Part shown: one piece after another, positions 1-64,000 of the stretch
Numbering within the stretch: position 1 is the first letter of the stretch
Layout: the number at the start of each line of letters is the position of its first letter
Assembly (NCBI GenBank): GCA_963082975.1
Contig: OY720350.1
Location: 18,818,910-18,882,909, forward strand
Source of the DNA: Labia minor
Taxonomy: Eukaryota; Arthropoda; Insecta; Dermaptera; Spongiphoridae
Reading direction: 5' to 3'
DNA: 64,000 bases
Notes under the pieces: generated by a model
Told to the model about the DNA's origin: nothing
Seen by the model: only the letters and a program-made list of their open reading frames with translations
The model's database searches: none
Made by a program: the position numbers and the translations under genes

Positions 1-794
1 TGATTGATTATGGTATCAATTCTAATATACATATTATCAAATCTTTATTCACAATTATTCTTAAATTGTGTCTAGATTTTAATGTGAATTTAAAATTTTT
101 ATAATTATCAATTTATTTATAAAAACTGACCTAATATCGTACATTAGAATATTAAATTTTAGAGACATTAAGAAATATTAAATTTTTTTGTGATCTTAAA
201 TTAATATTTTTTAAGAGTGCAAATTAAATAAATAGTCAATAAATAAACATACTTAAATAAATAAATAATTGTATATATTTTATATGAACTTCGTTTTTAC
301 AGTGTTTTATTTAACTTGCTTGGTTGTCTGTATGGTTCAAATCTAGTAACACATTTTTAACACAGTTGGAGTTGACCAATCGAACTAAAATTTTGCACTT
401 TTCAGATTTGGATGAGAAAACATGAATATGAAATAAAGTTTTCATTTTCTTAATTAATTAATTAATTAATAATTTAATTCATAAATTTTAACCCATCATT
501 AAATATCATTTATAATGTCAAAGTATAATCAAATAAAACTTAAAACCTTAAAAATTTATTTTCTAAAAAATTAAAAATAAAATAAATAATTAAAAAAAAA
601 TTAAGTTACAGTGTTTTATTTATAAATGCACTAAAAACTAGAAAATAATTTTTCACTTCAACAACAATGGTCTAGATACTTTGAATAAAGAGCCTAATTA
701 AAATGAATTAGTTAATTAATTTTCTAGGGATCTCTCAAATAAAAAGCTTGCATTTAAATTAAAAATGGTGACAAAATTAAAAATAATCGTAATA
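1..794. other. AT-rich intergenic DNA, no gene seen
   Basis: Very AT-rich sequence with short TTAA runs and A/T homopolymers. No open frame with recognisable similarity and no terminal-repeat structure was seen. Confidence 0.6.
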
Positions 795-1163
795 CAGTGA
801 ACGCTCTATATGAGCAATTCACTTAAACCAATTTCAATAAAAAAGTTTCTTATTGTGAAAAGTTGCTTTTAGGGAAAATACTTGACGCCTGGAAAATATT
901 AATTAATTAATTAAATAACAGAAACTAACAGAAATTTTTAACAGAAATTAACTTCAATTCTTGCAGCATAAACACAAACATATTTCAATAACATAATTTT
1001 TTACAATTTTGAGTTTATGTTATTGTGAACACTCAAATATTTAGCTTTAAAAAAATAATTTGATTATACAAAAAAGTTGAACTAAAAAAAGGTGCTCGTA
1101 TAGAGAGGTTGCTTTTAAAGAAGGATGGTGCGATGAGAGGTTGCTTATATAGAGTGTTCACTG
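795..1163. mobile_element. pogo/Tigger-like MITE
   Basis: The left end reads CAGTGAACGCTCTATATGAG. The right end, reverse complemented, reads CAGTGAACACTCTATATAAG, so the ends form an inverted repeat of about 20 bp with two mismatches. A TA dinucleotide sits before the left end; the right flank reads TT, so the expected TA duplication is imperfect. Near the right end a second, internal copy of the motif (TATAGAGAGGTTGCTTTTA) lies inward of the terminus. CAGT starts followed by a CTCTATAT core are typical of pogo-like Tc1/mariner relatives. The interior is AT-rich and carries no transposase trace, so this is a non-autonomous copy. Confidence 0.6.
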
Positions 1164-1867
1164 TTCTAATACTAACTTTCTTATTTATAATAATTTCACA
1201 TTATTGTTTATTTCAAAAAATAAAATACAACCCAAATAATTATGATTGAAAATATCTAAAAATAAAACTTTGAAACGATAACAAAGTTTCAATTTCAATC
1301 GAGTATCTTAATGATTTATATTTTCGTTTTTATAGGATTTATTTTAAAAGGTTGAAAAATAACATTAATAAAAAATAAAACGATTGTTATATTCAATTAA
1401 ATGGCTTGATGGAATTTACAGTCCCGACCACCATTACCACAGCCATACGTATATGATTACTTTCGAGAACAAATGCCATTTCTTTCTTTACGGCATAACG
1501 AAAGCGAGCAAAGCATTTCAAGATTAAACATAAATAGATAGAGATACATTTAATGGGTGAGAAGATGAAATCCATTACGATAGAGAGCAAAATCCAAGCA
1601 ACAAAAACATTAAATTCGTCATTTTTTATATATATATATAATAACTGTCAATTCAAGCTGTACATTCCTTATGTTGTTTATCACATTCTATAAATAGAAT
1701 TGATTAGCATGTAAAACTGTATAGATTTAAGAAAAAATAATTAGATAACGGAATATATTAAATTGTTGTAAGTAATTTATTAACTTATTATATTTAATAT
1801 ATTAATAAATATTTATGTTGGACCAATAATATATAAAGCATATATAAAAAATATATAAAATAGTTTT
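1164..1867. other. AT-rich intergenic DNA
   Basis: No convincing coding or repeat structure. A somewhat less AT-rich stretch at about 1405-1600 has a 65-residue minus-strand frame that matches nothing I recognise. Confidence 0.5.
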
Positions 1868-1875
1868 ATATAAAG

Positions 1876-2183
1876 CAGGGGTTCCCAAAGTTTTTGCTAT
1901 GCGGGCCAATTTAGTATACCCCAAAATACTTGCGGGCCAAAAAATAGGAGTCACCTATATTAAATAAGTAATAATTATATCGTGAATTTTTTATTTGTTT
2001 TTTTTTTTATTAAATTACCACATTTAATATACATATAATTTTATTATCTACCCTTTTACCATTTTTTTGTCTAATTAAAATTAATATTAATAAAAATATA
2101 AACCATCAGATAGATGTCACGGGCCTCATTCAAAGGGTTCGCGGGCCGCATTTGGCCCACGGGCCGTTCTTTGAGAACCCATG
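1876..2183. mobile_element. hAT MITE (hAT-1), 308 bp
   Basis: The element starts CAGGGGTTCCCAAAG and ends with the reverse complement of CATGGGTTCTCAAAG. It is flanked by a perfect 8-bp duplication, ATATAAAG, at 1868-1875 and 2184-2191. A start of the form CAGGGGTTC, subterminal GCGGGCCA/TGGCCC motifs and an 8-bp duplication are diagnostic of hAT transposons. There is no coding capacity. Confidence 0.88.
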
Positions 2184-2233
2184 ATATAAAGATATTGAAA
2201 AAATTTAAAAAGTATTTAATTTTTATTTACAAA

Positions 2234-5112
2234 CTAGCTGCTCAGAGCGCCTTCGGCGCTCTTCACACCTAGACGGGGGCTCCGCCCCCTGTACCCCCGA
2301 GTTGTACATAGTATTTGGTGGTTGAAAGTATTAAAAGGTTTTCATCCATTTTGTTTCAATCAGTATATTACATAAAACATTCATTTCTTTTTGTGTTCTT
2401 ATTTAAAAAATATATTTTAATTTAATCACTATATTAATTATATATATTATTATTGTATATGTTATATCTATCTACCTATGTGGCTCAAAGATACTCTAAA
2501 GTTCTTAGCCGCAACAACCACATTTCTCCAAGTGTCCCTATCCTGAGCCCTTGTTCCATCTCTCTTACGTCCCTTCCTACGCGTCATTGGTTTTCCAAGC
2601 GGACGTTTTCCAATCGGTCTTCCCACCAATATCTTTTTCCTCTCCCATTCTAGCCACGTGCCCTGCCTATCGCAGCTTTTTCCCTTTTATAACCCTAACT
2701 ATTTCTGAAGATGCAGAGAGGCCATGCAATTTCTTGTTATACAGTCTCCCTCATACCCGGTGACCTCATCTTTCTTTGGCCAATAAATGCAGGGAAGAAT
2801 CCTATTCTCAAATACTCTGAATCTACTCTCATTTCCAAGGGTCATAGATCATGCCTCCCACCCATATAATGCAACAGGCAAAATAATCTTTTTATATATT
2901 CCCTTTGATAATAATTTTGAAGAGATAAGCCTCTTTATTGCAGATAACAGGCGTTTCCCGATTGCAACCCCGATTTAAATTCTTCTCAAATATTATTATC
3001 CTTCGTGATTACATTCAATTTTTATACATATTCAAATTCTACATTTTGTATCTTAAGATTTTGTATGTTAATACTCTTCCTCTTTGTTACTAAGTATTTT
3101 TTCTTATCACTATTATAATTTCAAACCTCCATTAAATTTTCCTCGCTATCTGTAATTGCAATTGCCGAATCTCCTATTATATTTAAGTCGTCTGAGTAAC
3201 CTAATATTTTACAATTGATTTCCGCATCTTATTCTTTCTTAACTACCTTCAAGAGAAATTTGAAGATTGAAAATTTGAAAAAGTTTATCCGGATCTATTG
3301 AGTCATGCGTATGTTTTACTAAAGTCTACAAATAATTAGTGAACAGAAATATTGAATTCGCGGTTTTGTTCCTAATATCTGTCATAATGAAAATATCTTA
3401 ATTAATGTTGGTCGATTTGGCCTGAACCCGCAATGATATCTCCTAATATTTTCCTCCGCCTATGGTTCTTAAGTATTGTATATGTTATAATAGTGAAATA
3501 GAGTATAATATTTCTTGATCATTACATTTTGGTATTTTATTTTCATTGCTAGATTATTATTGAATATTTTTAATTATAATGAAACTTGAGAAAATGCAAA
3601 AATAGAGACTTGAGACAATTTATAAAAATTAACGGTATAAAACTATAGATAAATGACCAATATATACATTCATTAATAGTATTAATTTAAATTAATTGAT
3701 TTATTTGTTTTTTTATTATTAAGTTCATTTATTAATTTTTTTAGATCATAGTTATTTTCCTTAAAAGAAACTTAAATTCTGTGGTGCTAGGGGATTTGAA
3801 AATCATTCGTCGCAATATGAAGATTTCGCTTACAGTTTCTGTCATATCCGACCTCCATCCAACAGTTATTTTCTGTTTTTTGCTTCTCTTAATCATGTGA
3901 TCTATATATTTAATTTTTTTTGATTCATTATAATAAAATTTAAACAAATAAAAATTTTTACTTTGTTAATTTATATAAATTTCAATATAAACTGATTGTG
4001 AGTGATACGCTTAGCCAATACTCTGAATAATTTGTGTACAAAATATTGAATGTTCTTAGCGAGATTTGATATAATGTTGTACGATTTGTCCTAAATCTGA
4101 ATTAGAAGAAAATTATAAATTGCATTAAAATGAGACCTTTTAGAATAAATTATTTAATTGAAATGATATTTAAATATAAGAATTTAAAAAAATATTATAT
4201 TCTTTGTTTGGCAATTGTTATTTAATTATGTGCAACATGATTCGACTTGCACAGAGCATCGTTATTTTTTATTAATATCACATAATAAAAATGAATCTTT
4301 TAAACATAATAAATAAAAAAGACATTTTAATAAATTTAAAAAATATACCCAATTTAAAAATGTCAAAAATTTAAAACAACTTTATATCATCATATTTTAA
4401 TTTTTATATAATATATATATATATATATATTTAGTAATTAATAATAGAGTAATTAAATTAAAATAAAAAACAAAGATAATATAATTCAGTCATTTTAATT
4501 CAGGTTAAATAATATTTTTTTTTATTATTCAATGATAAAATTTATATATTATTATATATATATTATAGAAAAGAAGAAATATTCAATTAAATAAAAAATA
4601 ATTTAAGATAAAAATATGATCTAATAAATATTTTAATTAAAATGGGAACTTTTAGAATAAATTATCTAATTGAATTGATATTTGAATATTAGAATTTAAA
4701 ATAAAAAGGGAAATATTATAATAATTCTTTGATTGGGAATAGCTATTATAATTCATTGTTTGAAATGATTCCGCTAGGCCGACAGTGAGCCGCGAGCTGC
4801 TCTTGAATGAACAACACGGAGAATTATATAAACTTTAAAAAATTAATTTCTGCGGTTATTGATAAGATATTAATAAAATTTATAGCCTATGTTACTCTAG
4901 GGGTATATAAGAATATTGTGATATAATTTCAAAGAAATCGGTTCAGCCAATTCTGAGTCTATAAAATAGTAATTTTCCGGACAGACAGACAGACAGACGT
5001 GAAAAATTCTAAAGTCACTTTTGGATTCTAGAGGTCATGAAACGCGAAGATATGCAAAAATTTTTAAATTCTGAGCAATGTGCAGACAAAAACCTTTTTT
5101 TATATATATAGA
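2234..5112 (-). mobile_element. Decayed non-LTR retrotransposon, RTE-like (family D, copy D1)
   Basis: On the minus strand the element runs from an ATCTATATATATA start (near 5112) to a GC-rich 3' end (2234-2306) made of two hairpins: GAGCGCC/GGCGCTC and GGGGGC-TCC-GCCCCC, finishing in GAGCAGCTAGT. Traces of reverse transcriptase lie between (see the pseudogene at 2454-3335). A short ACAG tandem run at about 4980-4996 and an internal duplication (4120-4215 versus 4635-4740) are present. The same 3' end recurs in D2 (26192-26262, plus strand) and D3 (36200-36265, minus strand). The coding part is heavily broken and much of the 5' half is unrecognisable AT-rich sequence. The clade call rests on the look of the C-terminal region only; I cannot exclude another non-LTR clade. 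Confidence 0.65.
2454..3335 (-). pseudogene. Reverse transcriptase remnant of D1
   Basis: Minus-strand translation gives, in order, a motif-A-like segment around 3270-3330 (DFSKT, then HDSIDPDKLF in another frame), a motif-C-like YSDD (LNIIGDSA follows) around 3160-3200, then IKRLISSKLLSK...ALYGWEA near 2850-2960, a WRNVVVAAKNF-type C-terminus near 2490-2540 and a stop. These are standard landmarks of insect non-LTR reverse transcriptases. Y-S-D-D replaces the usual Y/F-A-D-D. Several frameshifts and stops make it non-functional. The frameshift inside motif A is shared with copy D3. Confidence 0.72.
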
Positions 5113-6936
5113 TAATTTAATTGGATTTTTTTCTTCATGTGATATTTCAATATATATTTTTAATGTTAAAATTTAATAATATTATATTTCAATTTAATTG
5201 TAATTATATATGATATGAATAAAAAAACTCATTTTGATCCAAATGTAGAGTTTGTTCAATTTTATTTTTATAGGGGAAATAATTTTTTGATTAGAATCAA
5301 ATATGATTATAGAAAATGAAATAAAAATTAATCAATTAATAGATAAATATAATATAGTTGGTATTTTATGAAAAAACTGTATATTTATAACGATTTAGTT
5401 ATTTAAAATAACCAATTAGTAAAATAATAAGTGATAACAGATATTTATTTTTTTAACTTATTTAATAAAAAATTATTTCAATTTATATTTATAAATTAAA
5501 AAAATATTACTTTGTAGATTCAAATTAACGAGAAAAAAATACATTTTTAATCATAAATTTTTTTTAATTAATTCATATACGTATTATAGGATAAATAATG
5601 AAAGTTATATTCAGTATATAACATACTCACAGATGACACAAATGATTTGATCGTTGTCGTGAAGATAAAAATCAAATATGTAATATGTTCTTCCATTCTA
5701 AAACAAATTAATACATTCATAAATTGTCTAAATTATCAAATTATCAAATACTAGTTAAACTTATAAATATTATTAAATACTTTGGTTAAGATTTATTGTT
5801 AGTAGTTTAATATTCGAGGGGGGCAATCAAACCAAGAATTTCGTTATAATTCTTAATATTTCTAATTTCTTAATATTTTTCTTAATATTTTTACACTTTA
5901 TACACATTAATGAAGATATTGATAAGATTCAAATAAACATTTTAAAATTAGAGATATTGTATTAAAATATATTGAACATCTTTTAACAATATTATAATTA
6001 ATATTAATATCTATAAATTAAAATATAAAAATATACATTCAAGTATATTACATATTTTAAATAATAAAAATAAGACTCTATTCATAAATGAAAATAAAAA
6101 TGAAATGATTCCTATAAATTTATAGTTTTTTTTTTTAATTATTTTATAAAATAAAATATTATTTAATATTCGTTTTAATTTTATATAAAATTAAATATTA
6201 AATAAAATATTATTTTATAATATAAGAAATTAGAATTGAAGAGTAAGAGAAAGATTTCACTGTGCCCCTGGAAGATCGGTAACCATTGCACACATGACCA
6301 GTGGGTGGTGTTTCTCTTTCTTCTCTGAACAGAATTCGCTTAAATTTAGATCAAATGGACAAAAAAAAAAGAAAAATGTAAAATTTCAACATTGTAAGAA
6401 ATCCATCACCTTAACTTGTGAATGAATTATTTTTTTTTTTTACAATTTGTTAATAAATTATTACTTCTAATAATATTTTAATTCATAGACACAAAATCAT
6501 GTTAATATAATTTATTTTACCTAATAATTATTTGAAAATAAATATATACTATCTTTCAGAAAGTTTTCTGAATAATGGAGAAAATATGTAAATTAAATAA
6601 AAATTATATTTTAATGATTTTATCCTAAAAGCTTTAATCTAAATTTGTTTAAATATTTAAAACTGTTATCTTTAAAAGCTGAGCTTAAATTTTATTTTAT
6701 TTAAGTGAAAAGGTTTGATGATAAAAAATATGAAATATTTAATGATGACACCTAAAAATGGTGCATTGTGTAGTTTTTTTTTATCAATTCTATGATATTA
6801 ATATCATTTGAATGATTATTGTTTAGAAATTAAAATTAAGTTATTTTTAGGTAATTAGATTTTATTTTAAAAAATTCAAAATAATATTCAATAGTTTTCA
6901 GTTGTAAAAATTTCCTTCTGTATAGGTATACCATGA
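5113..6936. other. AT-rich intergenic DNA
   Basis: Long A/T runs with no gene. The only base-balanced island is about 6235-6340 (contains GTGCCCCTGGAAGATCGG); I could not assign it. Confidence 0.5.
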
Positions 6937-6944
6937 GATGAGCT

Positions 6945-7274
6945 TAGAGGGGTATTCCCGCGTGCGGGAATTCCCGGGAAAATCCTTCAATTTTTATTTC
7001 CCGTTTCTCGGGAAAAAAACATTTCCCGAGAAAAAAAAAACAAATTATTTTTCATGCTGTTTATGATGCAGATACCGAAATCTTTATTTATTAACTGAAA
7101 TAATCGTAATAAATATAAAATACAAGTGTACATACATACATTTGTCTTTTGTTATAATTTTTTTTCCTTTTCTTTCTTTCTCTCCCTTTAATGTTTCTAT
7201 TTTTTGAGTTTTTTAGTGTACTCTGGCAGAAGGCAGTTGCCATTGACAAATTATTTTGTATTTAACTTTTTGTT

Positions 7275-7310
<36 letters not shown>

Positions 7311-8333
7311 TATATCTGCACGTGTAATAGAAATTGGCATAAGTTATAACTGTCAATCAACTTTTAGACTTAAAATTGCCATACCTGACACCTTGCTTGG
7401 TAAGGGTTCTATATAAAATAGTTTTTGAATAGGTAAAAATAATAAAATACACTATTGTACTTGACCATTTGGAAAGAGGGTAATTTTCCTTTCACCCTTC
7501 AAATTAACCCCTCTCCATCACCTGCTCCTTAACTTAAATTAATATAAATAAGCTGTCGTTGAGAGCGAGTAAGGTAAAGACATAATTATATTTTTTGATA
7601 AATAAATAAATATTATCATTTATTTATTCAAGAAATATATATACAATCATTCTGTATGTTATTTCTTTTTGGGTGGTGACAAAAAAAAAATAGCAAAAAC
7701 ATCCAAAAAACAAACAAAAACAAAACAAAAGCAAAACATATTTACGTATTTACATAATAACTAACACTTTGTAATCAACGATCATAAATGTCTTTAACTG
7801 AGGGCACACATAATCACAGACTCAGACTTTCAGTTTTCCATCTTTTTAGATATATACAGTAAAGAAAAACCAAAATAAGAAAAATAAAATACAAAAAAAA
7901 AATGCCCAAAAAAAAAAAATCGAAAATAATGAAAAAAAAAAACACAAAAAAAGGAAAAAAAATAAAAAGGAATAACTAATCGTTATTCCTCTAATATGAA
8001 GGATCTGTTTTAGGCGACATTTCCCTTGATTGCCTCTCGTTTCTAAAATGTTATTTTCTAAACAAGTAAAAGAAAATAATTATGTTTATGTTATATATTG
8101 ATGATTATAATTATAATATATTATATCTTACTGATTTTTTTTTTTATTTTTGAATTAAATTTATTGTATTTTTTGACAAAAACAACATTTATTTAACTTT
8201 TTCGTAAAACTTTTACAATTTCCACCTCAAATTTAGTATTTTTTTTTATAATTTCCCGGGATTCCCGGGAAATGCAATTTTTTAATTTTCTGATTCCCGG
8301 GAACGAAAATACTCCTGGAAAAATAACCCTCTA
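6945..8333. mobile_element. Non-autonomous hAT element, 1.39 kb
   Basis: Ends are TAGAGGGGTATTCCCG (left) and TAGAGGGTTATTTTTCC (reverse complement of right). Both subterminal zones are rich in TTCCCGGGAA palindromes (6956-7030 and 8253-8303). Flanks give an 8-bp duplication with one mismatch, GATGAGCT (6937-6944) and GTTGAGCT (8334-8341). This fits hAT. The interior holds a (TA)n run, A-rich low complexity and no transposase similarity I can see. Confidence 0.75.
7277..7306. repeat. (TA)n microsatellite inside the hAT element
   Basis: Uninterrupted TA dinucleotides for about 30 bp. Confidence 0.95.
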
Positions 8334-8341
8334 GTTGAGCT

Positions 8342-9440
8342 AAGAGTTTATAGGGTTCATTCCATTTCCTATTTCACTTTTAAGTTACAGTCAAATTCAT
8401 TTAGATTAGACCTATTACATTCATAATACAAATTATTATTATTATTATTATTATGAATGTTAGAATAGGTAATAAGTAACAAGATAACATAATGAATATG
8501 CAAATGATTTATTAAAATGGGTTGGAAATGTTATAAATATAAAGAGTGAGTGTTAAATTTGTAATTATTATAATAAATGAAATAATTATAGTTCACTAAT
8601 AATAAAATTTTATAATAAGACATATAAATTAATTTCTTTATTGGTCTGGTTTATTCTTTGTCATAAAATTGACATATAAATGTATAAATGTATAATCATA
8701 ATGATAATATTTGATGATTTGAATAGGGAATATTCAATAAAACACGTCGAATGCAAATCTATAAATAATTATCTGATGGCTGTTTGGTGACTCGATTTCC
8801 ATTTGGCCAATGGACTATAAAATGCAACTTTGTATGGGTTATAAAATCTTCAAAAGGTAAATTATTATTAAAGATATGCATTCATTATCTCGTTGGTTGT
8901 ATTTGAAATATTTTCAAAGTGACAGTTATGTAAAGGAGCATGATAAATTTAGAAATAAATTTTGATAACAATTTTAGAAAATTTTAATATTAATTATTTT
9001 TAATTTATGTTATTTTTATCTTTACATCTTATTCTATATATTATTATCTATATTATTAAAAAAATTAATTTTAATTTAATATTTTCGGTTTGTTTTAAAT
9101 TAATATAAAAATTAAAATCTTAGAAATGGTTACTAAGAAGGCATTTAACACTTTTTCGTTAACTTTGGCAAATTATTATATTTAATTAAATACAAATTTT
9201 AATTTTATTTAATATTCAATAAATGAGATAATATGTTGTAATTCTCTTTCAAAATAAAGAGAAAATCAAATAAAGACTAGGTAATTAGGAAACAACAACA
9301 CGTTTGCCTTTAAATCTTTAAATCTGCCTTTAGGGCCTAGAAAGAAAATTTTTATCTATCTGGAGTCTATGAAAACAAGGGCAAAATTAAAATTGGGGAA
9401 CTACTTGAATTAAAAAGTAGCTGCCTTTAATAAAAAAAAG
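8342..9440. other. AT-rich intergenic DNA
   Basis: No gene seen. It holds an (ATT)n run near 8430-8453 and a less AT-rich patch at 8740-8850 without recognisable coding. Confidence 0.5.
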
Positions 9441-10038
9441 CTGGAGTGTCTCCACTCGACTATCTCGCAAATTTGAATTGGATTAAATAACATATATTAT
9501 ATTTAAATTAAATTAAATTAATTAAACTATAAATTAAAATTAATAAATAATATTTATTAAACCAGCGCATGTTTGGCTCTTTGTTGATGGCACCACGTCA
9601 CGTGTTGGTGCGTGAGATTTGCAGTGTTAAAACATTAATTCTGGTACTTTCAGCGATTCAATCAAGCTGAAATTCTATATATAGCAGTTTTATACAATTA
9701 TTAATCATGTGAAAAATTATAAAACATATATATTTATTTTTACGGACACTTTAGAAGAAAACAAATCAAAACGTTGTAGGTAATGACCCTCTTCCGGTTG
9801 AGCTACATTTCTCAAAAGTTGATAGAAAACTATGAATTTTGAATAATGCCATGTACCAAATTTCATCATTCTAGCTCAAACCGTTTTTGCATAATCTTGG
9901 TTACATACATACACACATACACAGACATTTTTCTCAACCTTAGTGAAAATGATCCAGGAACCTTGAAAACATATAAAAACATCAAAATCTCAACATCGAA
10001 AATTTTCGTGATCGCAATACTATCTCTTACGAGATAGT
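9441..10038 (-). mobile_element. HINE-A copy A1 (Helentron-type, non-autonomous)
   Basis: Read on the minus strand it begins ACTATCTCGTAAGAGATAGT and ends GCGAGATAGTC followed by the hairpin GAGTGGAGACACTC and CCAG. This is the Helentron-associated (DINE-1-like) plan: a short 5' terminal repeat whose inverted partner is subterminal at the 3' end and is followed by a terminal stem-loop. The middle holds a CA-rich tract (9906-9922). Both flanks are T-rich in element orientation. There is no coding capacity. Nine copies occur in this window, so the boundaries are set by comparison. Confidence 0.85.
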
Positions 10039-11096
10039 AAAAATCAAGATAAAGATTGTAAGGATCAGTTGTACTGATCATTCAACAGCTTTATTCCCGT
10101 TAGAAGAGAACCATCTTGATAGGCGCTGTCATCTGATAGAATTTTCAAAAAAACAGAAGTTATTTTTTTTACTTTACTTTTAGACTTCAACTGCATATAA
10201 CTTTTTAATTTGTATGTTTTTTATGAATGATGTAATATTTTCATAATGCATTCATAAAAGTTTTTTTTTTCAATTTCATGTTATTGTTTCTTTCATATCT
10301 CAAAGTAGCAAAATAAAGGCATATATTGACTTGGAATTGTGATCAGCGTTACGATATTATATGATATAATAAGAAAATTGCAATGACGTTTCCCCGATTC
10401 TTTAGGCATGGAATTGCCAAAAGGGTGTTTTAATGGTTGCTTAAGCCCAGTTGTATGTACCATTGGTGAATGGTACATATAACTGGATACATAAAGTTGG
10501 TACTCATCTAATGTGTTCTAGATACATCAATACATTTATCTGCGCTAATAAAAAGAACAAAAGCCACCCCGACGCTCTATTAGATTACATTGCGCGAGGA
10601 GGCTTTATGTTTCCAGGCTGTAGTTGTCCACCCCTGAAAAATAAAACAAGTCATAACTTATATACTATATTTTCTACTGGAAGTCCAATTGACACCCTGT
10701 GGCGAAGATGAAAGGAAGCAAGCTATCATTCCAAGTAGAAATAAAAGATATTTTATAGTGGTCAAACGAAGTGAATTGTCTAGGATGTCAATATAAGGGA
10801 GTGATTTGATTTCTACTATAGAATTATATAAATCATTCTTTTTTTTATAGAAATGTTACAAATCTATAATTATTAATATTGCAAAATCTGAATATTTATT
10901 CATTTTTGAATTTTTAATTATGAATAAAGAATCTAAAAATATAATCAATAAAAAACAAAAATTGTAAATATATTGTATTACAAATAAACCATTAATATGT
11001 TGTACTAAAGCAGTGGTCTTCAAACTGAGTTCCGTGACTATCGTTAATTTTTACGTTTTCGACATAACTATACACATGTAATTTTTACTATCTCGT
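10039..11096. other. 1.06 kb between inverted HINE-A copies
   Basis: The first 60 bp resemble the 3' part of the SINE at 13020-13278 (AATCAAGATAAAG, then TGTACTGATCAT). A hairpin lies at 10447-10486. A plus-strand frame of 86 codons (10451-10711) is open but resembles nothing I know and lacks coding character. The rest is AT-rich. Confidence 0.5.
10447..10486. repeat. Near-perfect 18-bp-stem hairpin
   Basis: Arms CCAGTT-x-TATGTACCATT pair with their reverse complement around a GGTG loop. The single non-complementary position is the x base (G on the left, A expected). Confidence 0.85.
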
Positions 11097-11682
11097 AAGA
11101 GATAGTATTGCGGTCACGAAAATTTTCGATGTTGAGATTTTTATGTTTTAATACGTTTGGAAGGTCCCTGTATCATTTTCACTAAGGTTGTGAAAAATGT
11201 CTGTGTGTGTGTGTGTATGTAGACAAGATTACGCAAAAACGGTTTGAGCTAGACTGATGAAATTTGGTTTACGGGCATTATTCAAAATTCGTAGTTTTCT
11301 ATCAACTTTTGAGAAATGTAGCTCATTCGGAAGAGGATCATTACCTACAACATTTTGATTTTTTTTTCTCTAAAGTGACCGTAAAAATAAAGATATATGT
11401 TTGATAGTTTTTCACATGATTAAAAATTGTATAAAACTGCTATATATAGAATTTCAGCTTGATTGAATCGCTGAAAGTACCGGAATTAATTTTTTAACCC
11501 TGCAAATCACGCTCCAACACGTGACGTGGTGCCATCAACAAAGAGCCAAACATGCGCTGGTTTAATAAATATTAGTTATTAATTTTAATTTATAATTTAA
11601 TTAATTGAATTTAATTTAAATTAATATATATGTTATTTAATCCAATTCAAATTTGCGAGATAGTCGAGTGGAGACACTCCAG
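11097..11682 (+). mobile_element. HINE-A copy A2
   Basis: The only plus-strand copy of the family. It starts ACTATCTCGTAAGAGATAGT, contains a (GT)n tract (11202-11216), and ends GCGAGATAGTCGAGTGGAGA with the terminal stem-loop. It lies in inverted orientation to A1, with 5' ends facing each other. The flanks are T-rich. Confidence 0.87.
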
Positions 11683-12607
11683 ATTTTTTTTTATTTATTG
11701 TAATGTTTTGGTGTAATATCTTTTGTATGTCTTCCTCTTTTGTGTTTATATTTAATTCACAATAAATCGCCTCTAGTCCTAGTGTATTTTCTTTGTTTAA
11801 AGAATATTTTATTTAAATATAATATCATTAATAATAATAATAATAATAATTTTGTGTTGTTACTAAGGGATTTTATAATATTTTATTATAAAATGCATAA
11901 TTAATTAACTTGATACAAAACAATAGAGTTTAGCAACCTAATATTCCAACACTTTCGCTAAAGGCGATTCTATATTAATATTTCTATTTCGAGTAGATCA
12001 TTATGTCATGGTATTTTGAATATAAAATTCGATATTGTATAAGCAATCTGAGCTATTGAAATTGAGATCAAAATTAGGAATCCCCCCCCCCTTCACTCCG
12101 CCACAGATATAAAACGCCATTCATACAACAAGGATGCATATTAAAAAGTGTGCCTCAGACCTTGTAATTCGATATTTAATAGCAGACCCCTGATATACGT
12201 GTATTTTCTTCTTTAGTTTTTTTTTCTTTTTCTTCTCTTTATTTTTGGTTGCTGCTGCTCCTGCTAATGTTGACGTTGTTGTTGTTGATGTTGTTGTCTT
12301 GATGAGCTGTATGATTAGGTCATTTTATATCTCTCTGTATTTAGGGAGGGATTTAATACTTGTCAATCTGAGGGCCTTTCCAAATTCTACCATCCATATG
12401 ACACATGCATTCATCTCTCTGTCAAAAGAACAATAGGGGTGAACTTTCTTTGAACCATTAGCATTCTTTGATCAATAACTAATATAAAGAGGGGATGATT
12501 TAGAAAAAAAAAATGTTATTGTTTGTAATATCTTAAAAATAAATAAGATTTTTTCTTTTTTAATATTATTAAAACAAAAATGAAATTAAAACAAATTTTG
12601 TATATTT
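11683..12607. other. Intergenic DNA with simple repeats
   Basis: It holds an (AAT)n run near 11832-11850, a C9-10 run at about 12083 and a GTT-rich tract at 12270-12300. No supportable gene: the 63-residue frame at 12245-12436 follows the low-complexity tract. Confidence 0.5.
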
Positions 12608-12615
12608 ATGTATAT

Positions 12616-12811
12616 CAGTGATTCTCAACCTTTTTTTTACCGCGGCACACTTTTAAATTTGGCGGCACACAAAGAAAAAGATAAGTGTCAAAGTCTGATC
12701 CCATTATGATATAATTGAAAAAAAGTCGGAAATGTTTAAGAGCCTCTTTACATTTGGAAAATTTGGCGGTACATTTTGATAATCTCGCGGCACAGTGTTT
12801 GAGAATCACTG
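12616..12811. mobile_element. hAT MITE (hAT-2), 196 bp
   Basis: Starts CAGTGATTCTCAACC and ends TTTGAGAATCACTG, flanked by the perfect 8-bp duplication ATGTATAT (12608-12615 and 12812-12819). Subterminal GCGGCACA/GCGGTACA motifs. Same family as 63115-63377. Confidence 0.9.
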
Positions 12812-13019
12812 ATGTATATAATACATTAATTTTATATTTTTTATTTCTATTTATTGATAAATAATTTTTACTATTTTAATAAATAGATATTTATTAACAT
12901 TTTCTATTGATATTAAATCAACTTTTAATAAAATTCATTGATTTTTTTTATGAAGATAATTGATTTAAATATATGTATGTATATATGTATTTAATATTTA
13001 TATATATATCATTTAAATA

Positions 13020-13278
13020 AGGCGCCATTGGGTGTGTGGGCAGCGAACCTGCCTCACATTCACATGGTCCCGGGTTCAAGCCCCGGGCCTGGTAAGAGAA
13101 TTTCCCTAGATGGAGCCTCAACCCGGCCTCCGGGAACAACATTGGGGAAAAGCTACTTGATAGCGCCTCCGATCAAGAAAATCAAGATAAAGGTTGAGAG
13201 GACCCGTTCTACTGATCATAGGACACCTCATTGATATAACCGGCTTGATAGGACGTACAAAAGTCAGAGGTTTTTTTT
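13020..13278 (+). mobile_element. tRNA-derived SINE (SINE-1)
   Basis: A 259-bp unit begins GGCGCCATTGGGTGTGTGGG (weak A-box-like TGGGTGTGTGG) and has a B-box-like GGTTCAAGCCC 44 bp downstream inside a GC stem (CCCGGG...CCCGGG). The body and 3' part end in CAAAAGTCAGAGG and poly-T. It is flanked by a perfect 17-bp duplication, TATATATCATTTAAATA, at 13003-13019 and 13279-13295. This indicates a Pol III-transcribed retroposon mobilised by a retrotransposon in trans. A second copy lies at 59557-59953. Confidence 0.85.
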
Positions 13279-13295
13279 TATATATCATTTAAATA

Positions 13296-14214
13296 TTATA
13301 CTACTGTTATCTGTTTTAGTTAGAAATTAACATAAAATATTTTCAATTAGGTTATATTTAACTACGAAATGAAATATTTTTTTTTTAAATATATAAAATG
13401 AATTTTTTCCGTATTTGTTTTTTTTCATCTTTGATTAATAAAAAAATTTAAATAATAATTAAAAAGTTTTTTAATGATCTTTTAATTCAACGAGCGAGTT
13501 GTTGAAACTAATTCAATTCAAACCACCAGAAAATTCATCTTTTCGTTTGTACATTCCACACTCTCTAGAGAGTAGCTGGATAATAACAAATAGTTGAGAG
13601 AAACAAGTAAACTCGGTAGTCACGAAGTTAATTTACACAGGATATTATTTTTGGTATGTCTATTTGTACAGGGTGTTGTTATAGTAAGTCGACATAGGAA
13701 ATTGTCCAAGTTGAACATAAAACAATTTTAATAATCCTCGTAACAATTTGACGGACAGTAAAAGGACCACCGCTTGGTTCATTACACGGAGGAGATAATC
13801 CCAGAAACAGGACTCATCATTTCTGCCTATATATAGACATTAATATAAATACACCCTTCACGATTTACCAAACGAGTTAAAACAATTGGTTGACAAATCA
13901 TAATCAGCGTCTGTTGCCTTTGGAGGATGCGTTATCGGGTGGTTATTGCGGGACGATTAAAACAGCATATCTTATTGCCTGTTAAAACATTATATTCCGA
14001 CCTTTAAACGGTTTCAAGAAGACCTATAAATGGGGTAAAATTTTTATCTTTCTATACAAAAGGGTTGAAGATGAGGGGATGAATCTACTCTCAAAAGCAA
14101 TTGTTTTAGAATAATTAAATTTATTTTAAAAAAAAGATAATATAAATCTAACCTCTTGATAAATTCTATTAACTTATATAATACCACAATAGCTTAGGTA
14201 TAAATAAAAAAAAT
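13296..14214. other. Non-repetitive, base-balanced island
   Basis: The stretch 13490-14060 is clearly less AT-rich than its surroundings, matches no other part of the window and has no long open frame. It could be conserved non-coding or regulatory DNA, or an exon too short to recognise; I cannot tell. Confidence 0.35.
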
Positions 14215-14781
14215 CTGGAGTGTCTCCACTTGACTATCTCGCAAATTTAAATTGGATTAAATAACATATATATTATATTTAAATTAAATTAAATTAATTA
14301 AATTATAAATTAAAATTAACAAATAATATTTATTAAACCAGCGCATGTTTGGCTCTTTGTTGATGGCACCACGTCACGTGTTGGCGCGTGAGATTTGCAG
14401 TGTTAAAAAACTTTCAGCGATTCAATCAAGCTGAAATTCTATATATAGCAGTTTTATACAATTATTAATCATTTGAAAAATTATCAAACATATATCTTTA
14501 TTTTTACGGTCACTTCAGAAGAAAAAATATCAAAACATTGTAGGTGATGACCCTCTTCCGGTTGTTGGCGACTGATTTGCAGTGTTAAAAAATTAATTCC
14601 TGTACTTTCAGTGATTCAAACAAGCTGAAATTCTATATATAGTAGTTTTATACAATTTTTAATCATGTAAAAATTATTTTTACGGTCAGTTTAGACGTTT
14701 AGAGAACAAAAATGAAAACGTGGTAGGTAATGACCCTCTGCCGATTGAGCTATATTTCTCAAAAGTTGATAGAAAAATTGA
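14215..14781 (-). mobile_element. HINE-A copy A3, rearranged and 5'-truncated
   Basis: The 3' terminal hairpin and subterminal repeat are intact at 14215-14245. About 190 bp of the body occurs twice in tandem (from the GCAGTGTTAAAAAA motif, 14396 and 14580). The element stops near 14781 without the ACTATCTCG end and is followed directly by a reverse-transcriptase scrap. Confidence 0.75.
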
Positions 14782-14877
14782 AAGCAAAGAAGTATAATAA
14801 GTATAATAAGAACTACAGAGGAATAACAATGTTAAATTGTGACTATAAAATCTTAACGCGAAAAACCAAACATTTGC
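14770..14877 (+). pseudogene. Reverse transcriptase fragment (N-terminal motif)
   Basis: The plus-strand frame reads KNYRGITMLNCDYKILTRKT and then a stop. N-Y-R-G-I-x-x-L-N-x-x-Y-K-I-L is a signature at the start of the reverse-transcriptase domain in non-LTR retrotransposons. Only about 35 residues survive, abutting the truncated HINE-A copy. Confidence 0.7.
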
Positions 14878-14924
14878 TGTAAAATAATAAATAATAAAAC
14901 AAATACAATATATTTATGTACAGA

Positions 14925-15186
14925 GCACTGTATTGGGAGGGGAACGCGGGGGAACGACGTTCCCTTACCTTTTTTCAGAAACGGAACGCGTTCCAGTACC
15001 TTTTCATGTCCCGACAAATTCAACTTAAATATAGGTACTGTTAGAATTTCTTTTTTTGTGTTCATTAATATTTCGTATAGCAAGAATAAGAAAAAATAAA
15101 ATATTGGAAAAAAATAGTTTTTTGAAAATAGGACTTTATTTTGCTCCCACTATGCGTTCCCTTACTTATTATTTTACCAATACTCT
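14925..15186. mobile_element. Possible hAT-like MITE
   Basis: Loose inverted ends (TGTATTGGGAGGGGAACG against AGTATTGGTA...GGGAACGC on the other strand), with internal GGAACGCGTTCC and GAACGACGTTC palindromes. No clean target duplication found, so boundaries and class are uncertain. Confidence 0.4.
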
Positions 15187-15701
15187 GATCAGTTTTTTTT
15201 TTTAAATAGTTAAATTTTAGTTAGTTTAAGGTTACACATCTTAATTTAATTTTTAATATTAAATTTAAAGCATTCATCTTTTTTATATTTCTTATTTTAG
15301 TGTATATTGTTTGTTGTTTTTAATCACAATTGTTTATAAATTTTTTACTTTTATTATATATTTATTCAAAGGAAATTTAAAATAAATCTGTTTTAAAAAT
15401 TTATTGTTAAAATAATTAGTTAATGAAAAAATATTCGAGGAAAATGATCTTTAACCAAGTACTCTTAAAAAATGAGAGAAAAAAAATAATAGAATTTAAG
15501 TCTCTTCATCAGAAAATGCATTGAAATAAATATAAAAACATTAAATATAATTAATTTTAATAAAATTTAAATTTTTGACTATTTATATTAACAAAATTAT
15601 TATACTTACACATTTAAATTAAAAAATTTATATTATAAAAAACAATAAATAACTAACTACCAATTTATTATACGAGATATAAAGATTTAAAAAAAAATTA
15701 A
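15187..15701. other. AT-rich intergenic DNA
   Basis: Nothing recognisable. Confidence 0.6.
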
Positions 15702-16327
15702 CTGGAGTGTCTCCACTCGACTATCTCGCAAATTTGAATTGAATTAAATATCATATATTAATTTAAATTAAATTAAATTAATTAAATTATAAATTAAAAT
15801 TAATAAATAATATTTATTAAACCAGTGCATGTTTGGCTCTTTATTGATGGCTCCACGTGTTGGCGCGTGAGATTTGCAGTGTTAAAAAATTAATTCTGGT
15901 ACTTTCAGCGATTCAATCAAGCTGAAATTCTATATATAGCAGTTTTATACAATTATTAATCATATGAAAAATTTTTAATCATTCTAAAAACTATCAAACA
16001 TATATCTTTATTTTTACGGTCACTTTAGAGGAAAAAAAATCAAAACGTTGTAGGTAATGACCCTCTTCCGGATGAGCTACATTTCTCAAAAGTTGATAGA
16101 AAACTATGAATTTTGAATAATGTCCATGTACCAAATTTCATCATTCTAGCTCAAACCGTTTTTGCGCAATCTTGTCTACATACATACACACACATACACA
16201 CACACACACACAGACATTTTTCTCAACCTTTGTGAAAATGATTCAGGAACCTTCAAAACGTATAAAAACATCAAAATCTCAACATCGAAAATTTTCGTGA
16301 TCGCAATACTATTTCTGGCGAGATAGT
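15702..16327 (-). mobile_element. HINE-A copy A4
   Basis: A full-length copy. The 3' hairpin is at the left (TGGAGTGTCTCCACTCGA), the CA-rich tract at 16190-16212, and the 5' end GCGAGATAGT at the right. T-rich flanks. Confidence 0.87.
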
Positions 16328-17327
16328 AAAAAAATAATAAAGTACAAATAATTAAATCTCGTAAACAAATTCAATAAGGAATAAATTGCTATTTAAAACT
16401 TTTTTTCAGTTAGTCTCTTAAAGTACAACATAAATCTCAGTGTTTCAGAAATTTTTATACGAGACAAAATGAGAAAAGGGATGTTAGTAAACTTTTTTAT
16501 ATTGTCCGTTAGGTAATATTAAACGATATAAACGAATATCATATACCTAAATATATGTGCAAAGAATATTTTTTTCTAACGTTTTATTAAAATTTTATAA
16601 CGAAAGAGAGATTGACCTCATTCTAGTATTAATATAATAAAAGTTTTAGAAATTGTTGGAGATATATTATATATAAAATATGGACAAGATATATTTATTT
16701 TTTCATCATACTATTCATAAAAACAAAAAACAATTTTGTAGTATTCTCATGTTTTATTCTCTTTTACCACAAAAACCTTAAATTATCTCATCTTTAATTA
16801 TCATAAAATATACAAAGTAAATAAATATTTTTTTTAATAATAATATTAATGTATATTGGATAAGTGGATATAAAAAATATTCAATTTACGACGAAATCTA
16901 TGATGTCATTTGACATAGATGGCGCTGTAAAAAGTAAATTGGAAAATGATACTGTTTGAATATAAAAAAGTTCAAATAAATTTAAAATATTTCCAAAACG
17001 ACTAAATGAAAAATGAAAATTAAATCAATATTTTATATCAGATTCCCATATACAAATAGTATTAAGTTTTTATACAAATCTGGTTTGTTTGAAAAATATT
17101 TTAATTTAATTTTCAGTTGTTTATATAGAAAAGTTTGAATTGATAATTGCAAAAAAATTTCCAATGAGGGAGATATGCATTAATCCTGATAAAAGGTGAT
17201 TTTCAGTTCATAAAATGTAAAAATAGATAAAACAATATCGTAATTACTAAACGTTATTAGAATATAAATAATATAACAATATAAATATGTAACATGTTGT
17301 AATATATAAGCATAAAAATGCATTTTT
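16328..17327. other. AT-rich intergenic DNA
   Basis: No gene. A short imperfect hairpin occurs at 16898-16922 (ATCTATGATGTCA...TGACATAGAT). Confidence 0.5.
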
Positions 17328-18012
17328 ACCGACCGACGATAGTAAGGGAGGTATTGTTTTCACACCAAATTTCACATGAGGAGATTTTTTTATATATCAC
17401 CACGAATCATGCATTTTCTTAACAGAAAAAAGTATTTTTAGCATGATGTCTGTCCGTCCGTCTGTCCGTCTGTCCGTCCGTCTGTCCGTCCGTCTGTCCG
17501 TCCGTCTGTCCGTCTGTCCGTCCGTATAGATGTGTACAGCCTGAACGGCTCAACCGATTTTGATGAAATTTGGTATATTTACTTAATGCATCAGTGGGAT
17601 GAATTGATCAACTTTGGTGCAAATCCGGAAACCGGAAGTGGTAGTATTAGCGATCGACGATAGGAAGGAAAGGGTTATTTTCACACCAAATTTCACATGA
17701 GGAGATTTTTTTACATATCACTACGAATGTATTGGTTTTATCCTCGGGAAAAATCATCTTCATTATGTTTTTCTTAATTTAAAATTATATGACGTCACCA
17801 AGCCCTTCATGACGTCACAGCCTCATGGGCAACGCCGGCTACTTCAGCTATATATTATAAATAAAATAAAATTAAAAATATTTATGTTCTATCCATATCT
17901 GTTTTTTATTACATTAATAGATATATTAAAATTATTTGAAATTGTTTCTGTAGCTGGAAATTAATTTATTTCAAACCGTCGGTCGGTTCAGACCTGGCCA
18001 CAGGTCAACTTA
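17328..18012 (+). mobile_element. HINE-B copy B1 (Helentron-type, non-autonomous)
   Basis: It starts ACCGACCGACGATAG. The inverted partner CGTCGGTCGGT is subterminal (17978-17988) and is followed by the terminal stem-loop GACCTG-GCCA-CAGGTC and AACTTATT. A (GTCY)n microsatellite fills 17448-17524. Asymmetric terminal repeats, a 3' hairpin and a GTCY tract together are the classical DINE-1/HINE layout. The block with CACACCAAATTTCACATGAG occurs twice inside the element. No coding capacity; T-rich flanks. Confidence 0.88.
17448..17524. repeat. (GTCY)n microsatellite in HINE-B1
   Basis: Alternating GTCC and GTCT tetranucleotides over about 77 bp. Other HINE-B copies keep only short versions. 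Confidence 0.95.
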
Positions 18013-19864
18013 TTTTATATATAATGGTGCGAAACCTAGAAATTTAATTTTTGAACACATTTTGCTAAATTGTAGAATAAAGGACATTTGGTCATGGAAC
18101 ATGTGGTCTGCACGTGTACAGAGACCCATCAATGTATCCAAGGCGGGGGAGGGAATGAAGAGTCTTCATGTCGAATGTTTGAGTCAGTCTTGATAAAGAA
18201 TTGGAGAAGGAGACAATATATCCCTGACAGGAGTGAACCCTCCTTTTGAGAGATGCCGTTGCCCACGAGATGTTCCAGATAACTCCGCAGGACGACACTC
18301 AAGACTCAAGTCTCCAAAGAATTCTCCATTCCTTCCTTTCATAATACACTAAGTGGTCGACCCTTGGTAATTAATAAAATTTGCAATTGCTTAATATAAA
18401 TTACATCTCATTTAATTTATATTTATATTTCTAACGGTACCATTCAATTTCTTCAATTTCATATTAATTTCATTGTTATCTATTGTTATCATATTATTTC
18501 TTCTATTTAAATAAAATACATAGTTTTAGTTTAATTTTATATATCCATTTTTAATCTGAACCTATTCAATTTTATCATTTCCCTTATCAACCTTCGCGGA
18601 TTCAATAACCATTTATTATTCTAAATTTAACCAGAGTGCTACCAAATTAATTTAATCTGATTTTCAAACCAATTTTTCGCATAAAACACCTTACCTAAGT
18701 CATCCAATATACGACAATATCTTTTAAAAAGTTAAATATTTTTTTTTTTTTGCAAAATGCGATTTTGTTATTCAACATAGTAGTTGCTGGCTTCGCGAGT
18801 AATACATTAATTGATGCAAATTCTATATCTCACAAACTAATCGTCTGATCGCTGTCAAATTTTGATACATAACATTTGGCAGATGCCTGATTTGAGATAA
18901 ATTGAGAGAGATTTTTGATATTATAGGTTTGATCCCCTATCTATCATCCTACGGACTTATTGAATGGCTTTATATTTCTACCTACAGTTCTAGATATAAA
19001 AAAGTATTGTTAAAATTGAGTATAACTTTTTATAGGAGAAGGTGATATAGTATATTTATCAAAAAATGCGATATTTAATAAAATTTATTGTACACATTCA
19101 TGGATTTCCATAGAAATGTTATTTTAAGTTAACGTTGATATTTATCTAGATAAAGATGATTTTTAATCTTGTTTTTATGATTTTTATATTCTGAAAAATA
19201 TACAAGATTTATATTGTAAATAATATTATGTAAATGTCTCAATTTTTATTCATTTTGAATAAACTTTTGAAAGTGAACTTGGCCAAGTGTTTTCGACTTC
19301 CGGTCAGTGAATATCCGGTTAAATACTGAATATAGATTGCTAAAGAATGATTGATAATATCCCTATGGGGATTGGACAAGGGAGTTAGAATAAAAAAAAA
19401 AGAGGGAAGGGAAATGATCGAAAGAATAATAAAAGGAACAAAAAAACAACAAACGTCAAGATGAGAGAGAGAAAAACATTTCCAATTTAAGAATAAAAAT
19501 TCAGTTGGACGGCCAAGTGCTCCCGATATCTCAAGAAGAGATTTACGATGTCGTCTATAAATCAAAAGGACATGAGTGGGTGGAAGAAGGGGTCAGCGGA
19601 AGGCTTTAGGGTCGGCAATGTTTCTTGTCAATCAACCGTGAGTTTTTAGATTAACAATGATTAAATTTATTTTACACTCCTAGCCCGAATAATGATTTGC
19701 ATATGAATTCCATAAGAGTAAAGCCGTGGCTTTCATCATGACTCCAGATTAAAAGATAGATTGAAATTTTGAAAATTTGCAAACCTATCAGATATTTTAT
19801 TTAAAACCATTTTATTAATCGAATTTTTTTATATGGCTATGACTATAATGATTTCTTCTTACCT
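18013..19864. other. Mixed intergenic DNA, unidentified repeat relics
   Basis: 18020-18350 is base-balanced; its plus-strand reading HILLNCRIKDIWSW faintly recalls the end of a non-LTR polymerase, but this is weak. 18780-18960 shares the kind of wording seen around 30100-30200 (CTCACAAACTAATCG then GTCAAATTTTGATACATA). A 108-codon minus-strand frame at 19239-19565 is not convincing. Confidence 0.4.
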
Positions 19865-19995
19865 ACCGATTACTATCTATCTATCAAATTCTGAACTTTC
19901 AAGTTCATGAGAGCAGCAATCACATTCCTCCAACTATCCCTATCCATAGTTCTTCCCATATCATGACCTAGGACTATCAATTAATTGCTTCTTAA
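19865..19995 (-). pseudogene. Reverse transcriptase C-terminal fragment
   Basis: The minus strand reads GRTMDRDSWRNVIAALMNLK and then a stop within about 15 residues. R-D-x-W-R-x-x-x-x-x-x-x-N-L is the usual last stretch of these retrotransposon proteins, and it parallels the D1 C-terminus. Confidence 0.65.
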
Positions 19996-20866
19996 TTAAT
20001 GGTAATTTAAAGACTTTAATACTTTAATGATTATCTAAAATGTTTTTATATAATAGTAAAATGATCAAAAAATATTAAAAATAAAGAAGGAGTGTGTAAA
20101 AGATATTACAATTGAATAGTACTGTTGACGAATAAGTAATTGGAGAAATCTTATTTTAATTAAAGAAAAATTAATAATAATAAAATCAAAGTATTTTTTT
20201 ATCTATGAATACATTTTAAAGCTAAATTTCCCAATTTCTTTAAAAAAAAATTGCTATTTCTTGAAAAAGAAATAAAAATAGGATTCAGAATAGGGGGGGG
20301 GGTTGGTTGTGTATCTATCTGTCAGATAGTGTTTTATAAATATTCGCCAAGGCAGAGAAAAGACGGGTAGGCAATCCAAGTGATAATATTCCGATGGGAA
20401 TTCCACGTGAAGATAGATTAGACAACTGATAAAGAAGGTCACTACTTGCTAACGGATCCTATTCGCTTAACGTCCTATTGCTCCCCTGGGAAGACAATCT
20501 CCCCTCCTTTCATCCATTCTGTTCACCATCAATTTCCTAATTCATTTATTTATTGAATTTGATAATCGATTGATATTCCTAAACCTAATACCAGAAAATA
20601 TATAAATATAAGTAATCATATTATTTTAATTATATAATATAACCTAAACTATTAATATTATTAAGTAGGTACATATTATAATTATAATTCATTATTTCTA
20701 TACATATTTAAAGAAATTAATTAAAAAATAAAACTATTGTAATGCTAATACAAGATCTCTTGTCCGCCAAGAGAGTAATCGATTTGATAAGACTTAGTTT
20801 TTCATAAAATGGATGTAAACAGCCAAAGCTTTACGTTTTTTTTATACATTTCTTATATAATTACTA
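19996..20866. other. AT-rich intergenic DNA
   Basis: It contains a G10 run at about 20295. No gene seen. Confidence 0.5.
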
Positions 20867-21350
20867 AGGGAATTTTTATTAAAAGACCACATTGTATAAT
20901 TTTTGACTCCAATTTTTAAATACACCTATCATCATGAAGTCAGCAGCTATTATCAAAGCAAGCGTTTACAATTAAAAAGTATGTCTATACAATAAAGATA
21001 GTAAATTATTTCTATAATCAAGATATATACCTATATACACACTAGATTAATTATATAACATTCAATCTGACAAATTTTACTCATCCAACACTATGTTCCA
21101 CATCTTATTAAGTCTATATCCATCCTCTTTATTAATATTGTTGGGATGATTATTAATTATAAATTAATGGAGCCAAAAATTGGCGCCAATATCACTGCCT
21201 ATATAAGAGCTAGCATCACCCTTCATGAGTCAGTTCGCTTGAATCGGAGCAAGCGTACTTGAAAACGATTGCAGAATAAGCAGTCGACACTTATTTTAAT
21301 TTAATAAATAATTTTATACAAACAATGTGGTCTTTTTATAAAAATTCCCT
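20867..21350. mobile_element. 484-bp inverted-repeat element with TA duplication
   Basis: The left end AGGGAATTTTTATTAAAAGA continues into CCACATTGTATAA. The right end is the same in reverse complement with a few changes (CAATGTGGTCTTTTTATAAA then AATTCCCT). TA flanks both sides (20865-20866, 21351-21352). The ends and TA target suggest a Tc1/mariner-type MITE. The interior from 21139 (TGTTGGGATG) to 21324 looks like a small retroviral-type LTR (TG...CA) with a core promoter, so a nested solo LTR is an alternative explanation of the middle. Confidence 0.6.
21198..21238 (+). promoter_or_regulatory. TATA + arthropod initiator-like pair
   Basis: TATATAAG at about 21200 is followed roughly 30 bp later by TCAGTTCGC. 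TCAGTT is the arthropod initiator consensus and the spacing is correct for a Pol II core promoter. It lies inside the inverted-repeat element; no transcript can be shown. Confidence 0.5.
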
Positions 21351-21352
21351 TA

Positions 21353-22268
21353 ATAATTATGAAAATAACCACAAAAGCTTTAATAAATAAATTTCTTTTA
21401 TAATATAATTGTCATTATTAACGTAGATTAGGTAAAATGGTAAATAGTACGTGATAAATGGATAGTCAGTTTATTATTATTATTATGATTATTAGGTTTC
21501 TATTTACTTAGTTAGATAATGGATATTTGATTAAATGTTGATGTTTGATCTTTTCTTTACCCTCGTTGGTGATCCCCCTCCACCTATTGCTCTTCATTTT
21601 TCTATTATTTTTTCTCATTAGTAAAATAATTGGAATCCTCTTCTGTCCACCCTTAATTTTTATAGTCTGTCCAGTTTCTTCTAATCCAATTTATTTGTTC
21701 GTTCCAACCACATCCCCACTCTCTCTTTTTCTCTTCTTGAAGAAAGACATTTTATCAGTTGGCTTCTTGATTCAGCTTAGTTTATCTTCTGGGCCAGCTG
21801 ACCATGAAATTAACACTCCCTGGAAGAGATTAGTCCTGTCATATCCAGCCACCCTCGCATGTGCTTCTTTTGTTTATAAGAGAAATGAGTTCTTTTTAAA
21901 TAATATCATTTAATCCTTGTGTTAATAATGTAATGATCCAGTTAAGAAATATATAATAGCTTCTCAGAAATGAAATTGGTTATGTTTTATTAGTGAGATT
22001 AAAATTGGAATTAATCTTAAAAGGGGAGAAATGAAATAGTAGTTGTATCATCTGAAACACCCTCCTATGAATATTCCCTTAAGGTTAATTATTAGAATGA
22101 GAAAATAAAAATAATTTCTAATTATTCAGACAGATAAAGTTTGTATAATCTACTATATAACACTAAAATTATACATATACTATATAATATAAAGAAAATA
22201 TAATAATTTTAATTTAATTTAAATGGAAAATAAATGATGGTTAGAGAAATATGGTTGCTGCGTCAGAA
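21353..22268. other. Intergenic DNA
   Basis: A 122-codon plus-strand frame at 21545-21913 is T/C-rich and gives a hydrophobic low-complexity peptide without family resemblance; I do not call it a gene. The remainder is AT-rich. Confidence 0.45.
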
Positions 22269-22940
22269 AATAAGTTGACCTGTGGCCAGGTCCGAACCGA
22301 CCGACGGTTTGAAGTAAATTAATTTCCAGCTACAGAAACAATTTCAAATAATTTTAATATATCTATTAATGTAATAAAAAACAGATATGGATATAACATA
22401 AATATTTTTAATTTTATTTTATTTATAATATATAAGGAGGCCCTGACTGTGACGTCATGAATGGCTGGATGACGTCATATAATTTTAAATCAAGAAAAAA
22501 ACTAATAAATATTATTTTCCCGAGGATAAAACCAATACAAAGTGTATGATTCGTGGTGATATATATAAAAAATCTCCTCATGTGAAATTTGGTGTGAAAA
22601 TAACCCTTCCCTTCCTATCGTCGATCGCTAATACTACCACTTCCGGTTTCCGGATTTGCACCAAAAGTTGATCAATTCATCCCACTGATGCATAAATAAA
22701 TGCATCAAATATACCAATAAATGCAGTAAATATACCAAATTTCATCAAAATCCGTTCAGCCGTTCAGGCTGTACACATCTATACGGACGGACAGACGTGG
22801 ACAGACGGACGGACGGACAGACATCATGCTAAAAATACTTTTTTCTGTTAAGAAAATGCATGATTCGTGGAGATATGTAAAAATCTCCACATGTGAAATT
22901 TGGTGTAAAAACAATACCTCCCTTACTATCGTCGGTCGGT
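22269..22940 (-). mobile_element. HINE-B copy B2
   Basis: Minus-strand copy: the 3' end AATAAGTTGACCTGTGGCCA (hairpin) is at the left and the ACCGACCGACG 5' end at the right. A short GTCY tract remains near 22785-22820. Similar to B1 over its length with one copy of the internal block rearranged. Confidence 0.86.
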
Positions 22941-23184
22941 AAAAAGATAAATATATTTTAAATATTACACCACAATACAAATTATTTCTTATATTTTAAT
23001 AAATTTAAAAATTTACTTTTTGATTGAAAAGTGAACTTGACATATCGTTGTGGGAAATTAAAAATAGATTTAATTTTTTTTTTTATAATACTTAACAGTT
23101 TAATTTGTAATTTGTAATTTTTATTTTTATGTTATTATATTTTTGTTGTTGATGAGCTGTAGAGAATAAGTAAATATTAAATAT

Positions 23185-23221
<37 letters not shown>

Positions 23222-24297
23222 TCTAGATTTATAATTCTATATTATTTTTAACGGAAGACTTTGAATGGAGGTAAACCATTACTTATTATTAAGTAATATT
23301 GTGTGGTTTTTTTTTTTGTATTTCTTTTTTTTTAAAAGTGTTATGCTTTGTGTTAATATAAGTAAAAAGATTGTGTGAATTATAATATATCGTTCTTTTT
23401 TCAACCTGTCATTAAATAGAAATAGTATTTTTCTTTTTAATCCTAATCGTAAATAATTATAGACCTTTTATTACAGTTGAGCACGTAAAATTGAAAAGCC
23501 GTGAGTAATCAATGGATTGAAAAATAATATTGAAAAAGAGTTTGGCAGATAATATATATCGTTTGGTAATAAAATCGTATTCCAAATGGGTTAACGCTTA
23601 GAAGTGATAAAATAGAATCGAAGGAACAAATATTAAATAATTTTCTTGTGATGAAAATGGGGAATTAACGTTTGTGGTGTGAGCTGAGCTGGAAGGGGTA
23701 GAAAATTTATATTGGTTTTGACGACACCCAAGTCGCTCAATTTTCCTTTCCCTTTGCTTTTTTTTTATATTTTAAATTGTGTTGGCTTTTTAAAATAAGC
23801 ACAATACATGCATTCGAGTGTGAAATTTAACAAGTGTCGTATTTTGATAGAAACTACCCCTTCGTAAACCAACCCCTTTTTTCACTCCTATGGAGATTAC
23901 ACATCGCACGACATCTGGACGGGCGACTTAAGCGCCAAGGGGGGTGCATCTTCCCTTTCCCTTTCTGTCACTTTCTTAAATTAATTTCAGTTTTAACTAG
24001 GAAGACGTGGTTCGTTCATGCATTTTAATTTTATGCACAACAACATTAGAATGAAACTATAAAATTAGGAATTCCCCGGATTGAATTAAACATTTATTAT
24101 CTACTTTCTCATAAAAAAAAATATTTAACCAAATAATAGAATAAGAGAAAAATATTTTCTTCCCTCCATTCTCTTTTAATTGAATAAAAGCTGATATTTT
24201 AAATTTTATATATTTATTATTTATGTGATAAAAAATTATTAAAAAATATTAACTTAATAATTGATTATTGATATTTAAAGTATTTATTTTAATTATA
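22941..24297. other. AT-rich intergenic DNA
   Basis: It holds a (TA)n run at 23188-23219 and a base-balanced patch at 23850-23970 of unknown nature. No gene seen. Confidence 0.5.
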
Positions 24298-24946
24298 CAA
24301 GACCAAGTCAATAAGTCCGTGACTTTTTGAATGAACCAGATTTTTTGATAAAAAATTATTTTATTTTTCAACGTAGTCTCTCCTTTGAGCTCTATAGCTA
24401 CACTTTCTCCAACTTTTCAAAAAATAAGATTTGTCGAGGACATCAAAATAGATTTGTTTGGGAGATGATTTCATTGTTGGAGTCAAATCTTTTTCCGTCG
24501 GGCCAAATTTTTCAGGTTTGGAAACAAGAAATAGTCACTTTGGGCTAAATCTAGAGAATAGGGCGGATAAGGGAGCAATTCGTATCCCAATTCATGAATT
24601 TTCATGGAATATGATTTCAATGTTGGAGTCAAATCTTTTTCCGCTGGGCCAAATTTTTCAGGTTTGGAATCAAGAAATAGTCACTTGGGGCTAAATCTGG
24701 AGAATAGGGCGGATAAGGGAGCAATTCGTATCCCAATTCATGAATTTTCATGGAAATTCACTTTTTCCATTTTCTTCTCAAATCACGAGGTAGTCTGCTT
24801 TTAATAGATGTCAAACAAAAACTAAAATAGCTGGTTTAAATATAGTTAGGAGTCAGCTAATGGTTGCCTGTTGACAGGAATAGTGTTGCCATTTCAGTTA
24901 AGAAACGGGAAATTCAAAAAGGCACAGACTTTTGGGCCTACCCTCA
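24298..24946 (-). mobile_element. Internally deleted mariner (mariner-H)
   Basis: Ends are TA|CAAGACCAAGTCAATAAGTC and, on the other strand, TA|TGAGGGTAGGCCCAAAAGTC, both continuing GTG-CTTTTTGAAT. The minus strand starts with a short N-terminal piece (MEKVNFHE) and jumps to the last catalytic motif, LLPYPPYSPDLAPSDYFL, then the C-terminus LDKSYFLKSWRKCSY...RDYVEK and a stop. PxxSPDLAPSDY is the DD34D motif carrying the third Asp. The first two Asp blocks are gone. A 146-bp tandem duplication repeats the third-Asp segment (24465 and 24611), with frame breaks. Confidence 0.82.
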
Positions 24947-25040
24947 TATTTGAAAATTTAAATAAAAATAACAAATTTATTACAGTATTTTCATTTAATT
25001 AATTAATCTGTTAATTAATTAAACCCTAATATTAACCCTT

Positions 25041-25175
25041 TGCACTCGTACGTCGCCAACTAGGCGACATTATATTTTTACCGTTGCACTCGTACGTCGC
25101 CAACTAGGCGACATTATATGTTTTACCGTTGCACTCGTATGTCGCCAAATAGGCGACATTATATGTTTTACTGTT
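25041..25175. repeat. Three tandem 44-45-bp subterminal repeats of piggyBac
   Basis: Each unit starts GCACTCGTACGTCGCC and ends in TTTTACCGTT. The third has two base changes (GTATGTCGCCAAATAGGC). Likely transposase binding sites by position; this is inference. Confidence 0.85.
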
Positions 25176-25570
25176 TTCTTTACATCTTCTTATGGATGAC
25201 GTCACAGCTAGGGAGGACGAACATTTGGAATAAAAGTTGTCGCTTATCTGACCTCCCTTCCTCCCCTAGAAATTCCCATTCCCACTAAAAATGTTTATAA
25301 TATTTTTATTTATTAAATCAAACTAAATATTATTTTTTATTTCAATATTTTTAATGTTAATACAATAATTTTTATTTTATAATCTATAAAATAATTTAAT
25401 TATTTTAAAAAACGGCGGTCTTCATTTTTTTTTTACTCTCTACTGACTGTGACTGTAAGGATGCTCTGTGTGCTGTGAATCCCTTCCTTCTCAGTGTCGA
25501 ATAGAAATAGATGATATTACTTGGATAAATTTTTAAGATAAATAATTAATTTTATCAAATAAATATCTAA

Positions 25571-25586
25571 TTATTTTCAGGTAAGT
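25571..25586 (+). promoter_or_regulatory. Juxtaposed splice acceptor/donor, possible 5' UTR intron start
   Basis: TTATTTTCAG is followed immediately by GTAAGT. It is a strong donor for an intron ending at a plausible acceptor, TTACTTTTGTAG (26342-26353), before the transposase start at 26433. The same site also fits a zero-length-exon (ratchet) consensus. Confidence 0.4.
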
Positions 25587-25599
25587 TTATATATTTTTT

Positions 25600-26262
25600 A
25601 TTTTTTAATCTCATTATGCTAGCTAAAATTGTTTGTTTGTATTAATGGTTTCGAGGCAGGAAAAGTGATGGGGTTTGAAATTAATAGTGATAATATAAAA
25701 TAATTAGTATCAGAGCGAATAATATTTGCAAATAATTTAAATCGAGGTTGCAATCAGGAAATTATTATCAAAGGGGATCAAAATTAAAATATATAAAACA
25801 ATTATTTTTTCTGTTGTATTATATGGGTGGGAGGCATGGTCTATAACCCTGGGAGATGAGAGTAGATTCAGATTATTTGAGAATAGGATTCTTCCCTGCA
25901 TTTATTGGCCAAAGACAGATGAGGTCACCGGGGAATGGGGGAGACTGCATAACAAGAAATTGCATGGCCTCTCTGCATCTTCAGAAATAGTTAGGGTTAT
26001 AAAAGGGAAAAAGCTGCGATAGGCAGGGCACGTGGCTAGAATGGGAGAGGAAAAAGATATTGGTGGGGAGACCGATTGGAAAACGTCCGTGTGGAAGACC
26101 AATTGTGAACAGGGAGGACAATGTAGGAAGGAACGTGAGAGAGATGGGACAGGATAGGAGTTAGATGGATATAGCTCAGAATAGGGATACTCGGGGGGGG
26201 GGGTACAGGGGGCGGAGCCCCCGTCTAGGTGTGGAGAGCGCCGAAGGCGCTCGGAGCAGCTA
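25600..26262 (+). mobile_element. 5'-truncated retroelement fragment D2, nested in piggyBac
   Basis: Plus-strand copy of family D. It carries the C-terminal reverse transcriptase region and the same GC-rich 3' end (GGGGGCGGAGCCCCC, GAGCGCCGAAGGCGCTC, GAGCAGCTAG), ending at 26262 before a TAAATAAATAA tail. The 5' boundary is uncertain; the phrase CATTATGCTAGCTAAAATTG near 25615 also occurs near 34563. It sits inside the possible piggyBac 5' intron. Confidence 0.68.
25770..26185 (+). pseudogene. Reverse transcriptase C-terminal remnant (D2)
   Basis: Reading: IYKTIIFSVVLYGWEAWS, then DESRFRLFENRILPCIYWP, then SEIVRVIKGKKLR-stop-AGHVARMGEE, a frameshift, VGRPIGKRPCGRP and MDIAQNRDT. The order LYGxEAW, FE..IL..IY, VIK...LRWAGHVARM, GRRPxGRP and RD is standard for this class; here the W of LRWAGH is a stop. 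Confidence 0.82.
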
Positions 26263-26432
26263 GTAAATAAATAATTTAAATAATATATATTTTAATTTTA
26301 ATTTAAATAATATATATCTTTTAGAAATTTTCACTATTTCATTACTTTTGTAGAGAACGTCACGCGGTAAATACTCAAGTGTATGTCTAATTTATATTTG
26401 TGTTATAATTTGAAATTTTTTACAATTTAAAA

Positions 26433-27292
26433 ATGCCCAAACGACATTTATAAAAAGAAATTATAAATGAATTGGAAAGTAGTGATGACGAATTTTATTT
26501 GGACTCGTATGGCCATGAAGAAATAAATTCCTCTAGTAATAGTGACAGGGAAAGTTTTGAAGAAGAAGAGGAAATTGATATTAGCACAGATAGTGATATC
26601 GTAGTTGATAAAAAAAGAAGAACAGTGCCTTTACCAACGAGTTCAAGCAACAGTGAAGATGAGTATACCACTAAAAGGACAGACAACTATGGGCCATGGG
26701 TGGACGTCACTCTTCAAGACAATGTGCCATATAGGATCGATTTTACTTCCGGCCAAAAAACTGAAGGCCCACAAATCCCAGATAACTGCACAAAACCTAC
26801 AGATTTTTTTAAACTTTTTTTTTTCTGATGAACTTATCGAAAAAATAGTAGAAGAGACAAATATTTATGCTCGAAATAAAATAGAAAAAAAATCTGTCCA
26901 AACCGTCTACGTGGCATACGTGGGTTGATGTTACCGTAGAAGAAATTACAGCATTTATTGGAGTTACTCAAAATCGCCAAAATAAACGACCAATGACGCA
27001 TTTAAAGTTTGTTCGAGAAATAGTAGATGGACTGACAGCAAACTACCGAAAGGGATCAAAAATTTCAGGTAGACCATCAACGTCAGACAAGGAAGAACGA
27101 CTAAACGGCAAATTGCATATTTTGCGTAAAAATGAAGTAAAGAAAAAGGACTGTTTAGTATGTTCTGACCGAAAAGTCAAAGGAGGAAGACATGAAACAA
27201 GATATATCTGCAATACATGTACTCTAAAACCAGGATTACATATTGGGGAATGTTTTGAACGATATCATACAATGCAAAACTATAAAATGTAA
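26433..27292 (+). pseudogene. piggyBac transposase, core-deleted relic
   Basis: The natural start is ATG 26433 (MPKRHL), because the reading continues through a TAA at 26451 into KEIINELESSDDEF, the usual acidic N-terminus. The frame carries to PTDFFKLFF at about 26810, where a T10 run adds one base. It resumes as SDELIEKIVEETNIYAR, shifts again near 26900, and reads TWVDVTVEEITAFIGV. It then jumps directly to NKRPMTHLKFVREIVDGL, so the DDD catalytic core and most of the protein are missing. The C-terminal Cys-rich domain is intact: C-x2-C, C-x2-C, then C and H (27150-27280) before the TAA at 27290. One stop, two frameshifts and one large deletion make it non-functional as a transposase. An intact N-terminal ORF (from codon TTG 26472) remains. 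Confidence 0.88.
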
Positions 27293-27740
27293 TTTTTTTA
27301 TACATAACTTGTATCAATTTTACTATTTAAGATTCTTTTATTTTTCATATCATTAAGGCTAGTAATAAAAAACATAATGAATCCTCATAATTTTATGTAG
27401 TACAGCATTATTTTAGCTTTTCATGTGTATCCTATGTGTTTCTTCCAATTTAGAAGTTTTATTTTTTTTTTTAATTTTGAAAAATCACATAATGTATATA
27501 CATATATTAACAGTTATATAGATTTTCATTTTTCAAAGGAGTGTAAGATGATTAAATATGTTTATTTTCATAATTTTTTATACTAAACCGAAAAGTTAAA
27601 TTGTAATATGTTCGCATGAAAATATTTTCCTTTTGATCGAATATGAAAAAAAATTCCGAGTTGAGAGTAGTAGCCTTATCGAAAAAACTCCGAGTTGATT
27701 GTTAGTCTTATCGAATATATATACGAGTGCAAAGGGTTAA

Positions 27741-28247
27741 AAAGTTGAAAAAATAATTTAAAAATGAATTTAATTCAATCATTAATATAATCTACTAAAA
27801 TGTCAAAAAAAGGACTAAAAGTTGATAAACCGGCATTTCAGGTTGTTCAATTTCAATATGAAAGTTTCTATTATATCACAGAGATGAATGGAAAACATAA
27901 TAAATTTGAATATCTGATTAATTTTATTAAAGAAAAAAAATTATTTACTGGAAAATGCTAATTATCGTATTATAAAAAAAATATACTGTTTTGTTCGTGT
28001 TGGAAATAGGGTCTCCAAAAGAAAGAAGAGATTACTATAAAGATCTTCTGATGGCAGACTATATAAAGAAGAGTGGGATTATGAAGTGGGTAAGTGGACT
28101 GTTCCTTGAAGATGGAAGAATTACTATATTCCAATATAGTATATATATTTCTTTCTTGCACTGAATATGTACATAATATAAATATCTATATAAAATGTTG
28201 CTGTGCATACACTTAATTTATGTCTTGTTATTTTTTTTCTTGTATTT

Positions 28248-28279
<32 letters not shown>

Positions 28280-28563
28280 GAACGTTCTAGATTCTTCTTA
28301 GATGAATTATTAAAAATATTAAAATAACATAGGAGGGGGGAAACGAAATAGTATATGTGGTGCAGGGGGGACTCTTAAGGGGCCACTTGAATCACAGTTT
28401 CACTTGTTCGCAGCACTAGAGGCGCTGCTGGAACTAATTTTAATTCATTTTAAATGTCGTAAATATCTGACAGCTTACATCCGCTAATCCGCTGCGATTC
28501 GCTTGTATCCGCTATTATCTGACGCCGTCCAATTGCGTTAAATATGGTTCCTAGAGTAAGTAT
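27741..28563. other. Intergenic DNA
   Basis: AT-rich with a (TA)n run at about 28247-28271. A base-balanced stretch at 28375-28560 (AGCACTAGAGGCGCTGCTGG) has no identified function. Confidence 0.45.
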
Positions 28564-29561
28564 AATCTAATCAAAAACATACCTGTTAAAAAGGGGGCCA
28601 AGTTCCTATCGGCTATTTGTTTGCCTAAAAAAGGGTTCAAATCCATCCCAATGCCAAGTTTAGATGCACTTCAAAATCATTCATAATCATTTTTATCAAC
28701 AGCCTGATCCACTGGTAAACATTTGGCATTCCAAAGAATCGCCACCACACCCAGTCCTCCGCCTCCTGCATCCAGGCACGCCACTTTATTCACGTCAACG
28801 GCCCATCTGGCCGAAATTCACTTTACCATACACCCAACTTAAAATATGGTATAGTTGTTAAAATACGTAGGTACATGGTTTAAAATATCTAAAATTATAA
28901 TACTTAGAAATTTAAACTTAGCAGGTTTTCGTACTGTACGTAACACTAGATTAATTGTATAATTATATTTATTATTTAAATATATAATTTAACCTGCTAA
29001 TTCTAAGTATTAAAATTGTAGATATTTTAAACCAAGTACCTACGTATTTTAACAACTATACCATATTTTAAGTTGGGTATATGGTAAAGTGAATTTCGGC
29101 CAGATGAACCGTTGACGTGAATAAAGTGGCGTGTAGTGTGCCTGGATGCAGGAGGCGGAGGACTTGGTGTGGGACTGAGTGTTTTGTACATCACGAAAAC
29201 CTGCCAAGTTCAAATTTCTAAGTATTATAATTTTAGATATTTTAAACCATGTACCTACGTATTTTAACAACTATACCATATTTTAAGTTGGGTGTATGGT
29301 AAAGTGAATTTCGGCCAGATGGACCGTTGACGTGAATAAAGTGGCGTGCCTGGATGCAGGAGGCGGAGGACTGGGTGTGGTGGCGATTCTTTGGAATGCC
29401 AAATGTTTACCAGTGGATCAGGCTGTTGATAAAAATGATTATGAATGATTTTGAAGTGCATCTAAACTTGGCATTGGGATGGATTTGAACCCTTTTTTAG
29501 GCAAACAAATAGCCGATAGGAACTTGGCCCCCTTTTTAACAGGTATGTTTTTGATTAGATT
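28564..29561. mobile_element. Fold-back palindrome with 376-bp arms
   Basis: The left arm 28564-28939 is repeated in reverse complement at 29186-29561 with only a few differences. The 246-bp centre (28940-29185) holds a further, shorter copy of the arm (about 28990-29185, same orientation as the right arm). Each arm has a perfect B-box-like GGTTCAAATCC (28635-28645 and inverted at 29480-29490). The arm frames give identical 60+ residue peptides on both strands because of the symmetry; I regard them as non-coding. No target duplication was found, so the class is open (fold-back transposon or SINE-related inverted dimer). Confidence 0.75.
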
Positions 29562-30827
29562 TCAATACTTTTTTTTAAGGAAGCTTTCCTTTTTGTGCCG
29601 CGCCCGCGTCTATTCTTAGCCTTTGAAGTAATTTTGTGTTTAAAAAAATTGCAAATTTTTTTAAATTAAAATTATATTTGTTTATATATTAAATATAATA
29701 ATTTTATTTGTTCTTTTATTTTATAGTTCTGAATTTCCAACTTGTATTGAATAATAAATAATTAGAACTATTAATTAATTAATTGAAAATTATATAGAAA
29801 CTGTTAAGTTATAACAATAAAAATAAACAAACTAATTAATTTAAATTATAAAGTAAAATGGTTTAACTCTATTATATATATTTATAATTTACACCTAACG
29901 CTACTTGTAAAGGTAAAATGTCACTTCCGGTAGTCAGATCATGATGAAATTTGGTATCTGAATTTTTTTCATATTTTTAAATCTATATACAAAATATGAA
30001 GCAAATATCTCGAAGCAAACTGGTACTTTGCTTGAAAGGTAAACGCAACCAGTGTAGGTAAAGTACCACTTCCGGTTAACCGATTTTGACGAAATTTTAA
30101 AAGAAATCTACAAACTGTGAATAATATCGGTGTACCAAATTTCGAAGTCCTAGCTTGATTAGTTTCTGACAAAACCAATGAATTCGTTTGAATTCGTTAA
30201 AATCGCATTGATATTCGATTATAACAACTCAAGCTTGACCGATTTCTTAAATTTCATAATTTATTGTTAACCTACTTATAACACACGACCTGTATGCCAA
30301 ATTTCATAGCGCTAGGACAATTGGAAATACCCTAAGAATTTTGTTGACCAATCAGTGAATCAGTTCCAAAATAAGCCATTTTCACAGGGTCTTATTTCAG
30401 GATCTACTGAAGCTATAACTATGAAATTTGGCATACTGCTTTAGTTCTAGTATATGACTACGTAGATAAAATTTTATCTCTGTACTTGCAATAGGCACTG
30501 AGATACAGGGGGGTCAAAAGTGACTCCAAACCATTCGTGTAAATATACTTACGGCATGCGCGCGGCTTGCTGGAACTTGGCCGGCGCACTGCCGTGCGCA
30601 TAGATTAATATAATTTTTTTCTCAATTAGTTCGTGTTTACATCCCTATGAATGAAGTGGCGCTAAACGCAGTTTCAAAATTTAACATTGCGTGTCCCTGC
30701 CCTGATGTGGTGTCATCTAATCATTTAAAATCCAACAGTTCGAATTTTCATAACTATATTTATAATATTAAAATCATTTTCATTGATATTAAAAAGTAAT
30801 ACATATAAATAAAAAAAATAAACAATA
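29562..30827. repeat. Relic of unidentified element(s) with repeated AAATTTGGTA-type wording
   Basis: Three phrases around ATGAAATTTGGTAT or ATGAAATTTGGCAT (29941, 30115 inverted, 30419) and CACTTCCGGTTAACCGATTT (30068) recall the bodies of HINE-B and HINE-A. A GC-rich patch with GGCATGCGCGCGGC is at 30542-30600. No ends could be set. Confidence 0.4.
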
Positions 30828-30835
30828 ATGTAAGT

Positions 30836-31034
30836 CATAGGAGTCCAAATTACGACCTGTGGGCCAAATCTGGCTGAATTTAAAGTTTTTGAAAAATTTT
30901 ATTTAAATATGTATTACAATATACAATTATACTGAGAGTTAAACAAATTTCTTTTTAGTATTAATATTCAATTATAATATTCATAGTAGCAACTCCCAAA
31001 CCAGCCCTTGGGGAAAAAACTTTGGAAATCTCTG
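30836..31034. mobile_element. hAT MITE, 199 bp (hAT-3)
   Basis: Starts CATAGGAGTCCAAATTACGA and, on the other strand, CAGAGATTTCCAAAG. It is flanked by the perfect 8-bp duplication ATGTAAGT (30828-30835 and 31035-31042). Subterminal GTGGGCCAAAT and CCAGCCCTTGG recall hAT-1. No coding. Confidence 0.85.
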
Positions 31035-31340
31035 ATGTAAGTGAATCTTTCTGCTATTAAAAAAATAATATAAAATATACGGTTCTTTTTTTTTGAGGAA
31101 ATGATTCTTTCTAAAGCTATTTGTTTTTATTTCCAACATATGATAATTAAAGGAAGTTTCAGTGTCATTTTATGTTCAGTAAAAAGAGATTTTGCAGTCG
31201 TTGCCTGATTTTTAGAAACGTTTAGACATTTTTTATCCAAATTTCAGCCAAGCGAAAAATGATATAAACATGTGTGTTTAGCCTGACTACATTAGAGAAA
31301 TTATTTTATTTCTATATTTATAAAAAAAAGAAAAAATAAG

Positions 31341-31919
31341 CTGGAGTGTCTCCACTCGACTATCTCGCAATTTGAATTGGATTAAATAACATATAATATA
31401 TTATATTTAAATTAAAATTAAATAATTATAAATTATAAATTAAAATTAATAAATAATATTTATTAAATCAGCGCATGTTTGGCTCTTTGTTGATGGCACC
31501 ACGTCACGTGTTGGCGCGTGATTTGCAGGGTTAAAAAATTAATTCTGATTCTTTCAGCGATTCAATCAAGCTGAAATTCTATATATAGCAGTTTTATACA
31601 ATTTTTAATCATGTGAAAAACTATCAAACATATATCTTTATTTTTACGGTCACTTTAGAGGAAAAATAATCAAAACGTGGCAGGTAATGACCCTCTTCCA
31701 GTTGAGCTACATTTCTCAAAAGTGGAGCGAAAACTACAAATTTTTAATAATGTCCATGTACCAAATTTCAAGATTCTAGCTCAAACCATTTTCGCGTAAT
31801 CTTGTCTACATTCAGATATGTTTCCTCTACTGATTCAGGAACCTTCAAAACGTATAAAAACATCAAAATCTCAACATCGAAAATTTTCGTGATCTCAATA
31901 CAATCTCTGGCGAGATAGT
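31341..31919 (-). mobile_element. HINE-A copy A5
   Basis: Full-length minus-strand copy with the 3' hairpin at the left and GCGAGATAGT at the right. The CA tract is lost. About 70 bp beyond its 5' end (31920-31990) are also found beyond copy A8. Confidence 0.87.
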
Positions 31920-33295
31920 AAAAAGCAAGAGAGAAAATATATTATTAATTCATCCTTGATATTCTTCATAAAATCAAAAAAATTATTAATTTATTAAAAA
32001 ACATAGAAATCTAATAGTTTTATTTGCGGAAATAGAAATATGAAAAGGTTCAATCATCATCACTTAATGAATGCTCTTATTTTCTTTTTAAATGTCAAGG
32101 CAAAATAGGAATTGATTTTTCTATTCATAAAGCCTTTTCTTTTTTCCCTTGATATCAAATAAAATCTACGACATAGGAAACCACTCTCCTGTCAAAGAAA
32201 TGAACGCCAACGTCTATATTTTCTTTACTGATGTATATTTTTTTATTATTATTTATTATTATTATTATTTTATTTTATTTTATTTTATTCTTTTTTGATC
32301 CTTGAGCGAAAAATCTCTTTTATTATGGTGGCCAGTGGAGATCGTCTTGTCTTGATACAATCAAATATTTTCAATTTTAAATTTCTCTCCCTATTAAGGT
32401 CCCCCCTTCTTCCTTGACATAATAACAAGCGAACCAATACTTGAAATTAGGTTTGTTATCCGGCCGAATAGAGTCCGATCGGATTTCTTTTACATTACAG
32501 AGGGTTAAAAAAAAAGAATGGAATTTAAAATCTGACAAGGGTGGAGAGAGAGAGCGAGAGAGAGTTTTTAAGGGCAAGTCGACGACTACTAGTGAAGGGT
32601 GGCGTTCACTAAAAAGGGATTCTTTTTTTAACAGCCATCTGGCCACGGATGAATGCGATCTCACCACGCTTGTTGATTTAATTAATCGCCAATTCTATTT
32701 TTTTTTAAGCGCTAAATATCATTGCCGCGTTTTGACAGAATGTCGACTTTGACATCACACCCAAGAACTGTCAAATGGAAACTGTCAAAAGGGGAGATGG
32801 GGATGCGTAAAGTGGCCAAGGACAATCACACTATTAATATATTTCTTGAAAGACCACCAGAATAGAAATTAAATCAATTCTTTCAGGCTAAACAATCGAT
32901 TCATTCCATTAATTCGCATCCATGTGTTCAACCAATCATGAAAATTAAAACTAAAATGTAATTCCTTTCAATCAAAGGATTTGTTGAATACTATTATGTT
33001 AATTTTATACTAAAGTATAATTTTAAAACTATCCATAATAAAAATCTTAGCTATTTATTTTCTGTCATATGTTTTTTGAAATTCTAAATTTCATAAACTT
33101 GGCTAAATTCAAACTCTCAATATCAACATTCAGGATATAATTTATTAAAATTAAAAAAAATATCAATATATGTAGAGTTTTGCCAATAAATCTTATCTTA
33201 TTCTACTAGCAAAAATTATATACTTATATATTTGTATTTTTGAGATATTAAACCGTTCTAAAGATTTTTTTTTAAATTTATAAAGAAAATTCGAT
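31920..33295. other. Intergenic DNA with base-balanced island
   Basis: The first 70 bp duplicate the flank of A8. A (TTTTA)n run is at 32266-32290 and an AG-rich patch at 32540-32570. The stretch 32395-32830 is less AT-rich and has overlapping frames on both strands (96 and 103 codons), neither resembling a known protein. Confidence 0.45.
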
Positions 33296-33952
33296 CTGTA
33301 TTGGTTTCAGCCTCGGGAAAAATCATCTTTGTTAATTTTGTTCTTAATTTAAAATAGGAATCTTTATAATAATAAGTTGACCTGTGGCCAGGCACAGAAC
33401 CGACCGACGATTTGAAATAAATTAATTTCCAGTTACAGATACAATTTCAAATAATTTAAATGTATCTATTAACGCAATAAAAAACAGATATGGACATAAC
33501 AATAATATTTTTAATTTTATTTTATTTATAATATTTAAGAAGGCGCTGGCTGTGACGTCATGAAGGGTTTTAAATTAAGAAAAACTAACGAAGATGATAT
33601 TACCCGAACAATATTTGTGGAGATATGTAAAAAATATCTTCATGTGAAATTTGGTGTGAAAATAAGCCTTCCCTTCCTATCGTCGATTGGTAATACTACC
33701 ACTTTCGGATTCCAGATATATAAAAGTTGATCAATTCATCATACTGATGCATTAATTAAATATACCAAATTTTATCAAAATCGTTCACGCTGTACACGTC
33801 CATATAGGCACACAGACGGACGGACGGACAAATATCATGCTAAAAATACTTTTTTCTGTTAAAAAAATTGCATATTTCGTGGAGATATGTAAAAATCTCC
33901 ACATGTGAAATTTGGTGTAAAAACAATATCTCCCTTACTATCGTCGGTCGGT
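33296..33952 (-). mobile_element. HINE-B copy B3 plus adjoining fragment
   Basis: The main copy 33371-33952 has the hairpin end at the left (AATAAGTTGACCTGTGGCCA) and ACCGACCGACG at the right. A detached 60-bp piece of the same family in the opposite orientation (TATTGGTTTCAGCCTCGG) lies at 33298-33357, outside the terminal hairpin. Confidence 0.83.
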
Positions 33953-34187
33953 AAAAAAAATAACGCCGGGCAACCCCGGACAGCGCTTCCTTAAATACAA
34001 AATATTATAAATAAAATAAAATTAAAAATATGTATTTTAATAATATATTTTGTAATCAAAATTATGAAATATATATTATGTCATATCCACAGGCCATAAT
34101 TTTCTGTCTTTCAGTGTATTAAATACGTACGTTTAAGGGCTGTATGTTTTATGACTATTTTTTTTTATTTATGGTTTATTTAAAAAT

Positions 34188-34437
34188 CTGGAGTGTCTCC
34201 TCTCGACTATCTCGCAAATTTGAATTGGATTAAATAACATATATTAATTTAAATTAAATTCAATTAATTAAATTATAAATTAAAATTAATAAATATTATT
34301 TATTAGACCAACGTATGTTTGGCTCTTTGTTATTGGCACCACGTCACGTGCTGGCGCGTGAGATTTGCAGTGTTGCAATTAATTTTGGTACTTTCAGCGA
34401 TTGAATCAAGCTGAAATTCTATATATAGTAGTTTTAT
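34188..34437 (-). mobile_element. HINE-A copy A6, truncated
   Basis: Only the 3' hairpin end and about 250 bp remain. It stops inside the TATATAGTAGTTTTAT segment, where family C begins. Confidence 0.82.
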
Positions 34438-34440
34438 TTA

Positions 34441-36116
34441 AAGAACCGAGCGGCGGCTCGGTGAACCAGGTACTATATACCTATACATAGTACCTGATTG
34501 TATATATTAGCTTATACTTTTATTAATTATTTATAATTTACGAATCATGTTTATCTAATCTTATTATGCTAGCTAAAATTGTATATATATATAACCATTG
34601 GTTCTCAAAAACCGCTCTAACGATTTTTTTCAAATTCACACTAGATATAGTATTTATAAAGAAAAATTGAGTTTTATTGATCACATCTCTTGAAACTTAC
34701 AGCTTCATTATTAATTTCTTAATTGAAAATTATATATGGGTGTGACGTCATCAATTTTACTTCAATATTTTTTTATATTTAAAATATTTTAAAATAAAAT
34801 AAATTTCGAAATAAAATTAAAAATATTTATTTTTAATAATATATATATATATATATATTTATTAATCTTAATTAATTAATTATTAACAAAAAAATACGGT
34901 TGGTTGATTCCCGCTTTTTTTTAAATGAATTGTATTAACATTTTTTTATATATTTAAAATATTTTAAAATTCATTATTTAATTTCAAAATAAAATTAAAA
35001 ATATTTATTTTTAATAAAATATATATATATATTTATTAATCACTCTCAAAAAAAACAAAAACAAAAACAAAAAAACATCTACGTCTGCTAAGAGATTAAA
35101 AAATGTCGTTTTCATCATCTAACTATTATTAGTCTAATGGGTAGAGCGACTGTTTTGAATAGTCAACTTAGCAGGATCGAAACCGGCGGGAAAAAATTTT
35201 TTTTTTTTTTTATCTATTATTTTATATTTATTTATTCATTGTTCTTTGATTAAATTTAATTTCTTTTATTTTATTTTATTAATTAAAATGATGCAACATT
35301 TAATAATTGTAATATTGTAATAAATTTTATTTTTTTTATTTTATTAATTACTTATTAGTCATTAACTAATAATTTAATATTAATTCAAAATTTTATAAAT
35401 TTTTATTATTTAATTTTGCTTTTGTTTATATATATATTTTAATTAACTTATCTTATCTTTTAATTTATATATGGACAAATGACACTCATATTGAAATTTG
35501 ACTCCCGCCTTTTTTTAAAAGATATTTTTTTTATATTTAAAATATTTTAAAATTTTTTATTTAATTTCGAAATAAAATTAAAAATATATATTTTAATAAT
35601 ATTTTATAATTATAAATTACGATATATATTTATCATTCTTCCAATAAAAAAAAAATATTCATGCACTTAGAAACATATCTAATAATACATATTTATGTAT
35701 TATTGAGGACCCCAAGTTCCATGCAATGATGCAACATTTAATAATTGTAATAAATAATTAAAGAATTGTATATCAGCTCGGTGTCCCAAGTATTAATATT
35801 ACCAGCCAAACCCAATATAATAATGAATTATTTTTTTTTAACTTAATTACCTAGCCGAGGCTCGGGGTCCCGGTGTGATCTTAATATATTGTCAGAATTA
35901 GATAAATAATGTAGAGAAAAATTATTTAAAAATAGATATTTATTTAAATGAAATAAAATTATTTAATTTACAGAATGAAAATGTCTATAATAATGTCTAA
36001 ACATTTTTTCGAGCGACAGCTCGGTATCCCAGGTATTAATATTACCAGCCAAACCCAATAATAATGAATCATTTTTTTTAACTTAAGTACCGAGCCGAGG
36101 CTCGGGGTCCCGGTAC
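34441..36116. repeat. Family C: hairpin-bounded, internally tandem repeat region
   Basis: Four GC hairpins of the form CCGAGC-n4-GCTCGG or close variants lie at 34446-34461, 35853-35870, 36010-36025 and 36091-36107, each near a GGTACC/TACCTGG-like motif. A 243-bp unit is duplicated (35774 and 36017), containing TTAATATTACCAGCCAAACC. Between 34740 and 35640 three diverged copies of an AT-rich unit (CCCGC then T-run, then TTCGAAATAAAATTAAAAAT) occur. The hairpins and T-rich flanks suggest another Helentron-type family, but I could not define two ends. Confidence 0.5.
35122..35191 (+). pseudogene. tRNA-like relic (anticodon loop reads TTG)
   Basis: A D-arm-like CTAATGGGTAGAGC is followed by an anticodon stem GACTG/TAGTC closing a 7-nt loop TTTTGAA (anticodon TTG, Gln type) and a degenerate B box, GGATCGAAACC. 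The acceptor ends do not pair, so it is a relic or the head of a SINE rather than a working tRNA. Confidence 0.45.
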
Positions 36117-36199
36117 TTATTATAAAAATATTACCAATGAGTAGAATAATATTAATTTATTGGTTCAACCAATTAGTATGAACGTAATTTTATTTATTA
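36117..36199. repeat. 83-bp direct repeat, left flank of D3
   Basis: Identical base for base to 37344-37426. It begins TTATTATAAAAATATTACC and ends GTAATTTTATTTATTA. Confidence 0.95.
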
Positions 36200-36394
36200 C
36201 TAGCTGCTCAGAGCTCCTTCGTCGCTCTTCACATCTAGACGGGGGCTCCGCCCCCTGTACCCCCGAGTGGTACATAGTATTTGGTTGAAAGTAGTAAAAG
36301 GTTTTCATCCATTTTGTTTCAAACAATGTATAACATAGAACATTCATTTCTTATTGTGTGATTATTTAAAATATATTTTAATTTATTTAGTAAA

Positions 36395-36575
36395 TTTCTG
36401 TAATTGCAATTGCCGAATCTCCTATTATATTTAAGTCGTCTGGGTCACCTAATATTTTACAATTGATTTCCACATCTTACTCTTTCTTTACTACCTTCAA
36501 GATAAATTTTAAGATCAAAATTTGAAAAAGTTTATCCGGATCTATTGAGTCATGCGTAGGTTTTACTAAAGTCTA
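36395..36575 (-). pseudogene. Reverse transcriptase motif A/C remnant (D3)
   Basis: The minus strand reads DFSKTYA, a frame break, then HDSIDPDKLFQIL and further on CKILGDPDDLNIIGDSA. The frame break in motif A is the same as in D1. The motif-C box is degraded to D-P-D-D. Confidence 0.68.
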
Positions 36576-37264
36576 CAAATAATTACTGAACAGAATTATT
36601 GAATTCGCGGTTTTTTTAATATCTGTCATAATGAAAATATCTTAATTAATGTTGATCGATTTGGCCTGAACCCGCAATGATAATAATATTTCTAATATTT
36701 CCTCCGCCTATAGTTTATAAGTATTGTATATGTTATAATAGAGTATAATATTTCTTGATCATTTCATTTTGATATTTTAATTTCATTGCTTGATTTTTAT
36801 TGAATATTTTTAATTATAATAAAATTTGAGAAAATGCAAAGTTAGAGACTTGAGACAATTTATAAAAATTAATTTATAAAAATTAACGGTATAAAAGTAT
36901 TGATAAAACTAAAGATAAATTAACAATATATACATTCATTAATAGTATTAATTTAAATTAATGGATTTATTTGATTTTTTATTATTAAGTTCATTTATTA
37001 ATTTTTTTAGATCAAAGTTAATTCCCTCCCTTAAAATAAAAGAAGTATTCAAATATAGAAAGAATAAATACAAAATAATTTAAGTTAAATATGATTTAAA
37101 TATTTTATTATATTAATTAAAATGAGAACTTTTTTAGAATAAATTATTTAATTGAAATGATATTTGAATATTAGAATTTAAAATAAAAAGTTAAATATTA
37201 TAATAATTCTTTGATTGGGAATTTCTTTTTTGTTTGTTTCTATGACAGCAAAAAAGTAAACAAA

Positions 37265-37266
<2 letters not shown>

Positions 37267-37295
<29 letters not shown>

Positions 37296-37296
37296 C
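37267..37296. repeat. (CATA)n microsatellite in D3
   Basis: Tetranucleotide run of about 30 bp. Confidence 0.93.
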
Positions 37297-37343
37297 AAAC
37301 ACTCTCCTTTATATATATAGATTTATAATTTATTTGAATTTTA

Positions 37344-37426
37344 TTATTATAAAAATATTACCAATGAGTAGAATAATATTAATTTATTGGTTCAACCAAT
37401 TAGTATGAACGTAATTTTATTTATTA
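37344..37426. repeat. 83-bp direct repeat, right flank of D3
   Basis: Exact copy of 36117-36199. Confidence 0.95.
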
Positions 37427-38632
37427 TTTATAATTTATTTGAATTAATCTATAGATATTCCCAAGATTCGACTTTTTGTATAAATCATTTATTAAAAATT
37501 TATGTAAAACTCTTCATTCGATGTCAATCTCTGTTTAAAAATCTTGTGACTTATATTTATTAATTGTAAAAAAGAATGCGGGAAGAGAAGTGATGAGAAG
37601 ACTATACTACTTTAAATGATATCAATTTTTATCACTTTGAATATTTTCAATAATTTTTTTAAAAATAATAATAATAATCAATGATTGTAATGATTCAAAG
37701 TGTGATTTTATCAAAACCGTAGCTATACAGCAAAAAATTTATGTTTAAATATTAGGCAAAAGAAGAAAATGATTAGATAATTTTACCTTTTGAGATAAGG
37801 TGTTTATGTTTATTATTTTTACATCGAAAATTAATTTGCTCCATGATTGACAATAATCAAGAGTAATATGCATATAAATTCATAAATTTTTATTATAATA
37901 TCAACCTTAATATTCAGAATTTTTTCAAGTGGTTTAAGATAATTAGATTTTTTTTTTCTTTTACATCCTAAACCAGAAATTGAATCAGATCACGCAAATG
38001 CCCCATCAAGATCTTTCGATGAAACTCTCTTCTTATGGCCTCTTAACCTGATAGATTACACTTTAATTGTGATAATGATAGATTCCAATATTCGGACGAA
38101 TATTTCCTGCCGGAATCATTTTACTATGTCGCTATAATCAAATAGCTTTACAAACAAAGGAGCAAAAACAAAAAGAAATAGAAAAGAAAAATTACTTGAA
38201 TATTATGATATCAAGAAAATTAGGTTACTTATACACATATTAAATAAAGTATTATTAGGAATCGATAAAAAAAACATTTAGGAAAAATTATATTAAACGT
38301 AAGTTAATACTCATATATATATATATATATATGTCATTTTGTTTGTTCATAATTTTGTATTTTAATAAAGTTATTTATTTTTTTTTTATTTTTTTTTATA
38401 TTTTTTGTTTTTTGATAGGATTTTAAATAAAGGGTGGTTTCAACAATTTATTTCAAACCTTTACAACTAAATTAATAATTCTTTTAGCTGTTTAATTAAT
38501 ATCTAAACTTGATTGATATATTATTATTATTATTTTATCAATTAAAACGCCTGATGACATACAACCACCATTTCAATTATATTACAAATTATCCATTTAT
38601 ATATTGTTTAATATATATCTATTAATAATATA
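37427..38632. other. AT-rich intergenic DNA
   Basis: No gene. A base-balanced patch at 37975-38060 (GATCACGCAAATGCCCCATC) is unassigned. Confidence 0.5.
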
Positions 38633-39158
38633 CGAGGTGAAAGTTATAATAAAACATAAAAAGAGATTGTTAATTGTAAATACCTTTATTAGCCTTCAAA
38701 ATACTCTTCATTAGGCACAACACACTTCTTACAACGTTCGTATAACACTTGAAAACTGTTGGAGAAGTCTTGATGTGGAACCGTTCTCAGAATAGCCGTC
38801 ACAACGTTCAGGCCGGCAGTCCACAAGCAGGACACCAGAAAACTCTGAATGTGTACGAGAGATGCTAACAAAAGATCGGCGATTGACTCTGCGACTAATA
38901 GACGAAGAATTGGGTATTAGCAAAGACACAGTAAATAGTGTTTTCTTGTTGATTGCCGGCCTGAACGTTGTGACGGCTATTCTGAGAACGATTCCACATC
39001 AAGACATCTCCAACAGTTTTCAAGCGTTATACGAACGTTGTCAGAAGTATGTTGTAGCTAGTGGAGAGTATTTTGAAGGTTAATAAAGATATTTACAATT
39101 AACATTCTATTTTTATGTTTTTATCATACCATTCACCGAACTTTTTAAACACACCTCG
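38633..39158. mobile_element. Fold-back mariner-derived MITE, copy E1
   Basis: Ends CGAGGTGAAAG (left) and CGAGGTGTGTTTAAAAAG (right, other strand) with TA on both sides. About 200 bp at each side are inverted copies of the same transposase 3' end. The left arm (minus) and right arm (plus) both encode GLNVVTAILRT-PHQD-SNSFQ-LYERC and end in YFEG-stop, the typical mariner C-terminus. The centre (38845-38940, plus) encodes MLTKDRRLTLRLIDEELGIS, the second helix-turn-helix of the DNA-binding domain. The catalytic domain is absent. Confidence 0.85.
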
Positions 39159-39160
39159 TA

Positions 39161-39607
39161 TATATATATATTTATATAAGTATATATATTGGCATTTGTA
39201 TTATTTGAATATTTTAACCATTTAAATATTTAAATGATTCTCTTTATTGACAGTTTAATGTTCTCAATGACACATAATAATTCATTATTTATTTTTAAAA
39301 TTATTAATTGCAAAATAATATATTTTAAATACAAACAATTATTACTTTATATGTATTTATGTGTGTATTAATAAACTTTAATAATTGAGTTCGTAAAAGA
39401 TTAAATAAAGAAATAATAATAATAATTATGTTAGGGTCATGATAACCCCGATTAAAATATTTAAATAATTGAATTTATTATTTAAATAGATTAGTAAGGG
39501 TATCGGGTATCATTGATGGAGGACCTCAGATCAGATTCTTTGTCCTCTTTAAAATCAACTTCAAAATTCAAATAATTATCAATTATGGTAGATTTTTAGA
39601 TATTTTT
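39161..39607. other. AT-rich intergenic DNA
   Basis: (TA)n-like start, otherwise nothing recognisable. Confidence 0.55.
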
Positions 39608-40213
39608 ACCGATCGACTATAGGAAGGGAAGGTATTTTTTCACACAAAATTTCACATGTGGAGATTTTTACATATCTCCACGAATCAAGCAATTTTTTTA
39701 ACAGAAAAAAGTATTTTTAGCATGATGTTTGTCCGTCCGTCCGTATAGATGTGTACAGCTTGAACGGCTCAACGGATTTTGATGAAATTTGGTATATTTA
39801 CTTAATGCATCAGTATGATGAATTGATCAACTTTTGGTGTATATCCGGAAACTGAAAGTGGTATTATTACCGATCAACGATAAGAAGGGAAGGGTTATTT
39901 TCACACCAAATTTCCCATGAGGAGATTTTTTTTACATATCTCCACGAATCATGCACTTTGTATTGGTTTTATCTTCGTGAAAAATCATCTTCATTAGTTT
40001 TTTCTTTAATTTAAAATTATATACGTCACCCAGCCCTTCATGACGTCACAGCCAGGGCCTCCTTATATATTATAAATTAAATTAAATTAAAAATATTTAT
40101 GTTACATCCATATCTGTTTTTTATTGCATTAATAGATACATTTATATTATTTGAAATTGTTTCTGTAGCTGGAAATTAATTTATTTCAAACCATCGTTCG
40201 GTTGTGTCCACAG
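39608..40213 (+). mobile_element. HINE-B copy B4
   Basis: A plus-strand copy: ACCGATCGACTATAGG start (two changes from consensus), a shortened GTCY tract (39728-39744), the subterminal repeat degraded to CATCGTTCGG, then the hairpin remnant CCACAGGTCAACTTATT. The most diverged of the four. Confidence 0.83.
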
Positions 40214-41859
40214 GTCAACTTATTTTCTCTTTATTTAATTTGCGCCCTACATTAAACTTAAAATCAAACATTTATGTATAAAAAACAAATGTACTCGACC
40301 TTAAACTGATAAAGCACAGCGGGATTGACCATACAAACATACATACACTTCACTTGTATTAAATTTGTATTATTTATCATTGTGATTTTTATAAATCAAT
40401 TTTTTTTTTTTTGTAAATAACGTAACCTTTATATGAACAAAATATGACTTTAATTCTATTAATATAAAATATATTAACAAAATTTAAATAAAATTAAAAT
40501 TAAATATTAAGTATTGTATTTTTTTTTTGTTTGGTATTTAATAAATTCATTTTTATGTTATGAATTTATTAATTAAAAGAAGAATTCATTTTTTTTATTT
40601 TCATCATAAATGTTGATCATCTTCCTAACATATATTAATAAATATATTAAAATTATCTGATATATATATATGAGAGGGGAAGAGAGAGCTTTCCTTTTAT
40701 ATCCTATATGAAATTATTAAACCCGTCTATTCTGTAATTCCATGGCCACTTCAGGCTGCTTTTAGAGGTTTTTTAAGTTAAAGACAGAAAAAAAAAATCT
40801 TTTTTTTTTCTCTCTCTCTCTTTTTCTCTATTTTATGATCTCGGGAATAAAATGGAGATCAGAGACGAGAGAAAAAGTTCATCCACTCTAAGATGAATGC
40901 AACGAAACTCCAGAAGGGTGGCTGAAGAGGGGGAGGAAAAGTGATATTTCGAATGATAATAAAAATATAGGAACGTCTACTGGAATTTCACGTTGGTTCG
41001 TTTAAAAATGGATTTCAAGTGAATAATAATAAAAAAATGACGAAATGATGGGAAACGAGAGTCATAAAAAAAAATGAAAACAAAAAAGAAATGATAGATT
41101 TTGTGTTGTCTTTCTATCAATGATAAATATTTAAAATTTACTAGCCAGTCTCTCTGCTTATAAAAACGACAATGTGCTTTCAAGGGATTTAGATAAGTTA
41201 GCAAGAGAAAAACCTATAAAGAATAGAAAAATACAGATAAAAAGAAAAAAGATTATCCAAAAGAGTATGATCGATGTATCTAAAAATGTCAAATAGTAAA
41301 AAGTAATAAATTGTTTTTAGGAAAGTGATTAAAGATTTTGAAAAAAATGACAATTTATTATTATATAAAACAGTTAATTTAAAATTTTATCATATGGCTA
41401 AATATTTTAAAAAAATATTGATCATTCTATTTGACATTTTAATAATTTACTCTAATAGTTTTATTTGTATCATTTATGCAAATAAATTATTAAGATTTCA
41501 CAGATACTTTATAGAAAGTTGAAAAATTCTAAAAAAAAATTTTGAAAATATTTAAAATAAAAAATTGAAGTTGTAACAGATTGATTTCAACCTATTAATT
41601 ATAAATATTATTAATACTATAATCACTTCTAATTATTTAAAAATCTATTTTCTATCCACTGTGTTTTTTTTATTTTTTTTAGCCTTTTCGGAATATATCT
41701 CCATTTAGCCAGCTTTCTCAGAATTGTTTATTATTTTTTTTATTTATATTTTAAATATCGATGCACTCAGCGAGGTTCGATCCCTCGAACTCTAGTCGAC
41801 TGTGTTTTTTTTAATCTATTAAAATAATCATGAATTATACAGTTTACAGGGCATAGCAT
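40214..41859. other. AT-rich intergenic DNA
   Basis: AG-rich low complexity at 40660-41120; no gene seen. A 17-bp T-arm-like hairpin CGAGGTTCGATCCCTCG is at 41771-41787 without the rest of a tRNA. Confidence 0.5.
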
Positions 41860-42373
41860 TCATTCTATGCCAATGGAATATTCACCAATAGATTTCAAGA
41901 AACTTTTTCAAATAAAAAAATTTTACCTTTTTTTTTAATTGAAAAAATTTTGAAAAAAATTCGGAAATGTCCTAAATGTTTAAAAAAACGGGACAATAAG
42001 CTGTCTCGAAGACATTTTTCGGGACGCCGGGACAGAGCATCTAAAAACGGCACAATCCTGGAAAAACGGGACGTTTGCTCACCCTATTTATAGGTTACGA
42101 AATAAATTAAATTAAATTTAAATTATAGTATTAAATATTAATCCAATCGAATTTCATTTCTACTTCATTGAAGTAATAAGCATAAACAGCTTTAAAAATA
42201 TTGAATACAATTGGCAGAAAAAAATAATTTAAATACAAATTTGGGGAATATATATATATATATATTACTTTTTGCCAATACACCACTCTTTGGTTCGGTT
42301 CTAGACTTAACAAGTTCACACTTGTCCTTGAACAACTAATCACACACAACTACTGCTTAGATTAAAGTTCGGG
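41860..42373. repeat. Outer degenerate inverted repeat, left arm
   Basis: Segments of this arm match the reverse complement of 49207-49640 in the same order: ATTCACCAA...AAGAAACTTTTTCAAATAAA, ATAGGTTACGAAATAAA, AATACAA...TATATTACTTT, ACTTGTCCTTGAAC and ACTACTGCTTA-ATTAAAGTTCG. The left arm has an extra 150 bp at about 41930-42080 (CGGGAC motifs). It appears to be the remains of an older palindromic element into which the big fold-back element was inserted. Confidence 0.65.
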
Positions 42374-42380
42374 CCGCTTG

Positions 42381-42724
42381 CATGTGCGTGAAGTTAGCAC
42401 CGCCATTTTATAATTCCAGAAAAAACGCAATTGTGCTAGGTTGTGCTAAGTTTGTGCTACGTTGTGCCGCAAACGCCAGTCACCCATCTCAAAAAACAAA
42501 CCGGAAAATCAAAAAAAACCGGTTTTTTTGCTGGCACCGCCATTTTGTTTTTCCAAAAAAACAAAAATTGTGCTGGATACTATCTTGGCTACTAAACATT
42601 GTGCCGCAAACAGAACAACTCTGGCTCTTTCCGTTTAGGAGAAAAAAAATATCAAAATTTAATATTATAAGACATAGTATTAAACCTCTTATAATTTTTT
42701 CAGAGAGAGAGATAAACAAATTCT
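42381..42724 (+). repeat. Fold-back element, left unique terminus
   Basis: It carries a phased run of TTGTGCT motifs (42430-42466), a GTTGTGCCGCAAACG-type segment twice, and a purine/pyrimidine AGAGAGAGA tract near 42704. The 118-codon frame that starts at 42382 reappears identically in the other arm and is read through repeat DNA; I do not regard it as a gene. Confidence 0.88.
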
Positions 42725-45700
42725 GCGAGTTGTGCTAAGTTGTGCTGGTTGAATACAACAAAGTATCATTCATTAATAAAATAAAAATTGCGTAGCTTGC
42801 CAAAAAAATGGCAAAAAGTCACGTAGCAAAAACTGAAATTTTACATTTTTGAATTTTCGAAAGTTGTGCTGAATTGTGCTAGTCGAGCACAACAACTTTC
42901 CCTAATGGCACAATTTCGTCAGATCAAAACTGTCCATGGTACAGCCCGAAATAGATTTTGGTTTGCCCGCTAATCATTATTTCGATCTTTAATTGCATTT
43001 TAATCTCGAACTATTACAGAAATCCAAATTCTGCGAGTTGTGCTAAGTTGTGCTGGTTGAATACAACAAAGTATCATTCATTAATAAAATAAAAATTGCG
43101 TAGCTTGCCAAAAAAATGGCAAAAAGTCACGTAGCAAAAACTGAAATTTTACATTTTTGAATTTTCGAAAGTTGTGCTGAATTGTGCTAGTCGAGCACAA
43201 CAACTTTCCTTAATGGCACAATTTCGTTAGATCAAAACTGTCCATGGTACAGCCCAAAATAGATTTTGGCTTGCCCTCTAATCATTATTTCGATCTTTAA
43301 TTGCATTTTAATCTCGAACCGTTACAGAAATTCAAATTTTGCGAGTTGTGCTAAGTTGTGCTGGTTGAATACAACAAAGTATCATTCATTAATAAAATAA
43401 AAAGTGCATAGCCTGTGAAAAAAATGGCAAAAAGTCACGTAGCAAAAACTGAAATTTTACATTTTTGAATTTTCGAAAGTTGTGCTGAATTGTGCTAGTC
43501 GAGCACAACAACTTTCCCTAATGGCACAATTTCGTCAGATCAAAACTGTCCATGGTACAGCCCGAAATAGATTTTGGTTTGCCCGCTAATCATTATTTCG
43601 ATCTTTAATTGCATTTTAATCTCGAACTATTACAGAAATCCAAATTCTGCGAGTTGTGCTAAGTTGTGCTGGTTGAATACAACAAAGTATCATTCATTAA
43701 TAAAATAAAAAGTGCATAGCCTGTGAAAAAAATGGCAAAAAGTCACGTAGCAAAAACTGAAATTTTACATTTTTGAATTTTCGAAAGTTGTGCTGAATTG
43801 TGCTAGTCGAGCACAACAACTTTCCCTAATGGCACAATTTCGTCAGATCAAACCTGTCCATGGTACAGCCCAAAATAGATTTTGGTTTGCCCGCTAATCA
43901 TTATTTCGATCTTTAATTGCATTTTAATCTCGAACTATTACAGAAATCCAAATTCTGCGAGTTGTGCTAAGTTGTGCTGGTTGAATACAACAAATTATCA
44001 TTCATTAATAAAATAAAAAGTGCATAGCCTGTGAAAAAAATGGCAAAAAGTCACGTAGCAAAAACTGAAATTTTACATTTTTGAATTTTCGAAAGTTGTG
44101 CTGAATTGTGCTAGTCGAGCACAACAACTTTCCCTAATGGCACAATTTCGTCAGATCAAACCTGTCCATGGTACAGCCCAAAATAGATTTTGGTTTGCCC
44201 GCTAATCATTATTTCGATCTTTAATTGCATTTTAATCTCGAACTATTACAGAAATCCAAATTCTGCGAGTTGTGCTAAGTTGTGCTGGTTGAATACAACA
44301 AAGTATCATTCATTAATAAAATAAAAATTGCGTAGCTTGCCAAAAAAATGGCAAAAAGTCACGTAGCAAAAACTGAAATTTTACATTTTTGAATTTTCGA
44401 AAGTTGTGCTGAATTGTGCTAGTCGAGCACAACAACTTTCCCTAATGGCACAATTTCGTCAGATCAAAACTGTCCATGGTACAGCCCGAAATAGATTTTG
44501 GTTTGCCCGCTAATCATTATTTCGATCTTTAATTGCATTTTAATCTCGAACTATTACAGAAATCCAAATTCTGCGAGTTGTGCTAAGTTGTGCTGGTTGA
44601 ATACAACAAAGTATCATTCATTAATAAAATAAAAAGTGCATAGCCTGTGAAAAAAATGGCAAAAAGTCACGTAGCAAAAACTGAAATTTTACATTTTTGA
44701 ATTTTCGAAAGTTGTGCTGAATTGTGCTAGTCGAGCACAACAACTTTCCCTAATGGCACAATTTCGTCAGATCAAACCTGTCCATGGTACAGCCCAAAAT
44801 AGATTTTGGTTTGCCCGCTAATCATTATTTCGATCTTTAATTGCATTTTAATCTCGAACTATTACAGAAATCCAAATTCTGCGAGTTGTGCTAAGTTGTG
44901 CTGGTTGAATACAACAAATTATCATTCATTAATAAAATAAAAAGTGCATAGCCTGTGAAAAAAATGGCAAAAAGTCACGTAGCAAAAACTGAAATTTTAC
45001 ATTTTTGAATTTTCGAAAGTTGTGCTGAATTGTGCTAGTCGAGCACAACAACTTTCCCTAATGGCACAATTTCGTCAGATCAAACCTGTCCATGGTACAG
45101 CCCAAAATAGATTTTGGTTTGCCCGCTAATCATTATTTCGATCTTTAATTGCATTTTAATCTCGAACTATTACAGAAATCCAAATTCTGCGAGTTGTGCT
45201 AAGTTGTGCTGGTTGAATACAACAAAGTATCATTCATTAATAAAATAAAAATTGCGTAGCTTGCCAAAAAAATGGCAAAAAGTCACGTAGCAAAAACTGA
45301 AATTTTACATTTTTGAATTTTCGAAAGTTGTGCTGAATTGTGCTAGTCGAGCACAACAACTTTCCCTAATGGCACAATTTCGTCAGATCAAAACTGTCCA
45401 TGGTACAGCCCGAAATAGATTTTGGTTTGCCCGCTAATCATTATTTCGATCTTTAATTGCATTTTAATCTCGAACCGTTACAGGAATTCAAATTACGCGA
45501 GTTGTGCTAAGTTGTGCTGGTTGAATACAACAAAGTATCATTCATTAATAAAATAAAAATTGCGTAGCTTGCCAAAAAAATGGCAAAAAGTCACGTAGCA
45601 AAAACTGAAATTTTACATTTTTGAATTTTCGAAAGTTGTGCTGAATTGTGCTAGTCGAGCACAACAACTTTCCCTAATGGCACAATTTCGTCAGATCAAA

Positions 45701-46094
45701 ACTGTCCATGGTACAGCCCGAAATAGATTTTGGTTTGCCCGCTAATCATTATTTCGATCTTTAATTGCATTTTAATCTCGAACCGTTACAGGAATTCAAA
45801 TTACGCGAGTTGTGCTAAGTTGTGCTGGTTGAATACAACAAAGTATCATTCATTAATAAAATAAAAATTGCGTAGCTTGCCAAAAAAATGGCAAAAAGTC
45901 ACGTAGCAAAAACTGAAATTTTACATTTTTCAATTTTCGAAAGTTGTGCTGAATTGTGCTAGTCGAGTTCAACAACTTTCCTTAATGGCACAATTTCGTT
46001 AGATCAAAACTCTCCATGGTACAGCCCAAAATAGCTTTAGGTTTGCTCGCTAATCATTATTTCGATCTTTAATTGCATGCATCTCTCGAACTAT
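42725..46094 (+). repeat. Tandem array of 308-bp units, left arm (about 10.9 units)
   Basis: The anchor GCGAGTTGTGCTAAG occurs at 42725, 43033, 43341, 43649, 43957, 44265, 44573, 44881, 45189, 45497 and 45805, always exactly 308 bp apart. Units fall into type a (ATTGCGTAGCTTGCC), type b (AGTGCATAGCCTGTG) and b' (b plus AAATTATCATTC). The order is a a b b b' a b b' a a a. The last unit is diverged and stops at about 46094. Confidence 0.95.
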
Positions 46095-46903
46095 ATAATA
46101 TAATTATATAAATTAAATATTTTTAAAACAAAAAAATATGAATGATTTTATGTATTATTATTTTAATCAATTATGATTGAATTTGGGTTCCAAGCCAACC
46201 ACTCAGGAATACAATAACTAATAGTTTATTGGAATTTAAGATGACGAATTTCCATATAATAAAGTGGTTCGAAAGATCATTTAATCACCACTATACTAAT
46301 CGACCAGAAACTAATAATATTCTATTGAAATAGTTTTAGAATCTAAATGTAATACTTCTGACATTATTATTATTTTATTGAGTTTTCTTTAATTATTATT
46401 ATTTTTATTATTATTATAATTCTTATGTTACTATAATATATATGTTAGGAAGTTAGGAAATAACATATTATGATTAATTATTATGTAATTCACAAATTTG
46501 ATTTTACATAAATTTTTGGATAAATTTGTATATTATAAATTTAATATTTTATTTTTATTTGTTTTATCTTCTATTATGTTTTATAATAAAATTTAAAAAT
46601 GGAATATATTCCTTTTGAATCTGATTATTTAATAATGCTTTAAAAAATTATCAGTAAGAAGTTCACTCTATATCTATAAAAATAAAAGCATGTAAGTATA
46701 AGAATTTATATTTATATGAGAAATTGCAATGAAATTTCATTGAGGATTGTTTATAATGAGGTGTAATTTTAAACTGTAAATTGAAATAAAAAATCAAAAA
46801 ATTGGGACCGAATTTTTTACGTAAGTATACTTTATATTTATAAAATATAAACAAAAAAATTTATATTATATATATGAATGGTTAATAATGGTTTATGGGC
46901 CTA
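46095..46903. other. Fold-back element, central AT-rich spacer
   Basis: No transposase, no THAP domain and no frame above about 63 codons was recognised. Its sequence is not seen elsewhere in the window. Confidence 0.7.
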
Positions 46904-46945
46904 TCATGTGTGTTAAGCTAGCACCGCCATTTTATAATTACCCAA
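46904..46945 (+). repeat. Internal extra copy of the element terminus
   Basis: CATGTGTGTTAAGCTAGCAC followed by CGCCATTTTATAATTACC matches the outer terminus (CATGTGCGTGAAGTTAGCAC...) with few changes, in the orientation of a left end, directly before the inverted array. Confidence 0.8.
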
Positions 46946-48706
46946 AAATTACAGTTTTTCAGTTTTTGATCTGACGAAATTATGCAATTAGGGAAAGTGT
47001 TGTGCTCGACTAGCACAACTCAGCACAACTTTCGAAAATTCAAAAATGTAAATTTCAGTTTTTCCTACATTACATTTTGCCATTTTTTTGGCAAGCTACG
47101 CAATTTTTATTTTATTAATGAATGATACTTTGTTGTATTCAACCAGTACAACTTAGCACAACTCGCAGAATTTGGATTTCTGTAATAGTTCGAGATTAAA
47201 ATGCAATTAAAGATCGAAATAATGATTAGCGGGCAAACGTAAAGATATTTTGGGCTGTACCATGGACAGTTTTGATCTAACGAAATTGTGCCATTAAGGA
47301 AAGTTGTTGTGCTCGACTAGCACAATTCAGCACAACTTTCGAAAATTCAAAAATGTAAAATTTCAGTTTTTGCTACGTGACTTTTTGCCATTTTTTTGGC
47401 AAGCTACGCAATTTTTATTTTATTAATGAATGATACTTTGTTGTATTCAACCAGCACAACTTAGCACAACTCGCAGAATTTGGATTTCTGTAATGGTTCG
47501 AGATTAAAATTCAATTAAAGATCGAAATAATGATTACCGGGCAAACCAAAATCTATTTTGGGCTCTACCATGGACAGTTTTGATCTCACGAAAATGTGTC
47601 ATTAGGGAAAGTTGTTATGCTCGACTAGCACAATTCAGCACAACTTTCGAAAATTCAAAAATGTAAAATTTCAGTTTTTGCTACGTGACTTTTTGCCATT
47701 TTTTTGGCAAGCTACGCAATTTTTATTTTATTAATGAATGATACTTTGTTGTATTCAACCAGTACAACTTAGCACAACTCGCAGAATTTGGATTTCTGTA
47801 ATAGTTCGAGATTAAAATGCAATTAAAGATCGAAATAATGATTAGCGGGCAAACGTAAAGATATTTTGGGCTGTACCATGGACAGTTTTGATCTAACGAA
47901 ATTGTGCCATTAAGGAAAGTTGTTGTGCACGACTAGCACAATTCAGCACAACTTTCGAAAATTCAAAAATGTAAAATTTCAGTTTTTGCTACGTGACTTT
48001 TTGCCATTTTTTTGGCAAGCTACGCAATTTTTATTTTATTAATGAATGATACTTTGTTGTATTCAACCAGCACAACTTAGCACAACTCGCAGAATTTGGA
48101 TTTCTGTAATGGTTCGAGATTAAAATTCAATTAAAGATCGAAATAATGATTACCGGGCAAACCAAAATCTATTTTGGGCTCTACCATGGACAGTTTTGAT
48201 CTCACGAAAATGTGCCATTAGGGAAAGTTGTTATGCTCGACTAGCACAATTCAGCACAACTTTCGAAAATTCAAAAATGTAAACTTTCAGTTTTTGCTAC
48301 GTGACTTTTTGCCATTTTTTTGGGAAGCTACGCAATTTTTATTTTATTAATGAATGATACTTTGTTGTATTCAACCAGTACAACTTAGCACAACTCGCAG
48401 AATTTGGATTTCTGTAATAGTTCGAGATTAAAATGCAATTAAAGATCGAAATAATGATTAGCGGGCAAACCAAAATCTATTTCGGGCTGTACCATGGACA
48501 GTTTTGATCTGACGAAATTGTGCCATTAGGGAAAGTTGTTGTGCTCGACTAGCACAATTCAGCACAACTTTCGAAAATTCAAAAATGTAAAATTTCAGTT
48601 TTTGCTACGTGACTTTTTGCCATTTTTTTGGCAAGCTACGCAATTTTTATTTTATTAATGAATGATACTTTGTTGTATTCAACCAGCACAACTTAGCACA
48701 ACTCGC
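46946..48706 (-). repeat. Tandem array of 308-bp units, right arm (about 5.7 units)
   Basis: Inverted relative to the left array. The anchor complement CTCGC occurs at 47162, 47470, 47778, 48086, 48394 and 48702, each 308 bp apart. Units alternate between type p (GGCAAACGTAAAGATATTTT) and q (ACCGGGCAAACCAAAATC) as p q p q, then one unit like the left array next to the terminus. Confidence 0.95.
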
Positions 48707-49050
48707 AGAATTTGTTTATCTCTCTCTCTGAAAAAATTATAAGAGGTTTAATACTATGTCTTATAATATTAAATTTTGATATTTTTTTTCTCCTAAACGG
48801 AAAGAGCCAGAGTTGTTCTGTTTGCGGCACAATGTTTAGTAGCCAAGATAGTATCCAGCACAATTTTTGTTTTTTTGGAAAAACAAAATGGCGGTGCCAG
48901 CAAAAAAACCGGTTTTTTTTGATTTTCCGGTTTGTTTTTTGAGATGGGTGACTGGCGTTTGCGGCACAACGTAGCACAAACTTAGCACAACCTAGCACAA
49001 TTGCGTTTTTTCTGGAATTATAAAATGGCGGTGCTAACTTCACGCACATG
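48707..49050 (-). repeat. Fold-back element, right unique terminus
   Basis: Inverted, practically identical copy of 42381-42724. Ends CACGCACATG before the CCGCTTG duplication. Confidence 0.88.
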
Positions 49051-49206
49051 CCGCTTGCAGTCCATCATAGGAGGCAAATTATTTAATTTTAATTAATTAA
49101 AAAATCTTTATAGAGGACGCAGCTGATAGATGTTCTAGACCTGCAGCTAGATGAAGTCGTGACGTCATACTATGTGCTTCTTGTGTCAGTTTTACGATCG
49201 GCTGCA

Positions 49207-49640
49207 AAAGGCTTCGAACTTTAATTTAATGTAAGCAGTAGTTATGTGAAATAAATCGTTCAAGGACAAGTCTAAACTTGTTATGTCTAAAGTAATATAT
49301 ATTGTGTATATTTGTATTAAGATTAGTTTGTTTTTTTTCCATTTGAAAAAAAAATATTTTAAATATAAAATTTACGCCAATTGTGGTCATTTTTTTAAGC
49401 TGTTTGTATTATTACATCAATGGATTAAAAAATGGATTAAAAGTAAAGGTTTGATTTGATATTTAATTCTAAAATTTATATAATTTTTATTTCGTAACCT
49501 ATATTATAGAAAAATCTTACAATTTTTTTTATTTGAAAAAGTTTCTTGGAATTGTAAAAGAGGAATCTCTTGGTGAATATTTCATTGACATTAATTAGCA
49601 AATAAATTAATACATTGAAACAATCATGATGTGATGGTTT
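49207..49640. repeat. Outer degenerate inverted repeat, right arm
   Basis: Reverse-complement partner of 41860-42373. The 146 bp between this arm and the fold-back element (49061-49206, containing GTCGTGACGTCATACTATG) would be the old loop of the host palindrome. Confidence 0.62.
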
Positions 49641-50726
49641 GTATTTAAAAATCAAATGATTAAACAAACAAAATATTATATAATTATTATATTATTACTA
49701 TATTAAAAAGAATAGAAAACATATAAATATTAATTAATTAGTTAGTTGCATTGTCATGGATTTGTAAAAACTTTAACACTGTTAACTTTGTTAATTCCAA
49801 AGAAATTTTCCTTATGCAATTTTTCAGGGTCGCTTCTAGTTTACGGGATAAAAATTATTAAAATTTGCATATAAATCCATTGATATTCTATTTAGGTTTT
49901 ATTAATTTGACCAGCAGAAAGCTCCACTAATTTTCTGATATTCGAATTATATAAAATTAAAGAAATAATTAATTAAATAATTTCCCTATATCCAATCGGA
50001 ACCGAAAAAAACGAAAATTAGTCAATAATTAGTGATTAATCAATAAAATATTACTTAATGGCTGCACATTTCGACGTTCATCACGAGCTAATCTGTCAAA
50101 CTTAAACAATCTGTATTTATCTCGTAAATTACAAGAGACCGAGAAATATTGAATAAGGAAAGTTTCTTTGGAATTAAATAAGGAATCCACTAGTTTCATC
50201 CAAATCCATGACATGACAACTAATCTGAACAATTACCAATATTGTAATTAGAGATTATTATTAAAATAATTTTAATTACCTAGTAAATCTCAGAGTTAAC
50301 CATCTTGGTGGGTGTCTTGTCTTATTCACTGAGAAATGCAAACTAAAGAAATTATTTTAATTTTTTTAATCTATGAATAGGCCAAGTGGCTTATCATTTT
50401 TCAATGGAAAGAAAGGCACTCGAATTGTTCTAGTGATGCCCAAATTACATGTATTTTTTTATTATTTGTTAATATTTTCATCGCAATTATAAAAATAAAA
50501 TAAAAATATTTTAAAAAGAATATTTATCTAATATTTTAAACGAATTAATTATATTTTAATTATATATATTTTCTAAGAATTAATTATTAATTTATTTACT
50601 AAATATGTTAGTTAAATATTTTATTTATATTTACTATAAAAGAGGTAAAAAAGTATGTATTTTAAATATTTCAAGTTTGAGAAAAATAAATTGTACTTAA
50701 AACTAATATATATTTTGATAAATATG
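49641..50726. other. AT-rich intergenic DNA
   Basis: Nothing recognisable. Confidence 0.55.
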
Positions 50727-51275
50727 CTGGAGTGTCTCCTCTCGACTATCTCGCAATTTGAATTGGATTAATTAACATATATTATATTTAAATTAAATTT
50801 AATTAATTATAAATTATAAATTAAAATTAATAAATAATAATTATTAAACCAGCGCGTGTTTGGCTCTTGGTTGATGGCACCACGTCACGTGCTGGCGCGT
50901 GATTTGTAGTGTTAAAAAATTAATTCCGGTACTTTCAACGATTCAATCAATGTGCAAAACTATCAAACCTATATCTTTATTTTTACGGTCATTTTAGAAG
51001 AAAAAAAATCAAAACGTGGTAGGTAATCACCCAATTCCGGATGAGCTACATTTCTCAAAAGTTGATTTAAAATTACAAATTTCAATAATGCCCATGTACC
51101 AAATTTCATTATTCTAGCTCAAACCGTTTTTGCGTAATCTTGTCTACATACACACATACAGACATTTTTCTCAACCTTAGTGAAAATGATACAAGGACCT
51201 TCAAAACGTATAAAAATATCAAAATCTCGACATCGAAAATTTTCCTGATCTCAATACTACCTCTGGAGAGATATT
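50727..51275 (-). mobile_element. HINE-A copy A7
   Basis: 3' hairpin at the left (TGGAGTGTCTCCTCTCGA); the 5' end is degraded to GAGAGATATT. It shares with A9 a deletion in the middle (CAATCAATGTGCAAAACTA), which defines a subfamily. Confidence 0.83.
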
Positions 51276-51769
51276 AAAAATATTTTAACAAAATATTTAT
51301 AACTAATATTATGAAATTTATTCAACTATTTTTTTTTTTTTTTATTTTTTTTTTATTTTAATATGATATATACATTTTTTAATATTATTAATAATGTTTT
51401 CACTGAATTTATTATACATCTTTAAATTAACCTCATCATCACAACGAATCTTTTTTTTTAATAATTTTAATGCATACATTTATTCATTTTGTTTCCTTAA
51501 AAGCCTCTCCTAAACTTATTACTTCTCAATTTTTTTTATTTATTTTCCTACCATTAAACAAACTTAGTCTTTTGAATTAAATAAAATCCTAATTCTCGAG
51601 TAAACTTTCCATCATGCAAATTAATTCACTACCCTTAATGGTGTAACTTTGTTTAATTTTATTATTGAACTTTGTGAATATGTCTACTGGTTTTTTTTTT
51701 TTTTTTAATTTTAAATTTACAAAAAAAGAATATTGTTAGAAAATATAGTTATATATATATATATATATA
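51276..51769. other. AT-rich, T-homopolymer-rich DNA
   Basis: Long poly-T runs; no gene seen. Confidence 0.55.
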
Positions 51770-52325
51770 CTAGGTGTGTATAAAAAGTTCGGAGAATGGT
51801 TTGATAAAAACATAAAAAGAGAATGTTAATTGTAAATACCTTTATTAGCCTTCATAATACTCTCCACTTGCCATATGACACTTCTGACAACGTTCGTATA
51901 ACGCTTGAAAACCGTTGTAGAAGTCTTGATGTGGAATCGTTCTCAGAATAGCCGTCACAACGTTCAGGCCGGCAATCCACAAGCAGGACACCAGAAAACT
52001 CTGAACGTGTACGAGAGTTGCTAACAAAAGATCGGCGATTGACTCTGCGACTAATAGCCGAAGAATTGGGTATTAGCAAAGACACAGTAAGTAGTATTTT
52101 CTGGTGTCCTGCTTGTGGATTGCCGGCCTGAACGTTGTGACGGCTATTCTGAGAACGAATCCACATCAAGACTTCTCCAACAGTTTTCAAGCGTTATACG
52201 AACGTTGTCAGAAGTGTGTTGTAGCTAATGGAGAGTATTTTGAAGGTTAATAAATTTATTTACAATTAACATTCTCTTTTTATGTTTTTATTATACCATT
52301 CACCGAACTTTTTAGACACACCTCG
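51770..52325. mobile_element. Fold-back mariner-derived MITE, copy E2
   Basis: Same plan as 38633-39158. TA flanks, ends close to CGAGGTGTGT-AAAAAGTTCG, and both arms are inverted copies of the mariner 3' end (AGLNVVTAILRTIPHQDF, ending YYEG on the minus strand at the left, YFEG on the plus strand at the right). The central helix-turn-helix segment LTKDRRLTLRLIAEELGIS is at about 52020-52085 (plus). It keeps a longer central duplication (TTTTCTGGTGTCCTGCTTG, 52098) than E1. Confidence 0.85.
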
Positions 52326-52366
<41 letters not shown>

Positions 52367-52427
52367 CGAGTATTGTTGTAATACAGAATTTTTTTACAAC
52401 TTCTAAAAGGGTTGTTTTAAAAAAATA

Positions 52428-52463
<36 letters not shown>

Positions 52464-54241
52464 GTTAAGAATGAGTTTTGTCTTGACATCAGTTCCGCAA
52501 TTCGCCAATAGAAATTTCAAGCCCAATTAGTTAAGATGAGTTTGATTTTATGATTATGTGTTTTGGTCATATTTCCCTATGGTGAACGCAATGAAATAAA
52601 AATTGATTGACACGGTTTCCTGTCGAAAGTGAATTTTGTGGAGATGAGTAAATGTGCCTGGTCTGCCACCCTCCTAAGGAAAGCCATTTGATATAAAAAA
52701 AAAGTAATATCTCTATTGATATATATAACCGAAAAATCTAAGTCATCTCGTCGACTCTAAAAGCTGTTGGTAATTTGTTTGATAGGGATAGAAAATGGTC
52801 TACGACAAAATCGAGCGAAAGTGGTTCGAACACGAGACATTTTCATTGAGTTTATTTATTTAAGATTGGAAAACAATTTGGGGTCAAATATAAATATGTA
52901 TAATATATAAACACAATACAAAACCTATAGTTCTAGTATTTTATCATACTTGATTTTCATTGATAATCTGATAATAAAAATATTCTTGTTTATACAAATC
53001 ATATAAATATAACTTAAATTAAATATGGTTTCAAAATCTTATGAAAAAGGTTTCTATCAAATTCAAGAATAATGTAAAATCATTTACTAAAAAATTTTAG
53101 AATTTGTTAATACAAAATATATAACTTCGGGAGAAGATGGCACTACAGAAGCGGTCTTACGGTCTTTAAACTATCCCACATTATTCTCACACCATTCTTC
53201 CAAAAATAAAATAAAAACATCTGGGAATGCGCAAGCTTGCATTGCCAAAACTTAACTTAACTTAAGTTCGGATTAATTTAAGTTATAAATAAGTTAAGAT
53301 TAAATATAAATATTATTGAATAAAATTATTTATTTTAAATTTTTATAAATACATTTTCGATACACTATTCGAATCTGAAATCAGAATTTAAAATTTCGCA
53401 TTTTTAAATATTAAAAATTTCAACTTTGGACGCCATTTTGACCATGTTCCCGAGGGGGTATCAAAAAATGAAAGGCACTTTACATTACTACTTTTCGATG
53501 CTCTTTCCGAATCTGAAGTCAGAATTTCAAAATTTTGAGTTTGATGTCGGACAGAACGACAGAACGACAGACTGAACGATTTTATAAACTCACTTAAGTT
53601 CGTTGAAAAGGCAAGATAATAATTCTAATGATATTATTTCAATAAAATTAAATGCGACGCACATATGATATATTATATATTTGAGTGTTGTCAAAAAGTT
53701 GAAAATCACTATAATTTTGAAATTCATTCATGAAAGATTTCTCAGTATATTCCACGAATATGAGAAACTGTTGACATTGGAGATTTCGTAGGAGTGAAGG
53801 GTGACCATGACACATCATACTATAAAAATGAATACCATAAATTTGTTTTTAATTAAATTAAATTTGAAATTTTAATATGTTCTGAAATTCTGCAACTTAT
53901 CAATTAAGAATTAAGGTATTAATTTAAGAATAAATTATTGATTTAATTTTTATCATTAATTAATTTTCATTAATTAATTATTTTAATTAATACTAAGTTT
54001 AATTTATTCAAATTGTAAATAGAGTCTATTAGGTTTTTTTTAGTAGTGGATGTATTTCTAAAATTTAAAATAAATGTCTCTCGATAAATTATAAAATTAA
54101 TATAATAGAGAAACTATAGAAAATCCTATGGTGTCCAATTTTAACGGTTTTAATAAACTTTTTGTTATTGTAAAGTTGGCAAATTCATATTGTATCTATT
54201 CAAAATTTAATAATTTTTTATTAAGATACAATAAAAAAAAG
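52326..54241. other. Intergenic DNA with simple repeats and a TE relic
   Basis: (TA)n at 52330-52359 and (TTA)n at 52430-52463. 53340-53600 has two diverged copies of TTCGATnCnCTnTnCGAATC followed by a short GAACGACA repeat (53555-53580), reminiscent of HINE interiors, but no ends can be set. No gene. Confidence 0.45.
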
Positions 54242-54819
54242 CTGGAGTGTCTCCACTTGACTATCTCGCAATTTGAATTGGATTAATTATAACATATATT
54301 ATATTTAAATTAAATATCATTAATTAAATTATAAATTAAAAATAATAAATAATATTTAAAAAACCAGCGCATGTTTGGCTCTTTGTTGATGGTACCGTCA
54401 CGTGTTGGCGCGTGATTTGCAATGTTGCAATTAATTCTGGTACTTTCTGGTACTTTCAGCGATTCAATCAAGCTGAAATTCTATATATAGCAGTTTTATA
54501 CAATTTTTAATCATGTCAAAAACTATCAAACATATATCTTTATTTTTACGGTCAATTTAGAGGAAAAAAAATCAAAACGTGGCAGGTAATGACCCTCTTC
54601 CAGTTGAGCTACATTTCTCAAAAGTGGATCGAAAACTACAAATTTTTAATAATGTCCATGTACCAAATTTCAAGATTCTAGCTCAAACCATTTTCGCGTA
54701 ATCTTGTCTACACTCAGATATTTTTCCCCAACTGATTCAGGAACCTTCAAAACGTATAATAACATCAAAATCTCAACATCGAAAATACAATCTCGCAATA
54801 CAATCTCTGGCGAGATAGT
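54242..54819 (-). mobile_element. HINE-A copy A8
   Basis: Full-length copy closely similar to A5, including about 70 bp outside its 5' end (54820-54892), identical to the A5 flank. Confidence 0.87.
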
Positions 54820-54893
54820 AAAAAGCAAGAGAGAAAATATATTATTAATTCATCCTTGATATTCTTCATAAAATCAAAAAAATTATTAATTAA

Positions 54894-55332
54894 ACCAGCG
54901 CGTGTTTGGCTCTTGGTTGATGGCACCACGTCACGTGCTGGCGCGTGATTTGTAATGTTAAAAAATTAATTCCGGTACTTTCAACGATTCAATCAATGTG
55001 CAAAACTATCAAACATATATCTTTATTTTTACGGTCACTTTAGAGGAAAAAAAATCAAAACGTGGTATGTAATGACTCTTTCGGTTGAGCTACATTTCTC
55101 AAAAGTTGATAGAAACTACAAATTTTGAATAATGCCCGTATACCAAATTTCATGAATCTAGTTCAAACATTTTTGCGTAATCTTGTCTACATACACACAC
55201 ACGCACACACACAGACAGACATTTTTCTCAACCTTAGTGAAAATGATTCATGAACCTTGAAAACGTGTAAAAACATCAAAATCTCGACATCGAAAATTTT
55301 CATGATCGCAATACTATCTCTTGCGAGATAGT
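54894..55332 (-). mobile_element. HINE-A copy A9, 3'-truncated
   Basis: It begins inside the element at TAAACCAGCGCGTG (the 3' hairpin is missing), has a CA tract (55190-55213) and an intact 5' end TTGCGAGATAGT. Same subfamily deletion as A7. Confidence 0.84.
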
Positions 55333-58025
55333 AAAAATTGGAAATATCATATTATTTGATTTTATTCAATTACTAAAAGAATGTTAAATAATAATATATA
55401 TAATAAAAAATAAATAAGTAACTTTATTTTAAAAATTGGGGCAAATATTTATATAACACCTATCCAAAATGTAACTTTTTCTCTTGTTTTGAAAAATAAA
55501 TTATAAAATAGTTATTTTTATTCATTAAAAGAAATTTTACTAAATTTAAAAAAAAAATGAAATAAAAAATGATTGGAAGGAGAGTGAGAGTGAATCAAAA
55601 ATATAAATAAAAAAAACGAGAGTTGGCAAACCATAACAAACCCTTCTGCTATATTTTCATCTGCTAATAAAAATAAAACTAGTAAAATTTTACAGTCCCT
55701 TTTGTAATTTTTTCCCTTCCTTCTATAATATATATATATATATATTAGAAATAATAAAAGGCAGAATCCGATTGCATTATTTCCCTGTTAAAGTGAATTG
55801 AGGGTGGCTGGCAACATCATCGTTGTTCCCCTTACCGTTGACAATTGAGGGTGGATGCGATGCCTTGATCGCCGGATGACGTAAAGCTGTCACGTGGCCC
55901 AAGTAAATCAGGGGCGCAACCCATTTGATCTTATTGCATGGTGAAGGCAAACCGTCACTAGTTGAGTGACGTCGGTGAAACCATCCTGGGGCAGGAATCG
56001 CCAGACTACATTTCTACCCACTCTCCCTATTTCTTACTATTATGGAGTGGAAATATACATAAAATATAAATAATACCTATCTATTTTTTTCATTTCATTT
56101 TATTTTTATTCATAAAAATATGCACTTTCATTGAATGTCATGAATATTAAATATAAATAAAAAAAAATTAAAATATTATATGAAAAAATTAATAACTATA
56201 TTATTTAATATTAATGAAAGAAAAAAAATAAACTTTTTACTCTTAAAAACATTAAAAATTAATTTTAAAAAGTATTTAAATAAGAAATCTTTATTTTATT
56301 AATTAAATTTTATTTATATTGACTAATGCAAATAGTAATAAAATTTACATAAAATAAAATATATATATTTTATATATTTATGGATTTATACAAAGTTATT
56401 TTCCATTAAAAATTATTTAATATTCATTATTTTAAAATCTTAATAATAATATATATAATAATAATACTATTATTTAGATACCTCTAGATATATGTACGTT
56501 TAGATTTCTGTGAAAGTTTTCATTATGTAAAGTTATTTCCGGATTTCTTTCATATTTTATTGTGAGATTTGTATATTGACTTTACGCCATCCATTTCCAA
56601 TATAATTTTTTTAGGAGGGAATTTTTGGTTTCCTGGGCCTTTGTATGTAGTGTCAGTGTTGGGATTTTGGGTTGAGTGCGTGGATAATTTTTGACTTACT
56701 TCGTTCTGAAGCTCTGAAGAATCGCCTGCCCTAGCACACTGGCACTAAAACATGTCTGGCTCGTACTTCTGTCCGAGGCTAAAAAAAAAATATTCCAAAT
56801 TTGGGTGGCGAAAGGTCGAAATCTCACAATATAAAACGTGGAAATAACTTTTCAAATTTATACAAATGTCATACATTTTCAAATTTGCATTTTTTTTTTT
56901 TTTTTATAAATTTAATCCATATATTTAATATGTTTAAATACAATTTTCGTTTTGTTTATGGAACTATAATAAAATATTTAATAATTAACCTTAGAGAATT
57001 AAATAATTTTTTTATTGAAATTTGAAATACAAATTTTAAGTTCATATATGCACACTTAATATAATATTATATATATATTATAATATATAGTTCATCTACA
57101 GAGAAGGAATAATAAATTTAAAAAAAAATGTAAAACAAATTTATCATCTAGAGATCTCTTACAAGTGGATGAATATTATCCATTCATTTATTAAACAAAT
57201 AAAGAGATCTTTTTTATTTATATATCACAAAATCTATACCAATAAAATATGTATTTCACTACCATCATCTACATACAATTCATTTGTAAAAAAGATGAAA
57301 TGCAATTTTTTTCCATTCATTTTTTTATTTTATTATATATATACACGATATTCGTTTGAATATTAAAAAAATGCATCCAACTGGTGTGAGAAACGATGAT
57401 CGATTAAAAATATGTCAACCAATGAAAATGAGACAGGAAACATGAATATTAAAAAAAAAAATATATCGGTTAATAAATATTTTTTTTTCTGTATATCAGA
57501 CTTGAAATTTGAATAGATGATGGATGGAAGTATAATTGATGTAATGCAAAAGTCAATAAATCAAAAAAAAAAAAAATGGAGATTTTTTCGATTTAACCAA
57601 TTTAAATGAAAGATACTAGAATTAAAAATAAAATGTTTGTTTTAAATTTTATTTTAAATATAAGAGGATTAAAAATAATTTTGATGAAAATAAATACATT
57701 CAAATAGATATGAATGAATGATATGAAATATGATGGTGGAGTATTTTTGTACAAGGTTTTTTTTTCTTTGAACAATAAAAATAGTCGAACCAGAACCAAA
57801 ATATCCCAAAAAGGTTTGTCTTAAATAAGAATTTTATTCAGCGGTTTTTGCAAGTAAAAAAATAATAATAATAAAATAATTTTTTTTATATATATATAAA
57901 TAGAAAAACAAAAGTTAAAATCTTTTTAATTTTTTTAAAATTTAATTTGACAAATGTATGAAATTGTTTCATAATTAATTCTTTATATATTTATATATAA
58001 AATTCAACTCAAATAATTAATACTA
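55333..58025. other. Intergenic DNA with two base-balanced islands
   Basis: Mostly A/T runs. 55790-56030 (GGCTGGCAACATCATCG ... GTGACGTCGGTGAAACC) and 56590-56790 stand out in composition, match nothing else in the window and lack open frames with recognisable similarity. They are candidates for conserved non-coding DNA. Confidence 0.4.
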
Positions 58026-58464
58026 CGAGGGTGGGGTGAAAGTTTCCGGTCTGACCAAGAAAAACGATTTTTTAAATTTTTTTTTTCCTTTATTTTTCAA
58101 CATTCAAGATAGCTGAGAATTGTACGATGTCAGCTGAACGTGTGCGAAATATTTTGCACAATCATTTGAACACATGGAAAGCTGTGTGCAAGGTGGGTGC
58201 CGCGTTTGCTAACGTTAAACCAAAAACTGTTTCGAAAAACCATTTCTACCGACCATTTGGCGCTGTAGGCGAAGTCTAAACAAATTTTTGCGTCGATTCA
58301 CAACTGTTGATATTAATTAATTTATTAATTAATTTAATTAACTAAATTAGAACACAGTTATGAGAAATGTATCAGTGTTGATGGAGATTATGTTGAAAAA
58401 TAAAGCAAAAAAATTTAAAACATCGTTTTTTTGGTCAGGGCGGAAACTTTTCACCCCACCCTCG
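58026..58464 (+). mobile_element. Internally deleted mariner (mariner-G), 439 bp
   Basis: Ends CGAGGGTGGGGTGAAAGTTT and, on the other strand, CGAGGGTGGGGTGAAAAGTT, flanked by TA. The plus strand encodes MSAERVRNILHNHLNTWK and, after a frame break, LCARWVPRLLTLNQK. L-C-A-R-W-V-P-x-x-L-T-x-x-Q-K is the conserved mariner linker before the catalytic domain. Near the right end HSYEKCISVDGDYVEK and a stop give the C-terminus. All catalytic Asp blocks are missing. Confidence 0.85.
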
Positions 58465-58466
58465 TA

Positions 58467-59547
58467 TATTAAACTATTTAACATCTAATTACTAATTTAT
58501 AATGAACAACACTTGTCTTGACTAAATTTGACAAATAATTTATTATTATTATTATTATTATTTCAAAAAAAATTAAATTTTGTATTTCCTCTTTAAATCG
58601 TTATTGTCAAATGTCAACGAGGATCAATTGAATCCACTCATCGAGGAAATGTAATCTGAAACTCCCTTCGAAAAAATCCTATTGGATTTAGAAGTAATGA
58701 ACGGTTCTTCTCTAGATAATTGATCATTTATGGGTCCATTGTAAAAATAAAATGAAATTTTAAAAGCATGGTAAGATTTCAATTTGATTATATGGACCCT
58801 AAAATTAATTGAATTTATGTGATTTAGAAATGTATTTCTATACTCTGACTTATATAATATATTTAAATAAATTTAACATAAATTAGCCCTTGAAAAAAAT
58901 AAATTTACTAGAAAAAAATATTTTATCAATATTTTCAATTATTTTCTTGGGTAAATCCCACTCTTTGCTTCCTAACCGTATACTAACTATCACACATTAA
59001 TTTGAAAATTATTTTAAAAAACATCACAATGGTCATCTTAGATTCTACTGGGACTATAGTTCATGTTTGATATTATTAAAGGGGGAATAAACTCCAAAAT
59101 GTTGGAGTTACTCCATAATTTAAATATGGAATAATACTTGTGTATTTATTCTCTAGTGAAAAAAGTCTTGAAATGAATAATTTATGTTATGTATTTCTTT
59201 AATTCCTATGGTTTTTGATTTTATCTTCAAACTTCACCAAATTTATTGTAATTTAATAGATAATTATCTATAAATTTGATATTCTAAACAAAATACAACA
59301 TTTTTTATATTAAATTATTTTCCATCAAATTATTCTAAATAAGGTTATATTATTTGACATCATTACCAATAAAAATAAAATATTTTACAAATAATTATTA
59401 TGACAATAGAGAATCAAAGTATATTTGAATGAATTAAGAACATTTGTGTTTAACTAACAAATAAATAAAATTATTATTGTAAATTGAAAATGATTATATT
59501 AAACTCAGACTCACTATAATCTTTATAAATTAAAAAAGAGAATTAGG
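58467..59547. other. AT-rich intergenic DNA
   Basis: No gene. About 85 bp at 59250-59335 are duplicated at 59617-59700. Confidence 0.5.
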
Positions 59548-59556
59548 TAATTAAGT

Positions 59557-59953
59557 CCCTCATATTCTCGTAGTCCCGGGTTCAAGTCCCTGGCCTGGCA
59601 AGGGAATTTATTTTAATTTAATAGATAATTATCTATAAAGTTCATATTCTAAACAAAATCAAAATACAAAATTTTTTATATTAAATTATTTTCCATCAAA
59701 CAAGAAAAACCTTTGAAGCCCTTATGTTTATTAGGGGTTGGTTTTGGCATTTTTAGTGAAAATGCCAATGTACTTAGTACATTTGTGACTTCCTAAGGCA
59801 CACGTAGCCTGGGAACCTATTTGATAAAAAGTAGCGCCTCCGATCAAGAAAATCAAGGTAAAGGTTGATAGGACTCGTTGTACTGATCATAGGACACCTC
59901 ATTGATAATATATAACCGACTTGACCTTGCGTAGGACGTACAAAAGTCAGAGG
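59557..59953 (+). mobile_element. tRNA-derived SINE, copy SINE-2, 5'-truncated and interrupted
   Basis: The B-box-like GGTTCAAGTCC and CCTGGCAAGGGAATT (59578-59610) match SINE-1, and the 3' part GCGCCTCCGATCAAGAAAAT ... CAAAAGTCAGAGG matches at 59845-59953. About 180 bp of foreign sequence (59612-59790) separate them. A 9-bp flank TAATTAAGT occurs at 59548-59556 and 59954-59962. The A-box portion is missing. Confidence 0.78.
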
Positions 59954-59962
59954 TAATTAAGT

Positions 59963-61061
59963 ATTTAATAATTTTTAAGCTTATTGGAATCTAAGATTTT
60001 AGACAAAATTTTATTTTATTACTTTTTTTTCAATTTCTATAAAAATTTTATTATTTAAATTTATCTGTACTATCTTAATTTCTGTTCCGAAACCATATCC
60101 CATATTTTTCAAAATATTTTAACAACTTATTTAAATAAGAAGATAAATACAATCATACATTTTTAATTTTGCAATTAATTACAAAAACTTTTTTACTAAA
60201 TAAATAAAATAGATAAAACAATTGATAATAGAGGGAAAAAAAAAGTTTTTTCATTAGACAATTAATGAAAACCTTGCAATTGCCCCTCAACAATACTGAT
60301 TAAAAACAAAGAAAAAATGTTATTCTATTTGTCTTGGTTCTTTTGGGCTTTTTTTTTTTCTCTTCCAACGCTGTTCGATATTAAATGGCCATTTGAAAAA
60401 GTCGATTTTATTTTCACCCTTTTGCTTGCTCCAGTTCGCCAATATCAAATTTCCTTTCCTTTCGAGGCAATCTCGAGACCAGTCCAATTTCAAGAGCGAG
60501 GAAAGGAGGAGGCAATGTGATTACATGGAGGTGGATTTGAGCCTGGTGGTGTTTACCAAGGCATCTTGTGCCTTTCACCCTGCACTCTTCACCACCTTCA
60601 CTTCCACAAAACCTTCACTCACACATGAAAAGTTCTCTTCACAGGCTTCTTGGCTAATTAAACCCGTTGCTTTGGCCAATGTCAACATGTCGGTGACACG
60701 TGCTTACTTCGCTTCAAACTATACCACTTCCAAATAAATTAAATTAAACAATACCACCCTTTTTGGTCCGAGCGAAAGCACTAAGTACACACGCCCTTAC
60801 AATATTCGTCTTAAAATCAATGAGTAAAAATAAAAGATAAATTGAATTCTATATTCTGTTCTATTCATTTTACAAATAAATATTTATATTTATAGTTTTT
60901 TATTAAAATTCTAATTCTAATTCTTATTTGTTGACATATTTATGCCTAAGAATAAAAAAATTATTTATTTTAATATTTGAAAATAATAAATTAATTAAAT
61001 TGATAATATTTTAGTAGATAGATTAATGTAAATTTATCAATATTTATAAATATATTATATA
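59963..61061. other. Intergenic DNA
   Basis: 60310-60740 is base-balanced with overlapping open frames up to 114 codons on the plus strand; none resembles a known protein. The rest is AT-rich. Confidence 0.4.
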
Positions 61062-61696
61062 CGAGGTCTGGCTATTAAATAACGAGACTACGCGCGCAGA
61101 CGGCCTCCAGGAGAGGGTAGGCGGGAACCTAATGCACCGTTGTACAGCTGGAAGGGTCTACTATTCCAGTACGAGAACACCTGTCTGGCGGTGAAGTAGA
61201 TTTCTTTCCTACGCCGAAAACGATGTGTGACGAAAAACACGAACAATGTATCAATATGAAATTCCTCGAAACTAAGCTGCAATCCATGCACTGGAAGACT
61301 CCTGAATCGCCAAGAATCAAAAAAGCGCGGATGTCGAAGTCAAAATTCAAGGCGATGTTGATGGTTTTCTTCGACATCAACGGCATTGTGATGACTGAAT
61401 GGATTCCAGAGGGGCAGATGGTGAACCAACCCTCCTTACTCCCCTGATTTAGCACCCTGCAACTTCTACCTGTTTCCGAAAATCAAGTCTGCACTAAAGG
61501 GAAGCCGATTCGAGTCGATAGAAGAGGTGAAAAGAAAAACGGCGGAGCTTCTGAAAGGCCTAACAAAAACGACTTCGAACACTGCTTTGAGGCGAGTGGA
61601 GGGGAGTATATTGAGGGGGAAAGTTCGATTATACCATAGGTTTTTTAATTAAACCATTTTTTGTAAGCAGTCTCGTTATTTAATAGCCACATCTCG
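61062..61696 (+). mobile_element. Internally deleted mariner (mariner-F), 635 bp
   Basis: Ends CGAGGTCTGGCTATTAAAT and the other-strand CGAGATGTGGCTATTAAAT, flanked by TA. The plus-strand frame at 61223 reads MCDEKHEQCINMKFL (N-terminus), jumps to ETKLQSMHWKTPESPR, then KKARMSKSKFKAMLMVFFDI and NGIVMTEWIPEGQMVNQ, where a second deletion with a frame change joins PPYSPDLAPCNFYLFPKIK, FESIEEVKRKTAELLKGL and the C-terminus. It keeps the third Asp (SPDLAPC). The first Asp motif (before W-x-H) and the second (QDNAP-type) are both lost in the two deletions. Confidence 0.87.
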
Positions 61697-61698
61697 TA

Positions 61699-63106
61699 TA
61701 AGGAGGGTTGATTCTTATACCACTTCCTAAGTCGTACCACTGACATATAAAAGAAGTGTATTGTTATGATCTTTCGAATTTCTATATTGAAAAGAGCGAT
61801 GCCTAAGTCGTACCTGAATTGTTATTCGTAGCTGGATCGGATTCCTAAGTCGTACCTGAATCAGATTCTTAAGCAGTACCTGGTATGACTTACACACTTA
61901 CTAACAGTATTTTGTTAGTTTAACTTTAAATTAGATAACTGAATTTGTTTCATGAGATTACAAAAGTATTTCTATTGTAACGACAAACTCCAAACCTGAG
62001 GCGTTTTATGTACATGAGAAATGAAAGAAAAGATGATTCCTTGCTCAAAATATGGAACCTGGGTGCATGATTTGTTTACTGGGATTAGCAAAAGGACAAT
62101 GAATTAAGTTTATCAAATGTGTTTGTAAATAATTGAAAAAGCCAAGAAAAATACTTGTGTTTCTTCTTAGGACACATATGTCCTTTTCTCCTTTTTTTAA
62201 GAAAATTTCTAGTGTTCCAAAAATTTTTTTTATTAAATAATTTTATTTTGAGTTTTTATTTCTAATTCTAGATTTTCGAAACCTTCCCCTTCTTATAGTA
62301 GCTGACCTAGCGAACTTCAGACCGCTTTAAAATCAATAAATGTACTCTTAACTTATTTGTTGTATTAAATTCAGTTTGTTATGTATATTATGTATAATAA
62401 ACATACGGTCCAATTATTACAGTCTTGATTTAATTGAAATTTATAACCATTTTAATTTTAATTTATATTTTGTCTTTGTCAACTAATTAAATTGATCAAA
62501 AATTACTACACAGTTATACTTGTTTATTATTTGTTTATTAATGGAATTTATATCTAAATTTTCTTTATTATATGTTTTTTTTACACATCAATTTAAATAT
62601 AAATTTTTCTTTCGAAATAATAGCTCATATAAACATTTATCTAAATATATTCATAGTTTTTGTTAGTTTTTATATTTTTATTTTAAACAAAAATATTTCT
62701 CTATATGATAGTCAGTTAACTTTTTTGCTACACTCTCTTTTATTCCTCCCAGCGCGTTTTAGATATATAAACAAGAGATATCTTTAATATTTGTTCGTGT
62801 CTACTTTTAGCCAGAGGTTTTCGTCTCTATTAAATTTTATTCTCGTTCACTTCACAATTCAACATGGGACGTTATTTTACGAGCTCGAACTTCTACAATA
62901 AGACTAGTCAATAGATAACTGATAGGAAAAACGTAAAACCAGCCTGTTACAAACCAAGTCCGCTCGTTAACTCATTTCGTATTCTCTCACGTTTTATGAT
63001 AATATTTTTATTTTTATTTATTTTCTTTTATCATATTTAAATCAACTGCTGTATATATATATATATAATATATAATGTTTATGAAAATTGTATCATTTTT
63101 ATCACT
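61699..63106. other. Intergenic DNA with dispersed TAAGTCGTACC motif
   Basis: The motif CCTAAGTCGTACC occurs at 61727, 61801 and 61851, with a variant (CTTAAGCAGTACC) at 61869. The remainder is AT-rich with no gene. Confidence 0.5.
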
Positions 63107-63114
63107 CCCTATAG

Positions 63115-63377
63115 CAGTGATTCTCAACCTTATTTTTACCGCGGCACACTTTTAACGGTTTGAAAATTTGGCGGCACAAAAAGAAAAAGATAAGTGTAAA
63201 AGTTATTTAATTATTTACCATATTGAAAAAAGTAGAAAATGTTTAAAAGCCTGATCGCAAAAACATTTTACCTTTTTTACATACACATAAAATAAATAAG
63301 TACTTTTTCTTAATTTGAACTTTATATTTGTAAAATTTGGCTGCACATTTTGAAAATCTTGCGGCACACAAAAGTGC
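63115..63377. mobile_element. hAT MITE (hAT-2 family), diverged copy
   Basis: It starts CAGTGATTCTCAACC and shares ACCGCGGCACACTTTTAA and GGCGGCACAAAAAG with 12616-12811. The right end is degraded (GCGGCACACAAAAGTGC). The flanks CCCTATAG and TGCTATAG agree at 6 of 8 positions. Confidence 0.75.
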
Positions 63378-63385
63378 TGCTATAG

Positions 63386-63824
63386 AATTAAGATTTATAT
63401 ATTTTTTTATGAATTATTTGTTTATCCATGTTATATGATAGATATATATTTTTTGGATAATGGTAATTTCAATTTGAAAAAAAAAAATCTTAAAAATTAT
63501 AAGATTAGATAACATCAAATTAGAATTCAAGATAACTTTCAAATAAAATTCTTCTAGTAAGAAATTTGTGGTGTTAAGTTTCAATAACGATTGAGGTGAG
63601 TAGAAAGACGACACCAATAGGGCGACGATACAAGAAAAGGGCAGGCTCAAATTTACCCGCATCGGATTCTTAATACAATGTGATTCTCTATCAGCATTTT
63701 GTCAACTCCTCCTCTTTATCTTTATTAAAATGAATAGGGAAATAAATTTATAAGCCAAAACACACAATTTGAATATACATATAAAATAAAGAATTTGTGT
63801 GTATAGATTAAATCGAAATATTCG
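63386..63824. other. AT-rich intergenic DNA
   Basis: An 82-codon minus-strand frame (63414-63662) is A/T-driven; no gene called. Confidence 0.5.
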
Positions 63825-63960
63825 AGACTGCATAACAAGGAATTGCATGACGTCTATCCAGACTTAGAGTAATCAAATTGAGAATGTTGGATGGGTGTAA
63901 CTCAGGATGCGACCAAGAACCTTCAAGTTTTGTATAGTCATAAAGATAGATAGATAATTA
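63825..63960 (+). pseudogene. Reverse transcriptase C-terminal scrap
   Basis: RLHNKELHDVYPDLE parallels GRLHNKKLHGLSAS of D2. WMGVTQDATKNLQVLYSHK before a stop parallels the usual WMDVAQDRDKW...NL ending. Intervening residues are deleted and stops occur. Confidence 0.6.
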
Positions 63961-64000
63961 AAAGAGTTATTGGAAATGGAAAGTTGATCAAATAGAAAAA

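Follow-up and report, generated by a model that had tools for sequence, protein, structure and literature searches.

A foldback transposon with satellite-like arms and 9-bp target-site duplications in Labia minor

Introduction

What is the structure of long inverted arms and satellite-like tandem units that interrupts a stretch of Labia minor DNA, where does it end, and what moves it? The window analysed here is the whole stretch of 64,000 nucleotides (assembly GCA_963082975.1, contig OY720350.1, positions 18,818,910 to 18,882,909 of the forward strand), and all coordinates refer to it. A sequence-only reading of the window had proposed a giant foldback-type transposon with satellite-like arms, related to Galileo of the P superfamily, whose alike arms suggested recent mobility or gene conversion. 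A single copy cannot fix the length of a target-site duplication where ends and target have bases in common.

Results

The ends of the element are fixed by the boundary common to 29 copies in the host genome, which places the whole foldback element, 6,668 bp, at 42382..49049. The bounds first proposed, 42381..49050, have to be moved inward by one base at each end. The termini open with ATGTGCGTGAAG... and are flanked by the 9-mer GCCGCTTGC, on the left at 42373..42381 and in duplicate on the right at 49050..49058. Taken by itself, the window copy allows the duplication to be read as 5, 7 or 9 bp. The duplication claimed earlier, CCGCTTG with 7 to 9 bp, is real, but its length is 9 bp and not 7; the other genome copies decide for 9. 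An exact 9-bp duplication abuts ATGTGCG...CGCACAT in 28 of the 29 full copies, and these 28 duplications are all different from one another, so that the other copies with independent duplications that the earlier reading had called for do exist. Six further copies were fetched; the three that could be scored at both ends all have an exact 9-bp duplication, and the other three extended beyond the fetched stretch and were not scored. The sole copy of the 29 with an imperfect duplication, L021, has flanks gattttgtg versus gatttatgtg, one inserted base apart, and the 29 copies show no sign of chromosomal rearrangement. The correction from 7 to 9 bp alters the likely superfamily.

The element sits inside an older, diverged inverted repeat spanning 42089-49503, a target absent from the earlier reading. 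The left arm of this repeat (42089..42381, forward strand) is the insertion target and resumes at 49059-49069 past the insert. Its other arm (49193..49503, reverse strand) represents a paralogous empty site, with GCCTTTTGCAGC versus GCCGCTTGCAGT. The flank alignment on which both arms rest scores 139, whereas the best of 300 shuffles reaches 41.

The search for empty sites covered the window together with the fetched loci, and the sites found are relatives (paralogous repeats), not alleles. For 6 of the 29 copies the joined flanks align to an uninterrupted relative across the insertion joint, and the joint is gap-free in 29 of 30 alignments, the exception being L011 versus the window. Paralogous empty sites are thus available for these six copies and for the window copy. 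The empty sites that the earlier reading had called for are found in paralogous repeats, and they hold the 9-mer once.

The left terminal domain of 343 bp (42382..42724, forward strand) contains a GCACCGCCATTTT...TTGTGCT block twice, in diverged form; the internal repeat score is 74, and the highest among 500 shuffles is 45. The right terminal domain (48707..49049, reverse strand) is identical to it. Unit typing resolves the left arm array (42727..46088, forward strand) into 11 units of 308 bp, the last one partial, of types ABCDDADDEEF, and the right arm array (46964..48706, reverse strand) into 6 units, the inner one partial, of types AGHIHJ from the outside in. Inverted arms of 308-bp tandem units had been noticed before and are confirmed here, with 10.9 copies at 42717-46078 and 5.7 copies in inverse orientation at 46964-48714. 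The units were called exact; the period is fixed at 308 bp, but full units differ from one another at 0 to 17 bases, and the two partial edge units are more divergent. Likewise, the termini are as alike as claimed, but identity does not stop at 344 bp and runs 670 bp. Aligning arm with arm gives 67 differing columns in 2,093, all inward of the first 670 bp, so that perfect identity is a property of the outer part only. The motif TTGTGCT occurs 86 times within the element and once in the window outside 42301-49300.

Between the arms lies a middle domain, M (46089..46904), with 18% G+C and a longest open frame of 65 aa. A middle domain between inverted tandem-repeat arms is present in 27 of 29 copies. 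The earlier reading did not mention the copy of the terminus at 46905..46948 (forward strand), which faces the right arm and shows the element end motif from 46906. The AT-rich M together with this one-sided inner terminus is common to 27 of 29 copies, and in all 27 the inner terminus is preceded by GTTTATGGGCCTATC. Counted by eye over the first 34 bases, 12 of the 27 inner termini differ from the outer one at one base and the other 15 at two or three.

In the genome, the terminus search gave 287 first-look candidates, and all 40 scored matches have 99-100% identity. The 29 full copies are all copies behind these 40 termini, with L021 kept as a miss; each of the 29 passed the inclusion rule that its ends align from terminus base 1. 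A 34-base terminus pattern has 255 genome matches with up to two mismatches, inner termini included, and its reversed control has none. Pairing was analysed for the 100 exact matches listed (contigs C1, C2, C4, C5 and C6): 82 of them can be joined into 41 facing pairs no more than 10 kb apart, with lengths of 1,101 to 8,510 bp, 18 are unpaired within this list and no pair has another arrangement. The family comprises dozens of copies in one assembly, and a very rough estimate from the 255 termini is 80 to 130. Viral contigs contain no match to a 23-base terminus pattern; a single match to a 16-base unit pattern (L001) is taken as chance for a word so short.

The recent mobility suspected earlier is borne out by near-identical copies at distant sites. 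L022 and L023, 4,825 bp each, differ by one mismatch, and L010 and L011 by 10 mismatches in 5,436, with M identical between the latter two over the 811 bp compared. In 13 of the 29 copies the two ends match each other without a difference over 341 bp, where 5,000 shuffles give an expectation of 4.1 and a maximum of 12.

The 29 copies read yielded no transposase frame. The longest open frame is 81-137 aa in 28 of them, and the 29th holds a retrotransposon frame. This copy, L019 (7,413 bp), was considered as autonomous partner and rejected, as its middle is an LTR retrotransposon inserted in M, with 579-bp direct repeats and gag and protease domains, and not a transposase of the family. The long copy that had been predicted to encode a THAP-domain P-type transposase between the same termini did not turn up among the copies read, and such a transposase is absent from all 29. 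A coding function for the arms was also rejected: an open frame of 125 aa in the terminal domain gave two candidates in a homologue search, none at E up to 1, and is taken as chance. RNA families have no match in the window at gathering score. Open frames with MULE transposase domains number 17 in the genome, with 429 to 1,137 aa, and none lies between these termini in the 29 copies read. Eleven of them share a contig with listed exact termini, and the shortest distance to such a terminus is 298 kb; the comparison covers the 100 listed exact termini of 255, and the six remaining hits lie on other contigs. L044, the single MULE locus that was read, with a frame of 489 aa, was dismissed as partner, its 4,001 bp being without this terminus.

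Discussion

The element is a genuine transposon, and 29 copies with like arms and ends, 28 of them with exact 9-bp duplications, uphold the proposal of a foldback-type transposon with satellite-like arms. It belongs to an already known kind of transposon, the foldback elements, as a further member. It is non-autonomous and represents a young family that has inserted many times, with 9-bp duplications, and we consider it likely that a Mutator-type (MULE) transposase acting in trans moves it. MULE target-site duplications are reported with 8-11 bp (PMC6446971), a range into which the 9 bp observed here fit. Most arthropod MULEs are described as starting with three bases in which G/C is conserved (PMC13359780), unlike the termini here, which start ATG. 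The MULE assignment is based on the length of the duplication and on overall structure, because no transposase is found between the ends, the 11 MULE hits compared are distant from the listed termini, L044 is without the terminus and the termini start ATG.

A transposase made elsewhere would recognise the outer terminus (ATGTGCGTGAAGTTAGCACCGCC...) and probably also TTGTGCT, a motif that recurs in terminus and units, and would cut and insert with a stagger of 9 bp. The arrays could lengthen, and the ends become homogenised, through recombination or slippage during repair within and between the inverted arms. Extra units may supply more binding sites, as has been shown for the tandem repeats of Galileo. 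Whether this motif serves as a transposase site becomes testable with the helper identified.

Its nearest known counterparts are the Mutator-linked foldback elements FB4, Tetris, Rehavkus-1_TC and Tm1. FB repeats are short, and FB4, or Foldback, of D. melanogaster differs from the element here in unit length and sequence. It shares long inverted ends and duplications of 9 to 10 bp, and its transposase is described as of unknown identity but thought to be a MULE (PMC8277862). Tetris of Drosophila virilis and D. americana, which we compare by description and not by sequence, is a foldback element shown to feed a satellite (PMC4079207). Like the element here it is non-autonomous, with an outer flanking domain, tandem repeats and then a non-coding middle domain; near-identical copies vary in repeat number by duplication, and the same source gives no known autonomous partner (PMC4079207). 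Its repeats have about 220 bp versus 308 bp here and its duplications 8-10 bp compared with 9 bp; its arms reach 1,735 bp with three structurally complete copies, against up to 15 units and 32 complete copies here (PMC4079207). An inner terminus, present here in 27 of 29 copies, goes unmentioned in that description of Tetris (PMC4079207). Rehavkus-1_TC of Tribolium castaneum is likewise an insect element, of 9.5 kb, with 164-bp satellite units in inverted termini, mostly in arrays of 5 and 8 units each (PMC10218199). Rehavkus, with arthropod and annelid hosts, shares the 9-bp duplications but is reported to encode a PHD-finger transposase, where the copies read here encode none (PMC6446971). 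Tm1 of Meloidogyne, assigned to a Mutator/Foldback family, has composite ends, variable tandem repeats and mostly 9-bp duplications; it differs in its units of about 14 bp, its asymmetric end motifs and its known transposase-bearing copies (PMC3169594).

The other readings differ mainly in the transposase that they imply. Kinship with Galileo, in the form of a lineage-specific relative that makes 7-bp duplications and uses a THAP-domain transposase, would be compatible with the window alone, which permits CATG ends and a 7-bp CCGCTTG duplication, and Galileo likewise has long tandem-repeat arms (PMC4168063). Its arms are foldback-like, with tandem repeats that carry further transposase binding sites, but it belongs to the P superfamily and uses a THAP transposase (PMC4168063, PMC3573991, PMC3688188). 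Its duplications are given as 7 or 8 bp with the consensus GTANTAC, and its longest arms, in D. willistoni, as 4,246 and 4,680 bp with repeats of about 140 bp (PMC4168063). In the present family, 28 of 29 copies have a 9-bp duplication and a boundary one base further inward, GTANTAC occurs in none of the 29 (duplication plus 3 bp on each side), and a transposase frame is absent from them. We reject Galileo and the P superfamily because duplication length and target motif disagree, and regard the kinship proposed earlier as very improbable. Still less credible, to the point of being negligible, is an assembly artefact or a satellite array that simply underwent segmental inverted duplication. 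Long inverted, near-identical arms such as these are hard to assemble, but like arms and ends stand at 29 places with different flanks, with exact 9-bp duplications at 28 and with empty sites.

A foldback transposon could also be served by a transposase that makes 9-bp duplications without being a MULE proper, be it from Rehavkus if that group is separate, from Merlin or from an undescribed group. Merlin duplications have 8-9 bp. Rehavkus is reported to combine 9-bp duplications with a minisatellite before the 3' terminus (PMC6446971), and the inverted termini of Rehavkus-1_TC carry the 164-bp satellite (PMC10218199). The ATG start and the distance of all 11 compared MULE hits from the listed termini point in the same direction, but we hold such a helper to be unlikely. 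Compatible with the MULE-moved foldback transposon that we prefer is an origin by fusion, in which two short-terminus elements landed in head-to-head orientation, the intervening DNA became M and the outermost ends came to move the composite. In 27 of 29 copies an inner terminus points outward from one of the arms; it is 1 to 3 bases off the outer terminus over 34 bases, and the last nine bases of GTTTATGGGCCTATC could be its old duplication. Against this, no solo arm element is among the copies read, and the donor locus is not found because the 15-base junction, searched exactly with a non-A base following, occurs nowhere in the assembly (reversed control, 1 match). Fusion is possible, although we lean against it. 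Somewhat more doubtful is the fuller version of a composite caught at its origin, with two Mutator-like elements fused around captured DNA, a fossil buried end kept in 27 of 29 copies, and subsequent amplification with arms growing by block duplication between jumps. If true, a single genome would document, as a dated series, the steps by which a transposon end turns into satellite DNA.

The arrays themselves are variable. Arms have 1 to 15 units, each of 308 bp, with unit strings typed in 17 of 29 copies; typing halts at a broken unit, as in L014 with 1 and 3 units by typing versus 3 and 3 otherwise. Unit number varies by blocks of whole units, and in most cases the first unit and the last are retained. 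Copies with identical M can differ by four units, and the tempo of array growth relative to point mutation is directly readable because such four-unit differences under identical M occur alongside near-identical copies. In L024 the M is longer and contains a dispersed repeat of the window, also found in L038 and L039.

Target duplication and mobility

The foldback element at window positions 42382–49049 is 6,668 bp long. In this single copy the flanking duplication can be read as 5, 7 or 9 bp, because terminus and target have bases in common. We searched the host genome (604 Mb, 71 contigs) for the terminus and fetched all copies behind 40 scored matches, which gave 28 copies and, with that of the window, 29. 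Each of the 29 begins with ATGTGCGTGAAG. An exact 9-bp direct repeat lies immediately outside the ends of 28; the sole exception, copy L021, has the flanks gattttgtg and gatttatgtg. No two of the 28 duplications are alike, so the search of the host genome for other copies with independent duplications, proposed in the sequence-only reading, succeeded. Six further copies were located through the 308-bp arm unit instead of the terminus, and the three that are readable at both ends all show a 9-bp duplication. Given these copies, the window duplication is GCCGCTTGC, and the 7-bp CCGCTTG named earlier is two bases short.

The foldback element moves. After removal of the element and one 9-mer, the joined flanks were aligned to uninterrupted relatives, which they match across the joint for 6 of the 29 copies; four of these empty sites (for copies L011, L023, L031 and L035) are located in the window itself. 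The joint is ungapped in 29 of 30 alignments. The gapped one is L011 against the window, and L011 against a repeat beside L036 is ungapped. The window copy itself interrupts an older inverted repeat whose diverged arms lie at 42089–42381 with 49059–49069 (the interrupted arm) and at 49193–49503; they align with a local score of 139 versus a maximum of 41 in 300 shuffles. The arm at 49193–49503 continues through the joint and constitutes a paralogous empty site. The predicted sites with a single 9-mer are thus seen for six copies and the window copy, but as paralogous relatives and not as alleles. The older repeat, target of the insertion, spans 42089–49503, with arms of about 300 bp and outer ends TATAGGTTACG.

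Two copies at far-apart places on one contig, L022 and L023, show 1 difference in 4,825 bases, and L010 and L011 show 10 in 5,436. A search with the 34 outermost terminus bases gives 255 genome matches at up to two mismatches, inner termini included, and a control pattern gives none. The 100 exact terminus matches listed include 41 pairs that face each other (82 matches), with lengths of 1.1 to 8.5 kb; no pairs in another arrangement occur, and the remaining 18 have no partner in the list.

Architecture and coding capacity

The window copy carries terminal domains of 343 bp at either end, inverse to each other, followed by arrays of 308-bp units (11 left, 6 right, the innermost partial). The AT-rich middle domain M (46089–46904, 18% G+C) is separated from the right arm by a buried terminus copy at 46905–46948. 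The two ends were described earlier as near-identical over 344 bp. Identity in fact reaches over the outermost 670 bp but does not hold for the arms throughout: 67 of 2,093 aligned columns differ over the whole comparison. It is the outer part that matches perfectly, since the arms diverge further in.

M is one sequence in 27 of the 29 copies and is missing from L017 and L018. It measures 811–827 bp in 15 copies and 395 bp in 10, and is enlarged by other insertions in two (L019, L024). No transposase frame was found: in all but one of the 29 copies, the longest uninterrupted frame measures 81 to 137 aa, and as far as read, the family is non-autonomous. The 893-aa frame of L019 was rejected as the family transposase; with gag, protease and zinc-knuckle domains all in one frame, it belongs to an LTR retrotransposon nested in M at 1405–5536 of that locus, between identical 579-bp direct repeats (1405–1983 and 4958–5536). 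L024, L038 and L039 share an insert of some 610 bp close to M position 555–560 (97% identity between L038 and L024), which is likely a subfamily marker.

Change of the arms and proposed homogenisation of the ends

Units were typed in 17 of the 29 copies, in four groups, with at most one difference within a type. Close copies differ by whole-unit blocks. The left array reads ABCDDADDEEF in the window versus ABCDDEF in L010 and L011, although M does not differ among these three copies. In one arm of a second group we find ABCDEFGJ (L034), ABCDCDEFGJ (L033) and ABCDEFGHFIGHFGJ (L031), with AKLMN (L030, L031, L033, L036) or AOMN (L034) opposite. Within groups, the first unit is conserved in 32 of 34 arms (exceptions L021 right, L030 left) and the last unit of a given side in 31 of 34 (exceptions L027, L036 and L037 left). 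In 13 of the 29 copies, the left and right terminal domains match each other at all 341 bp compared; shuffling expects 4.1 such copies, with a maximum of 12 in 5,000 shuffles. We infer that a copy's arms exchange sequence or that one end serves as template for the other, and common descent of copies adds to the excess.

The motif TTGTGCT, present in both terminus and units, occurs 86 times in the element versus once elsewhere in the window. Terminus and unit also have four 11-base words in common, the longest length tested, including GTTGTGCTAAG. Galileo tandem repeats hold additional THAP-domain sites (PMC3688188), and by analogy the 308-bp units would add predicted transposase sites.

Superfamily and origin

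By structure this is a foldback element. Its strict 9-bp duplication agrees with those of Mutator-like elements (8–11 bp, PMC6446971), FB4 (9–10 bp, PMC8277862), Tm1 (mostly 9 bp, PMC3169594) and Tetris (8–10 bp, PMC4079207). The kinship with Galileo suggested from the sequence alone is rejected, as Galileo duplications are 7–8 bp long with GTANTAC (PMC4168063). Its working mode resembles that of Tetris, Rehavkus-1_TC and FB4.

The genome has 17 open frames (429–1,137 aa) that encode a MULE transposase domain, and no exact terminus among those listed lies within 297 kb of the 11 comparable hits. Moreover, the termini start with ATG, which counts against mobilisation by MULEs given the conserved G/C reported within the first three bases of most arthropod MULEs (PMC13359780). 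On balance we regard Mutator-type mobilisation in trans as likely; one feature, the duplication length, backs Mutator membership, and the decisive one, a MULE transposase between these termini, was not found in the 29 copies read. One MULE locus, L044, matches PF10551 (E 9.6e-12), and the foldback terminus is absent from the 4,001 bp read there. It has an open 489-aa transposase frame at 1165–2631, with five genome matches of the same score and frame length, which suggests a separate, recently active family. The window element belongs to a young, clear and well-tested family of an already known kind.

At one arm of 27 of the 29 copies, the initial 34 to 43 terminus bases recur, facing outward from it and each time preceded by GTTTATGGGCCTATC; the two copies without this inner terminus also lack M. 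Inner and outer terminus differ over 34 bases by one base in 12 copies, by two in 12, and by three in the window copy, L010 and L011. Our boldest reading, a fossil end, would fit: a short-terminus element would have landed head to head with another, and M would be DNA trapped between them. Against this reading, the donor was not found, because the 15-mer GTTTATGGGCCTATC is never exactly present in the assembly before a base other than A.

Other repeats in the window

A dispersed repeat of about 620 bp occurs at eight places, about 80–92% alike (9426–10049, 11081–11695, 14200–14782, 15686–16332, 31317–31991, 34181–34437, 50719–51281 and 54217–55338). It is the insertion target of L023 and L035, and the window therefore carries empty sites of both. 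A second dispersed repeat, with a TGTCCGTCCGTC run, lies at 17263–18019, 22265–23001, 33365–33957 and 39601–40228; L011 is inserted in one relative of it, and a further relative forms the insert in M of L024, L038 and L039. An element of 998 bp lies at 28564–29561; its inverted arms measure 384 bp and are 98% identical, direct repeats occur inside it, and inspection by eye shows no clear target duplication at its ends. We take 26454–27292 to be piggyBac-like remnants, of which the first frame matched no family and the second matches zf-Tnp_2 (PF13842, E 2.5e-09). Some pieces are presumably LINE-like and, together with the piggyBac- and mariner-like ones, point to a likely arthropod host. The stretches 38636–39189 and 51730–52365 are presumably mariner-like remnants, the latter nearly palindromic, with 85% identity to its own complement.
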